Shown here one piece after another: positions 1 through 32,678 of a stretch of DNA of 32,678 nucleotides (positions are counted from its first letter, which is position 1; each line of letters begins with the position of its first letter). The notes beneath the pieces are model-generated. The model saw only the letters and a program-made list of their open reading frames with translations, was not told the DNA's origin and ran no database searches. This stretch comes from a virus, in IMG/VR virus record IMGVR_UViG_3300009154_000160, positions 1 through 32,678 of that record; one strand, given 5' to 3'. The translations under genes were made by a program, and so were the position numbers.

Positions 1-882
1 ACTGGTGACAGTTTGCCTAGTGGACTGCTTTCGTCGGCTCAATCGACTACAAACGTGATTGGAACGACTACGCAGTATTCATCCAATCTAAGCCTTAATA
101 GCACAGCAGCTTTAAGCGTTGGAATGACAATCTCAGGACAGGGAATACCAGTTAATACGACGATTACAGCGATTGTAGACGCATACAACGTGACAATGAG
201 TAGCGCGGCAAATCTTACTGCCGTAAATTCTACTTACAGCTTCTCGTTCTACTATTACGTTGGATTCAATGGCGGATATGTTCAGCCAGCTAATCACAAC
301 ACCTTTAATGTCTACAATTCCTACAACAACGCTGTTGCCGGAACATCTACTGGCCTTGTTTCAATCTATTCTACTGGAGACGCCGTCCTAAGTAGTTTCT
401 TTGTTGATTCAATACTGCCTCCTACGCTTGTTAAGAGCATTCTGCACATTGAGAAGCCTGTAACTGTAGGATATGTCAGCTTGTATGCCTATGATTATGG
501 TCGCAGCAACGATATGGCACTTGTGGGTCAATATCACCCTTCTGAGACAAACCCTAAGTATCGCCGAATCAGGATCGGAAAGCCATGTGCATGGGTCAGG
601 ATCATCTATAGGATGGCACACCCAAACATCACTAGCGTATACGATTATATCCCAGTAGAGAACACTCGCGCAATTATGGCGGCAGTTCACGCTGTGGATC
701 TGGAGGATAAGGACTTCGAGGAGCAGAGCAATAAATATTGGGCAAAAGCACTCGCATATCTTCGCAACCAGCACGAAAGCATGACAGGACACGCTATGGA
801 GCCAATCCAAGTCAACGGATTGACCTACGGCGATATGACAGATCCTGTAATCGATTCTATCTACGGCGATATTGTTGGATAA
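1..882 (+). CDS. Putative phage neck/tail structural protein (5' end missing)
   Basis: The reading frame is open from base 1, so the true start lies to the left; about 293 residues are visible. The first part is Ser/Thr/Asn-rich and beta-like, with a short motif GMTISGQGIPVNTTITAI of a kind that recurs in phage structural proteins. The last third is different, charged and probably helical (around VENTRAIMAAVHAVDLEDKD), as in adaptor or tail-tubular proteins. It lies directly upstream of the nozzle-like gene, and the two overlap by one base (TAATG), so they are likely made together. A T7 gp11-like role is inferred from order and size; no diagnostic motif is visible. It could also be another head-tail connector or a tail protein. 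Confidence 0.6.
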   Translation, partial: TGDSLPSGLLSSAQSTTNVIGTTTQYSSNLSLNSTAALSVGMTISGQGIPVNTTITAIVDAYNVTMSSAANLTAVNSTYSFSFYYYVGFNGGYVQPANHNTFNVYNSYNNAVAGTSTGLVSIYSTGDAVLSSFFVDSILPPTLVKSILHIEKPVTVGYVSLYAYDYGRSNDMALVGQYHPSETNPKYRRIRIGKPCAWVRIIYRMAHPNITSVYDYIPVENTRAIMAAVHAVDLEDKDFEEQSNKYWAKALAYLRNQHESMTGHAMEPIQVNGLTYGDMTDPVIDSIYGDIVG

Positions 883-3020
883 TGAAAAGCCCCAATATCA
901 CTTCTGGCAGGCAAACTAAGTCTACGGCAGCGTGGATTCATGGAGTAAACTCGGTTCGCAACCCTTGGACGCTCCCAGAGGATCAATTCAAGTGGGGGGT
1001 GAACGTAAACTGCCGTGGAGGACTAGTCCAAACACGCAATGGGTTCAAGATGCGTCTTTCTTTGCCTAAAGGTAACTTTCAAGGAGGAATTATCTTTAAT
1101 GCAAATAAGCAGTATCAGAATTCCAGCACGGTCACCAATCTTTCTGGCGTTACTATTAGCAATGAGGCATCTGTGTTTGATGTGAACGGAAACCCTGTTG
1201 TGGCATCGGACATTCCATACGCAATGTTCTGCGTTGACGGGAAAGTTTATTATTCTCCATTTCCTTTGACTCAACCTGATAATTGGGACTCTTACTTACT
1301 TTCAAACATTCAGCTTGACCCAAACATCAAAAAGGTAAATTTCGTCATTGGGACTCAGAATGCAACTATTGACAACAATACCAATAGCACGGTTGTTCCA
1401 TCTCATAGAATCGTAATTATCCAAGATGGAATTAATCCGGCTGGATACTGGGATGGATCAGATAGGACAGGTCAGGTATCAGCCGATATGCCAATTGGTT
1501 ACTGGATGGCATTTTCTGGAAATAGGCTTTGGGTAGCAACAGGAAACATCATTGCAGCATCTGACTTAGCTAATCCGCTGGGATGGGCTGAACGAAATCA
1601 AGGTGCTGGGCGAGGAGACTTCAGTGTTGCAAGGCCAGTTACTGGAATGCGTGATTATGTAGGCCAAAACAACGATACAAAGCTGTATGTGTTTACCAAC
1701 CAATCAACATATTCACTTTCAAGCGGCGTTCTTGATCGCGCACAATGGCCTAATACTCCTAATTTCCAAGCTACTCTTTACCCTACAATTGGATGCGTTG
1801 CAGGTGACAGCATAGCGTTCCAAGCTGGCATGATGTGGTGGTATTCACAAGGAGGATTAGTCAGTGTTGACGTTGCAACCGCTTCATACCTATCTAGTCA
1901 GGTTTTATTCAAAGACATTGAGATGGCAAAGGCGAAACGCCTCATGGCATCAGATGTCAGCGGTATTTGCGCCGTTTCATTTGAGAACTATTTGCTTTAT
2001 TCAATCCCATACTTAGAGCCTACAAACAGCGTAACAATGGTTTTGGATTACGCATCTGCATCGGAGTGGAATCAGTCAAAGTCGCCTGCATGGAACGGTG
2101 TGTGGACAGGAATACGCCCCGTTGTGTGGTCAAGTAACGTCATTGATAGTCAGACTCGCGTATTTGCATTTTCGGTTGATTATGCCAGCACATCGGATGG
2201 ATCGTTTAACCATATCTGGGAGGCATTCATGCCAGAAAGATACGATACCTACCTTCAAATCAATCAAGGCGGAAGGACTGAGGAAAGAGTGAATAGGATT
2301 TACTGCCAAATGGAAACGGGTCTTCTAGGTGATGCGATGGACATGAAGCAGATGGTTTATGGCGAGCTTGATTGTTCACAGATAGCCGGAACGGTTGACG
2401 TTAAAGTGTCCTATAGGGGAACGAGGGGATCTTACTCAGACATACTCAATACTAGGCTTTTAGCAGCTACTGAAGGGTATCAATACGACACCAGCAACTA
2501 TTCCAAACAAATAGACCAACTGGGATTCTTGCAAACTCAATCACGCAGGCTTGTTACTGAAAATGTCTCTAGGTCAGGAGGGACATCTTGCGAATCAAAC
2601 TACACTTACGATGTGGACAAGGCATTTAGCTTCTTAACCGAATGGTGCGGAGCGATGGGGGTAGATTCGATACGAATGTTCTTAGATCCGTGGCCTGATA
2701 TTTCAGTTGGAAAGCCAAGCTATAACGAAACGCAATATTGCGTTGTTGCAGAGGATGGATCTAGTGAGTTGATTGACCTTAATCTTGCGCCAGTAGAAAA
2801 AGCTGCTACTGCATTAAATTCATGGTCTAGCACGCAGACTAGAACAGTCACATATCGCTGCTGCAATCCGGCTGTATCGGTTACGGCAACGGCATCATAC
2901 GTCAGTTACACATCCCTGCAAGACGCACAGACTCAGGCTGGAAATTTGGCTGCACAAGAGGCCCAAAACTCTATTAATAATTACAAAGTCGCAAACAACT
3001 GTCCCCCATGCCCTGCATAA
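882..3020 (+). CDS. Tail nozzle-like protein (T7 gp12/TTPB-like, putative)
   Basis: This is a 712-residue protein. I chose the ATG at 882 because it overlaps the previous stop (TAATG) and starts MKSPNITSGRQTKS; the frame is open further upstream but that part lies inside the preceding gene. It is rich in short beta-strand stretches with repeated W/Y-G patterns, for example GNRLWVATGNIIAASD and KLYVFTNQSTYSLSSG, as expected of the beta-propeller tail nozzle proteins of podoviruses. The C-terminus (about 660-712) turns Ala/Gln-rich with paired Cys (CCNP, CPPCPA) and may be a separate tip. The next gene overlaps by 13 bases. Size (T7 gp12 is about 794 aa) and order fit a nozzle. The assignment is inference from layout and composition, not from a catalytic signature. 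Confidence 0.6.
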   Translation: MKSPNITSGRQTKSTAAWIHGVNSVRNPWTLPEDQFKWGVNVNCRGGLVQTRNGFKMRLSLPKGNFQGGIIFNANKQYQNSSTVTNLSGVTISNEASVFDVNGNPVVASDIPYAMFCVDGKVYYSPFPLTQPDNWDSYLLSNIQLDPNIKKVNFVIGTQNATIDNNTNSTVVPSHRIVIIQDGINPAGYWDGSDRTGQVSADMPIGYWMAFSGNRLWVATGNIIAASDLANPLGWAERNQGAGRGDFSVARPVTGMRDYVGQNNDTKLYVFTNQSTYSLSSGVLDRAQWPNTPNFQATLYPTIGCVAGDSIAFQAGMMWWYSQGGLVSVDVATASYLSSQVLFKDIEMAKAKRLMASDVSGICAVSFENYLLYSIPYLEPTNSVTMVLDYASASEWNQSKSPAWNGVWTGIRPVVWSSNVIDSQTRVFAFSVDYASTSDGSFNHIWEAFMPERYDTYLQINQGGRTEERVNRIYCQMETGLLGDAMDMKQMVYGELDCSQIAGTVDVKVSYRGTRGSYSDILNTRLLAATEGYQYDTSNYSKQIDQLGFLQTQSRRLVTENVSRSGGTSCESNYTYDVDKAFSFLTEWCGAMGVDSIRMFLDPWPDISVGKPSYNETQYCVVAEDGSSELIDLNLAPVEKAATALNSWSSTQTRTVTYRCCNPAVSVTATASYVSYTSLQDAQTQAGNLAAQEAQNSINNYKVANNCPPCPA

Positions 3021-3862
3021 TTACAGCCAGCGAGCCAATCAGCTCCTTTCCTAATCTGTACATCAGCCCATATGGAAACGATGGGATTATTCCTTTATAT
3101 TCAAGTATTCCAATTGCTTATGAAACAGCAGGAGAGTGCCTTCCTTGTGTATTGTGTGGAAACTCCCCTACTCGCCACCAGATCATCTCTAATGAGAGTG
3201 GAATAGGTGTAGGATGTGGAGGCGGAGGCGGAGGCGAAATTATTACTATAATACCATCGCCAATAATCGTTGGGACTATATTTACAGGAGCAATTAGTCA
3301 AGATTGGTATAACATAGCAAATTGGACAAACAATGATGGAGTACTGGCGACTATATTACCGAATGAAAACACTAGTGTAATAATAAATGCTACATTCACA
3401 TTCGCATCTCCAGAACCGATAGTTAAAAATGCTATTTTTAACTCTTCAAACAGTAGTAATTTAACTGTTACTCAATTTGCTACTTTTACTCAAAATAACT
3501 CACACAATGGAACCATAACTGGAAATTGTATTTTTAATAATTCCTCATATTGTTTTGGGACTGTCGTAGGTACTGCAGTATTTAATGGTACTTCTAGAAA
3601 TGGTGCTCAAAACAAGGTAATTACTGGGTATGCAACTTTTAATGACTACTCATTAAATGATACCAGAGGAGTTTGTTTATCTGGGGCTAAATTTACTGGG
3701 CATTCACGAAATACTTATCTTGTATATGGCGATACTATTTTTCAAGACAACTCATCCAATGAGGGTAATATACAAGATGGTAATGTTACTGTATTCTCTC
3801 CAGTTGAAAATCCTTTGGGTGGATATGTCATAAATGGATCTATAACTTACGTGGGCTATTAA
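3008..3862 (+). CDS. Putative tail fibre/spike with beta-solenoid repeats
   Basis: This 284-residue protein has three parts. Residues 1-33 form a compact N-terminal segment (MPCIITASEPISSFPNLYIS then PYGND) that is matched by the separate 27-residue ORF just downstream. Residues 74-79 are a run of six glycines, probably a hinge. From about residue 125 to the end there are roughly eight repeats of 18-24 residues with the pattern x-G-x-A-x-F-x-x-x-S-x-N, for example VVGTAVFNGTSRNGAQ and ITGYATFNDYSLND, typical of right-handed beta-solenoids. The repeat DNA is visibly richer in A and T than the neighbouring tail genes, as expected of an exchangeable receptor-binding module. It overlaps the nozzle gene by 13 bases. 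A host-recognition role is inference; no enzymatic motif is seen. Confidence 0.6.
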   Translation: MPCIITASEPISSFPNLYISPYGNDGIIPLYSSIPIAYETAGECLPCVLCGNSPTRHQIISNESGIGVGCGGGGGGEIITIIPSPIIVGTIFTGAISQDWYNIANWTNNDGVLATILPNENTSVIINATFTFASPEPIVKNAIFNSSNSSNLTVTQFATFTQNNSHNGTITGNCIFNNSSYCFGTVVGTAVFNGTSRNGAQNKVITGYATFNDYSLNDTRGVCLSGAKFTGHSRNTYLVYGDTIFQDNSSNEGNIQDGNVTVFSPVENPLGGYVINGSITYVGY

Positions 3863-3863
3863 A

Positions 3864-3947
3864 ATGCCATCCATCCAAACAGCTTTGATCTCGGTGACCT
3901 CATTTCCGAATGAGTACGCGTCTCCGTTTGGGAACGACTACCTATAA
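3864..3947 (+). CDS. 27-aa ORF copying the fibre N-terminus
   Basis: ATG at 3864 follows the fibre stop by one base and ends in TAA at 3945-3947. The product aligns residue by residue with the fibre N-terminus: MP-x-I-x-TA at the start, then SFPN-x-Y-x-SP-[F/Y]-GND, and then it stops. The match is at protein level while the DNA has diverged, which argues for selection and against recent junk. It may be a free-standing virion-anchor peptide, or the remnant of a second fibre whose receptor module was lost. It overlaps a possible early start (3910) of the next gene in another frame. Confidence 0.5.
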   Translation: MPSIQTALISVTSFPNEYASPFGNDYL

Positions 3948-3951
3948 ATTT

Positions 3952-4338
3952 ATGAAGTCCCAAGTAACCTACAAATTAGTCCCACACGGCACTCAAGAGT
4001 TCCAGCAACTCCAAACCTTTGCCGAATCGTTCGACCACAAAATTGTTCCACATCCGCAGATAAATGTTTACGCACACTATCGAGATGATATTTGCTTTGG
4101 ATACAGCGATCATGTGTTTGTTCCTACTATTTATCCAGCTTTTCATCCGGCATTAACTAGGCCAAGGGACGTTATTCAAGTTATGAACGACTGGAGAACA
4201 CACACACAGCTTTCTGGAAAAGTTAGCTATATTGGTGTTCCAATTGAAACTGACACTCACAGAATGAACTTCCCAGAGGACACAATGAATAAGTTAGGAC
4301 TTGTCAGATTGAAAAGAGAGATCTACTCTCCAGCTTAA
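3952..4338 (+). CDS. Unknown protein in tail module
   Basis: This is a 128-residue protein of unknown function. The frame could start at ATG 3910, but that lies inside the 27-aa ORF; ATG 3952, four bases after that ORF's stop and preceded by an A/T-rich stretch, fits the spacing seen elsewhere here. The protein is rich in His, Pro and aromatic residues (HKIVPHPQINVYAHYRDD; TIYPAFHPALTRPRDV) and has no cysteine-pair metal motif or membrane segment. I do not recognise the family. Being between the fibre and the internal virion genes suggests a structural or assembly job, but nothing in the sequence proves it. Confidence 0.6.
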   Translation: MKSQVTYKLVPHGTQEFQQLQTFAESFDHKIVPHPQINVYAHYRDDICFGYSDHVFVPTIYPAFHPALTRPRDVIQVMNDWRTHTQLSGKVSYIGVPIETDTHRMNFPEDTMNKLGLVRLKREIYSPA

Positions 4339-4340
4339 TT

Positions 4341-4712
4341 ATGGGCGGCTCAAATCCACAACCTTCTCAGTATATTCCTAAGCCAAATGATGATCTGGCT
4401 ATTGCACAGATGTCTAATCAATCACAGTTAGGTCAGAATGCATTAGCTAACCAAGCTGAAATGCTTAAACTCACTTCTGCAATTCCTCAAACTGCATATA
4501 CTCCTAATGTATATGGGCCTACTGGTCAATTAGTTCAGGCAAACAAAGTAGCTGCAATTAATGCGGCAAATAGCAAAAAACTAGAGGAAACTCAGAATCC
4601 TTACGCAGCACAGGCTAGGGAGGGACTTCAAAAGATGGCAGCTCAAGACGTTTCTCCAAGCTATTGGCAGAATACAATGAGCCAATACGGAAAGCAAACT
4701 GGACTTGTTTAA
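4341..4712 (+). CDS. Met-Gly-Gly virion-associated protein A (putative)
   Basis: This 123-residue protein starts MGGSNPQPSQYIPKP and is rich in Gln, Asn and Ala. The start is two bases after the previous stop, with no Shine-Dalgarno. Its last 21 residues (DVSPSYWQN... to QTGLV) closely match residues 5-24 of the next protein (DSAPSYWQN...), so the pair looks like a tandem partial duplication or one gene split in two. It shares the MGG start with three other proteins in this cluster (at 6417, 6812 and 7335). Its place suggests a T7 gp14-like internal virion protein, but that is inference. Confidence 0.55.
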   Translation: MGGSNPQPSQYIPKPNDDLAIAQMSNQSQLGQNALANQAEMLKLTSAIPQTAYTPNVYGPTGQLVQANKVAAINAANSKKLEETQNPYAAQAREGLQKMAAQDVSPSYWQNTMSQYGKQTGLV

Positions 4713-4716
4713 TAGT

Positions 4717-5247
4717 ATGGCTAACGAAGATTCCGCTCCTAGCTACTGGCAGAACCAGCTTAATAACTGGACAAAGACTAAAGGTCTTGAGAACTACCTT
4801 GGTTCCGGCTTGCAAGACAGCACAGTTGGACGCAGTGGTTTTTTTGATCAGGCAACGGCACAGGGGCAAGCTCTTCGTGAGGCTGGGGCAAGGCAGGCAC
4901 AAGGAATCATCGGTCAAGCCCCAGTAGTAGGCATTAATCCGTCTTCTGGAGCAGAACAGCTTCAGGGAGCCAGCGCACAGCAGGCAAAGCAAGGAGTTGC
5001 AGGAATCAATGCAGCAGTTCAAGGAGGACAAGGCCAAGCTCAATCAACTCAGGATTGGATTAATCAAATGATGGGATCTCAATCGCAAGCAGTAAACGCA
5101 CACAACCAAAACTGGCAGAATTATCAACAAGCCATGTACACAGGAGCAGTTAATAACGCTGCATCACAGAATGCTCAACAAGGTCAAATGTACCAAACGG
5201 GCGGTGCGGTTGCTGGAGCTGCGCTTGGAGCAGCAGTAATCATTTAA
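4717..5247 (+). CDS. Putative internal virion protein with hydrophobic C-terminus
   Basis: This is a 176-residue protein. I start it at ATG 4717 (MANEDSAPSYWQN), four bases after the previous stop, rather than at 4705 inside that gene. The middle is Gln/Ala/Gly-rich and low in charge, and the last 17 residues (GGAVAGAALGAAVII) form a Gly/Ala hydrophobic stretch that could enter a membrane. Small phage ejection proteins such as T7 gp14 share this size, composition and location. The PSYWQN segment repeats the end of the preceding protein. The stop overlaps the next start (TAATG). Confidence 0.55.
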   Translation: MANEDSAPSYWQNQLNNWTKTKGLENYLGSGLQDSTVGRSGFFDQATAQGQALREAGARQAQGIIGQAPVVGINPSSGAEQLQGASAQQAKQGVAGINAAVQGGQGQAQSTQDWINQMMGSQSQAVNAHNQNWQNYQQAMYTGAVNNAASQNAQQGQMYQTGGAVAGAALGAAVII

Positions 5248-6092
5248 TGAAAAACACATACACACAAACATTAATCACTCAAACAAAAGAAAAAGCAAAA
5301 CAATGGATAAATAGGTGGCCTAAATCGGCCGTCTTGTGGAGTGGAGGAAAAGACTCTACTGCATTGCTTCATTTTCTTAAATTTGAATGTGATATTGACC
5401 TCCCAGTAATTCAATTTAGGGAACCTTTGTTTCGTGAGCGTTATTCGTATAGCGACAAGCTAATAAAAGATTGGGATCTTGAAATGTATGAGTACCCGCC
5501 GTCAAAGGTAGCATTAGCTGATGGGCCTGATGCGAATACAGGTGAGATGCGCTTTGATCTATTGAAATATCAGCAATGGGGAGAAAGAAGCGTTGTTTTA
5601 TCTCTTGGAACAGAACGTCCTATTGGTGATGAAAAGTACCTTTGCGGAATAGATTTCCTAGGCCGTCCTACAGGCAGTTTTAATTGGCCTTGGCAGGGTG
5701 TATTCATCGGGACTAAGCAGTGCGATACCGATCTTATTAAGGGTCACGTTCCCATGTCTCAAGACATCAGATATGCGGAAGGATCTCCAATTAGTTTGTA
5801 TTTGATGCGTGATTGGGACGACGATCAAATATTTTCATGGCTTGTAGATAACGGAGTATGCCCAGATATGGACAGGTATGAATGCATTGATGGGAAATGG
5901 GGTCACAAAACTGACAAAAGCAAAAATGCAGACTATATCCCTACTTGTCTTAACTGTATTGACAGACACCAAGCTGGCAAACCAGCATACTGCCCAAAGC
6001 TAAAGGCAACCATTAGCAATATGTCTCATATGGCTCCTTATGAGGACGTTGTTTTTGAAGATCTTGGATTTAGGCCAATCTGGAACAAATAA
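5247..6092 (+). CDS. PP-loop PAPS-reductase-like (adenine nucleotide alpha-hydrolase) enzyme
   Basis: This 281-residue protein carries the classic PP-loop SGGKDST at residues 32-38, after a 30-residue helical lead-in, so it belongs to the PAPS reductase/ATP-pyrophosphatase superfamily. Family members bind an adenine nucleotide and act in sulfur or amide transfer. A Cys cluster (C205, C213, C234, C237, C249; CLNC...YC) near the C-terminus could bind Zn or an Fe-S cluster, as in some sulfur-handling relatives. It starts by TAATG overlap with a virion gene and ends by overlap with the YkgJ-type gene, so the two look co-translated. Such genes are known in many phages and their substrates are mostly unknown. 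DNA sulfur modification or nucleotide/tRNA modification are possibilities; no dnd-type partners are visible. Confidence 0.85.
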   Translation: MKNTYTQTLITQTKEKAKQWINRWPKSAVLWSGGKDSTALLHFLKFECDIDLPVIQFREPLFRERYSYSDKLIKDWDLEMYEYPPSKVALADGPDANTGEMRFDLLKYQQWGERSVVLSLGTERPIGDEKYLCGIDFLGRPTGSFNWPWQGVFIGTKQCDTDLIKGHVPMSQDIRYAEGSPISLYLMRDWDDDQIFSWLVDNGVCPDMDRYECIDGKWGHKTDKSKNADYIPTCLNCIDRHQAGKPAYCPKLKATISNMSHMAPYEDVVFEDLGFRPIWNK

Positions 6093-6373
6093 TGTACGAT
6101 TGCCAATCTTGTGGTGCTTGTTGCTCTCACAGGTGGTCATGGCCTTTACTTAAAAAAGATAGGTCAGACGCTAAGAATATACCAAAGGAGCTTGTTCGTG
6201 AAGATTACCCATTAATGAAAACTATAAATAATAGGTGCGTTGCATTAAGTGGGGAAATAGGGTGCAATGTTTCGTGCAACATATACAACGACAGGCCATC
6301 AGCTTGCCAAAAGTTTGAATCTGGATCTGATCTCTGTAAAGAGGCTAGAGCAAACGCTGGTTTAAAAGTATAA
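6092..6373 (+). CDS. YkgJ-family cysteine-cluster protein
   Basis: This 93-residue protein has nine cysteines in the YkgJ/UPF0153 pattern: CxxCxxCC at residues 4-11, then RCVAL around 48-52, C58, C62 in SCNIYNDRPSAC, C72 and C82. The family is thought to bind Zn or an Fe-S cluster, and its reaction is not established. Its ATG overlaps the stop of the PP-loop enzyme, which suggests a two-gene functional unit placed inside the virion operon. A 43-base gap follows before the next gene; I see no clear promoter or terminator in it. Confidence 0.85.
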   Translation: MYDCQSCGACCSHRWSWPLLKKDRSDAKNIPKELVREDYPLMKTINNRCVALSGEIGCNVSCNIYNDRPSACQKFESGSDLCKEARANAGLKV

Positions 6374-6416
6374 TTAATATTGATCTATACTTAGAAACCT
6401 ATTAGTTTTCCAAGTT

Positions 6417-6800
6417 ATGGGAGGAGCCAATCCAAACGATCAAATTACTGCAACACATCTTGATTTCAACAAAGGTGATGGGAATGGCATTCCTGTAGCA
6501 TCAGTAGATAAGAAATGGGATGTTCAAAGCGCACATCCAGAAGCCGTGACACAAGGAATAATTAAAGGAATTGGTTCATTAGCTACATCGGCTATTGGTG
6601 CTGGTGCAGGAGCAGCTGCAAAAGGTGCTGGTGACGCAACAACAGCATCACAGGCAACTGGAAATGTTGGCCCTGTAGCATCTAGCACACCTTCACCACA
6701 AGGATTTACAGATGCAGTTCAATATATGCGCCGTCCATCTATGCAAAACTACATGGATATGAACGCCCCAGAAAAATTCTCATTCAACTACAACCAATAA
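6417..6800 (+). CDS. Met-Gly-Gly virion-associated protein B (putative)
   Basis: This 127-residue protein starts MGGANPNDQI. Residues 34-52 (W-x-V-x-SAHPE-x-V followed by a G/I-rich stretch) match residues 47-66 of the 664-aa protein encoded at 7838, indicating a shared interaction segment. Residues 50-72 are a Gly/Ala hydrophobic stretch (ATSAIGAGAGAAAKG) that may be membrane-active. The C-terminus is aromatic/Met-rich (QYMRRPSMQNYMDMN). It is probably an internal or ejected virion protein; I do not recognise a named family. Confidence 0.55.
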   Translation: MGGANPNDQITATHLDFNKGDGNGIPVASVDKKWDVQSAHPEAVTQGIIKGIGSLATSAIGAGAGAAAKGAGDATTASQATGNVGPVASSTPSPQGFTDAVQYMRRPSMQNYMDMNAPEKFSFNYNQ

Positions 6801-6811
6801 CCAATACTACT

Positions 6812-7333
6812 ATGGGTGGATCAGGAGGAGGAGGGCAACCAGCCCCAGCACCAGTACAAGACAACAGCGCAATGCTTGCTTTCTTGTCTCAACAACAGGC
6901 GCAACAAGCGGCGGCACAAGCAGCCGCTCTTAAAGCTCAACAACAGGCAGTCTACAACGCTTCAGTTCAATCTGCCACTACAGCAGGTCAACAAGGCGCA
7001 CAGCAGGCCCAACAACAGCTAGGATTGCAAAACCAATACCAGCAGGCTCAAGATGCGGCTGCGTTGCAGGCTCAGAATGCTGCGTCTCAAGGCCAAGGTG
7101 CTTCAGCAGCAGGCGGGGGATTTGATCTTGCGGCGGCACAAAAGAACCAGATGTCAAATCTAGGAGCAGGAGCTGGATACCTTTCACCTACGGCAGCTAA
7201 TCTTTCATACTCTCCAAAAACAATGAATCCAGCGGCTACCACAGCAGCAGCTCAGACACCATTAGCTAATGCTGGAGTTACTGGTCAGAACCAAATAGGT
7301 AAATCCGCAACAACTACGCTAGGGGGACATTAA
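6812..7333 (+). CDS. Ala/Gln-rich Met-Gly-Gly protein C (tandem paralogue 1)
   Basis: This 173-residue protein is of very low complexity: a Gly-rich start (MGGSGGGGQPAPAP), then VQDNSAMLAFLSQQQAQQ and long Ala/Gln helices to about residue 90, then a Gly/Ala/Ser-rich second half. The next gene repeats the same plan and keeps the PDNSAML or QDNSAML block, so the two are tandem paralogues. There is no Cys, no membrane segment and no catalytic motif. Helical Ala/Gln-rich proteins at this place in podovirus genomes are often internal core or ejection proteins; that role is inference. ORFs in other frames here are artefacts of the repetitive GCA/CAA codons. Confidence 0.55.
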   Translation: MGGSGGGGQPAPAPVQDNSAMLAFLSQQQAQQAAAQAAALKAQQQAVYNASVQSATTAGQQGAQQAQQQLGLQNQYQQAQDAAALQAQNAASQGQGASAAGGGFDLAAAQKNQMSNLGAGAGYLSPTAANLSYSPKTMNPAATTAAAQTPLANAGVTGQNQIGKSATTTLGGH

Positions 7334-7334
7334 T

Positions 7335-7832
7335 ATGGGAGGTCATGGAGGAGGGCAATCATACCAAGCACCAGCACAAGCACCAGATAACAGTGCAATG
7401 CTTGCCCAACAACAGGCTGCTGCCAAGGCTGCGGCTGATGCGGCTGCGGCTGCTGCTTTGCAAAAGCAACAACAGGCTGAGTACCAAACAAGGCTTACTG
7501 GCGCACAAGAAATTGGGAAAGTCGGATCTCAACAGGCTCAAGCACAGCTCGCAAGCACTGGACAAGCTCAACAGGCTGAACAAACACCAATTGCACAGGC
7601 GGCAACGCAGGCCGGAGGATCTGGATTTAGCTTGGCTGGATCGAAGCAGGCAGCACTAGGCGCAGTAGGAGGGGGAGGCGGAACTTCGATTGCCCCTATT
7701 AATGCGGCTGCTCAAACAGCAAATACAGGTGCTGGAGGACAAGCTGCTAAGGTTGCAAATATGAACCAGACCAATAACGCAACTCAATTTACGGTTCCAC
7801 AAACAGACGGCATTAAATTCGGCGGCTCCTAA
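7335..7832 (+). CDS. Ala/Gln-rich Met-Gly-Gly protein D (tandem paralogue 2)
   Basis: This 165-residue protein begins one base after the previous stop. It repeats the neighbour's layout: MGGHGGGQ, a Pro/Ala linker, PDNSAMLAQQQAAAKAAADA, a long Ala/Gln helix, then a Gly-rich half containing five consecutive glycines (AVGGGGGTS). The C-terminus ends QTDGIKFGGS. The protein sequences diverge strongly outside the head block, so the duplication is old. It probably belongs to the virion core set with its paralogue. No family recognised. Confidence 0.55.
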   Translation: MGGHGGGQSYQAPAQAPDNSAMLAQQQAAAKAAADAAAAAALQKQQQAEYQTRLTGAQEIGKVGSQQAQAQLASTGQAQQAEQTPIAQAATQAGGSGFSLAGSKQAALGAVGGGGGTSIAPINAAAQTANTGAGGQAAKVANMNQTNNATQFTVPQTDGIKFGGS

Positions 7833-7837
7833 AAATT

Positions 7838-9832
7838 ATGGCACTAGAAACGCAAGGTTATCAATTTCAGGCTCCAATTCCTGATCTATCGCGAGAGCAT
7901 CCACTCACTTCGTTGAGAAGTTTGTCGTTTTCTGGTGGAACAAATAACCCTGTCAACATTCAGCCGCTTGCCGGATGGAAAGTAGAGTCAGCACATCCTG
8001 AGCAAGTAGCTATTGGAGCGATTCAGGGAGCTGGTGCAATTGGTCAAGGAATCACGGCTGCATACATGAGTAAGCAGGCCAAGAAAGAGGAGGCTGATAA
8101 ATTGAAGAAAGCACAAGATCGCGAGGATTCATTGCTTACTACTAAATTTGGCAGGGATAAGGTATTGGCAGGCATGAAAAGCGCGGAATCTGAAGCAAGA
8201 CTTCAAGAAGTCATCCGTCATAACCAAGAAGTGGAAGAGCTTAAAAGGCGCATTGAAGAAACGGGAGGGAATAAAGGAAAAGGCGCACTTGCCAAAAGAA
8301 GTATTTTTGGTGATCAATCTCAAACATCACAAAATACTGATCAACAGGCGACTGATCAACAAGCGACTGAAACTCCTCCAGACGCAACAAAAAAACCGAC
8401 ATTTTTTGGAACTTCTCCACAAACTGAGTACATGAAAAAGGGTTCTAATGTCACGCCAGACGGAGTGCCTCTTACCATGACAGAAGAGCAGACAAATATT
8501 CTTGCTGGACTCACTCCTGACATATCACAGCCATCGAATCAACGTATGCTTACTGCTGATCTTTCTGGATCAACTCCGTACACAGGATTAACCGATCAAG
8601 CAGCTTCTAATATATTTGCTAATTACAACGCATCATCTGACCCGTTTGGGTTTGCAAAATCAGCTCCATTGCAAAATCTTCAAGCATTAAGTGAAGATGA
8701 AGTTAAGCAACACTTTTTAGCTGGTGAGACTGCAACACAAAAACAATTTGGTCAGCTTCCATCACAGAATTTAACGCCATCACAAATTGCTAATTCAGCA
8801 TTGAAGAGGTCTTATGGATTTGATGGAATTTACCCAGAAGACCAAGCAAGGGCTTTTATTGAATACGCACAAGCTAATAACCTTGCAATTCCACACGTTG
8901 CACAAAAAGCTGATGGAATAGAAGTAAAATTCCCTCAAGGAGCAACGCCATTGCAATCTGCAAAGCAAAAGAACTTTGACAGCCTTCTTTCTATGCGTGC
9001 AGTAAAGACGCTTCAAAGTGAGCCAAAGCAATTTGAGTCAGAAAATAACGTAAAGAATTACACGGGACAGCGTGGACTCATGCAGATGCTTGTTCGTCTA
9101 TCTCCAACATACGAGTCTGCCATGAAAGACCCAAACCATAATGCAATACCTGCTGCTGGTATGGCACAGCTTATGGCTCAAGCTGAAACGGGAGGGGTTC
9201 CAACCGTTAGTGCGGTTTCAGAATACCTTCATAGCCAAGGGTACACTGACACACTTGAGCAAATGAAAGCTAAATACTTAGCCGGAGCAAAAGAATTGCT
9301 TACTCCACGCCAAACAACTCAAATTTATGAACTTCTTCTTGAAGAGGCAAAAGCACAAGCATCACTTGCAAACCAGACAGTTGCTTCTTGGCAAGACACA
9401 TATAGGGGGAGGGGTGTAAAAAACCCAGAAAAGTATATCGCTCCATATATTCTACCAAAAACCAAAGATGATGCCACAAAGGAAGTAAGTGACATGATAC
9501 CTGAAATAGCAAGGGCAAAGCAGGAGCGAGATAGGGCTGAAAAGTCAAAGGACATGAAGTCATTTGCAGATGCAGATTTTGAGTGGCGTGAACTGAGCAA
9601 AAAAGCACATAGTTTACAGGAAAAAATTGAAACATCTACTGGTCATATAATTAATAGGCATGAGATTGAAAATTCTCGTCAGGGATTTTTATCTCCAGTT
9701 CCAGTTAATGAGCTTGATCCAGAGGCGTTCCAGATGTTGAAATCAGGAGAGATGGGAAATCTTAACCTAATGGAACAACAATTTTACATGGGCGGAAATA
9801 CATCCAATTCAACAGATGACTCAGAAAAATAA
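7838..9832 (+). CDS. Putative internal virion protein (T7 gp15-like position)
   Basis: This is a 664-residue protein of unknown fold. Residues 47-66 carry the W-x-V-x-SAHPE-x-V block shared with the protein at 6417. Residues 78-150 are strongly charged and likely coiled coil (KKEEADKLKKAQDRED; EEVEELKRRIEE-like). Then comes a Gln/Thr-rich linker (about 155-190) and a mostly helical C-terminal half with Gln-, Lys- and Glu-rich segments. It starts five bases after the previous stop with no Shine-Dalgarno (leader CTAAAAATT). It is followed six bases later by the giant polyvalent gene, the same order as gp15-gp16 in T7-like phages. The ejection-core role is inference from order and helical content. 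Confidence 0.55.
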   Translation: MALETQGYQFQAPIPDLSREHPLTSLRSLSFSGGTNNPVNIQPLAGWKVESAHPEQVAIGAIQGAGAIGQGITAAYMSKQAKKEEADKLKKAQDREDSLLTTKFGRDKVLAGMKSAESEARLQEVIRHNQEVEELKRRIEETGGNKGKGALAKRSIFGDQSQTSQNTDQQATDQQATETPPDATKKPTFFGTSPQTEYMKKGSNVTPDGVPLTMTEEQTNILAGLTPDISQPSNQRMLTADLSGSTPYTGLTDQAASNIFANYNASSDPFGFAKSAPLQNLQALSEDEVKQHFLAGETATQKQFGQLPSQNLTPSQIANSALKRSYGFDGIYPEDQARAFIEYAQANNLAIPHVAQKADGIEVKFPQGATPLQSAKQKNFDSLLSMRAVKTLQSEPKQFESENNVKNYTGQRGLMQMLVRLSPTYESAMKDPNHNAIPAAGMAQLMAQAETGGVPTVSAVSEYLHSQGYTDTLEQMKAKYLAGAKELLTPRQTTQIYELLLEEAKAQASLANQTVASWQDTYRGRGVKNPEKYIAPYILPKTKDDATKEVSDMIPEIARAKQERDRAEKSKDMKSFADADFEWRELSKKAHSLQEKIETSTGHIINRHEIENSRQGFLSPVPVNELDPEAFQMLKSGEMGNLNLMEQQFYMGGNTSNSTDDSEK

Positions 9833-9838
9833 ATCTTC

Positions 9839-12800
9839 ATGGCTGACAGCAATGACCCTCAATCTTTAGAGAGCAGGCTAAATGCCGTAGCAGCCCCGAA
9901 GGATCAGCCTCAAGTTGATGTAATCAAACAAAAACTGAACGAAGTAGCTGCACCTGCAAATGAAAATCATTTGTCGGAAAGGCTAAATGCCGTTGCTGCC
10001 CCTGTGGATAAGGCTGCTCAAGAGCAAATATCTAATGATCAGATTCAATCAGCAGCATTTGGAGTTGGAGGCAGTATTGCGCTTCCATATATTCACGAAT
10101 CATTACAAAAGAATGGGCCTAAAAATGTAACAGAAGAGCAAAGGTCAGCAATTGCATCAATCAATCCAGAGCAAAGGCATGGTCTATTAAAGCAACATCC
10201 TTGGGTCTACAACAGCATGACCCCACAGCAGCAAGATGAAGATTTTGAATTTTCTAGGAAAGCGCAGCCATTCACGATGAAAGACGCTGGTGAGGCGGCT
10301 AGTGGGTTAGGTAATTTCTTCAAGGACATGGTAAGCAAGGGTGCTGAAGTTTCATGGGATGTTGTTGCGGCTAATCTAACAGAGCCATTAAAAGCAAGAA
10401 TTGAGAACATTCCACATAACGACAGGGTTAAGTTGGCAGAAGAAAAACTTGCGAGAGATTCAGTAAATTTGGGAGGTTCTATTCCGTCTGGTATTATTGA
10501 TACCACACGCACTATACAACGCTTGTTTGGTGGCGAAGATCTTAATGCACTTGTTAACCCAATACAGCGTGCAATTCAGCAAGCTGCCCCAGTAATAGGA
10601 CAACAATTAGGAATACCTATTGGAGTTACCCAGAACATTGTAGGAGTTCCACAGCAGCAACAGATTAATCCTTGGTCAGCAGTTCCTTCTACTGGATATG
10701 CGCCTTTTGATTTAGTAACAAGATTGGCTGAAGCGTCATATAGTAAAGACGCTGGCAGTTTTGCAGCTTTGGATAGGTTCAATGAGGCGGCAGGACTTCA
10801 GGACAAAGATCAATCAAAGACGCACGACCACATCAGAAAAGTGTACAATGCTATTGAGGGAGAAAAAGACTGGAATGCATCAGTCGGTCAAAACCAAGTA
10901 TCTCCTTGGGCAAAGATGGCATTCTCTGATGCTGGTCATCAGGCTATTTTGTTTAGGGAGAAATCAATGCTTCCTAGCGCACAATTTATTGCAGACCACG
11001 ATGGAATCAGCTTGCAGGAAGCAGACGCAAAGCGAGACAGGCTGGCTGAAGAAAATGCTACCAAGGCAACCATCCAACTGGCGAGCGAGTGGAATAAAAA
11101 CTACGATCCAGCAATGGAAATGTTCGGAGGTCTTCTTTTGGGAGACGCAGGAATGGGAGAGGCCGGACTTGCTATGGGCGCACTGAAAGAAAGCGGAAGC
11201 CTAATGAAAGTCGCACAGACGCTTGGTAAGACTGACCGAGAAGTTTCTGCATACTACACGGCATTGCAAAAATCTCGCAAAGCAAGAGATCTTGAGATGC
11301 AGGCAAAGGCTTCTCGTATGCCTTGGTGGGGTAAGGCCGCTGGTGGAGTTGAGCAAGTTCAAAAAAACATATCAGCCGCTGGTCAGGGAGTGTTTGAAAA
11401 TCTTCCTCCTTGGGGAAAGACTGTTGCACCGCTTGCATCAAAGGTCGCGGCAAAAGTAGGTCTTGGAGGTCTTGGAGGTGGTGTTGGCGCATTGCTTGAT
11501 CCAGAAAATCCAACCAAAGGTCTATTGGAGGGAGTTACGTTCGCAACGGCACTAGGGATTGCTCCATCAGTCATTAGGTCTATTGGAGAGGCCAAGAAAA
11601 CAATTGGAGCAGGAGAGGGTAAATTATTTACTGAGGTTGCCAAAAGCCCAACATCATCTCTTCCTGCAAGAGTTATCTTCAACAAGGCAACTGGCCCAAC
11701 AATTGACTATTTGATAGAGAACGGAACTACTTTAGCTAAGGCAGGAGTCAATCTTGGTGCGCTGTCTGCTGTCACATCAACTTTGAATTCTGATGACCCA
11801 GAGGACTTCAATAAGGCAGTAGCCGAAGGAATTGGAATGGGAGTTGGTTTCCATTTATTGCATGGAGCAGCCGGACAGATTCACGGAAAAGATCCAGCTC
11901 AGGAGCTAAAAAACCGCAAAAAGCGTGATGCAGAAATAAATATTGCCGTCAGCAAGGCAAGCCCAGCAACTCAAGGAGTTCTTGAGCAAGTCACAAATTA
12001 TCAGACCGCAATCGACAGGGTTGATCACTTGGTAGGAAAGAGCCAAAACAATTTAGCAAGGGCAATACAAGGAGGAGACAAGAAAGCTATAGATGAGGCT
12101 TCCAAAGCATTGAAGAATGCACAAGCAATCCAGAAAGAGGTTCTTAGGGCAAACGTCCAAACAAGAAACGAGTATGGAAGGTCGTTCCTGTCTACATACG
12201 CCGACATGAACAGGCTTGCTAATGGATCTCGTAGCGTTGGACAGCCAAACGTGAGCATAGAGATCTTAACTCCAGATCAGATTGCAGACCTTCATGTCAG
12301 TGAGAATTCTAGGGTTGGAATGACACCAGAAGAGATCGCTGCTGTTAGGGCGCAGGGAGAGGCAGATGCACAGGCTCGCGGATTCTTTGATAAGTCTAAG
12401 AATAGGGCAGTAATTAACGCCGCACACATTTTGGCTAGGACAACCCTATTTGGAGAATCGCCATCGGACGCTCTTAGGCACGAAACATCTCATGCTCTTG
12501 AGCAGATCCCAGAATTTAAGAAATTTAACGAAAAAACCGACAATCTGCTATTTACCAATACTGAAAGAGATTTGCAGGGCAATATACTCAAGCAAACAGA
12601 TGGAATCTACGACGACAACGCATTGGTTGAGATGTACATCAAGAAATATCTTGGGAGTACGCCGGATAGCAAAAAGATTGAGTTCTCCAGCAGGCTTGGA
12701 TTGTGGAATCCAGAAACCAATAGTCTAAATATCCCAGAGGTTGTCAAATATATGAAGAGCGAGGTAACGGCTGAATTGACATCTGGAAACCTTCGTTCTG

Positions 12801-15800
12801 GACTTGGAAAGTTAATGGGTGCTGAAGCCGGAGTTGCGAACTGGATCGCAATGCGTCAAAAGCAGGGGTTCTTAGGTAAAGCAATAAACGCCGTAACTGG
12901 CCTTGGCGCAAAGCCGTTTGGTTCTGAGCTTCTTGGTATTGAATACACCCCAGAAGTCATTGCAGCCAATCGTGAGGCTATTAAAGCACTAGCTGAGTTC
13001 AATGGCAGGTTTGAGCTTAACCCAGAGGGACAATTGGGTCGCGAGATGACCGAAAAGGAGATCAGGACAAACCCAGTTCTTAGGAAAAGGTATGGGCTGA
13101 CTGGGGGAGAATTCCAGACGCAACTTCAAGGAGTTATTCGTGATGAGAATGGAAAGATAGTTGGAAAACCTGTAGTTATCACCAACCCAAACGCTTCAGA
13201 GGGCAATTGGAAATATGACGATCAAGGAAATAGAAAGCAGGTAAAGGGATACGGACAAGTTCCAGATGAATTCCAAGGAGTTCCTATTCCAGCAGGAGGA
13301 TCGCTAGAAGTATACCGCGACTTCAAATATGAGCCAGACGGAAAGACTCCGATCCGCACAAGTAACAAGGATTTAAACCAACTTGAGGCAGATCGCGGAG
13401 ATCTAATCCGCAAAGCTCTTACAGAGGCTGCTTACGACGACTCCACAAGCCGCCTGACTCCGTTTTCTGCTGATGGGCTGTCATGGGACGGCATCATGTC
13501 AAAATCGCAGATACAGGCAATTAAAGACATTCCTGAGTCCATTCTCCCACTTTCTATTAAAGAAAAGATATTAGCATTTAATGATGCAATGGCTCGCGGG
13601 GAAGGAAGCACGTTCGACATAGATTATGCACCTCGTAGCGGAAGAGGTAAGGCGTACAAGGGGCGCAAATCAAACATATATCACATGATACCAATCGGCT
13701 TTGGGTTCTCTAAGGCTGGCAACTTTTATTTACGCACTCTTTCACTTAATGCTGCCTTCAGGAAGCTCAACGCTAGAGCGAAGTTGATGAAGGGTTGGCT
13801 TGACCCTTGGGATGGAGATAAGAATTTATTCATGAAAGAGCTTCAAGACACATACTTGAAGAACACTTATGAAAAGCGCGATGGATGGATCGGACTTGAT
13901 CCTAATCATCCAGCCGAGAAAACCCCATTGGCGGAAGTCAAGTTTGGAAGGTTTTTGGACTTCATGAACATGATCGGGTCTGACACTCCCATCAATCCAC
14001 AGCGTTCTGTAACTCCGGCAGATCCATCTGCTAGGAAATCAAAGAGGTCTAATCTGTCGGCAGAAGAGGACAACGCAGGGATCGATAATTTATGGCGCAG
14101 CCACAGGCTTGACGCTATAGCCGACATTGCAGATACAACGGAGCAGACGGGCGCATATAAGATGGATCTAAACAGGGTTTACAAGGCTCTCATGCCAAAG
14201 CCAGAGGAAGGCGAGGAAGCCATAAAGCCTCTAACTTTTGCACCAAAGGGAGAGCGGCCTGCTCTAACGCCGGAGATTCTTAAAGGAATTACGGCTACGC
14301 ACATTGCCCCAAAGAAAGAAAACGGCATATCCTTCATGCCATCCGACGAAAAATATCCCACCAGCGAGCGTGGATTCTACTCAGGCTTGCAAAAGACCAT
14401 CGATGAGAAGATGCCAGCAAAGGCATCGCCACAGCAGATTCTGTCCATCGTCAACAACCCGCAGAACGCCAAACCTGAAGAGGTCAAGTGGAGTAACCTT
14501 GCAGGATTTGTGGAAGGCAAAACCAGCGTCACCAAGCAAGAGGTTCTAGACTACTTACGCAACGAGGGATCGGTGAAGTTTGAGGAGGTAAGTCTAAAAA
14601 AAGGTGGAGGACAGGATCTAAAAATACAAATTCAAGAAAATCTTGATGCGCAAAGAAAGTATTTTGAAGATGCTTTTGCTAAATATGGTGTAAGTAACAT
14701 AAGAGATTTACCAAATGAAGTAAGGTTTAGTGATGAAAGAAAACGATTAGAAGAAGAGGGGCAAAGACTTTCTGTTGAAAGAACTAATCAATCTGGAAGA
14801 ATTATACAGGAACCAAAATACTCCCAATATGTCCTTCCTAATGGCGAGAACTACAGGGAGGTCGTGCTGACGATGCCTGTTGAGCAAAAGCCAATACCAA
14901 CAACAGACATTAATGTTATCTCTCAAGAAATGTATGGAAGAAAGTATTCTGAACTTTCTCCAGAAGAAGGCGATAAAGTTTGGTCAGAATATAAAAACAG
15001 ATCAGTAGTTAAGGATGCACAAGTAAATCCTTATGCTTATCGTTCCTCCCATTTCCCAGACATCCCCAACTATGTTGCCCACATGAGAGTTGATGAGCGT
15101 CCTGATGCTGAAGGCAATGATGGCTTGTTCATCGAAGAGATCCAGTCTGATAGGCATCAGCAGGGTAGGGAGAAGGGGTATAGGGGAAACAAAGATGAAG
15201 AAATTGCAGCAAACCTAGCCAAGCAAAAGGAAAATGTTGCCAAAATGGAAGTTTTGGAAAAGCAACTTACTGAAAAATATGGAGAGGATAGGAATGCTTG
15301 GGATAAATCCGTATATCCTCGTGATGAATTGTGGCATGAGTGGAAAAAACTCCATGAGATAAATAAGTTGCTTGCTTCAGAAAAAGCAAATCTAGTTGAT
15401 GGATTAATCCCAGACGCACCATTCCGCAAAGACTGGCCTGTCCAGATGTTCAAACGAGCGTTGCGTGATGCAGTCGAAAGCGGCAAGGAGTGGATTGGAT
15501 GGACGGGTGGTGAGACGCAGGCAGAACGCTATGACTTGAGTAAGCAGGTTTCATCACTTCATTACGACGAGAAAGACAACTCGCTTATCGCTTATGGCAT
15601 GGATGGAGAGCAGGTGATCGGGAAAACCGTCCAAACCTCTGAATTGCCAGACATGATTGGCAAAGATGCCGCCCAAAAATTACTAAGCCAAGCCCCCAAC
15701 GGTGACGGTGAAAAGATACTTTCGGGTCAAGACCTAAAAGTAGGCGGAGAAGGCATGAAAGGCTTCTACGATAACATCCTTCCTAAAGAGATTGGCAAGT

Positions 15801-18079
15801 ATGTCAAAAAATGGGGTGCAAAAGTGGAGGAAGGAGAGGTAGATAATCGTCAACCCGAAGACAACGCTTATTACGAGGAACCGAAGCCAGAGCATTTTAC
15901 CCCAATCTGGAAAGTACAAATCACCCCAGAAATGCGCTCCAGCATCAAAGAAGGAGGTCAGATCGCATTCATGCCATCCCGTGAGGAAGAGCCTGAGCGC
16001 ATAAAAGAAGCTACCTACACCAATCCTCGCTCTGGCGAGGTATCTCGCGGGGCTACCCACCTTATTGCCAATCCTAACGCGCCACAGGAGGCTACAGACC
16101 GCGAATCTCCTGCATATGGCTTTGAGACTGATAAAGGACGCATTGTCGACAGGAACGAGGCGTACAGCATTGCACAAACCGCTGGGCAGCTAAAGGAACC
16201 TACTAATAAGGAGGAGAGGTTCCACGCTGATCGCGGAGTATTGCACAGCGGGATGTATGAGCCGAACCGCATCTCCTTCTTGCCTTCGTCCAAGATGGAC
16301 GAGGCATACGAGGCCGCAGTTAGGGCAGGCGACGAAACCGAGCAACGCAGGTTAGTTGATGAGGCCGCAAAAGAGGCTGGGTACACGGTTAAGGCGTATC
16401 ACGGCACAAATAAAAACTTTCGTGTATTTAAGGCGCAGTTTGGTAATGCCATTTGGTTCTCTGAAAATCGTAAAGATATTGAAAGTGGTGAGTCAGGTGC
16501 GGCGAGCACCAAGAAAATCATGCCTGTTTATCTGAACACGGGCAGGGAGGCGGGACGAGATGAATACGAAAGGCTAACAGAAGGTCAACTCATGCGGGAT
16601 TATGACAGTGTAAACTTAGAGGGAACTCGCATTGTGTTCGATCCATCACGCATAAAAAGTTACGACGAGATCACAAAATCTAAAGGCAAGCTAATCCCTC
16701 TCTCCCAACGCTTCGATACCAGCAAGCCGGACATCAGGTTTATGCCAGCTGACGAACTTCCCAAGACCGAAGACGGCAAGGTCGATTGGGAGAGCTTCAA
16801 GACCAAGGGCATGGAGATCGCCAAGCCGCTGGCTGCACTTGCTCCAATTGGAGGCATTAGCTTCATGCCTGCTCAAGACATCGAAATGAAGCCCTCAGAC
16901 GATGGAAGGACGATTGTCTACCAGCACGACAAGAAGACCACCATTAAACCGCCTGTAAAGTCGGTTAAAACGCTAAAGAATGAGATTGTCGGTATGCTTG
17001 AGGCAGATCGCCACAATACTTTAGGCGACAATATGGGAGGGCCGATGCACCCATTCCTTCTTTCCAACCAAGCAATAGCAAAACTGAAAGATGGTCGTGG
17101 ATTTAAGCCTGTATGGGCCAACATGAATTCTGCATTCGTGACTCGCGCCAAGAACATCATTAAGAACACAACCTCTGGTCGCGCCTTAATCCAGCTCATG
17201 AAAGAAGAGGCTCACATCAGCAATAGAAAGTTTGTACGCGATGTGATGTCAGAACTGGATAAGAAAAAAGATGCTATGCCAAAGCAAATCGTGGATTCCC
17301 TCCATGTCATCCTTGAGCTTGGCGCACGAAATCCTGCCACAAAACTAAAGGAAGTAACTAAAGCTAAAAAAGCATTTAAGGATGGAGAAATTACACAACG
17401 CGAACTTAATAAAGTCCTAAAAGACAATAAGGAAGCAATTGATAAGTATGGCCCTATGGTTGATTTCCTATCCAAGCTAGGGTCAATCAAATCAAAAGCC
17501 ACAAGGGGCAATATTGAGTCTTTCAATAAATCGTATGCTGATCACATCAAACAATACCAAAAGCAGGACTGGTATAAGAAGATCGCCGATAAATACAAAA
17601 ACACCGCTTTTGCTGACGAAGCAGCTCGTTTCACATTTAACCAGCGTGGTGCAGCCATGAAACGACTTCGCGGTATTGCTCATGCGCCAGACATTGGCAA
17701 GATGCTTGCAGATTCAATGGATTTCAAGGGCGGAAAGAACCTTGACCTTGTTGCTAGTGTGCAACTCTCTAAAGATCCCGATGCGTTTGCCATCTACACA
17801 GGTAATGATCCAAAGCAAGAAACAAAAATGAGCCAAAATGAGAGGTATCTGCGTGATCAGTTCCTAAAAAACAAGAACTTCAGAAAGCATCCTTCTTATG
17901 ACTGGATGATGCTTGGCCCTGAAAAGGCAGATAACTTCATCCTTGAAAAGCCAGTCGATCCCCTTGTATTATTCCCAGACTATGCCAAAAGTCATCCAAA
18001 TGCTAATGTAAGAAACGGAAGCAAGGAAACTATTGTCGGCACAATGAAGAAATCAAAAATACCTCTAAAAATAAAATAA
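9839..18079 (+). CDS. Giant polyvalent virion protein with metallopeptidase-like and ADP-ribosyltransferase domains
   Basis: This 2746-residue protein is the largest gene here. An N-terminal triplicated motif RLNAVAAP/KLNEVAAP sits at residues 13-20, 32-39 and 48-55. A zincin-type HETSH lies at 881-885, with a candidate third ligand in DDNALVEMY about 50 residues on. A phage 'large polyvalent protein' module spans about 1503-2046 (HFPDIPNYVAHMRV at 1738; LFIEEIQSDRHQQGREKGY; ETQAERYDLSKQV near 1890). An ART-like domain lies at about 2150-2298 (YHGT 2187-2190, WFS 2206-2208, FDPSRIKS). A conserved helical tail ends it. Five I-x-F-[M/L]-P-[S/A] motifs at 1497, 2042, 2145, 2299 and 2340 fall at module borders. 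Published polyvalent proteins are thought to enter the cell with phage DNA; here the gp16-like position supports ejection. Confidence 0.85.
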   Translation: MADSNDPQSLESRLNAVAAPKDQPQVDVIKQKLNEVAAPANENHLSERLNAVAAPVDKAAQEQISNDQIQSAAFGVGGSIALPYIHESLQKNGPKNVTEEQRSAIASINPEQRHGLLKQHPWVYNSMTPQQQDEDFEFSRKAQPFTMKDAGEAASGLGNFFKDMVSKGAEVSWDVVAANLTEPLKARIENIPHNDRVKLAEEKLARDSVNLGGSIPSGIIDTTRTIQRLFGGEDLNALVNPIQRAIQQAAPVIGQQLGIPIGVTQNIVGVPQQQQINPWSAVPSTGYAPFDLVTRLAEASYSKDAGSFAALDRFNEAAGLQDKDQSKTHDHIRKVYNAIEGEKDWNASVGQNQVSPWAKMAFSDAGHQAILFREKSMLPSAQFIADHDGISLQEADAKRDRLAEENATKATIQLASEWNKNYDPAMEMFGGLLLGDAGMGEAGLAMGALKESGSLMKVAQTLGKTDREVSAYYTALQKSRKARDLEMQAKASRMPWWGKAAGGVEQVQKNISAAGQGVFENLPPWGKTVAPLASKVAAKVGLGGLGGGVGALLDPENPTKGLLEGVTFATALGIAPSVIRSIGEAKKTIGAGEGKLFTEVAKSPTSSLPARVIFNKATGPTIDYLIENGTTLAKAGVNLGALSAVTSTLNSDDPEDFNKAVAEGIGMGVGFHLLHGAAGQIHGKDPAQELKNRKKRDAEINIAVSKASPATQGVLEQVTNYQTAIDRVDHLVGKSQNNLARAIQGGDKKAIDEASKALKNAQAIQKEVLRANVQTRNEYGRSFLSTYADMNRLANGSRSVGQPNVSIEILTPDQIADLHVSENSRVGMTPEEIAAVRAQGEADAQARGFFDKSKNRAVINAAHILARTTLFGESPSDALRHETSHALEQIPEFKKFNEKTDNLLFTNTERDLQGNILKQTDGIYDDNALVEMYIKKYLGSTPDSKKIEFSSRLGLWNPETNSLNIPEVVKYMKSEVTAELTSGNLRSGLGKLMGAEAGVANWIAMRQKQGFLGKAINAVTGLGAKPFGSELLGIEYTPEVIAANREAIKALAEFNGRFELNPEGQLGREMTEKEIRTNPVLRKRYGLTGGEFQTQLQGVIRDENGKIVGKPVVITNPNASEGNWKYDDQGNRKQVKGYGQVPDEFQGVPIPAGGSLEVYRDFKYEPDGKTPIRTSNKDLNQLEADRGDLIRKALTEAAYDDSTSRLTPFSADGLSWDGIMSKSQIQAIKDIPESILPLSIKEKILAFNDAMARGEGSTFDIDYAPRSGRGKAYKGRKSNIYHMIPIGFGFSKAGNFYLRTLSLNAAFRKLNARAKLMKGWLDPWDGDKNLFMKELQDTYLKNTYEKRDGWIGLDPNHPAEKTPLAEVKFGRFLDFMNMIGSDTPINPQRSVTPADPSARKSKRSNLSAEEDNAGIDNLWRSHRLDAIADIADTTEQTGAYKMDLNRVYKALMPKPEEGEEAIKPLTFAPKGERPALTPEILKGITATHIAPKKENGISFMPSDEKYPTSERGFYSGLQKTIDEKMPAKASPQQILSIVNNPQNAKPEEVKWSNLAGFVEGKTSVTKQEVLDYLRNEGSVKFEEVSLKKGGGQDLKIQIQENLDAQRKYFEDAFAKYGVSNIRDLPNEVRFSDERKRLEEEGQRLSVERTNQSGRIIQEPKYSQYVLPNGENYREVVLTMPVEQKPIPTTDINVISQEMYGRKYSELSPEEGDKVWSEYKNRSVVKDAQVNPYAYRSSHFPDIPNYVAHMRVDERPDAEGNDGLFIEEIQSDRHQQGREKGYRGNKDEEIAANLAKQKENVAKMEVLEKQLTEKYGEDRNAWDKSVYPRDELWHEWKKLHEINKLLASEKANLVDGLIPDAPFRKDWPVQMFKRALRDAVESGKEWIGWTGGETQAERYDLSKQVSSLHYDEKDNSLIAYGMDGEQVIGKTVQTSELPDMIGKDAAQKLLSQAPNGDGEKILSGQDLKVGGEGMKGFYDNILPKEIGKYVKKWGAKVEEGEVDNRQPEDNAYYEEPKPEHFTPIWKVQITPEMRSSIKEGGQIAFMPSREEEPERIKEATYTNPRSGEVSRGATHLIANPNAPQEATDRESPAYGFETDKGRIVDRNEAYSIAQTAGQLKEPTNKEERFHADRGVLHSGMYEPNRISFLPSSKMDEAYEAAVRAGDETEQRRLVDEAAKEAGYTVKAYHGTNKNFRVFKAQFGNAIWFSENRKDIESGESGAASTKKIMPVYLNTGREAGRDEYERLTEGQLMRDYDSVNLEGTRIVFDPSRIKSYDEITKSKGKLIPLSQRFDTSKPDIRFMPADELPKTEDGKVDWESFKTKGMEIAKPLAALAPIGGISFMPAQDIEMKPSDDGRTIVYQHDKKTTIKPPVKSVKTLKNEIVGMLEADRHNTLGDNMGGPMHPFLLSNQAIAKLKDGRGFKPVWANMNSAFVTRAKNIIKNTTSGRALIQLMKEEAHISNRKFVRDVMSELDKKKDAMPKQIVDSLHVILELGARNPATKLKEVTKAKKAFKDGEITQRELNKVLKDNKEAIDKYGPMVDFLSKLGSIKSKATRGNIESFNKSYADHIKQYQKQDWYKKIADKYKNTAFADEAARFTFNQRGAAMKRLRGIAHAPDIGKMLADSMDFKGGKNLDLVASVQLSKDPDAFAIYTGNDPKQETKMSQNERYLRDQFLKNKNFRKHPSYDWMMLGPEKADNFILEKPVDPLVLFPDYAKSHPNANVRNGSKETIVGTMKKSKIPLKIK
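12479..12493 (+). other. HExxH zinc-protease-like site in the polyvalent protein
   Basis: Codons for residues 881-885 read H-E-T-S-H in the context ALRHETSHALEQIPEF, the usual spacing for a zincin catalytic helix. A Glu in NALVEMY, about 50 residues later, is a candidate third zinc ligand. Metallopeptidase domains are known components of phage polyvalent proteins; whether this one cuts the same polypeptide or a host protein cannot be read from the sequence. Confidence 0.65.
14345..15976 (+). other. Large polyvalent-protein module between two FMPS motifs
   Basis: This encodes residues about 1503-2046, bounded by ISFMPS and IAFMPS. I recognise the conserved blocks TSERGFYSGLQ, SNLAGFVEGK, HFPDIPNYVAHMRVDERPDA, LFIEEIQSDRHQQGREKGY, APFRKDWPVQMFKRALRDA, GWTGGETQAERYDLSKQV and MKGFYDNILPKEIGKYVKKW as a module seen in many giant phage and prophage proteins, with no settled function. 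Between the conserved blocks are AT-richer charged stretches (about 14587-14819, 14884-15043 and 15176-15405) that look like insertions. Confidence 0.65.
16283..16750 (+). other. ADP-ribosyltransferase-like domain of the polyvalent protein
   Basis: This encodes residues about 2149-2304. YHGT at 2187-2190, WFS at 2206-2208 and IVFDPSRIKSYDEI followed by FDTSKPDIRFMPA follow the order of the ART domain often found in phage polyvalent and MuF proteins, which transfers ADP-ribose from NAD+ to a target. The flanking I-x-F-[M/L]-P-[S/A] motifs at 2145 and 2299 neatly enclose it. Target and activity are unknown. The catalytic Glu/Asp cannot be fixed by eye. Confidence 0.65.
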
Positions 18080-18080
18080 C

Positions 18081-18284
18081 ATGGATATATTAATCACAGA
18101 TAAAGAAAAAGGGCCAGAGGGATGGGAAATGATTCCCGTTGACGATGTAAATGTCTTCTACAATCCCAAAACCATTGACGAGGCAAAGATTACTGAAATG
18201 GTTGAAAATTTTGCCAATGGTGACACCGAGGAAATGGATGAAAATGCGACTTTTGATACTGCGCTAGACCGAGAGGAATTTTAA
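18081..18284 (+). CDS. Small acidic protein of unknown function
   Basis: This 67-residue protein is very acidic (MDILITDKEKGPEGWEMIPV at the start, then many Asp/Glu to the end). It starts two bases after the polyvalent protein's stop, so it is probably co-transcribed with the virion genes. No Cys, no membrane segment and no recognised family. It may be a small chaperone-like or accessory partner of the giant protein, but only its position hints at that. Confidence 0.55.
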   Translation: MDILITDKEKGPEGWEMIPVDDVNVFYNPKTIDEAKITEMVENFANGDTEEMDENATFDTALDREEF

Positions 18285-18296
18285 CAACCAACTATT

Positions 18297-18434
18297 ATGC
18301 CCCTGCGAGCCTGCTCATCCCAAAACTGCTTTAACCGAAACGTATCTACCGAAGTAAAGGCAGGAAAACCAATCAAACAGGCCGTAGCAATCGCATATAG
18401 CGTGAAGCGCAAGGCGAAAGCTAAAGGAAAATAA
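18297..18434 (+). CDS. Tiny basic phage protein (AGKPxKQAVAIA family)
   Basis: This 45-residue ORF begins at ATG 18297, 12 bases after the previous stop, and ends at TAA 18432-18434, four bases before the next gene. The core EVKAGKPIKQAVAIAYSVKR is a pattern I recognise from many tiny phage proteins of unknown function, usually near virion or DNA-packaging genes. The C-terminus is a Lys/Arg/Ala tail (KRKAKAKGK), suggesting nucleic-acid contact. Two Cys (residues 6 and 11) are present. That the pattern recurs in phages supports it as a real gene despite its size. Confidence 0.6.
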   Translation: MPLRACSSQNCFNRNVSTEVKAGKPIKQAVAIAYSVKRKAKAKGK

Positions 18435-18437
18435 TTT

Positions 18438-19742
18438 ATGGCACAACCAACCCCACGCAAAGAAGACCTGAAGCCTATTAGCGAGGCTGTATGTATGTTT
18501 ATTGATCATGGCTTGTTTATCTCGCAAGCATTGAGACTCGCTCAAGACTTCAAGAAGGTCTATGTTTATACTCCTTGGGAGACGGCGTTCCCTCGCCTAA
18601 CTTCACAGGTTGGGCTTGGATATGATGAGTTACAGCTTGTTGATAGCATCTTTGGCCCTTGGTTTGATTCTATTGATGTTTTTGTTTTTCCCGACATCAA
18701 CTCAGGCCATCTTCAGCAGTATCTAGTAGATCAAGGAAAGGCTGTTTGGGGATGCCGACTTGGTGAGTGTCTTGAGCTTGAGCGTGAAGGAATGAAAGAG
18801 ATCCTAAAGGCTCTTGATCTTCCCGTTGGAAAGTTCACACACATCAAAGGAATGGAAAATTTGCGTGTATTTTTGCAAGAGCATGATGGGCAAAAGCATT
18901 GGGTAAAAACTAATAAGTGGCGCGGAACATTTGAGACATTTTCTTGCGAGCATTACAAAGATGTTGAACCGAAACTTGATTCTGTAGAACACCATCTTGG
19001 GCCACTCAAACACGTTATTGAGTTTACTGTTGAAGAAGATCTCCCTGATAAAGTTGAAGTAGGTACAGATGGATTTGTTATTGATGGAAAACAGCCTTCG
19101 CAACTTATGGCTGGAATTGAGGTGAAGGACTTATGTTACGTTGGGAAATTCCTTAAATACAATGACTTGCCAGAACCTGTGCGTCGATTCAACGACCGCA
19201 TGGAGCCTGTATTTGCTGCCTATGGTTATCGCGGATGGATGTCATCCGAAGTTAGGATTGGGAAAGACCATATCGGCCACATGATCGATGGATGCATGAG
19301 ATCGCCTAGCCCTCCAAATGAGCTATGGCAGCTTGTCTATGCTAATTTCTCCGAGATCATCTACTACGGAGCGCATGGCATCATGGTTGATCCCGAACCT
19401 ACCGCAAAGTATGGAGCCGAAGTGCTTATTCATAGCTCATGGGCGAGCGGAAACTGGCAACCCGTGAACATTGAGCCTGAAGTACGCGAGTTTGTTAAGC
19501 TACGCAATTCAATGAAGATCAACGGGCGCGAATACATCTCTCCAATGGGAGACGGCCTGCCTGAGATCGGAGCCGTTGTGGGGCTTTCTGACGAGTCTAT
19601 TGAGGACGCTATTGAAGAAGCATTCAAGAATGCAGAGGGAGTAAGCGGATACTATCTGGACATCCCGAAAGCATCTACAGAAACAGCTCTTGAGCAGATT
19701 GCCAAGTTGGAAGAGTTGGGCTTGAACTACTTCAAAGACTAG
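18438..19742 (+). CDS. ATP-grasp-like ligase (putative)
   Basis: This is a 434-residue protein. Its layout resembles ATP-grasp carboxylate-amine ligases such as PurD: an N-terminal Rossmann-like part (FKKVYVYTPWETAFPR; DVFVFPDINSGHLQQYL), a central WGCRLGECLELEREGMKEIL segment like the entry helix of these enzymes, a VKTNKWRGTFETF strand-turn with Lys where ATP-grasp enzymes hold the nucleotide, and SSEVRIGKDHIGHMIDGCMR with IDGCMRSPSPPNE in the place of the metal-binding ExN-x-R strand. The likely activity is ATP-dependent ligation of a carboxylate, substrate unknown. It lies between virion genes and the HNH gene with no partner enzyme nearby. The family call is by eye and moderate. Confidence 0.5.
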   Translation: MAQPTPRKEDLKPISEAVCMFIDHGLFISQALRLAQDFKKVYVYTPWETAFPRLTSQVGLGYDELQLVDSIFGPWFDSIDVFVFPDINSGHLQQYLVDQGKAVWGCRLGECLELEREGMKEILKALDLPVGKFTHIKGMENLRVFLQEHDGQKHWVKTNKWRGTFETFSCEHYKDVEPKLDSVEHHLGPLKHVIEFTVEEDLPDKVEVGTDGFVIDGKQPSQLMAGIEVKDLCYVGKFLKYNDLPEPVRRFNDRMEPVFAAYGYRGWMSSEVRIGKDHIGHMIDGCMRSPSPPNELWQLVYANFSEIIYYGAHGIMVDPEPTAKYGAEVLIHSSWASGNWQPVNIEPEVREFVKLRNSMKINGREYISPMGDGLPEIGAVVGLSDESIEDAIEEAFKNAEGVSGYYLDIPKASTETALEQIAKLEELGLNYFKD

Positions 19743-19759
19743 CCATAATTTTTTCATCT

Positions 19760-20425
19760 ATGGATGAATTAAGGAAACTCAAGCGAGGAACCGTTAGAGA
19801 TGACGGCCTTGTGTTTTTGCGTTATCGCAAAAGCTGTAAAAATGGCGAATATTGGATTACTCCAGATAAATTTATAGAATACAATAATCGTCAAAAAGAA
19901 AGCGGAGATGCGTGGAGAAAAAGGAATCCAGAAAAAAGCAAAGAATGTTGTAGAGCATCGTATCAAAAGAATAGACAGAAAAAGCTAGATTATCACAGAA
20001 ATAGAAGGGCAAAGAATCCAGAGATATATCAGGCTAGGCAAAATGCATATCGACAAGCGAATCGTGAAGCAGAGCGAGCAAGGGCAAACGCTAGAAGAAA
20101 AAAAGATCCAGAGAAATATAGGAAGAGAATAAGGGAATATCACAAAACCCATCCTGAAAAAAGATGTGCATTAGAAGCAAAACGAAGGGCTAAAACAGAA
20201 GGAACTCTTTGCAATCTCAACAAAGAACAAAAGAAAATTATAGAATGCTTGTATAAATGCCGAAAAAGGGTTTCAGAATGTACTGGTATAGAGCATCATG
20301 TAGATCATATTATCCCGCTTTCAAGGGGAGGATTGCATACCCCAGAAAACCTTCAAGTGATACTTGCCTCAATAAACATGAGCAAGTCCGACAAACTCCC
20401 TCATGAATTTTCCATTGCCGCATGA
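19760..20425 (+). CDS. HNH endonuclease (homing-type, free-standing)
   Basis: This is a 221-residue protein. Residues 45-145 are a long Lys/Arg-rich stretch with repeating N-P-E-x-Y/K-P-E units (RRAKNPEIYQARQ; RRKKDPEKYRKR), probably a DNA-contacting helical arm. The C-terminal nuclease core shows H180, D182-H183 (HHVDHIIPLSRGG), N197 and N206-x-x-K209, the HNH beta-beta-alpha-metal signature. The gene is more A/T-rich than its neighbours, as expected of a mobile homing endonuclease. Its TGA overlaps the ATG of a 19-aa ORF. It could nick an allele lacking the gene and spread to related phages; no intron or intein edge is visible. Confidence 0.85.
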   Translation: MDELRKLKRGTVRDDGLVFLRYRKSCKNGEYWITPDKFIEYNNRQKESGDAWRKRNPEKSKECCRASYQKNRQKKLDYHRNRRAKNPEIYQARQNAYRQANREAERARANARRKKDPEKYRKRIREYHKTHPEKRCALEAKRRAKTEGTLCNLNKEQKKIIECLYKCRKRVSECTGIEHHVDHIIPLSRGGLHTPENLQVILASINMSKSDKLPHEFSIAA

Positions 20426-20481
20426 GCATCCGCCACATCCTCGCCGTGACGATGACATCCCTCCCCACAAATGAGAATTGA
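20422..20481 (+). CDS. 19-aa bridging ORF between HNH and the next gene
   Basis: ATG 20422 overlaps the HNH stop (ATGA). The frame encodes MSIRHILAVTMTSLPTNEN and ends at TGA 20479-20481, overlapping the start of the next gene at 20471. It may only serve to carry ribosomes across by stop-restart, or it may be the cut-off start of a gene disturbed by HNH insertion. Weak as a real protein. Confidence 0.25.
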   Translation: MSIRHILAVTMTSLPTNEN

Positions 20482-21166
20482 GATCAAGTCGATTGACCCT
20501 GCGGCGATTAGATACCCTACCTGCGGAGATTGGATTTGGTTGCCGGACGGATCGCTCCAGATCTTTGTTCCAGATTACGCCAATGAGAACAGTGCGTTCC
20601 TAGTGGCTCTCCATGAGCTTGCAGAGGCATGGATGTGCCGCGACGCCGGTATCAGCGAGGAAAGTGTATCCAAGTGGGATATAGACCATCCTGACGCTCC
20701 TGAGCCTGCCGAGGTGGAAGGCTCCCCATACATGGATCAGCATTCTATTGCAACGCAGGTTGAACTCCGAGTCGCTGCCGGAATGGGCATCAATTGGAAA
20801 AATCACGACAAGTGGGTGCAGAACGCCGGAGATGAGGTAGAGCGTCAGTTAAACAGCGGAGTGCCTGTGGCAAGAATCACCAAGGAAGGATCGCGGTACT
20901 GGGCAGAGCTTCACTTATTCGGTCTTCGTAATCCTAGCTTGTGTACAGAAAACGATTTCTGGTTCAAACAATGGATGTTGTCTCTTCCGTTCGATGGATG
21001 TCCCTGCGAACAACACCTAAAAGATTTTTTACGCAACAATCCCACGGATTGGTCAAATTTTTTTGCATGGAGCGTGCGTTTTCACAACTCCGTGAATGAT
21101 CGTATTGGGAGGCCGACGATCAGCGTTGAAAACGCGAGAATCGTCTGGACGAACAGGTCGTTCTAG
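20471..21166 (+). CDS. Two-part protein: phage HExxE domain plus Erv1/Alr-like segment
   Basis: This is a 231-residue protein. The N-terminal half has HELAEAWMCRDAGI at 48-61 and DQHSIATQVELR at 89-100, a pattern I recognise from a common phage protein of unknown function with a likely metal site (H48, E49, E52, H91, E98). The C-terminal part has C177-P-C179, H182, W200 and FHNSVNDRIGRPTIS at 204-218, followed by W226. That order (CxC/CxxC, then W-x-x-x-x-HN-x-VN-x-x-x-G-[KR]-P) matches the Erv1/Alr FAD-linked sulfhydryl oxidase core, which makes disulfides. The redox pair is CPC rather than CxxC. The pairing of the two parts is unusual. A P1-type promoter block follows the gene. Confidence 0.6.
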   Translation: MRIEIKSIDPAAIRYPTCGDWIWLPDGSLQIFVPDYANENSAFLVALHELAEAWMCRDAGISEESVSKWDIDHPDAPEPAEVEGSPYMDQHSIATQVELRVAAGMGINWKNHDKWVQNAGDEVERQLNSGVPVARITKEGSRYWAELHLFGLRNPSLCTENDFWFKQWMLSLPFDGCPCEQHLKDFLRNNPTDWSNFFAWSVRFHNSVNDRIGRPTISVENARIVWTNRSF

Positions 21167-21178
21167 GCTGTAGAGCCT
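21165..21178 (+). terminator. Short hairpin after the Erv-like gene (weak terminator candidate)
   Basis: AGGCT-GTAG-AGCCT forms a perfect 5-bp stem with a 4-base loop at the stop of the gene, followed by an A/T-rich tract. There is no clean U-run. Similar GCC-containing blocks (TCTACAGSCCATAAAA) sit in the same place before the other two strong promoters. Confidence 0.35.
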
Positions 21179-21195
21179 GTATTTATAAGCCTCAA

Positions 21196-21243
21196 ATTAT
21201 TTTCAAAATAATCGTTGACGCAAAGCGGCTTTGGTACTATTGT
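21196..21243 (+). promoter_or_regulatory. Promoter P1 with palindromic A/T upstream block and spacer operator
   Basis: A perfect 17-bp palindrome (ATTATTTT-C-AAAATAAT, 21196-21212) lies immediately before a -35 TTGACG (21215-21220). A 17-base spacer containing AAAGC-G-GCTTTGGTAC is followed by -10 TATTGT (21238-21243), and the first early gene starts 45 bases later. The spacer palindrome is shared with the promoters at 22580 and 26115, so it is likely an operator. This probably drives the early block from 21289. Confidence 0.7.
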
Positions 21244-21288
21244 GTCTTCAGTCAGTAAGAACAAACACACATCCAACCCATAAATAAA

Positions 21289-21543
21289 ATGACCTCACTA
21301 CTTGCAAAACCCTATGTCGGAATTTCCAGTCCTGAGATTGCACACTATGAGACTCAAGACGCTCTCATAGATCGCGACTACGCCGCCGTAGGTATTCGCA
21401 CACGCCGCCGTTGCACTGCCACCGAAGCTGAACACGCAGCCTTCTGGGATGCAGTCAATCGTCGTACCGAGCCACCCGTGTATTTACCTATAGCTGGCGA
21501 CATCATCGGTTATGACAAATTTTGCAAGCCAGTTTACGCATAA
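21289..21543 (+). CDS. Unknown small protein (first early gene)
   Basis: This 84-residue protein follows promoter P1. The leader AACAAACACACATCCAACCCATAAATAAA has no Shine-Dalgarno. It contains RTRRRCTATEAEHAAFWDAV and a Pro-rich end (PPVYLPIAGDIIGYDKFCKP). No family recognised, no membrane segment. Being first after the promoter makes it a candidate early host-interacting protein, but that is only position. Confidence 0.65.
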   Translation: MTSLLAKPYVGISSPEIAHYETQDALIDRDYAAVGIRTRRRCTATEAEHAAFWDAVNRRTEPPVYLPIAGDIIGYDKFCKPVYA

Positions 21544-21549
21544 ACGACA

Positions 21550-21765
21550 ATGATTACACGAATCTACAAAATCGGAACGCAATACAGAACTCGCGACAAA
21601 CGCAAGGATTTATGTACCATCACGGATATTTTTCGCACATACAACAACAAGGGAGAGCTTGTAAAAACTGCGTATGTCTCGACACATGAATTTATGGGTC
21701 AGACGATCACTTGTTACGATGTTCCAGCAACCGCCATTGCTCGCGGTCTAGTATTTGGATTCTAA
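21550..21765 (+). CDS. Conserved small phage protein of unknown function
   Basis: This 71-residue protein has the pattern RxKDLCTITDIFRTYNNKGE, then VSTHEFMGQ and DVPATAIARGL, which I recognise from small phage proteins without known function. It looks like a compact beta-barrel-type domain. It starts six bases after the previous stop and is followed two bases later by a 40-aa ORF, so it belongs to the P1 operon. Confidence 0.65.
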   Translation: MITRIYKIGTQYRTRDKRKDLCTITDIFRTYNNKGELVKTAYVSTHEFMGQTITCYDVPATAIARGLVFGF

Positions 21766-21766
21766 T

Positions 21767-21889
21767 ATGAACATCGTCCAGAGAATCAACTTCCTAAAAT
21801 GGTGCGCCTTCCATCGCCTGCCAGTAAAACGCTTTCCGGCCTATGGGGAGCGTGTGGCATCAATCTATAAAGCCGCATACCTCAAATGA
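21767..21889 (+). CDS. 40-aa basic ORF
   Basis: ATG 21767 lies one base after the previous stop, and TGA 21887-21889 overlaps the next ATG (ATGA). The product (MNIVQRINFLKWCAFHRLPV then KRFPAYGERVASIYKAAYLK) is basic and aromatic. Packing with both neighbours favours a real gene. Function unknown. Confidence 0.45.
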   Translation: MNIVQRINFLKWCAFHRLPVKRFPAYGERVASIYKAAYLK

Positions 21890-22230
21890 AATACGACGAA
21901 GACATCCTACGGATCATCGATCAGATCGGAGGCCACATCTCCGTTCCGGCGCACAAGATACCCAAGCGAGAGATCAAACTTACGCCGCTTGCCCTCAGAC
22001 TACTGGCAAGAAAGGATGCCGAGCAGGTTGAGCAGAACCCAATCAAGCGAAGCGAAGCATGGAACCATGTCGCTCCCCAACGCAAAGTACGCCAGATCGG
22101 TGAGGCAACAGGCCGGATGGACTTTGACCGAGCAGAGCGAGATTACCACGGCTACGAAAAGCCCATAGAAATCGCTACTGGAGGTCATCGGCTACGAGGA
22201 CTCGACTTCTTGATCAAATCGCGCACATAG
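21886..22230 (+). CDS. Unknown early protein
   Basis: This 114-residue, strongly basic protein starts by ATGA overlap with the previous ORF. The first half (DEDILRIIDQIGGHISVPAH; LTPLALRLLARKDAEQVEQN) looks like a helix-turn-helix-sized helical unit, but I cannot assign a DNA-binding family. No Cys. It may be a regulator or host-takeover protein; not recognised. Confidence 0.6.
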   Translation: MKYDEDILRIIDQIGGHISVPAHKIPKREIKLTPLALRLLARKDAEQVEQNPIKRSEAWNHVAPQRKVRQIGEATGRMDFDRAERDYHGYEKPIEIATGGHRLRGLDFLIKSRT

Positions 22231-22247
22231 CCTATCCTCGTCCGATT

Positions 22248-22544
22248 ATGAGCTTCCGCAAAGTCTGCACCGCAATGATCAACGGCAAACGCTGGAGCGT
22301 GGGTTTCGGATTTACTGGCAAGACCGCCGGAATAGTTGACGACGGGTCTTGCAGGTACGCCACGAACAGGATCGTCATTCACTCAGCGCACAGCGGTAGG
22401 GTGCGTAGCCTAGAGGAGTGCGTGATCCACGAGGTTGCACACGCTGTTTTGCCCCAGATCGACGAGCCGACAATCACCCATCTGGGAGAGGTCGCCGCGA
22501 AGGTACTTGCAAAGATGCAGGCCGCAGAGCCGCATAAACGCTAG
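22248..22544 (+). CDS. Small HExxH zincin-like phage protein
   Basis: This 98-residue protein has H61-E62-V-A-H65 in LEECVIHEVAHAVLPQIDEP, and E81 sixteen residues on as candidate third zinc ligand. The HEVxHAxLPxxDE pattern is one I know from small phage proteins related to SprT/zincin-like families. Peptidase activity is not demonstrated for them. The upstream gap holds no Shine-Dalgarno. A second promoter block begins right after its stop. Confidence 0.65.
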   Translation: MSFRKVCTAMINGKRWSVGFGFTGKTAGIVDDGSCRYATNRIVIHSAHSGRVRSLEECVIHEVAHAVLPQIDEPTITHLGEVAAKVLAKMQAAEPHKR

Positions 22545-22545
22545 T

Positions 22546-22608
22546 TCTACAGCCCATAAAAATAAATCAAAATATCCCATTGACGCAAAGCCGCTTTGGT
22601 ACTAGTCT
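22546..22608 (+). promoter_or_regulatory. Promoter P2 with spacer operator
   Basis: TCTACAGCCCATAAAAAT (22546 on) is an A/T-rich block shared with the promoter at 26115. It leads to -35 TTGACG (22580-22585), a 17-base spacer with the perfect AAAGC-C-GCTTT palindrome running into TTTGGTAC, and -10 TAGTCT (22603-22608). The first 23 bases are nearly identical to P1. It drives the gene at 22671 through a CA-repeat leader. Confidence 0.7.
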
Positions 22609-22619
22609 TTTAAATGTCA

Positions 22620-22670
22620 GCCACACACAACACACACAACACACACAACACACACACATACAACACACAC
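22620..22670 (+). repeat. CA-repeat leader (AACACACAC units)
   Basis: This 51-base tract is almost purely C and A, built of about five imperfect AACACACAC units and ending directly at ATG 22671. It is unstructured by composition and takes the place of a Shine-Dalgarno. Shorter versions precede the starts at 26179, 26536 and 26786. An in-frame ATG at 22614 would translate it as a His/Thr/Asn repeat, which I think is not the real start. Confidence 0.7.
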
Positions 22671-22859
22671 ATGAACTACCAAGTCACCCTCACCTTCGAC
22701 GAACTCGTCCAAGCTCGCGTCGGACTCCAGTTGTGTATAGAACACCACTGGCGTATGCGCCGCGCATCCGCAGGCATCGTTTCCGCTAATTGCTGGAACT
22801 CTGCAATCAGAGGCAAGATCGCCGCCCTCCGCGCACTCAATAAATTCACCGCAGTCTAA
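22671..22859 (+). CDS. Unknown small early protein
   Basis: This 62-residue protein begins at ATG 22671 (MNYQVTLTFDELVQARVGLQ). The frame also opens at ATG 22614, but that stretch is the CA-repeat leader and would give a His/Thr/Asn low-complexity start, so I chose the later one. The rest is helical with one Cys in each half and an Arg-rich middle (HHWRMRRASAG). Unknown function; likely early because P2 sits right upstream. Confidence 0.55.
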   Translation: MNYQVTLTFDELVQARVGLQLCIEHHWRMRRASAGIVSANCWNSAIRGKIAALRALNKFTAV

Positions 22860-22886
22860 TCACCAACCCATAAATAAATAAACGCC

Positions 22887-23084
22887 ATGACAATAGCCGA
22901 ACACCACGAATTCGCTCAGATTGAGCGCACTTGCGACGAGATTCGCAAAGACAACATCGACCTTCAGGCCGAGATTCAGTCTCTTCACCGCGACCTATGT
23001 CAGATCCTAACGCTAAACACGCTGGGCAAGACTAAGGCCATCGCCGACCTAGCAAACGCAATCCTTTCACACTCCTCACGATAA
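22887..23084 (+). CDS. Small helical protein, likely coiled coil
   Basis: This 65-residue protein is probably one long helix (EIRKDNIDLQAEIQSLHRDL shows leucine/isoleucine heptad spacing). It follows the leader AACCCATAAATAAATAAACGCC, like the one before 21289. Its stop overlaps the next start (TAATG). It may form a dimer or bind a partner; no family recognised. Confidence 0.55.
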   Translation: MTIAEHHEFAQIERTCDEIRKDNIDLQAEIQSLHRDLCQILTLNTLGKTKAIADLANAILSHSSR

Positions 23085-23293
23085 TGCGCTGTATCGAAAA
23101 CCTAATTAATGGAAACCTGAAGGAAGCTCGCGCCGGAGCTAGAATTGCCAGCTTCAGCAAGATCCTAAACGCCGCTGAAATGGCTCATGGGATGTCTATG
23201 CGCGAAGCCCTGTACACAGCAAAATACCTTAAGGGTGAAATCGAATGGGCGCAATATTGCCAAGAAAAGCACGCATTAACCTTTGTCGAATAA
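23084..23293 (+). CDS. Unknown small early protein
   Basis: This 69-residue, mostly helical protein (GARIASFSKILNAAEMAHGM; REALYTAKYLKGEIEW) starts and ends in TAATG overlaps with its neighbours, so it belongs to a stop-restart chain of five genes from 22887. No motif recognised. Confidence 0.55.
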   Translation: MRCIENLINGNLKEARAGARIASFSKILNAAEMAHGMSMREALYTAKYLKGEIEWAQYCQEKHALTFVE

Positions 23294-23400
23294 TGATCAT
23301 CCAAAACATCCTATGGTTTTTACAGGGCGCATTCCAAGCTGCTCTGCCACTCCTAATTGCATTTGCACTAATCCACCTCATCTACCGCCCACAAAAATGA
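23293..23400 (+). CDS. 35-aa single-span membrane peptide
   Basis: ATG 23293 overlaps the previous stop (TAATG) and TGA 23398-23400 overlaps the next start (ATGA). Residues 6-31 are almost entirely hydrophobic (ILWFLQGAFQAALPLLIAFA...), followed by a short basic tail (YRPQK), a typical one-span inner-membrane peptide. The overlap at both ends strongly supports translation. Possible roles include a small toxin-like or holin-like peptide or a membrane regulator; none is proven. Confidence 0.55.
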   Translation: MIIQNILWFLQGAFQAALPLLIAFALIHLIYRPQK

Positions 23401-23612
23401 ACACACACACACAATACCTACTCAGCACGCTAGAAGCCCTATTCACATCACAGGTCGCAATGGCAGAGGCTCATGGCCTCCCAACGCTTCCACACATTAG
23501 CTTGGCTAGGGCTAAGGAGCTGTTGACCGATATCAGGATTGCCAAAGCCGTAACTAAGCAAAAAAAAGACCCTGCATACTTTAACCGTCTAGACACAATA
23601 CATTGCAAATAA
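23397..23612 (+). CDS. Unknown small early protein
   Basis: This 71-residue protein starts at ATG 23397, by ATGA overlap with the membrane peptide; a longer frame from 23283 would read through that gene. Just after the start codon the DNA is a CA repeat (AACACACACACACAATACC), so the leader type seen elsewhere here lies inside the coding start. The protein is helical (TQYLLSTLEALFTSQVAMAE; LARAKELLTDIRIAKAVTKQ). Its stop overlaps the next start (TAATG). Function unknown. Confidence 0.5.
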   Translation: MNTHTQYLLSTLEALFTSQVAMAEAHGLPTLPHISLARAKELLTDIRIAKAVTKQKKDPAYFNRLDTIHCK

Positions 23613-23869
23613 TGCAATTAAGTGTTGACTCTGAAACCAAAGCCGCTACAGAAACAGCTATGGAAAATATACACCCATACGAGGCCGGAAAGAATGATAT
23701 GCGCGAAGAGCTTCTTGCCCTAGCGTATGACCGCTATTGCTTTCTTAAAAAGTGGCATGGCAAAGACTCAGTGGTTTGCGATGCATTAAGGGGGTTTATC
23801 CTTGATGTCCGCGAGTCACAGGCATTAGAAATTGAGAAAGCTCTGCAAACAGAAACAGCTAACGAATAA
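23612..23869 (+). CDS. Unknown small early protein with an operator-like site in its 5' end
   Basis: This 85-residue protein starts at ATG 23612 (TAATG overlap). An alternative start at ATG 23659 would give 69 residues; it lies just after a promoter-like site, so both starts may be used. The protein is helical and acidic (GKNDMREELLALAYDRYCFL; LDVRESQALEIEKALQ). Not recognised. Confidence 0.5.
   Translation: MQLSVDSETKAATETAMENIHPYEAGKNDMREELLALAYDRYCFLKKWHGKDSVVCDALRGFILDVRESQALEIEKALQTETANE
23625..23652 (+). promoter_or_regulatory. Operator/promoter-like site inside a gene (S3)
   Basis: TTGACT, a 16-base spacer ending ACCAAAGCCGC, then TACAGA. The 15 bases ACCAAAGCCGCTACA are identical to the site at 26478-26505, and both place them at the same distance from the -35-like hexamer. 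It lies at the start of the gene at 23612. A 15-base exact repeat in the same promoter-like frame is unlikely by chance. Confidence 0.45.
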
Positions 23870-23873
23870 ATAG

Positions 23874-24137
23874 ATGGCAAAATATAAATTACATAAATCC
23901 GATACGATCTTAACAAACGTCCATTCTAAGAAAGTCTGCAAAGGAAACTATTGCTGCATACATAACCCAAGCAAACACCACATGGCTGACTGGGAGCAGG
24001 TATGGCGAGAGGATAGACGCATGATGGAACGCATCTGCCCAGAGCATTCTTGCGGACATCCAGATCCCGATGATCCATCTGCGGATCGCACGCATGGTTG
24101 CTGTGGGTGCTGCCGCCCACCAGAAACTAATAAATAA
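23874..24137 (+). CDS. Cys/His-rich small phage protein, probably metal-binding
   Basis: This 87-residue protein has C22, C27-C28 and HNPSKHHMADWEQVWREDRR, then MERICPEHSCGHPDPDD and a C-terminal HGCCGCC. I recognise this Cys/His layout from small phage proteins of unknown function (HNPSxHxM...WR...MERIC...GHPDPD...HGCCGCC). It probably holds one or two zinc ions. Four bases separate it from the previous gene. Confidence 0.7.
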   Translation: MAKYKLHKSDTILTNVHSKKVCKGNYCCIHNPSKHHMADWEQVWREDRRMMERICPEHSCGHPDPDDPSADRTHGCCGCCRPPETNK

Positions 24138-24139
24138 AT

Positions 24140-24274
24140 ATGAAAGCTAAAGAATACTTTGGAGATCGTCCCTGCATAAATTATATATGGGTCATGCTTG
24201 ACAGGTTAGGCCCATTTATACCTAAATTGCGACCTGCGGTAAAAATGCCGCCAAAGCAACCATTAACTAAATAA
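24140..24274 (+). CDS. 44-aa basic ORF
   Basis: ATG 24140 follows the previous stop by two bases; TAA 24272-24274 is four bases before the next gene. The product (MKAKEYFGDRPCINYIWVML then a Pro/Lys-rich end) has a short aromatic middle and a basic tail. Packing supports it. Function unknown. Confidence 0.45.
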   Translation: MKAKEYFGDRPCINYIWVMLDRLGPFIPKLRPAVKMPPKQPLTK

Positions 24275-24278
24275 TTTT

Positions 24279-24515
24279 ATGAGTCGTGAACCTATCAACC
24301 ATCCTGCATTTCCTGTAGCTGCTTACGCTGGCGACGAAACCAACCCAATCGTCCGGCCTAATAGCGGAATGGGAATCCGCGATTACTTTGCAGCTGCCGC
24401 TCTCGCTTCCCTTGCTAAAGACAAACAGGCCGGAGAGCCAGAGGTTGTCGCTGAAACAGCTTACGCCTTTGCAGACGCAATGCTAGAGGAACGCCAATAC
24501 ACAAACCGTAAATAA
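24279..24515 (+). CDS. Conserved small phage protein (GMGIRDYFAA type)
   Basis: This 78-residue protein contains HPAFPVAAYAG, GMGIRDYFAAAALASLA and a C-terminal AYAFADAMLEER. I recognise this order from a widespread small phage protein of unknown function. No catalytic residues evident. One base separates it from the next ORF. Confidence 0.7.
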   Translation: MSREPINHPAFPVAAYAGDETNPIVRPNSGMGIRDYFAAAALASLAKDKQAGEPEVVAETAYAFADAMLEERQYTNRK

Positions 24516-24516
24516 T

Positions 24517-24786
24517 ATGTGGCATCACAATAAAAAGAATCCAATGGTATCAACTCCGGCAAAGGCTCCGGCAAAGCCAGCTCCTGTTAACGCTACTGGT
24601 CAGTCTAGTTCCTCATCCAGTATTAAGATGGGATCTCCTGAGATTCGTATCGGACTAGACGGAGCGTCCCGCCGTTCTGGAATGGGAGAGGATAAGTTCC
24701 CCAAAATGCCAAAGGATAAGAAGGTTGCTATGCCTAAGCCAAAGAAAGCCCGTATGCCAAAGGTAAAAATTCCAAAGGCGAAATAA
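24517..24786 (+). CDS. Lys/Pro-rich low-complexity small protein
   Basis: This 89-residue protein is a chain of low-complexity pieces: a Pro/Ala-rich start, a run of six Ser (SSSSSSIKM), then a Lys/Met/Pro repeat tail (KMPKDKKVAMPKPKKARMPK) ending PKAK. The tail is strongly basic and probably disordered, a form that could bind DNA or RNA. It sits in tight order between two other small genes. Function unknown. Confidence 0.5.
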   Translation: MWHHNKKNPMVSTPAKAPAKPAPVNATGQSSSSSSIKMGSPEIRIGLDGASRRSGMGEDKFPKMPKDKKVAMPKPKKARMPKVKIPKAK

Positions 24787-24821
24787 TCACCGCAGTAAAA
24801 ACAAACCAAAAAAACAAACAT

Positions 24822-25100
24822 ATGTCCGAAGAAACAAACACACCAGAAATCCCAGCCAGCGAGACAGCCGCACCTGCACAGCAAACGCTACAGGAGATGA
24901 TTGCCGGAATTGATATTACCGAGGTCACATTTGAACAGATCTTCCGCGAGCTAATCGGAGCCATCCAGAATGTCGCCATCACCGCACAGATTGCCCTTGG
25001 TATCGCAGAGCGCGTCAAAATCCGCGACCTTGCCGCTGCCGCTGCCGCATCTTCACAGGAGGAGGTTCCTGTTGTCACTCCAGAGCTTGAGGTGGTCTAA
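24822..25100 (+). CDS. Unknown acidic helical small protein
   Basis: This 92-residue acidic protein has a Pro/Ala/Glu-rich start and a central helical segment (LQEMIAGIDITEVTFEQIFR; ALGIAERVKIRDLAAAAAAS), then an acidic Val/Glu tail. The leader AAACAAACAT before ATG has no Shine-Dalgarno. No family recognised. A hairpin follows at 25109. Confidence 0.55.
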   Translation: MSEETNTPEIPASETAAPAQQTLQEMIAGIDITEVTFEQIFRELIGAIQNVAITAQIALGIAERVKIRDLAAAAAASSQEEVPVVTPELEVV

Positions 25101-25108
25101 ATAATCTG

Positions 25109-25153
25109 CCCGTGGAGGAGGTGGTCTTCTAGGAGATCGCTTCCTCCGCAGGG
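25109..25153 (+). other. Hairpin in the intergenic leader
   Basis: CCC...GGAGGA (25109-25119) pairs with TCCTCC...GGG (25142-25153), with a small internal bulge and a loop of about 22 bases. A 10-base sequence GAGGTGGTCT occurs both at the end of the previous gene and in the loop. It could stop or pace transcription or hide the next start. No U-run follows, so a classical terminator is unlikely. Confidence 0.35.
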
Positions 25154-25163
25154 GTATAAATAT

Positions 25164-25349
25164 ATGAATGTCTCTATATCATTTCCAGCATTGCTAGGAT
25201 TTGCCTTTATCATCCTTAAGCTGACCAATTTCATCGCATGGTCATGGCTCTGGGTACTAGCTCCTTTCTGGATTCCTCCGGCAATTTGCCTGCTTGTTAT
25301 CCTTGCGGCTTTGGTACTTTCGCTTATAGTTGCATTCCATGAAGGCTAA
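25164..25349 (+). CDS. Small two-span membrane protein (TMFXF-like)
   Basis: This 61-residue protein is almost all hydrophobic, in two spans: ALLGFAFIILKLTNFIAWSW and WVLAPFWIPPAICLLVILAA onwards. The FIILKLTxxIxWSWxWVLAPxWI pattern resembles the phage 'transmembrane Fragile-X-F' protein family, whose function is unknown. It overlaps the next start. An operator-like site (GCGGCTTTGGTACT) lies in its 3' coding end. Confidence 0.65.
   Translation: MNVSISFPALLGFAFIILKLTNFIAWSWLWVLAPFWIPPAICLLVILAALVLSLIVAFHEG
25305..25318 (+). promoter_or_regulatory. Operator-like site inside the membrane-protein gene (S4)
   Basis: GCGGCTTTGGTACT matches 14 bases of promoter P1 exactly, in the same strand sense, 21 bases before the next start at 25339. 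A -35-like TTGTTA lies 18 bases before TTTCGC, but both are poor. A later TATAGT could act as -10. It may be a true operator or a relic. Confidence 0.4.
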
Positions 25350-25524
25350 TAATTTATACAAACGAGCAGCCAAGTCTATTGACGGCGCAGATGAGGCTAT
25401 CTCACCACGCTCTCACGCAGAAGAGCCAGCCGGAGATAAGGCAAAAAAAGCCAATCCCCAGCGCATGGACATCCTCCGCAGAGCAGCAATCTCAAACAGG
25501 CAGAACGATGTATCCAACTCATAA
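25339..25524 (+). CDS. Unknown small charged protein
   Basis: This 61-residue basic protein starts at ATG 25339, overlapping the membrane gene's end by 11 bases; an upstream TTG at 25330 is less likely. It is rich in Lys, Arg, Asp and Ala (MKANNLYKRAAKSIDGADEA; NPQRMDILRRAAISNRQ) with no motif I recognise. Its end overlaps the start of the next ORF. Confidence 0.5.
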   Translation: MKANNLYKRAAKSIDGADEAISPRSHAEEPAGDKAKKANPQRMDILRRAAISNRQNDVSNS

Positions 25525-25687
25525 ACAAGAAAACGAATGCACCGATGCGGCAATCGCCTACATCAGAAAACACTACCCAAATGAAAGAAAAGAACCCTCA
25601 CCTACAGCGTCACATCCTAAAAACGGAGACGTACCACGAATTAATGAACAGCCGGATTCACAAGCATACACGAAAGAGCTTGAATAG
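25508..25687 (+). CDS. Unknown 59-aa ORF, overlapping another ORF
   Basis: ATG 25508 lies within the end of the previous gene. The product (MYPTHKQENECTDAAIAYIR then KHYPNERKEP and a Pro/Ser/Glu-rich tail) has a short helical middle. It overlaps the ORF 25581-25748 by 107 bases in another frame. One of the two may be the only real gene; both have plausible starts. Confidence 0.35.
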   Translation: MYPTHKQENECTDAAIAYIRKHYPNERKEPSPTASHPKNGDVPRINEQPDSQAYTKELE

Positions 25688-25748
25688 TAAGCTGGGCGGA
25701 CTTGCCAAGGGCATGAAAATCAAGAGCGATGAGCGAAGCGATTCATAA
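25581..25748 (+). CDS. Small basic protein
   Basis: This 55-residue ORF from ATG 25581 (MKEKNPHLQRHILKTETYHE; SKLGGLAKGMKIKSDERS near the end) is strongly basic and helical, with a compact look typical of small phage DNA-associated proteins. It overlaps the start of the next gene by 20 bases. I prefer it slightly over the overlapping 25508 ORF. No family recognised. Confidence 0.45.
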   Translation: MKEKNPHLQRHILKTETYHELMNSRIHKHTRKSLNSKLGGLAKGMKIKSDERSDS

Positions 25749-25899
25749 AAACCAATTTGGATGGGGTGGTGGAAAGGGCGACTACGAGCGTCCTGTCAAC
25801 AGAACTGTATTCCGAGAAAACATTGATAAAATAAAGAAAAGCCCGATGCGAGGGAAAGCCGTTGCAGTCAAGGGTGGCAAGACAACCTATAAATACTAA
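25729..25899 (+). CDS. 56-aa basic Gly/Lys-rich protein
   Basis: ATG 25729 leads to MSEAIHKNQFGWGGGKGDYE and ends KGGKTTYKY at TAA 25897-25899, one base before the next ATG. It is basic, with GWGGGKG and MRGKAVAVKGGK stretches. The spacing to the next gene supports it. Function unknown. Confidence 0.5.
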   Translation: MSEAIHKNQFGWGGGKGDYERPVNRTVFRENIDKIKKSPMRGKAVAVKGGKTTYKY

Positions 25900-25900
25900 A

Positions 25901-26062
25901 ATGAAAAAGATCCCATCCGAAGTACGAGATTACCTTGCCATGATTGGCGCAAAGGGAGGCTCCAGCAAGAGCGAGAAAAAGCTGAAAAGTATCAGCGAGA
26001 ATGCCAAGAAAGGTGGATGGCACGCACAGAAGCGTAACCAGCCACAGGCGGAAGCGGCATAA
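25901..26062 (+). CDS. Small basic AKGG protein
   Basis: This 53-residue protein starts at ATG 25901 (MKKIPSEVRDYLAMIGAKGG), preferred to an upstream TTG at 25862 inside the previous gene. The repeated GAKGG/KKGGW pattern with Ser/Lys helices resembles small phage and bacterial proteins with A-[RK]-[KR]-GG motifs of uncertain function. Promoter P3 follows. Confidence 0.5.
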   Translation: MKKIPSEVRDYLAMIGAKGGSSKSEKKLKSISENAKKGGWHAQKRNQPQAEAA

Positions 26063-26070
26063 ACACAGGC

Positions 26071-26144
26071 TCTACAGGCCATAAAATTATTTTCATTTAT
26101 TTTCACCAAATCGCTTGACACCTAAGCCGCTTTGGTACTATTGT
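26071..26144 (+). promoter_or_regulatory. Promoter P3 with spacer operator
   Basis: TCTACAGGCCATAAAATTATTTT (26071 on) matches the block before P2. Then -35 TTGACA (26115-26120), an 18-base spacer CCTAAGCCGCTTTGGTAC, and -10 TATTGT (26139-26144). It has the best -35 of the set. The leader then runs through CAACCAACACACACACAC to ATG 26179. Confidence 0.75.
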
Positions 26145-26178
26145 GGTCGTGTAGTCAAAACAACCAACACACACACAC

Positions 26179-26436
26179 ATGAAAAACAAATCCTTCATCA
26201 TCCTAGCCAACGACACTCTGTTCGCCGTCGAAGCCTCCAGCATCTCAAAAGCTGCATCCGAGGTTCTTGGAGTTGAAAAAGCAGTGCCAGTGCGTAGCTG
26301 GTGTCGCAGTTTTTCAAACTTGAAGTCCTGCAAGGGACAGAATCTTCAGTACACCTATTGCTCCGTTTGGATCAGCTTTGAAGAACTTCTCGAAACAGGA
26401 CTCACCCACCTCAATTACGATTATTGCAAAGCCTAA
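26179..26436 (+). CDS. Unknown early protein behind P3
   Basis: This 85-residue protein (MKNKSFIILANDTLFAVEAS; later CSVWISFEELLETGLTHLNY) is directly downstream of P3 with a (CA)n leader ending at the ATG. It has four Cys but no clear metal motif. It looks like a small alpha/beta fold. A T-arm-like hairpin follows its stop. Not recognised. Confidence 0.6.
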   Translation: MKNKSFIILANDTLFAVEASSISKAASEVLGVEKAVPVRSWCRSFSNLKSCKGQNLQYTYCSVWISFEELLETGLTHLNYDYCKA

Positions 26437-26444
26437 TCCAATCA

Positions 26445-26467
26445 GGGAGGGGTTCGATCCCCCTCCC
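26445..26467 (+). other. tRNA T-arm-like hairpin between genes
   Basis: GGGAGGGG-TTCGATC-CCCCTCCC is a perfect 8-bp stem with a 7-base loop. Its inner 5-bp stem plus TTCGATC loop is exactly a tRNA T-arm. No acceptor, D or anticodon arms are found around it, so it is not a tRNA. It may be a terminator, a tRNA mimic, or the relic of an attachment site in a tRNA gene. No U-run follows. Confidence 0.45.
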
Positions 26468-26477
26468 AAAATAAACA

Positions 26478-26505
26478 TAGACACCAGTACCAAAGCCGCT
26501 ACACT
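26478..26505 (+). promoter_or_regulatory. Promoter P4 with operator in reverse sense
   Basis: TAGACA (26478-26483), a 16-base spacer CCAGTACCAAAGCCGC, and TACACT (26500-26505). The operator half GTACCAAAGC is in the opposite sense to P1-P3. Its leader ends CAACCCAAACACACACAC then ATG 26536. It is identical over 15 bases to the site at 23636-23650. Confidence 0.55.
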
Positions 26506-26535
26506 AACCCAGTCGGTCAACCCAAACACACACAC

Positions 26536-26763
26536 ATGAATACATTCAACCTATCCGAAGACATGACCCTGTTGCTTATCAGGGCATCCTATGACCGCAA
26601 GGCCATCCTTGAGAAAAAGTACGCCGCTATTGCCAAGCGCAAATGCTCTGATTACGACAAAGACGAAGCTCGTAACGACATACGCGAGGAGTTAGAGATG
26701 GCCTGCGATGCAATCGCAATGCTCGCAGATGCACCACATCGCCGCCCTGCACCTTTAATCTAA
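26536..26763 (+). CDS. Unknown small early protein
   Basis: This 75-residue helical protein (DMTLLLIRASYDRKAILEKK; then DEARNDIREELEMACDAIAM) ends with a Pro/Arg-rich tail (HRRPAPLI). It follows P4 with a pure CA leader. It looks like a helical hairpin; no family recognised. The next gene, ERF, uses nearly the same leader. Confidence 0.6.
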   Translation: MNTFNLSEDMTLLLIRASYDRKAILEKKYAAIAKRKCSDYDKDEARNDIREELEMACDAIAMLADAPHRRPAPLI

Positions 26764-26785
26764 TCACCAACCCAAACACACACAC

Positions 26786-27421
26786 ATGAACATAACGATA
26801 AATGCATCGCTAGTCAAAGCTCTCAGCGAGCTTACCAACCTTGCCAAAGACAAGGTCAACCCACACTTCAAGTCGCGCTTCACTTCGCTGGACGCGATCC
26901 TCGACGCAACCCGCCCAGTACTTGCCAAGCACGGCCTAGCTCTAAGCCAAGAGCCAGTCTTTGAAGACGGCATGGCTGGCGTAGTCACTCGCATCATTCA
27001 CACCTCCGGCGAGAGCAGGGAGAGCAAACTCCTGTTGCCATTGCGCGACCAGACAGCCCAAGGAGCCGGAGGGTGCATAACTTACGCTCGTCGTTACTCC
27101 GCCGCCGCAGTTTTGGGAATTGCGAGTGAAGAAGATATTGACGGCAACGAGGCCAGCACACACCCAAAGTCCATGACGCACCCCAAGGCCATAACGCGAG
27201 CCGCTATAGCCAAGGCTGTAATCAACAAGCCGGATAACTCGCTGGATACGCTCTTCGGCCTGATGGACACCAACAAGGTTTCCGAGGAAGAGATTCGCGC
27301 ATTCTGCCTGTCAAAAGGCATGAAGGATGTGCCGGAGTTTGTGGCGGACATAAAGGAGGCTGTCGCAAAGCGTCTGGTGGAAATCTTCTCCGAGGTGGTT
27401 GCATTCAGCCTTAACAAATAA
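26786..27421 (+). CDS. erf: ERF-family single-strand annealing recombinase
   Basis: This 211-residue protein has the ERF signature: VKALSELTNLAKDKVNPHFK, FTSLDAILDATRPVLAKHGL, QGAGGCITYARRYSAAAVLG and IASEEDIDGNEA. ERF proteins bind single-stranded DNA and anneal complementary strands in phage recombination and genome circularisation. The C-terminal third is a separate helical piece (about 145-211). The start follows the leader CCAAACACACACAC. With the PD-(D/E)XK nuclease at 28665 it should form an exonuclease/annealase pair. Its last codons (TTCAGCCTTAACAAATAAT) recur 390 bases later. Confidence 0.9.
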   Translation: MNITINASLVKALSELTNLAKDKVNPHFKSRFTSLDAILDATRPVLAKHGLALSQEPVFEDGMAGVVTRIIHTSGESRESKLLLPLRDQTAQGAGGCITYARRYSAAAVLGIASEEDIDGNEASTHPKSMTHPKAITRAAIAKAVINKPDNSLDTLFGLMDTNKVSEEEIRAFCLSKGMKDVPEFVADIKEAVAKRLVEIFSEVVAFSLNK

Positions 27422-27422
27422 T
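27404..27422 (+). repeat. Direct repeat, copy 1 (end of ERF gene)
   Basis: TTCAGCCTTAACAAATAAT, 19 bases, ends the ERF gene and runs into the next start. An exact second copy is at 27794-27812. The pair flanks the gene 27423-27767. Confidence 0.8.
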
Positions 27423-27767
27423 ATGAACTACGAACAAACTTGGAAAGCTACAGCAACACAGCTTGCATCTGAATCACCACTAAAATTTGGGTGGTTGCTA
27501 GATGGCACTTATATTGGAATTGGATCAACCGCAATACACATCATATTCCCTGCTACATTGCGAGATCAAGAAAGGACACTTTTCTTCCCTCAATTGAAAA
27601 AGAAGATTGAAGAAAGATTTAAATCGTTTGGTCACACAATGCATTTTGAACCTTGTTATTCTGATGATGAAGGAGGGGATATTCCTTTCAAATATTCACC
27701 AATAAGGCTTTCAGAGCGGATTGACTACCTTGAAAAGTGCATCGTATCTCTAAACAACCTTTTGTAA
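27423..27767 (+). CDS. Unknown protein in AT-richer insert
   Basis: This 114-residue protein starts at ATG 27423, one base after the ERF stop; an upstream TTG at 27399 would fall inside ERF. It has an alpha/beta look (WLLDGTYIGIGSTAIHIIFP; LFFPQLKKKIEERFKSFGHT) and contains DDEGGDIPF, then a C-terminal helix. I do not recognise the family. The DNA is richer in A and T than ERF and lies between two copies of a 19-base repeat. Confidence 0.55.
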   Translation: MNYEQTWKATATQLASESPLKFGWLLDGTYIGIGSTAIHIIFPATLRDQERTLFFPQLKKKIEERFKSFGHTMHFEPCYSDDEGGDIPFKYSPIRLSERIDYLEKCIVSLNNLL

Positions 27768-27784
27768 TAAAAGCATCTAATCCT

Positions 27785-27811
27785 ATGAACGAGTTCAGCC
27801 TTAACAAATAA
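27785..27811 (+). other. 8-codon ORF matching the end of ERF
   Basis: ATGAACGAGTTCAGCCTTAACAAATAA reads MNEFSLNK and a stop; ERF ends AFSLNK. Together with the exact repeat this looks like a leftover of ERF's end produced when the flanked gene was inserted or duplicated, or a tiny leader peptide for the next gene. I do not call it a protein. Confidence 0.3.
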
Positions 27812-27812
27812 T
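27794..27812 (+). repeat. Direct repeat, copy 2
   Basis: Exact 19-base copy of the ERF end sequence, followed by CATATG and the next gene start at 27816. Confidence 0.8.
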
Positions 27813-27815
27813 CAT

Positions 27816-28229
27816 ATGAATTCTTGCAATTATCAGATTCCAAAAGTTGCAAATATAACTCCTCATATGTTTATACAACAAAATGGAATAAAACTTAAAA
27901 TAAGTGGGCAACAAAAAGAAAATGGTGGGATTAGATATTGGGCTGAAATGCCAAATGTACGATACGAAGCAGCTTATGGAATTTTAATGACTCCCCATAC
28001 TGTCAAACCTTACAATTCTTGGGAAGAGGCAGCATGGAAATGCATTTTAGATTTATGTGGAAGAAAAATTTTCATTGGAGAAAGCGTAATTTTTCGTGTT
28101 TGTATTTCTTTGGCAAATCTTTTTCCATTACATTTGCATTTTAAATGTATTGAAGTTCCATTTTTTAAAAAGGGAGAATATAATTCAAAACAAATTGTAT
28201 TAATAAAAAATAAAAATCCTAATGAATAA
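27816..28229 (+). CDS. Unknown AT-rich protein
   Basis: This 137-residue protein starts after CAT at ATG 27816. It contains GGIRYWAEMPNVRYEAAYGI and NSWEEAAWKCILDLCGRKIF, an alternating strand-helix look, and ends with a Lys/Asn-rich tail (IKNKNPNE). The gene is clearly more A/T-rich than the recombination genes around it and uses different codons (ATT, AAA, TTT). No family recognised. Its end overlaps the next start by 8 bases. Confidence 0.55.
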   Translation: MNSCNYQIPKVANITPHMFIQQNGIKLKISGQQKENGGIRYWAEMPNVRYEAAYGILMTPHTVKPYNSWEEAAWKCILDLCGRKIFIGESVIFRVCISLANLFPLHLHFKCIEVPFFKKGEYNSKQIVLIKNKNPNE

Positions 28230-28440
28230 AGATATTCCTAAATTTTCAGAAAATATCATGGAAGGTGTTTTGCTTGGAGTTTCACAAGCCAGCGATGAAA
28301 TGCGTCAAAAGTTGCATATCATGGAAATCCAAAGAGATAGGGCAATAGAAATTGCTCTTGATTGCTTAAATGGAAGAATGGGAAAAGAAGAAATCCTAGC
28401 TCTTGCAGATTTGATTGAAGCTACAAATCCTAACAAATAA
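28222..28440 (+). CDS. Unknown small helical protein
   Basis: This 72-residue protein is mostly helical (MEGVLLGVSQASDEMRQKLH; RDRAIEIALDCLNGRMGKEE). It starts within the previous gene's end and belongs to the same AT-rich insert. No motif recognised. Confidence 0.5.
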   Translation: MNKDIPKFSENIMEGVLLGVSQASDEMRQKLHIMEIQRDRAIEIALDCLNGRMGKEEILALADLIEATNPNK

Positions 28441-28444
28441 ATAT

Positions 28445-28675
28445 ATGACAAAGACAAACAAAAAAGAACTTTTGGAAAATCTAAGAAGTCGTCTATTTGA
28501 TAAATATGAAATCGAAATGGTAAATATTTACAAAACCATGAGGGAAGATGATTTCACGAAAGAACTTTTGGCAATGGGCATAATCACTCCTGAAGAATGG
28601 GTAGATACAATGGATGATGCTTTTTCTAATCTTTGGGAGTTCATTTCAACACATACAGACACATATGACATCTGA
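28445..28675 (+). CDS. Unknown small acidic helical protein
   Basis: This 76-residue protein starts at ATG 28445 (MTKTNKKELLENLRSRLFDK); the frame opens earlier only from a TTG. It is acidic at the C-terminal half (TPEEWVDTMDDAFSNLWEFI). It is the last gene of the AT-rich insert and overlaps the nuclease start by 11 bases. No family recognised. Confidence 0.5.
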   Translation: MTKTNKKELLENLRSRLFDKYEIEMVNIYKTMREDDFTKELLAMGIITPEEWVDTMDDAFSNLWEFISTHTDTYDI

Positions 28676-29732
28676 CGAACGCGAAAACAAAATGTCCGGC
28701 AGTGCAATGGCGACATACGCCGACTGCGCCGGAAAGTTCCAACTAGAAATCACTTGCCCTCCTAGCGAGGGCGGGGCAGCGGCAGACATGGGTACTCGCA
28801 TCCATGCCTACCTTGCCGGAGAGAAGATCACCCTAAACGACGAGGAGCAGTCAATCGCTGATCGTTGTCAGGAAGAGTACGCAGAGATCCTTGAGACGCT
28901 TAATTTCGGAGAGCCGGATCATGTCACCATTGAGAAACGCCTATGGTACGGAGACATCTGGTCAGGCCAGATCGATCTGATCCTGCACTGGGGAGACAGG
29001 GTTCTGATCGTCGATTGGAAAACTGGCAGAGTCGGGACAGGGAACTCAGCCGCCGATAATATCCAACTCCGCGCCTATGCGGTTCTTGTCCGCAAGAATC
29101 TGAACATTAAGGAGGCATATGTCGCCATCGTACAGCCAATGGCGCAAAAGTACACAATTGCCCATTATGATGAGAATGACCTGATCGACGCTGAAAAGCA
29201 GATACAGGGCATCGTGGAGGCCGCAATGCATCCTGAAGCACAAAGGACACCAAGCGCATCGGCCTGTAAGTATTGCCGAGCCAAGGCTATCTGCCCAGAA
29301 GTCGGAGGAGTCGCATCAGAGCTGGCAGTATTTACACCAGCGCAGGTTCCGGCACTCAGCAACGAGGCAATAGCTGATTTCTTGGATAAATCCGATGTGG
29401 TTGAAGCGTTTATCGAAGCGATTCGCGACGAGGCCAAGACGAGACTCCTAAAGGGCGAGGAAATCGCAGGACGCAAACTGGCATCAGGCCGTACCAGCCG
29501 GAGCGTTGAAGACCCAGTAGAAGCATTTAAAGCCCTTGAACAGTACTTGACACCTAACGAGTTCACTTCTGCTTGCAAGGTTTCGATTCCGCAACTAGAA
29601 AAGATTTTTGCCACAGCCAATGACATGAAACCCGCAGAGGCGAAGGCCGCTCTTGGTAAATTGTTGGAGGATGTGCTAGTGACGAAGACTGGATCTGCCA
29701 TGATGGTACGATGCAAGAAAGAGGATAAGTAA
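28665..29732 (+). CDS. PD-(D/E)XK nuclease with Cys cluster (DUF2800/Cas4-like)
   Basis: This is a 355-residue protein from ATG 28665 (MTSDERENKMSGSAMATYAD); ATG 28692 (MSGSAMATYAD) is a second choice. D104 in SGQIDLILHW, D117-W-K119 in VLIVDWKTGR and Q134 in NIQLRAYAVL form the PD-(D/E)XK core. C21, C201, C204 and C210 (ACKYCRAKAIC) match the four-cysteine iron-sulfur layout of Cas4/AddB-like and DUF2800 nucleases. The GEEIAGRKLASGRTSR C-terminal part also fits DUF2800. It likely resects DNA ends for ERF, upstream. Its codon use returns to that of the core phage genes. Confidence 0.8.
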   Translation: MTSDERENKMSGSAMATYADCAGKFQLEITCPPSEGGAAADMGTRIHAYLAGEKITLNDEEQSIADRCQEEYAEILETLNFGEPDHVTIEKRLWYGDIWSGQIDLILHWGDRVLIVDWKTGRVGTGNSAADNIQLRAYAVLVRKNLNIKEAYVAIVQPMAQKYTIAHYDENDLIDAEKQIQGIVEAAMHPEAQRTPSASACKYCRAKAICPEVGGVASELAVFTPAQVPALSNEAIADFLDKSDVVEAFIEAIRDEAKTRLLKGEEIAGRKLASGRTSRSVEDPVEAFKALEQYLTPNEFTSACKVSIPQLEKIFATANDMKPAEAKAALGKLLEDVLVTKTGSAMMVRCKKEDK

Positions 29733-29752
29733 ACCAAAAACAAAACACACAT

Positions 29753-30040
29753 ATGTCTGATGAAATGACAGAGAAAGAGTTAGCTATTGTTTCTGCTATT
29801 GCGGCAGAAGCTGTTGATGCATTGCAAGTGGATGTTTTCCAAGCACAAGAAATTGTCGAGGATCGTATTCAGTTCCTTGTCGATGCTGAGTTGATCGAAG
29901 TCGAGGATGGTTCCGAAATGATTCGGACTATTCTTCATATCGCTCTTGATGCGTTGTTAGATACAGACGAAGAAGAGGATGAGTGCGGCGATTGCGACGA
30001 GTCAGACGAGGACGAGGATTGCGACGAGAGGGCTTACTAA
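29753..30040 (+). CDS. Acidic small protein, unknown
   Basis: This 95-residue, very acidic protein has a helical N-terminal part (EKELAIVSAIAAEAVDALQV; VFQAQEIVEDRIQFLVDAEL) and a tail of Asp/Glu with three Cys (DECGDCDESDEDEDCDE). The leader AACAAAACACACAT is CA-rich. Its stop overlaps the SSB-like gene's start (TAATG), so the two are probably made together. It may be an acidic partner or DNA mimic; unproven. Confidence 0.55.
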   Translation: MSDEMTEKELAIVSAIAAEAVDALQVDVFQAQEIVEDRIQFLVDAELIEVEDGSEMIRTILHIALDALLDTDEEEDECGDCDESDEDEDCDERAY

Positions 30041-30282
30041 TGCAATACGATAACAAAAATACAGGCGCAGCGTTCTTGAAAGAGAATGTCAACCCGAAGG
30101 CTCCAAAGTGGAGTGGCCCACTCAACGTGGATGGTAAGGATTATCAGGTTTCAATCTGGGAGAAGACTTCCAAGGGCGGACTGGATTTCCTTTCCCTAAA
30201 GGTTGAATTACCACGACCGAAGGGTGAGGGATACAAGCCTAAGCCAAAGTTCACGCCGGACGATTCTGATATCCCCTTCTAA
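30040..30282 (+). CDS. Small protein with SSB-like acidic tail (putative ssDNA-binding)
   Basis: This 80-residue protein starts by TAATG overlap at 30040. Residues 1-55 (KNTGAAFLKE, WSGPLNVDGKDYQVSIWEKT, LDFLSLKVELP) resemble the small beta-barrel phage proteins often annotated as DUF736-like or OB-fold. The last nine residues PDDSDIPF match the acidic, aromatic-ended tip that bacterial SSB proteins use to recruit repair proteins. Among ERF, exonuclease and RusA genes this suggests a compact phage ssDNA-binding protein. Binding has not been shown. Confidence 0.6.
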   Translation: MQYDNKNTGAAFLKENVNPKAPKWSGPLNVDGKDYQVSIWEKTSKGGLDFLSLKVELPRPKGEGYKPKPKFTPDDSDIPF

Positions 30283-30284
30283 AG

Positions 30285-30479
30285 ATGAGCGCAGTAGTTT
30301 CCAAAAAGGGTCTAAAGCCTACTGATCAATTCGTCTGCGATGATTGCGGTGACATCATAACTGCTCACAGCATCATGGACGGCGAGATGGTCTACTATGT
30401 CAAAGAGGATCGTAGCAATCCGCACAATAGCAAGTATCGTTGTGCGGCTTGTACCGATGACCGATGGATTAACTACTAG
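30285..30479 (+). CDS. Zinc-ribbon-like small protein
   Basis: This 64-residue protein has CxxC at residues 18-21 (VCDDCGD) and again at 53-56 (RCAACTDD), about 32 residues apart, as in a zinc ribbon. It starts two bases after the SSB-like gene. It may bind nucleic acid or a protein partner in replication. No further identification. Confidence 0.6.
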   Translation: MSAVVSKKGLKPTDQFVCDDCGDIITAHSIMDGEMVYYVKEDRSNPHNSKYRCAACTDDRWINY

Positions 30480-30485
30480 GATATC

Positions 30486-30938
30486 ATGACCTCTATCTCC
30501 TTTGTAATCCCAACAGAGCCTAAGTCGCTTCAAAACAGCGGTCGCAAGGTAATGTGCAAAGGGGGTAGAGCGATATTCTACAAATCACAAGACGCTAAGT
30601 CATGGATAAAGGTTGTTGGATTTTATTCCAATCCCCATGTTCCTGCTCAATATATTCAAGGCCCAATCAGCCTATCGCTCACGTTCGTTATGAAGCGTCC
30701 AGTAGCACTCAATGGAAAGAAGTTCAATCAAGGCAGAATCCCATTTGATAAACGACCCGACACGGATAATCTTTGTAAAGGGTTTACCGATGCGCTAGTT
30801 GGTTATTGGATGGATGACAGCCAAATAACAGAATTGCACGCAAGTAAGTGGTATGCAGCAAAGGGTGAGATGCCCAAGATAGAAGTAACAATCAAACAAA
30901 TAAATACATCAAATGAAAATCCCATTCACTCAGTCTGA
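30486..30938 (+). CDS. rusA: RusA-type Holliday junction resolvase
   Basis: This 150-residue protein has the RusA catalytic block KRPDTDNLCKGFTDALVG with D92, D94, K98, and a further acidic pair D110-D111 in WMDDSQI, in the order expected for the four-way junction resolvase. RusA cuts Holliday junctions symmetrically and works as a dimer. It completes the ERF/nuclease/SSB-like recombination set. Its end overlaps the next gene by 26 bases. Confidence 0.9.
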   Translation: MTSISFVIPTEPKSLQNSGRKVMCKGGRAIFYKSQDAKSWIKVVGFYSNPHVPAQYIQGPISLSLTFVMKRPVALNGKKFNQGRIPFDKRPDTDNLCKGFTDALVGYWMDDSQITELHASKWYAAKGEMPKIEVTIKQINTSNENPIHSV

Positions 30939-31266
30939 GCTGGTATTCCAGCCAATCAAGCCGGAGCCACCAGATAGCCGCATCTATAAGCGGTTTGAGA
31001 AGTTCCATGCAGAAAATCCAGAGGTCTACAATAACCTTGTGCGATTAGCTCGCGAGTTTCGCCGTAAAGGATCAAACCATAATCGTAAGCTAGGTATCGC
31101 CATGATGTACGAGGTTCTCAGGTGGAACTACTACATGACTGTTGATGCTGGCGATGAAGAGTACAAGCTCTCTAATGATTTTCGTGCGCCATACGCACGC
31201 CTTATTATGGATCAGGAACCTGATCTGCAAGACGCATTCAATATCCGTTGCTCAGTAGTTGATTAA
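30913..31266 (+). CDS. Conserved phage protein of unknown function
   Basis: This 117-residue protein contains IYKRFEKFHAENPEVYNNLV, an Arg-rich turn (AREFRRKGSN), IAMMYEVLRWNYYMTV and FRAPYARLIMDQEPDL. I recognise this order from phage proteins of unknown function near replication genes. It overlaps the end of rusA. Likely helical, perhaps a DNA-associated protein. Confidence 0.7.
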   Translation: MKIPFTQSELVFQPIKPEPPDSRIYKRFEKFHAENPEVYNNLVRLAREFRRKGSNHNRKLGIAMMYEVLRWNYYMTVDAGDEEYKLSNDFRAPYARLIMDQEPDLQDAFNIRCSVVD

Positions 31267-31267
31267 T

Positions 31268-31423
31268 ATGAAAACAAACATACGCAAGAAATGCACGATC
31301 AAGTTGAAGGATGGCAGGTGCTTCAAGGGATTCATCATTGGAAATGCCGGAAATCATAAATTGGCAGTAACAAGTAAAGAATACGGAGACATGATCGTAG
31401 ACTCACGCGAAGTAAAAAACTAA
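31268..31423 (+). CDS. 51-aa basic ORF
   Basis: ATG 31268 follows the previous stop by one base; TAA is at 31421-31423. The product has MKTNIRKKCTIKLKDGRCFK and ends MIVDSREVKN. It looks like a small beta-rich protein. The codon pattern and packing support it. Function unknown. Confidence 0.5.
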   Translation: MKTNIRKKCTIKLKDGRCFKGFIIGNAGNHKLAVTSKEYGDMIVDSREVKN

Positions 31424-31432
31424 CCCATAAAC

Positions 31433-31627
31433 ATGAAACCTAACGAAGCATTCACAAATTGGTACGCCACAGAAGGCGTAAGGACTCCAGCATACCCTGT
31501 AGAGGGAGAGACATCACTACATGAGGAGTACGCACGCATTGCGTTCCAAGGTGGCTACAAGGCCGCTATCGACTATTGCGCGGCAGTTGTTGACAAGGTC
31601 GGCACTGAGCTGGGGAAAACCCCTTGA
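31433..31627 (+). CDS. Unknown small protein
   Basis: This 64-residue protein (MKPNEAFTNWYATEGVRTPA; helical C-terminal IAFQGGYKAAIDYCAAVVDK) follows the CCCATAAAC leader. It has two neighbouring aromatic/Cys patches but no motif. Its TGA lies inside the TTGACG of a promoter-like site. No family recognised. Confidence 0.55.
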   Translation: MKPNEAFTNWYATEGVRTPAYPVEGETSLHEEYARIAFQGGYKAAIDYCAAVVDKVGTELGKTP

Positions 31628-31652
31628 CGAAGACTAGCTGAATCAGTAAATC
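31624..31652 (+). promoter_or_regulatory. Promoter-like sequence before the HNH leader
   Basis: TTGACG, 17-base spacer, TAAATC. It lacks the GTACCAAAGC operator of the early promoters and would transcribe the structured leader and the HNH gene. The -10 is weak. Confidence 0.35.
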
Positions 31653-31683
31653 TTTCGTAGGCCGTGAAAAGCCCATTAAACCA

Positions 31684-31770
31684 ATGAAAAACAATTTAAG
31701 CCTCAGTTTTCTTGCGAGCCGATTCATTGCGGCAATTTTCACCGTAGGAAGACTGGGGCTTGTTTGTTAA
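31684..31770 (+). CDS. 28-aa ORF in structured leader (doubtful)
   Basis: ATG 31684 to TAA 31768-31770 encodes MKNNLSLSFLASRFIAAIFT then VGRLGLVC, a partly hydrophobic peptide. The same bases form a long hairpin, so the coding reading may be incidental. Weak. Confidence 0.25.
   Translation: MKNNLSLSFLASRFIAAIFTVGRLGLVC
31701..31764 (+). other. Long-stem structured leader upstream of HNH
   Basis: AAGCCTCAGT pairs with ACTGGGGCTT (10 pairs, one G-U). An inner GCCG...CGGC stem is enclosed, and TGTTTGTT follows. It may be a terminator, an attenuator, or a structured RNA linked to the HNH gene. Not matched to a known RNA family by eye. Confidence 0.4.
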
Positions 31771-31774
31771 TACA

Positions 31775-32119
31775 ATGAAAAGAAAAATTATACCATCAAA
31801 GGTAAAAAAAATGATATGGTCAAAGTCTTGCGTAATATGCGGTCTATCTGGATTAACTCAAGTAGATCACATTATTCCAATAGCCAATGGAGGAATGGAT
31901 GATATAGAAAATCTTCAGCCACTCTGCAAGCAATGTAATAACAAAAAAAATTGTCACAAATCTAATGATGATTTGCTTGATTGCTATTTAGAAAACAGAG
32001 AAGCACATATAAGAAAACACGCATGGTATCTTTCAATGGTAAATAGAAATCATTGGGATGGGCCTGTAAAAGCAGTACACGATTTATTTTTGACTCGTTC
32101 TATGAAAGAGGCTTTTTAA
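31775..32119 (+). CDS. Small HNH endonuclease
   Basis: This 114-residue protein starts at ATG 31775. It has C19-x-x-C22, D31-H32 in VDHIIPIANGG, N46, and C51-x-x-C54 with N56, the zinc-finger HNH layout (two CxxC pairs around DH...N...N). The gene is A/T-rich compared with the DUF1376 gene next door, as expected of mobile nucleases. The C-terminal half (after about residue 70) is helical and may hold DNA contacts. It might also serve in packaging, but no terminase is near. Confidence 0.85.
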   Translation: MKRKIIPSKVKKMIWSKSCVICGLSGLTQVDHIIPIANGGMDDIENLQPLCKQCNNKKNCHKSNDDLLDCYLENREAHIRKHAWYLSMVNRNHWDGPVKAVHDLFLTRSMKEAF

Positions 32120-32120
32120 A

Positions 32121-32678
32121 ATGAACTTTTACCCATTTCATCTTGGAGATTATGTCAAAAAGACGGCACACTTGACTCCGACTGAAGACCTAATTTATCG
32201 CAGACTCATAGACCGCTATTATATGACAGAGGCTCCAATTCCTATGGATATAGAATGCGTTGCACGTCTGATTGGCATGAGAGATCATGTCAGTTTCGTA
32301 TCTGATATCTTATCTGAATTCTTTATGAAATCAGAGGATGGTTATCGTCACGAACGATGCGACGAGGAGATAGAAAAGTATCACAAAAAAGCCGATTCAG
32401 CACGAAAGGCTAACCAATTGCGGTGGTCATTTACAGAAGAAGGTTCTGAAGCGGATCTGAAATCAGATGCGAATCAGATCCTAACCAAGAACCATGAACC
32501 AAGAACCAGAACCAATAAAAAGAAGAAAGTAGAAGTTTCCCCTGAATTTCTTTCTTTCTGGTCTGCTTATCCAAAAAAGGTTGGCAGGGGAACAGCAGAG
32601 GCGGCATGGGCTAACGCTGAAATACCAGAACTTGAGGTGATCTTGAAGGCTCTCCACAAGGCAAAGCAGTCGCCGGAT
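32121..32678 (+). CDS. DUF1376-family replication-associated protein (3' end missing)
   Basis: This gene is open from ATG 32121 (one base after the HNH stop) to the right edge; 186 codons are visible with no stop. The start FYPFHLGDYVKKTAHLTPTE, IYRRLIDRYYMTEAPIP and VARLIGM is typical of DUF1376 (YdaU-like), a domain found at phage replication loci, usually next to helicase or loader genes. A low-complexity charged linker (HEPRTRTNKKKKVE) follows, then FLSFWSAYPKKVGRGTAEAA, a common second part of such proteins. It may load replication proteins at the phage origin; the missing end limits the call. Confidence 0.8.
   Translation, partial: MNFYPFHLGDYVKKTAHLTPTEDLIYRRLIDRYYMTEAPIPMDIECVARLIGMRDHVSFVSDILSEFFMKSEDGYRHERCDEEIEKYHKKADSARKANQLRWSFTEEGSEADLKSDANQILTKNHEPRTRTNKKKKVEVSPEFLSFWSAYPKKVGRGTAEAAWANAEIPELEVILKALHKAKQSPD

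Follow-up and report, generated by a model that had tools for sequence, protein, structure and literature searches.

A 27-codon open reading frame beside a phage tail-fibre gene, probably the surviving 5′ end of a second fibre gene

Why should an open reading frame (ORF) of 27 codons that resembles the start of a tail-fibre gene stand by itself directly behind that gene? The question arises in the window, the whole stretch of 32,678 nt of viral DNA that was analysed (IMG/VR record IMGVR_UViG_3300009154_000160). The short ORF, hereafter the stub, translates as MPSIQTALISVTSFPNEYASPFGNDYL; its ATG lies 1 nt past the stop codon of the fibre gene, and its TAA lies 4 nt ahead of the ATG of the next gene (Table 1). 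A sequence-only reading had described the stub as a stand-alone ORF with a start like that of the fibre, the protein being kept while the DNA differs, and the comparison bears this out: over the first 25 residues the two are identical at 15 of 25 amino acids, but at only 43 of 75 nucleotides. Chance similarity was ruled out by three results. In 200,000 shuffles of the stub residues the number of matches never exceeded 10, against 14 in the real pair with the initial Met excluded (0 of 200,000); the fibre, searched against the window record, recovered the stub at E 2.4e-4; and a profile built from the anchors of relatives matched it at E 1.1e-9, at model positions 1–25 only. Pfam and PHROGs scans of the stub returned no family. 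As set out below, we consider the stub to be the 5′ remnant of a second tail-fibre (receptor-binding protein, RBP) gene that suffered an internal deletion, situated within an imported tract, and we put the probability of this reading at about 0.86.

Table 1. Features of the fibre slot and its surroundings in the window.
Feature	Start	End	Strand	Description
Upstream neighbour	882	3020	+	712 aa, probable podophage tail nozzle (Foldseek; weak PHROG)
First fibre gene	3008	3862	+	284 aa: anchor (about residues 1–61) and variable C-terminal domain
Imported tract	3166	4071	+	Edges approximate: left ~3158–3173, right 4071–4080; ~0.9 kb
Stub ORF	3864	3947	+	27 codons: 25 anchor codons, then YL and stop
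Deletion junction, approximate	3939	3945	+	From blastn limits and junction listing
Downstream neighbour	3952	4338	+	128 aa, mosaic gene; right-hand landmark of the slot

The slot that holds the fibre gene and the stub directly follows the gene of the 712-aa protein, which is the probable tail nozzle according to a low-confidence structural model (mean pLDDT 55). In Foldseek, the top PDB matches of this model are podophage tail or nozzle chains (9nwi, 8zkm and 8vbx), with many unrelated propeller proteins lower in the list; the VIA-align rows for the same model hold generic propeller proteins and serve here as no more than a hint of a propeller fold. The weak PHROG match of the 712-aa protein is to an internal virion protein. 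This putative nozzle is likely the docking partner of the fibre anchor, a binding that we infer. Neither of the two flanking proteins had a match among 50,697 phage records, the 712-aa protein had no relative in genome_contigs, and no PDB sequence relatives were found for the two alignments.

Four scans of IMG/VR, two with the flanking genes and two with the anchors of second fibre genes (gene 2), yielded 113 distinct contigs besides the window. Eighteen of the loci numbered L001–L131 were set aside (16 second copies of the same contig and the window stretches L118 and L119), and five of the 113 contigs had no anchor on the available stretch (L073, L103, L106, L111 and L117), which left 108 to be counted. 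The slot of 90 of these contigs is occupied by one anchor-only protein of 79–86 aa (58 distinct sequences), while seven carry two tandem fibre genes, one (L016) has just one long fibre, whose anchor is of the gene-2 type, nine form a remote group with an anchor protein of 173–175 aa, and in one (L087) the contig breaks off in the slot. The full second fibres that the earlier reading had proposed to seek in relatives at this site are thus present in 7 of the 108 anchor-bearing contigs (L012–L015, L017, L018 and L122); they measure 213–422 aa and differ in their C-terminal domains. A Gly_rich_2 domain in gene 2 of L012 and L018, and a legume-lectin domain (PF00139, E 6.7e-14) behind the same anchor in the L016 fibre (L016:4967–6004), are as expected of receptor binders. 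One anchor type is thereby shared by proteins with unrelated C-termini, namely these two domains and others without a family, as in modular RBPs. Gene 2 products are presumably fibres, and these domains, taken with the probable nozzle gene next door, mark the place upstream of the 3952 gene as a fibre slot.

The C-terminal part of the window fibre matches the first fibre gene of L014 (34%, E 1e-16) and the second of L013 (29.5%, E 1e-8), and convincing matches to its variable domain were found only among fibres of the two-gene lineage (17 proteins compared). Pfam and PHROGs gave nothing informative for this protein, the yield being three weak matches to PHROGs without an assigned function (best E 0.04), and its AlphaFold model is poor (mean pLDDT 50).

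Two other occupants of the slot deserve a description of their own. The usual one, which may act as an adaptor or a cap, is the anchor-only protein with three invariant cysteines (L001:2524–2769 and its counterparts in the 90 contigs); the only family match of the L001 copy is a weak one, to a PHROG without an assigned function (E 0.33). The remote group has an extended nozzle gene of 1106 aa (L107:6001–9321; read in L107–L109 and L112), and a long ORF stands behind the anchor gene in the two members read at that position, L107 (410 aa) and L109 (420 aa). The long ORF of L107 is a separate tail-fibre gene, which matches Phage_tail_fib just over the cut-off.

A comparison of anchors points to gene 2 as the origin of the stub. 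Among 43 anchors, which are hand-picked distinct types and not all 107 anchors, the stub comes closest to the start of L012 gene 2, with 70 of 75 nucleotides and 23 of 25 residues identical, and gene-2 anchors fill the first seven ranks by DNA. Aligned with L012 by blastn, the window matches the start of gene 2 at 3860–3941 (91.5%) and then continues from 3946 beside the end of gene 2; homology to the gene-2 anchor stops at 3938–3941, and homology to the region where gene 2 gives way to the following gene sets in at 3943–3946. Since homology skips from the start of gene 2 to its end, the body of gene 2 appears to be missing between ~3941 and 3946, and the stop codon of the stub may be gene 2's own. 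A sequencing frameshift that splits a long gene was ruled out, because only a few bases separate the homology to the anchor start from that to the following gene. The deletion is seen indirectly, as a donor with an intact version of the exact second gene was not found among the contigs scanned and the exact junction pattern had no match in viral_contigs. Seven contigs have a complete second RBP where the stub lies, and the stub resembles L012 gene 2; both are marks of a truncated second RBP.

The surroundings of the stub are recombinant. The flanks of the window are closest to L001–L004 (~95% identity in the 712-aa protein), whose slot holds a single 81-aa anchor protein, and blastn similarity to these contigs ends at 3165 and restarts at 3990. 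The import has no sharp left edge; the right edge is visible as a mosaic within the next gene, where 45 of 48 informative sites before 4072 are L012-type and 94 of 100 after it are L003-type, the switch falling between 4071 and 4080. The first 120 nt of this gene agree with L012 at 117 positions and with L003 at 74, whereas after 4072 the agreement is 251 of 258 with L003 and 161 of 258 with L012. The donor of the tract was probably a member of a two-fibre lineage, as judged from these alignments. The suggestion that the ORF marks a fibre-swap point is supported by the position of the stub within a recombinant tract and by the full second fibres of the seven relatives. An ERF-family single-strand annealing recombinase is encoded at 26786–27421 (E 3e-25), and it is a possible source of the mosaicism of the fibre slot.

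In the most likely course of events, an ancestor or donor carried two tandem fibre genes, each with an anchor of ~61 residues of the same type and with its own variable domain. A deletion would have begun near codon 26 of gene 2 and run almost to the end of the gene, sparing its final bases, so that the start, 25 codons, another two codons and a stop remained. The tract of ~0.9 kb, which spans the variable domain of fibre 1, the stub and codons 1–40 of the following gene, would have replaced the corresponding DNA of an L001–L004-type phage with a single 81-aa anchor protein. The sequences themselves show the homology to gene 2, the mosaic right edge and the lack of the stub in relatives; we infer the order of deletion and transfer, and also that any product translated from the stub is without effect.

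Translation offers a reason for retention that is compatible with an origin as a remnant: the stub could have been kept for termination-reinitiation coupling, passing ribosomes to the 3952 gene, with the peptide itself irrelevant. Nearly all genes of the late block (882–20471) are without Shine-Dalgarno-like motifs, with a 4-mer in the −18 to −4 region at 1 of 18 starts (start 4718 being set one base off in this count) against 20% of random places, and this suggests a host that initiates without them. The same scarcity favours coupling, as do the short gaps of ≤17 nt at 16 of the 18 late-block junctions listed, the two of the stub included. Without the stub, the fibre stop and the 3952 start would be 89 nt apart, and according to PMC10666635 ~20 nt between genes almost abolish reinitiation coupling. 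However, gaps of 43 and 45 nt in the same block indicate that some genes do without coupling, the same picture would arise from any remnant that has a start and a stop codon of its own, and none of the 108 contigs has a stub that would attest to its retention. Retention for coupling is a tentative reading, against which the odds lie, and a passive hand-over of ribosomes at the stub is possible on the spacing of these genes. That a translated stub has been selectively kept as a hand-over micro-ORF, holding late operon coupling together after the loss of a fibre gene in a phage without Shine-Dalgarno sites, seems to us decidedly improbable.

It is unlikely that the stub has been kept as a docking or recombination site for gaining a new second fibre, as proposed in print for truncated second fibres of Klebsiella phages. 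PMC6872550 suggests the same for KP32 and KP34 viruses, the two-gene relatives have very different domains behind the same anchor, and the window tract is itself recombinant. Yet a future benefit gives no reason for retention, and the right edge of the tract lies inside the next gene, not in the stub.

The sequence-only reading had also considered a receptor-less anchor that binds the virion, and had placed the stop of the ORF right after the anchor. The relatives give no support to the first claim for this ORF and contradict the second. Their anchor comprises about residues 1–61 (profile matches 1–61), and the stop falls within it; the stub ends ahead of anchor residues 29–56, and the alignments indicate that it is not a complete anchor. 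Among 69 distinct anchors (from 107 anchors, with nine remote-group contigs left out), 16 columns are conserved at ≥95%, five in residues 1–25 and 11 beyond. The stub retains all five of the former, which may point to a small retained role, and anchor-only proteins are common at the slot; both facts would suit a functional mini-anchor of 27 aa that fills tail fibre sockets without a receptor domain. Against it, the 11 remaining columns are absent, including Cys44, Cys47 and Cys50, so that the whole domain with three conserved cysteines, as in the stand-alone anchors of 79–86 aa, is lacking. A separate ORF of this kind occurs in 0 of the 108 anchor-bearing contigs, an absence that the earlier reading had itself named as evidence against its proposal, although seven two-gene contigs are a small sample for finding further stubs. 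In addition, Leu8 of the stub (in place of Ser8) is found in none of the 43 other anchors, which fits relaxed constraint. We regard a functional mini-anchor as very improbable.

Codon changes are in themselves too few to decide on selection: the stub differs from L012 gene 2 by two replacement and two silent codons (dN 0.036, dS 0.19), and its divergence from L012 (5/75) is not significantly different when set against the neighbouring 120 nt (3/120; Fisher p 0.26). Among intact gene-2 anchors, L013 and L014 differ by 0 replacement and 10 silent codons, and L012 and L013 by three and nine. The 15 of 25 residues shared with the adjacent fibre might suggest that the start of this fibre was recently duplicated in tandem. 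Such an origin was ruled out, as the DNA of the stub agrees with that fibre at 43 of 75 positions vs 70 of 75 for L012 gene 2.

Elsewhere in the window, the 2746-aa protein encoded at 9839–18079 has a weak ADP-ribosyltransferase (ART-PolyVal) match under the curated cut-off, and the ORF at 20471–21166 has an Erv1/Alr-like thiol oxidase match just under the curated cut-off. Among the tail genes, the ORF at 5247–6092 had no Pfam match at E 0.01; by eye, its motif resembles that of a PAPS-reductase-type protein.

Truncated second fibres have already been described in other phages, and the remnant in the window is most likely a further case. In PMC6872550, second fibres are described as cut to 69 aa in KpV767 (KP32viruses group C) and to 61 aa in KP-Rio/2015 (KP34viruses group C); a full first fibre stands beside the truncated second one, which is read there as loss of the second specificity, and the truncated copies may act as docking sites for new fibres. 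The sequences of these phages and of the window are unrelated, and the window stub is shorter than both truncated fibres and lies in a visible recombinant tract. According to the same source, KP32, G7C and K1-5 resemble the window group in having two fibre genes with a conserved N-terminus and interchangeable C-terminal domains. The second fibre of KP32, as described there, has only a short attachment peptide, whereas in the window group both genes carry the same anchor type. The first RBP of the Klebsiella anchor-branch type has a T4gp10-like docking domain; Pfam and PHROGs scans gave no match of that kind in the window fibre. For experiments, the small anchor-only slot protein is a better lead than the 27-aa ORF. 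The locus itself would extend the gain and loss of second fibres, as in Klebsiella phages, to an uncultured group, where it has been caught together with its recombination edge.

Follow-up and report, generated by a model that had tools for sequence, protein, structure and literature searches.

Protein-specific letters at the module seams of giant polyvalent phage proteins

Introduction

Among the relatives of a giant polyvalent phage protein, the seams between modules carry a short motif in which a hydrophobic-x-[FY] core is constant and the next two to four residues vary between proteins but recur at the seams within one. The starting point was a virus record of 32,678 bases (hereafter the window), for which a first-pass annotation had noted five copies of I-x-F-[M/L]-P-[S/A] in a single large protein and proposed that they might be processing sites. 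That observation is one instance of a broader pattern across relatives. The best explanation, to which we give about an even chance, is that the motif would be a proteolytic processing site of a modular, injected polyprotein.

The question of whether separate effectors are cut from polyvalent proteins goes back to at least 2017. It becomes directly testable with a seam signature that is legible from sequence, which predicts exact fragments. The signature also marks domain borders in giant proteins that are otherwise unannotatable, and for a given phage backbone it predicts the module borders at which cutting would occur.

A giant gene with five copies of a short motif

The features of the giant gene and its modules are as follows.

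9839–18079, + strand: ORF of the giant polyvalent protein, 2746 aa, the largest gene of the window
11642–14323, + strand: conserved backbone module with the zincin-like region, residues ~602–1495; alignable with relatives across most of its extent, at 24–47% identity
12221–13018, + strand: predicted zincin-like metallopeptidase, residues 795–1060, from alignment and an AF2 model
12479–12493, + strand: HExxH, residue 881, the sole HExxH in the giant protein
14327–14344, + strand: seam copy 1, ISFMPS, residue 1497
14345–15961, + strand: LPD-like domain, residues 1503–2041, tail ITPEMR..GGQIAFMP; homologues in ~40 viral loci
15962–15979, + strand: seam copy 2, IAFMPS, residue 2042; pLDDT <50
15980–16270, + strand: small alpha/beta module, residues 2048–2144, also present in locus L005
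16271–16288, + strand: seam copy 3, ISFLPS, residue 2145; mostly pLDDT <50
16289–16732, + strand: helical hairpin and ADP-ribosyltransferase (ART)-like domain, residues 2151–2298, from PF18760 and structural matches
16733–16750, + strand: seam copy 4, IRFMPA (ART tail), residue 2299; low-confidence region
16856–16873, + strand: seam copy 5, ISFMPA, residue 2340; pLDDT <50
16874–18076, + strand: C-terminal module of no known family, residues 2346–2746; no match in a PHROG search

By analogy with the polyvalent-protein literature, the 2746-residue product is probably a virion protein that is ejected into the host. In the gene order of the window its gene sits 3′ of tail and virion genes, and the product of 738–3020 has a weak match to a PHROG internal virion protein (E 1.3e-4). 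A pattern search for I.F[ML]P[SA] recovers exactly five copies in the giant protein, all at the residues first reported, where composition predicts 0.004; in 5000 shuffles of the protein 17 had one copy and none had more than one, which rules out a chance origin. A looser pattern run over all six frames of the window gave a sole extra match, at 2240, behind a stop in a frame that holds no gene. The codons differ among the five copies. The ATG within FMP raised the idea of an internal start codon, which was rejected because the other seam types lack an ATG there.

The placement of the copies at module borders was also borne out. Copy 1 closes the block that bears the zincin-like region, and copy 2 closes the LPD-like domain, whose homologies stop there. 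Copies 3 and 4 flank the ART-like domain, as had been proposed: Pfam ART-PolyVal (PF18760) matches residues 2180–2244 with E 8.7e-6, and the structural comparison against the PDB returns PARP/ART folds in all 50 of the 50 best rows, at Z scores of only 4.8–5.6. Because the Pfam score of 27 bits is below the curated cutoff of 31.2, the domain is termed ART-like and is not filed as a member of that family. The structural match ends ~23 residues before copy 4. In an AF2 model of residues 2036–2352, copies 2, 3 and 5 lie within stretches of pLDDT <50, and copy 4 straddles the fall from the ordered ART region to a pLDDT of ~53, its last residues being below 50.

Relatives carry their own seam letters

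Scans of viral contigs and prokaryote genomes yielded more than 200 loci with relatives (numbered with the prefix L). In close relatives FMP recurs at their own module borders. More distant relatives retain the hydrophobic-x-[FY] core with different letters behind it, and the types met overall include FMP, FLP, FSP, FDD, FSI, FRK and FAKAR. Individual proteins may use one type many times: FDD occurs nine times in L009, FMP eight times in L055, FLP or YLP seven times in L095, and FSI or YSI, FRK and FAK six times each in L123, L131 (Bacteroidales) and L215, respectively; L122 repeats FAL and L071 repeats FLP. The seams bracket enzymes, namely GNAT, ART and kinase domains in L095, PRTase and cytosine methylase in L055, and ART and RadC in L131, as assigned by Pfam with some of the bracketed domains below curated cutoffs. 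The literal motif first described is real in the window protein, but I-x-F-[M/L]-P-[S/A] is only one clade's version of it. A relative at L103:4781-12505, whose backbone is 47% identical to that of the window protein, has the seams YMPREV and YQPREV: seam letters shift quickly yet largely together. The comparison of the two zincins, 47% identical, pairs MPA in the window with QPR in L103. Likewise, L119 and L188 have close zincins but the letters SVR and SKK.

The recurrence of type was quantified in 41 dereplicated proteins by reading the seam type at the ART tail and counting its copies elsewhere in the same protein. Outside ART tails there were 71 own-type copies, as against 17.6 when types were permuted (maximum 41 in 20,000 permutations); with FMP proteins removed, 45 were found and 8.6 expected. 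A second comparison made no use of a motif search. In 17 dereplicated proteins carrying both domains, the LPD and ART tails were set by homology, and they share the first letter after the aromatic (+1) in 16 of the 17 (4.7 expected, maximum 11 of 2000), although the effective number is below 17 because some of the proteins are interrelated (e.g., L077, L091 and L187). Agreement over +1 and +2 together was 11.5 against 3.7 expected and at +3 it was 8 against 2.5; the aromatic itself gave no excess. Shared ancestry of duplicated ART tails is therefore rejected as the sole cause, since the matching holds with ART tails left out and in the LPD/ART comparison. Same-type copies also agree in letters beyond the search pattern (0.35 vs. 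0.18 at +3 and 0.16 vs. 0.08 at +4), and the excess is gone from +5 on, where copies agree as often between proteins as within one. That it stops at this position argues against linker composition as the cause.

Of 98 copies outside ART tails, 58 fall on borders defined by homology (28.5±4.2 expected). Giant proteins hold 124 own-type copies in 110 kaa, compared with 9 in 92 kaa of other ORFs. Among the ORFs of the loci examined, the motif is not above background in other virion proteins; the record lacks the window's portal and capsid genes, and the motif may be a head-wide site that extends beyond the giant protein.

The seam array is not universal. The cultured phages Skulduggery, Parlo and ZX1 encode giant HExxH proteins without one, and the L123 region has no relative among phage records, so that these checks found no cultured phage with a confirmed array. 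An NCBIfam search of three giant proteins gave nothing useful. Loci L014–L022 encode stand-alone LPD proteins in ORFs of ~660 aa, which end in GQPLF and a hydrophobic tail (e.g., AIPAIGAGLLGAGMMQEE) with no seam or next module.

The zincin-like region and the source of the letters

A protease-like HExxH had been pointed out in the same polypeptide, and the single example at residue 881 lies in a region that resembles zincins. An alignment of 14 relatives shows both histidines, the glutamate and a downstream glutamate to be invariant, with HExxxH in three members; the candidate third ligand is the glutamate of YMKSE. The AF2 model of residues 795–1060 (pLDDT 77.6, pTM 0.75) has structural matches that include the zincins lethal factor, PprI, YbeY-like proteins, neprilysin, ECE-1 and BlaR1, all of them weak (Z <5) and interspersed with fumarases and other proteins. 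An HExxH stands in cis in each of the 29 complete viral proteins of the ART-tail set (6% by chance) but in only 12 of the 22 complete prophage proteins; three prophage contigs (L133, L138 and L139) encode complete polyvalent proteins with clear matching seams and no HExxH in cis. In L138 a small HExxH ORF lies just upstream of the polyvalent gene (locus 5395). Seam copies are found downstream of HExxH in 101 of 111 cases, where a uniform distribution would give 80.

It is the zincin-bearing N-terminal backbone, and not the ART domain, that the letters directly after the ART domain go with. A Mantel test ties seam type at that position to how alike the zincin modules are (r 0.285, P 0.0005, the lowest value that 2000 permutations allow), although that module often lies a thousand residues off; with likeness of the neighbouring ART domain there is no correlation (r −0.004, P 0.53). 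Since type tracks the backbone module, cargo appears to take on the letters of its host backbone. The letters cannot be pinned on the zincin itself, because flanking segments predict them at least as well (r 0.286 for postZ and 0.237 for preZ vs. 0.189 for the zincin core) and the backbones are mostly of one clade. The graded Mantel test separated zincin from ART where a nearest-neighbour test of exact type did not (12/49 vs. 13/53).

What the seams may be

Each cargo domain ends in a hydrophobic-x-aromatic sequence and then two to four residues that one protein repeats at most of its seams. If the motif is a processing site, [IV]-x-[FY] would be the constant half of the cleavage site and the next residues its variable half. 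Cutting, either within the head or once the protein has been ejected, would release individual effectors such as ART, LPD, kinase, GNAT and methylase. By a further step of reasoning, the cutter is probably the zincin-like metallopeptidase of the same polypeptide, which lies upstream of most seams. The case for processing sites is stronger than it was from the window alone, in that the letters are protein-specific and common to the seams of unrelated domains, the seams bracket enzymes, and an HExxH is present in cis in all complete viral proteins of the set. Against it stand the failure to single out the zincin as the reader of the letters, the evidence for some copying at the DNA level, the close zincins that go with unlike letters, the prophage proteins that have seams and no HExxH in cis, and the three cultured phages whose giant proteins have no array. 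A wider version, plausible but less likely than not, is that many polyvalent phage proteins are polyproteins with a private code, in which the self-encoded zincin and its cognate seams would co-evolve, incoming cargo would be re-tailed with the code of the recipient, and the chain would be cut into independent effectors before or after ejection.

The most serious competitor, with roughly one chance in four of being correct, holds that the seams are recombination sites: modules would be inserted or duplicated at a short linker whose letters are common through descent from copied DNA, with no reader. Modules have evidently been shuffled, type differs between close relatives and tracks the backbone as a whole, and codon identity is above expectation. 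Synonymous codons at matching residues of same-type copies agree at 0.51 (0.40 expected) and those of LPD and ART tails at 0.69 (0.43 expected); some of the seam matching therefore comes from copied DNA, and seams have probably undergone a degree of copying or recombination. The whole pattern is not readily explained in this way. About a third to half of the codons have diverged, yet +1 matches in 16/17, or 94%, with a third of the codons changed in that comparison, and the matching starts abruptly after the aromatic. It ends at +4, unlike a block of copied DNA, and FMP or FLP is kept at many seams across backbones that are only ~25–45% identical.

The protein-specific recurrent letters in flexible linkers of one protein would equally be produced by a docking or packaging motif, to which a virion protein or a chaperone would bind so as to load or thread the giant protein in its unfolded state. 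This is rather unlikely, as a position between domains and around single enzymes exceeds what docking needs and the giant head protein DarB of P1 has its targeting signal in the N-terminal 30 residues (PMC9024508). In favour of cutting of the ejected protein at the seams by a protease of the infected bacterium, examples from Bacteroidales tend to R at +1 (RK, RE and RL) and those from Clostridia to S; however, types vary widely within Clostridia (AT, SE, DE, SV, DS, SL, SY and SM) and within Verrucomicrobiota (MP, SV, SS and SI), host labels from MAGs being uncertain, and we regard a host protease as improbable. Least probable of all is that the motif simply forms the final strand of each domain and does nothing else. 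The aromatic core is indeed part of the LPD and ART tails by homology, but the motifs fall in low-confidence stretches of the model and the protein-specific letters common to unrelated domains would be left unexplained.

Relation to known systems

Processing sites of the kind proposed have a familiar counterpart in viral polyproteins that are cut by their own protease, in which recurrent sites separate the functional domains and the protease is part of the chain it cuts. Here too the domains are separated by recurrent sites specific to the virus; the present protein differs in being tailed-phage cargo rather than a replication polyprotein. Among phages a close likeness is to the polyvalent proteins (Iyer et al., 2017; PMC5512222), giant multidomain proteins with a zincin-like MPTase and ART and LPD-type domains; the window protein combines zincin-like (HExxH with a downstream Glu ligand in the 14 relatives), LPD-like and ART-like regions in one ORF. 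In the text of that paper examined, MPTase autoprocessing was proposed from domain content, the word 'linker' is absent and no border motif is described. What is new here is thus the seam code, an addition to those proteins, and not the processing idea itself, which dates from 2017. Among the papers that could be searched, none was found to mention a seam motif or code.

The same text records precedents in both directions. DdrB of P1 carries an MPTase and is reported to be processed before packaging, whereas the virion RNAP of N4 enters the particle uncut although it too has an MPTase, which counts against the processing reading (PMC5512222). DdrB and DarB of the P1 Dar system resemble the present protein as large head-packaged proteins. 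In the giant phages SPN3US and phiKZ, ejected head proteins are processed at A-X-E or S/A/G-X-E (PMC5694885); as with the seams, this is a short recurring motif, and its specificity changes from one related phage to another. The cutting in those phages is done after Glu, in several proteins, by a prohead protease that is a separate protein, whereas the present motif occurs in a single protein, lacks Glu at the site and has its candidate protease in cis.

Other features of the window

Near the N-terminus of the giant protein (window 9875–10012, residues ~13–55) lie three near-repeats of [RK]LN[AE]VAAP, possibly a head-targeting signal by analogy with the N-terminal signal of DarB. Amid the virion genes, 5247–6373 holds a gene resembling PAPS reductases (PHROG 424, E 2e-4) and, after it, one for a small cysteine-cluster protein. 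An exonuclease is encoded at 28614–29732 (PHROG 69, E 3e-44), and two ORFs, at 19760–20425 and 31760–32119, are HNH endonuclease-like by eye (HVDHIIPLSRGG and QVDHIIPIANGG).
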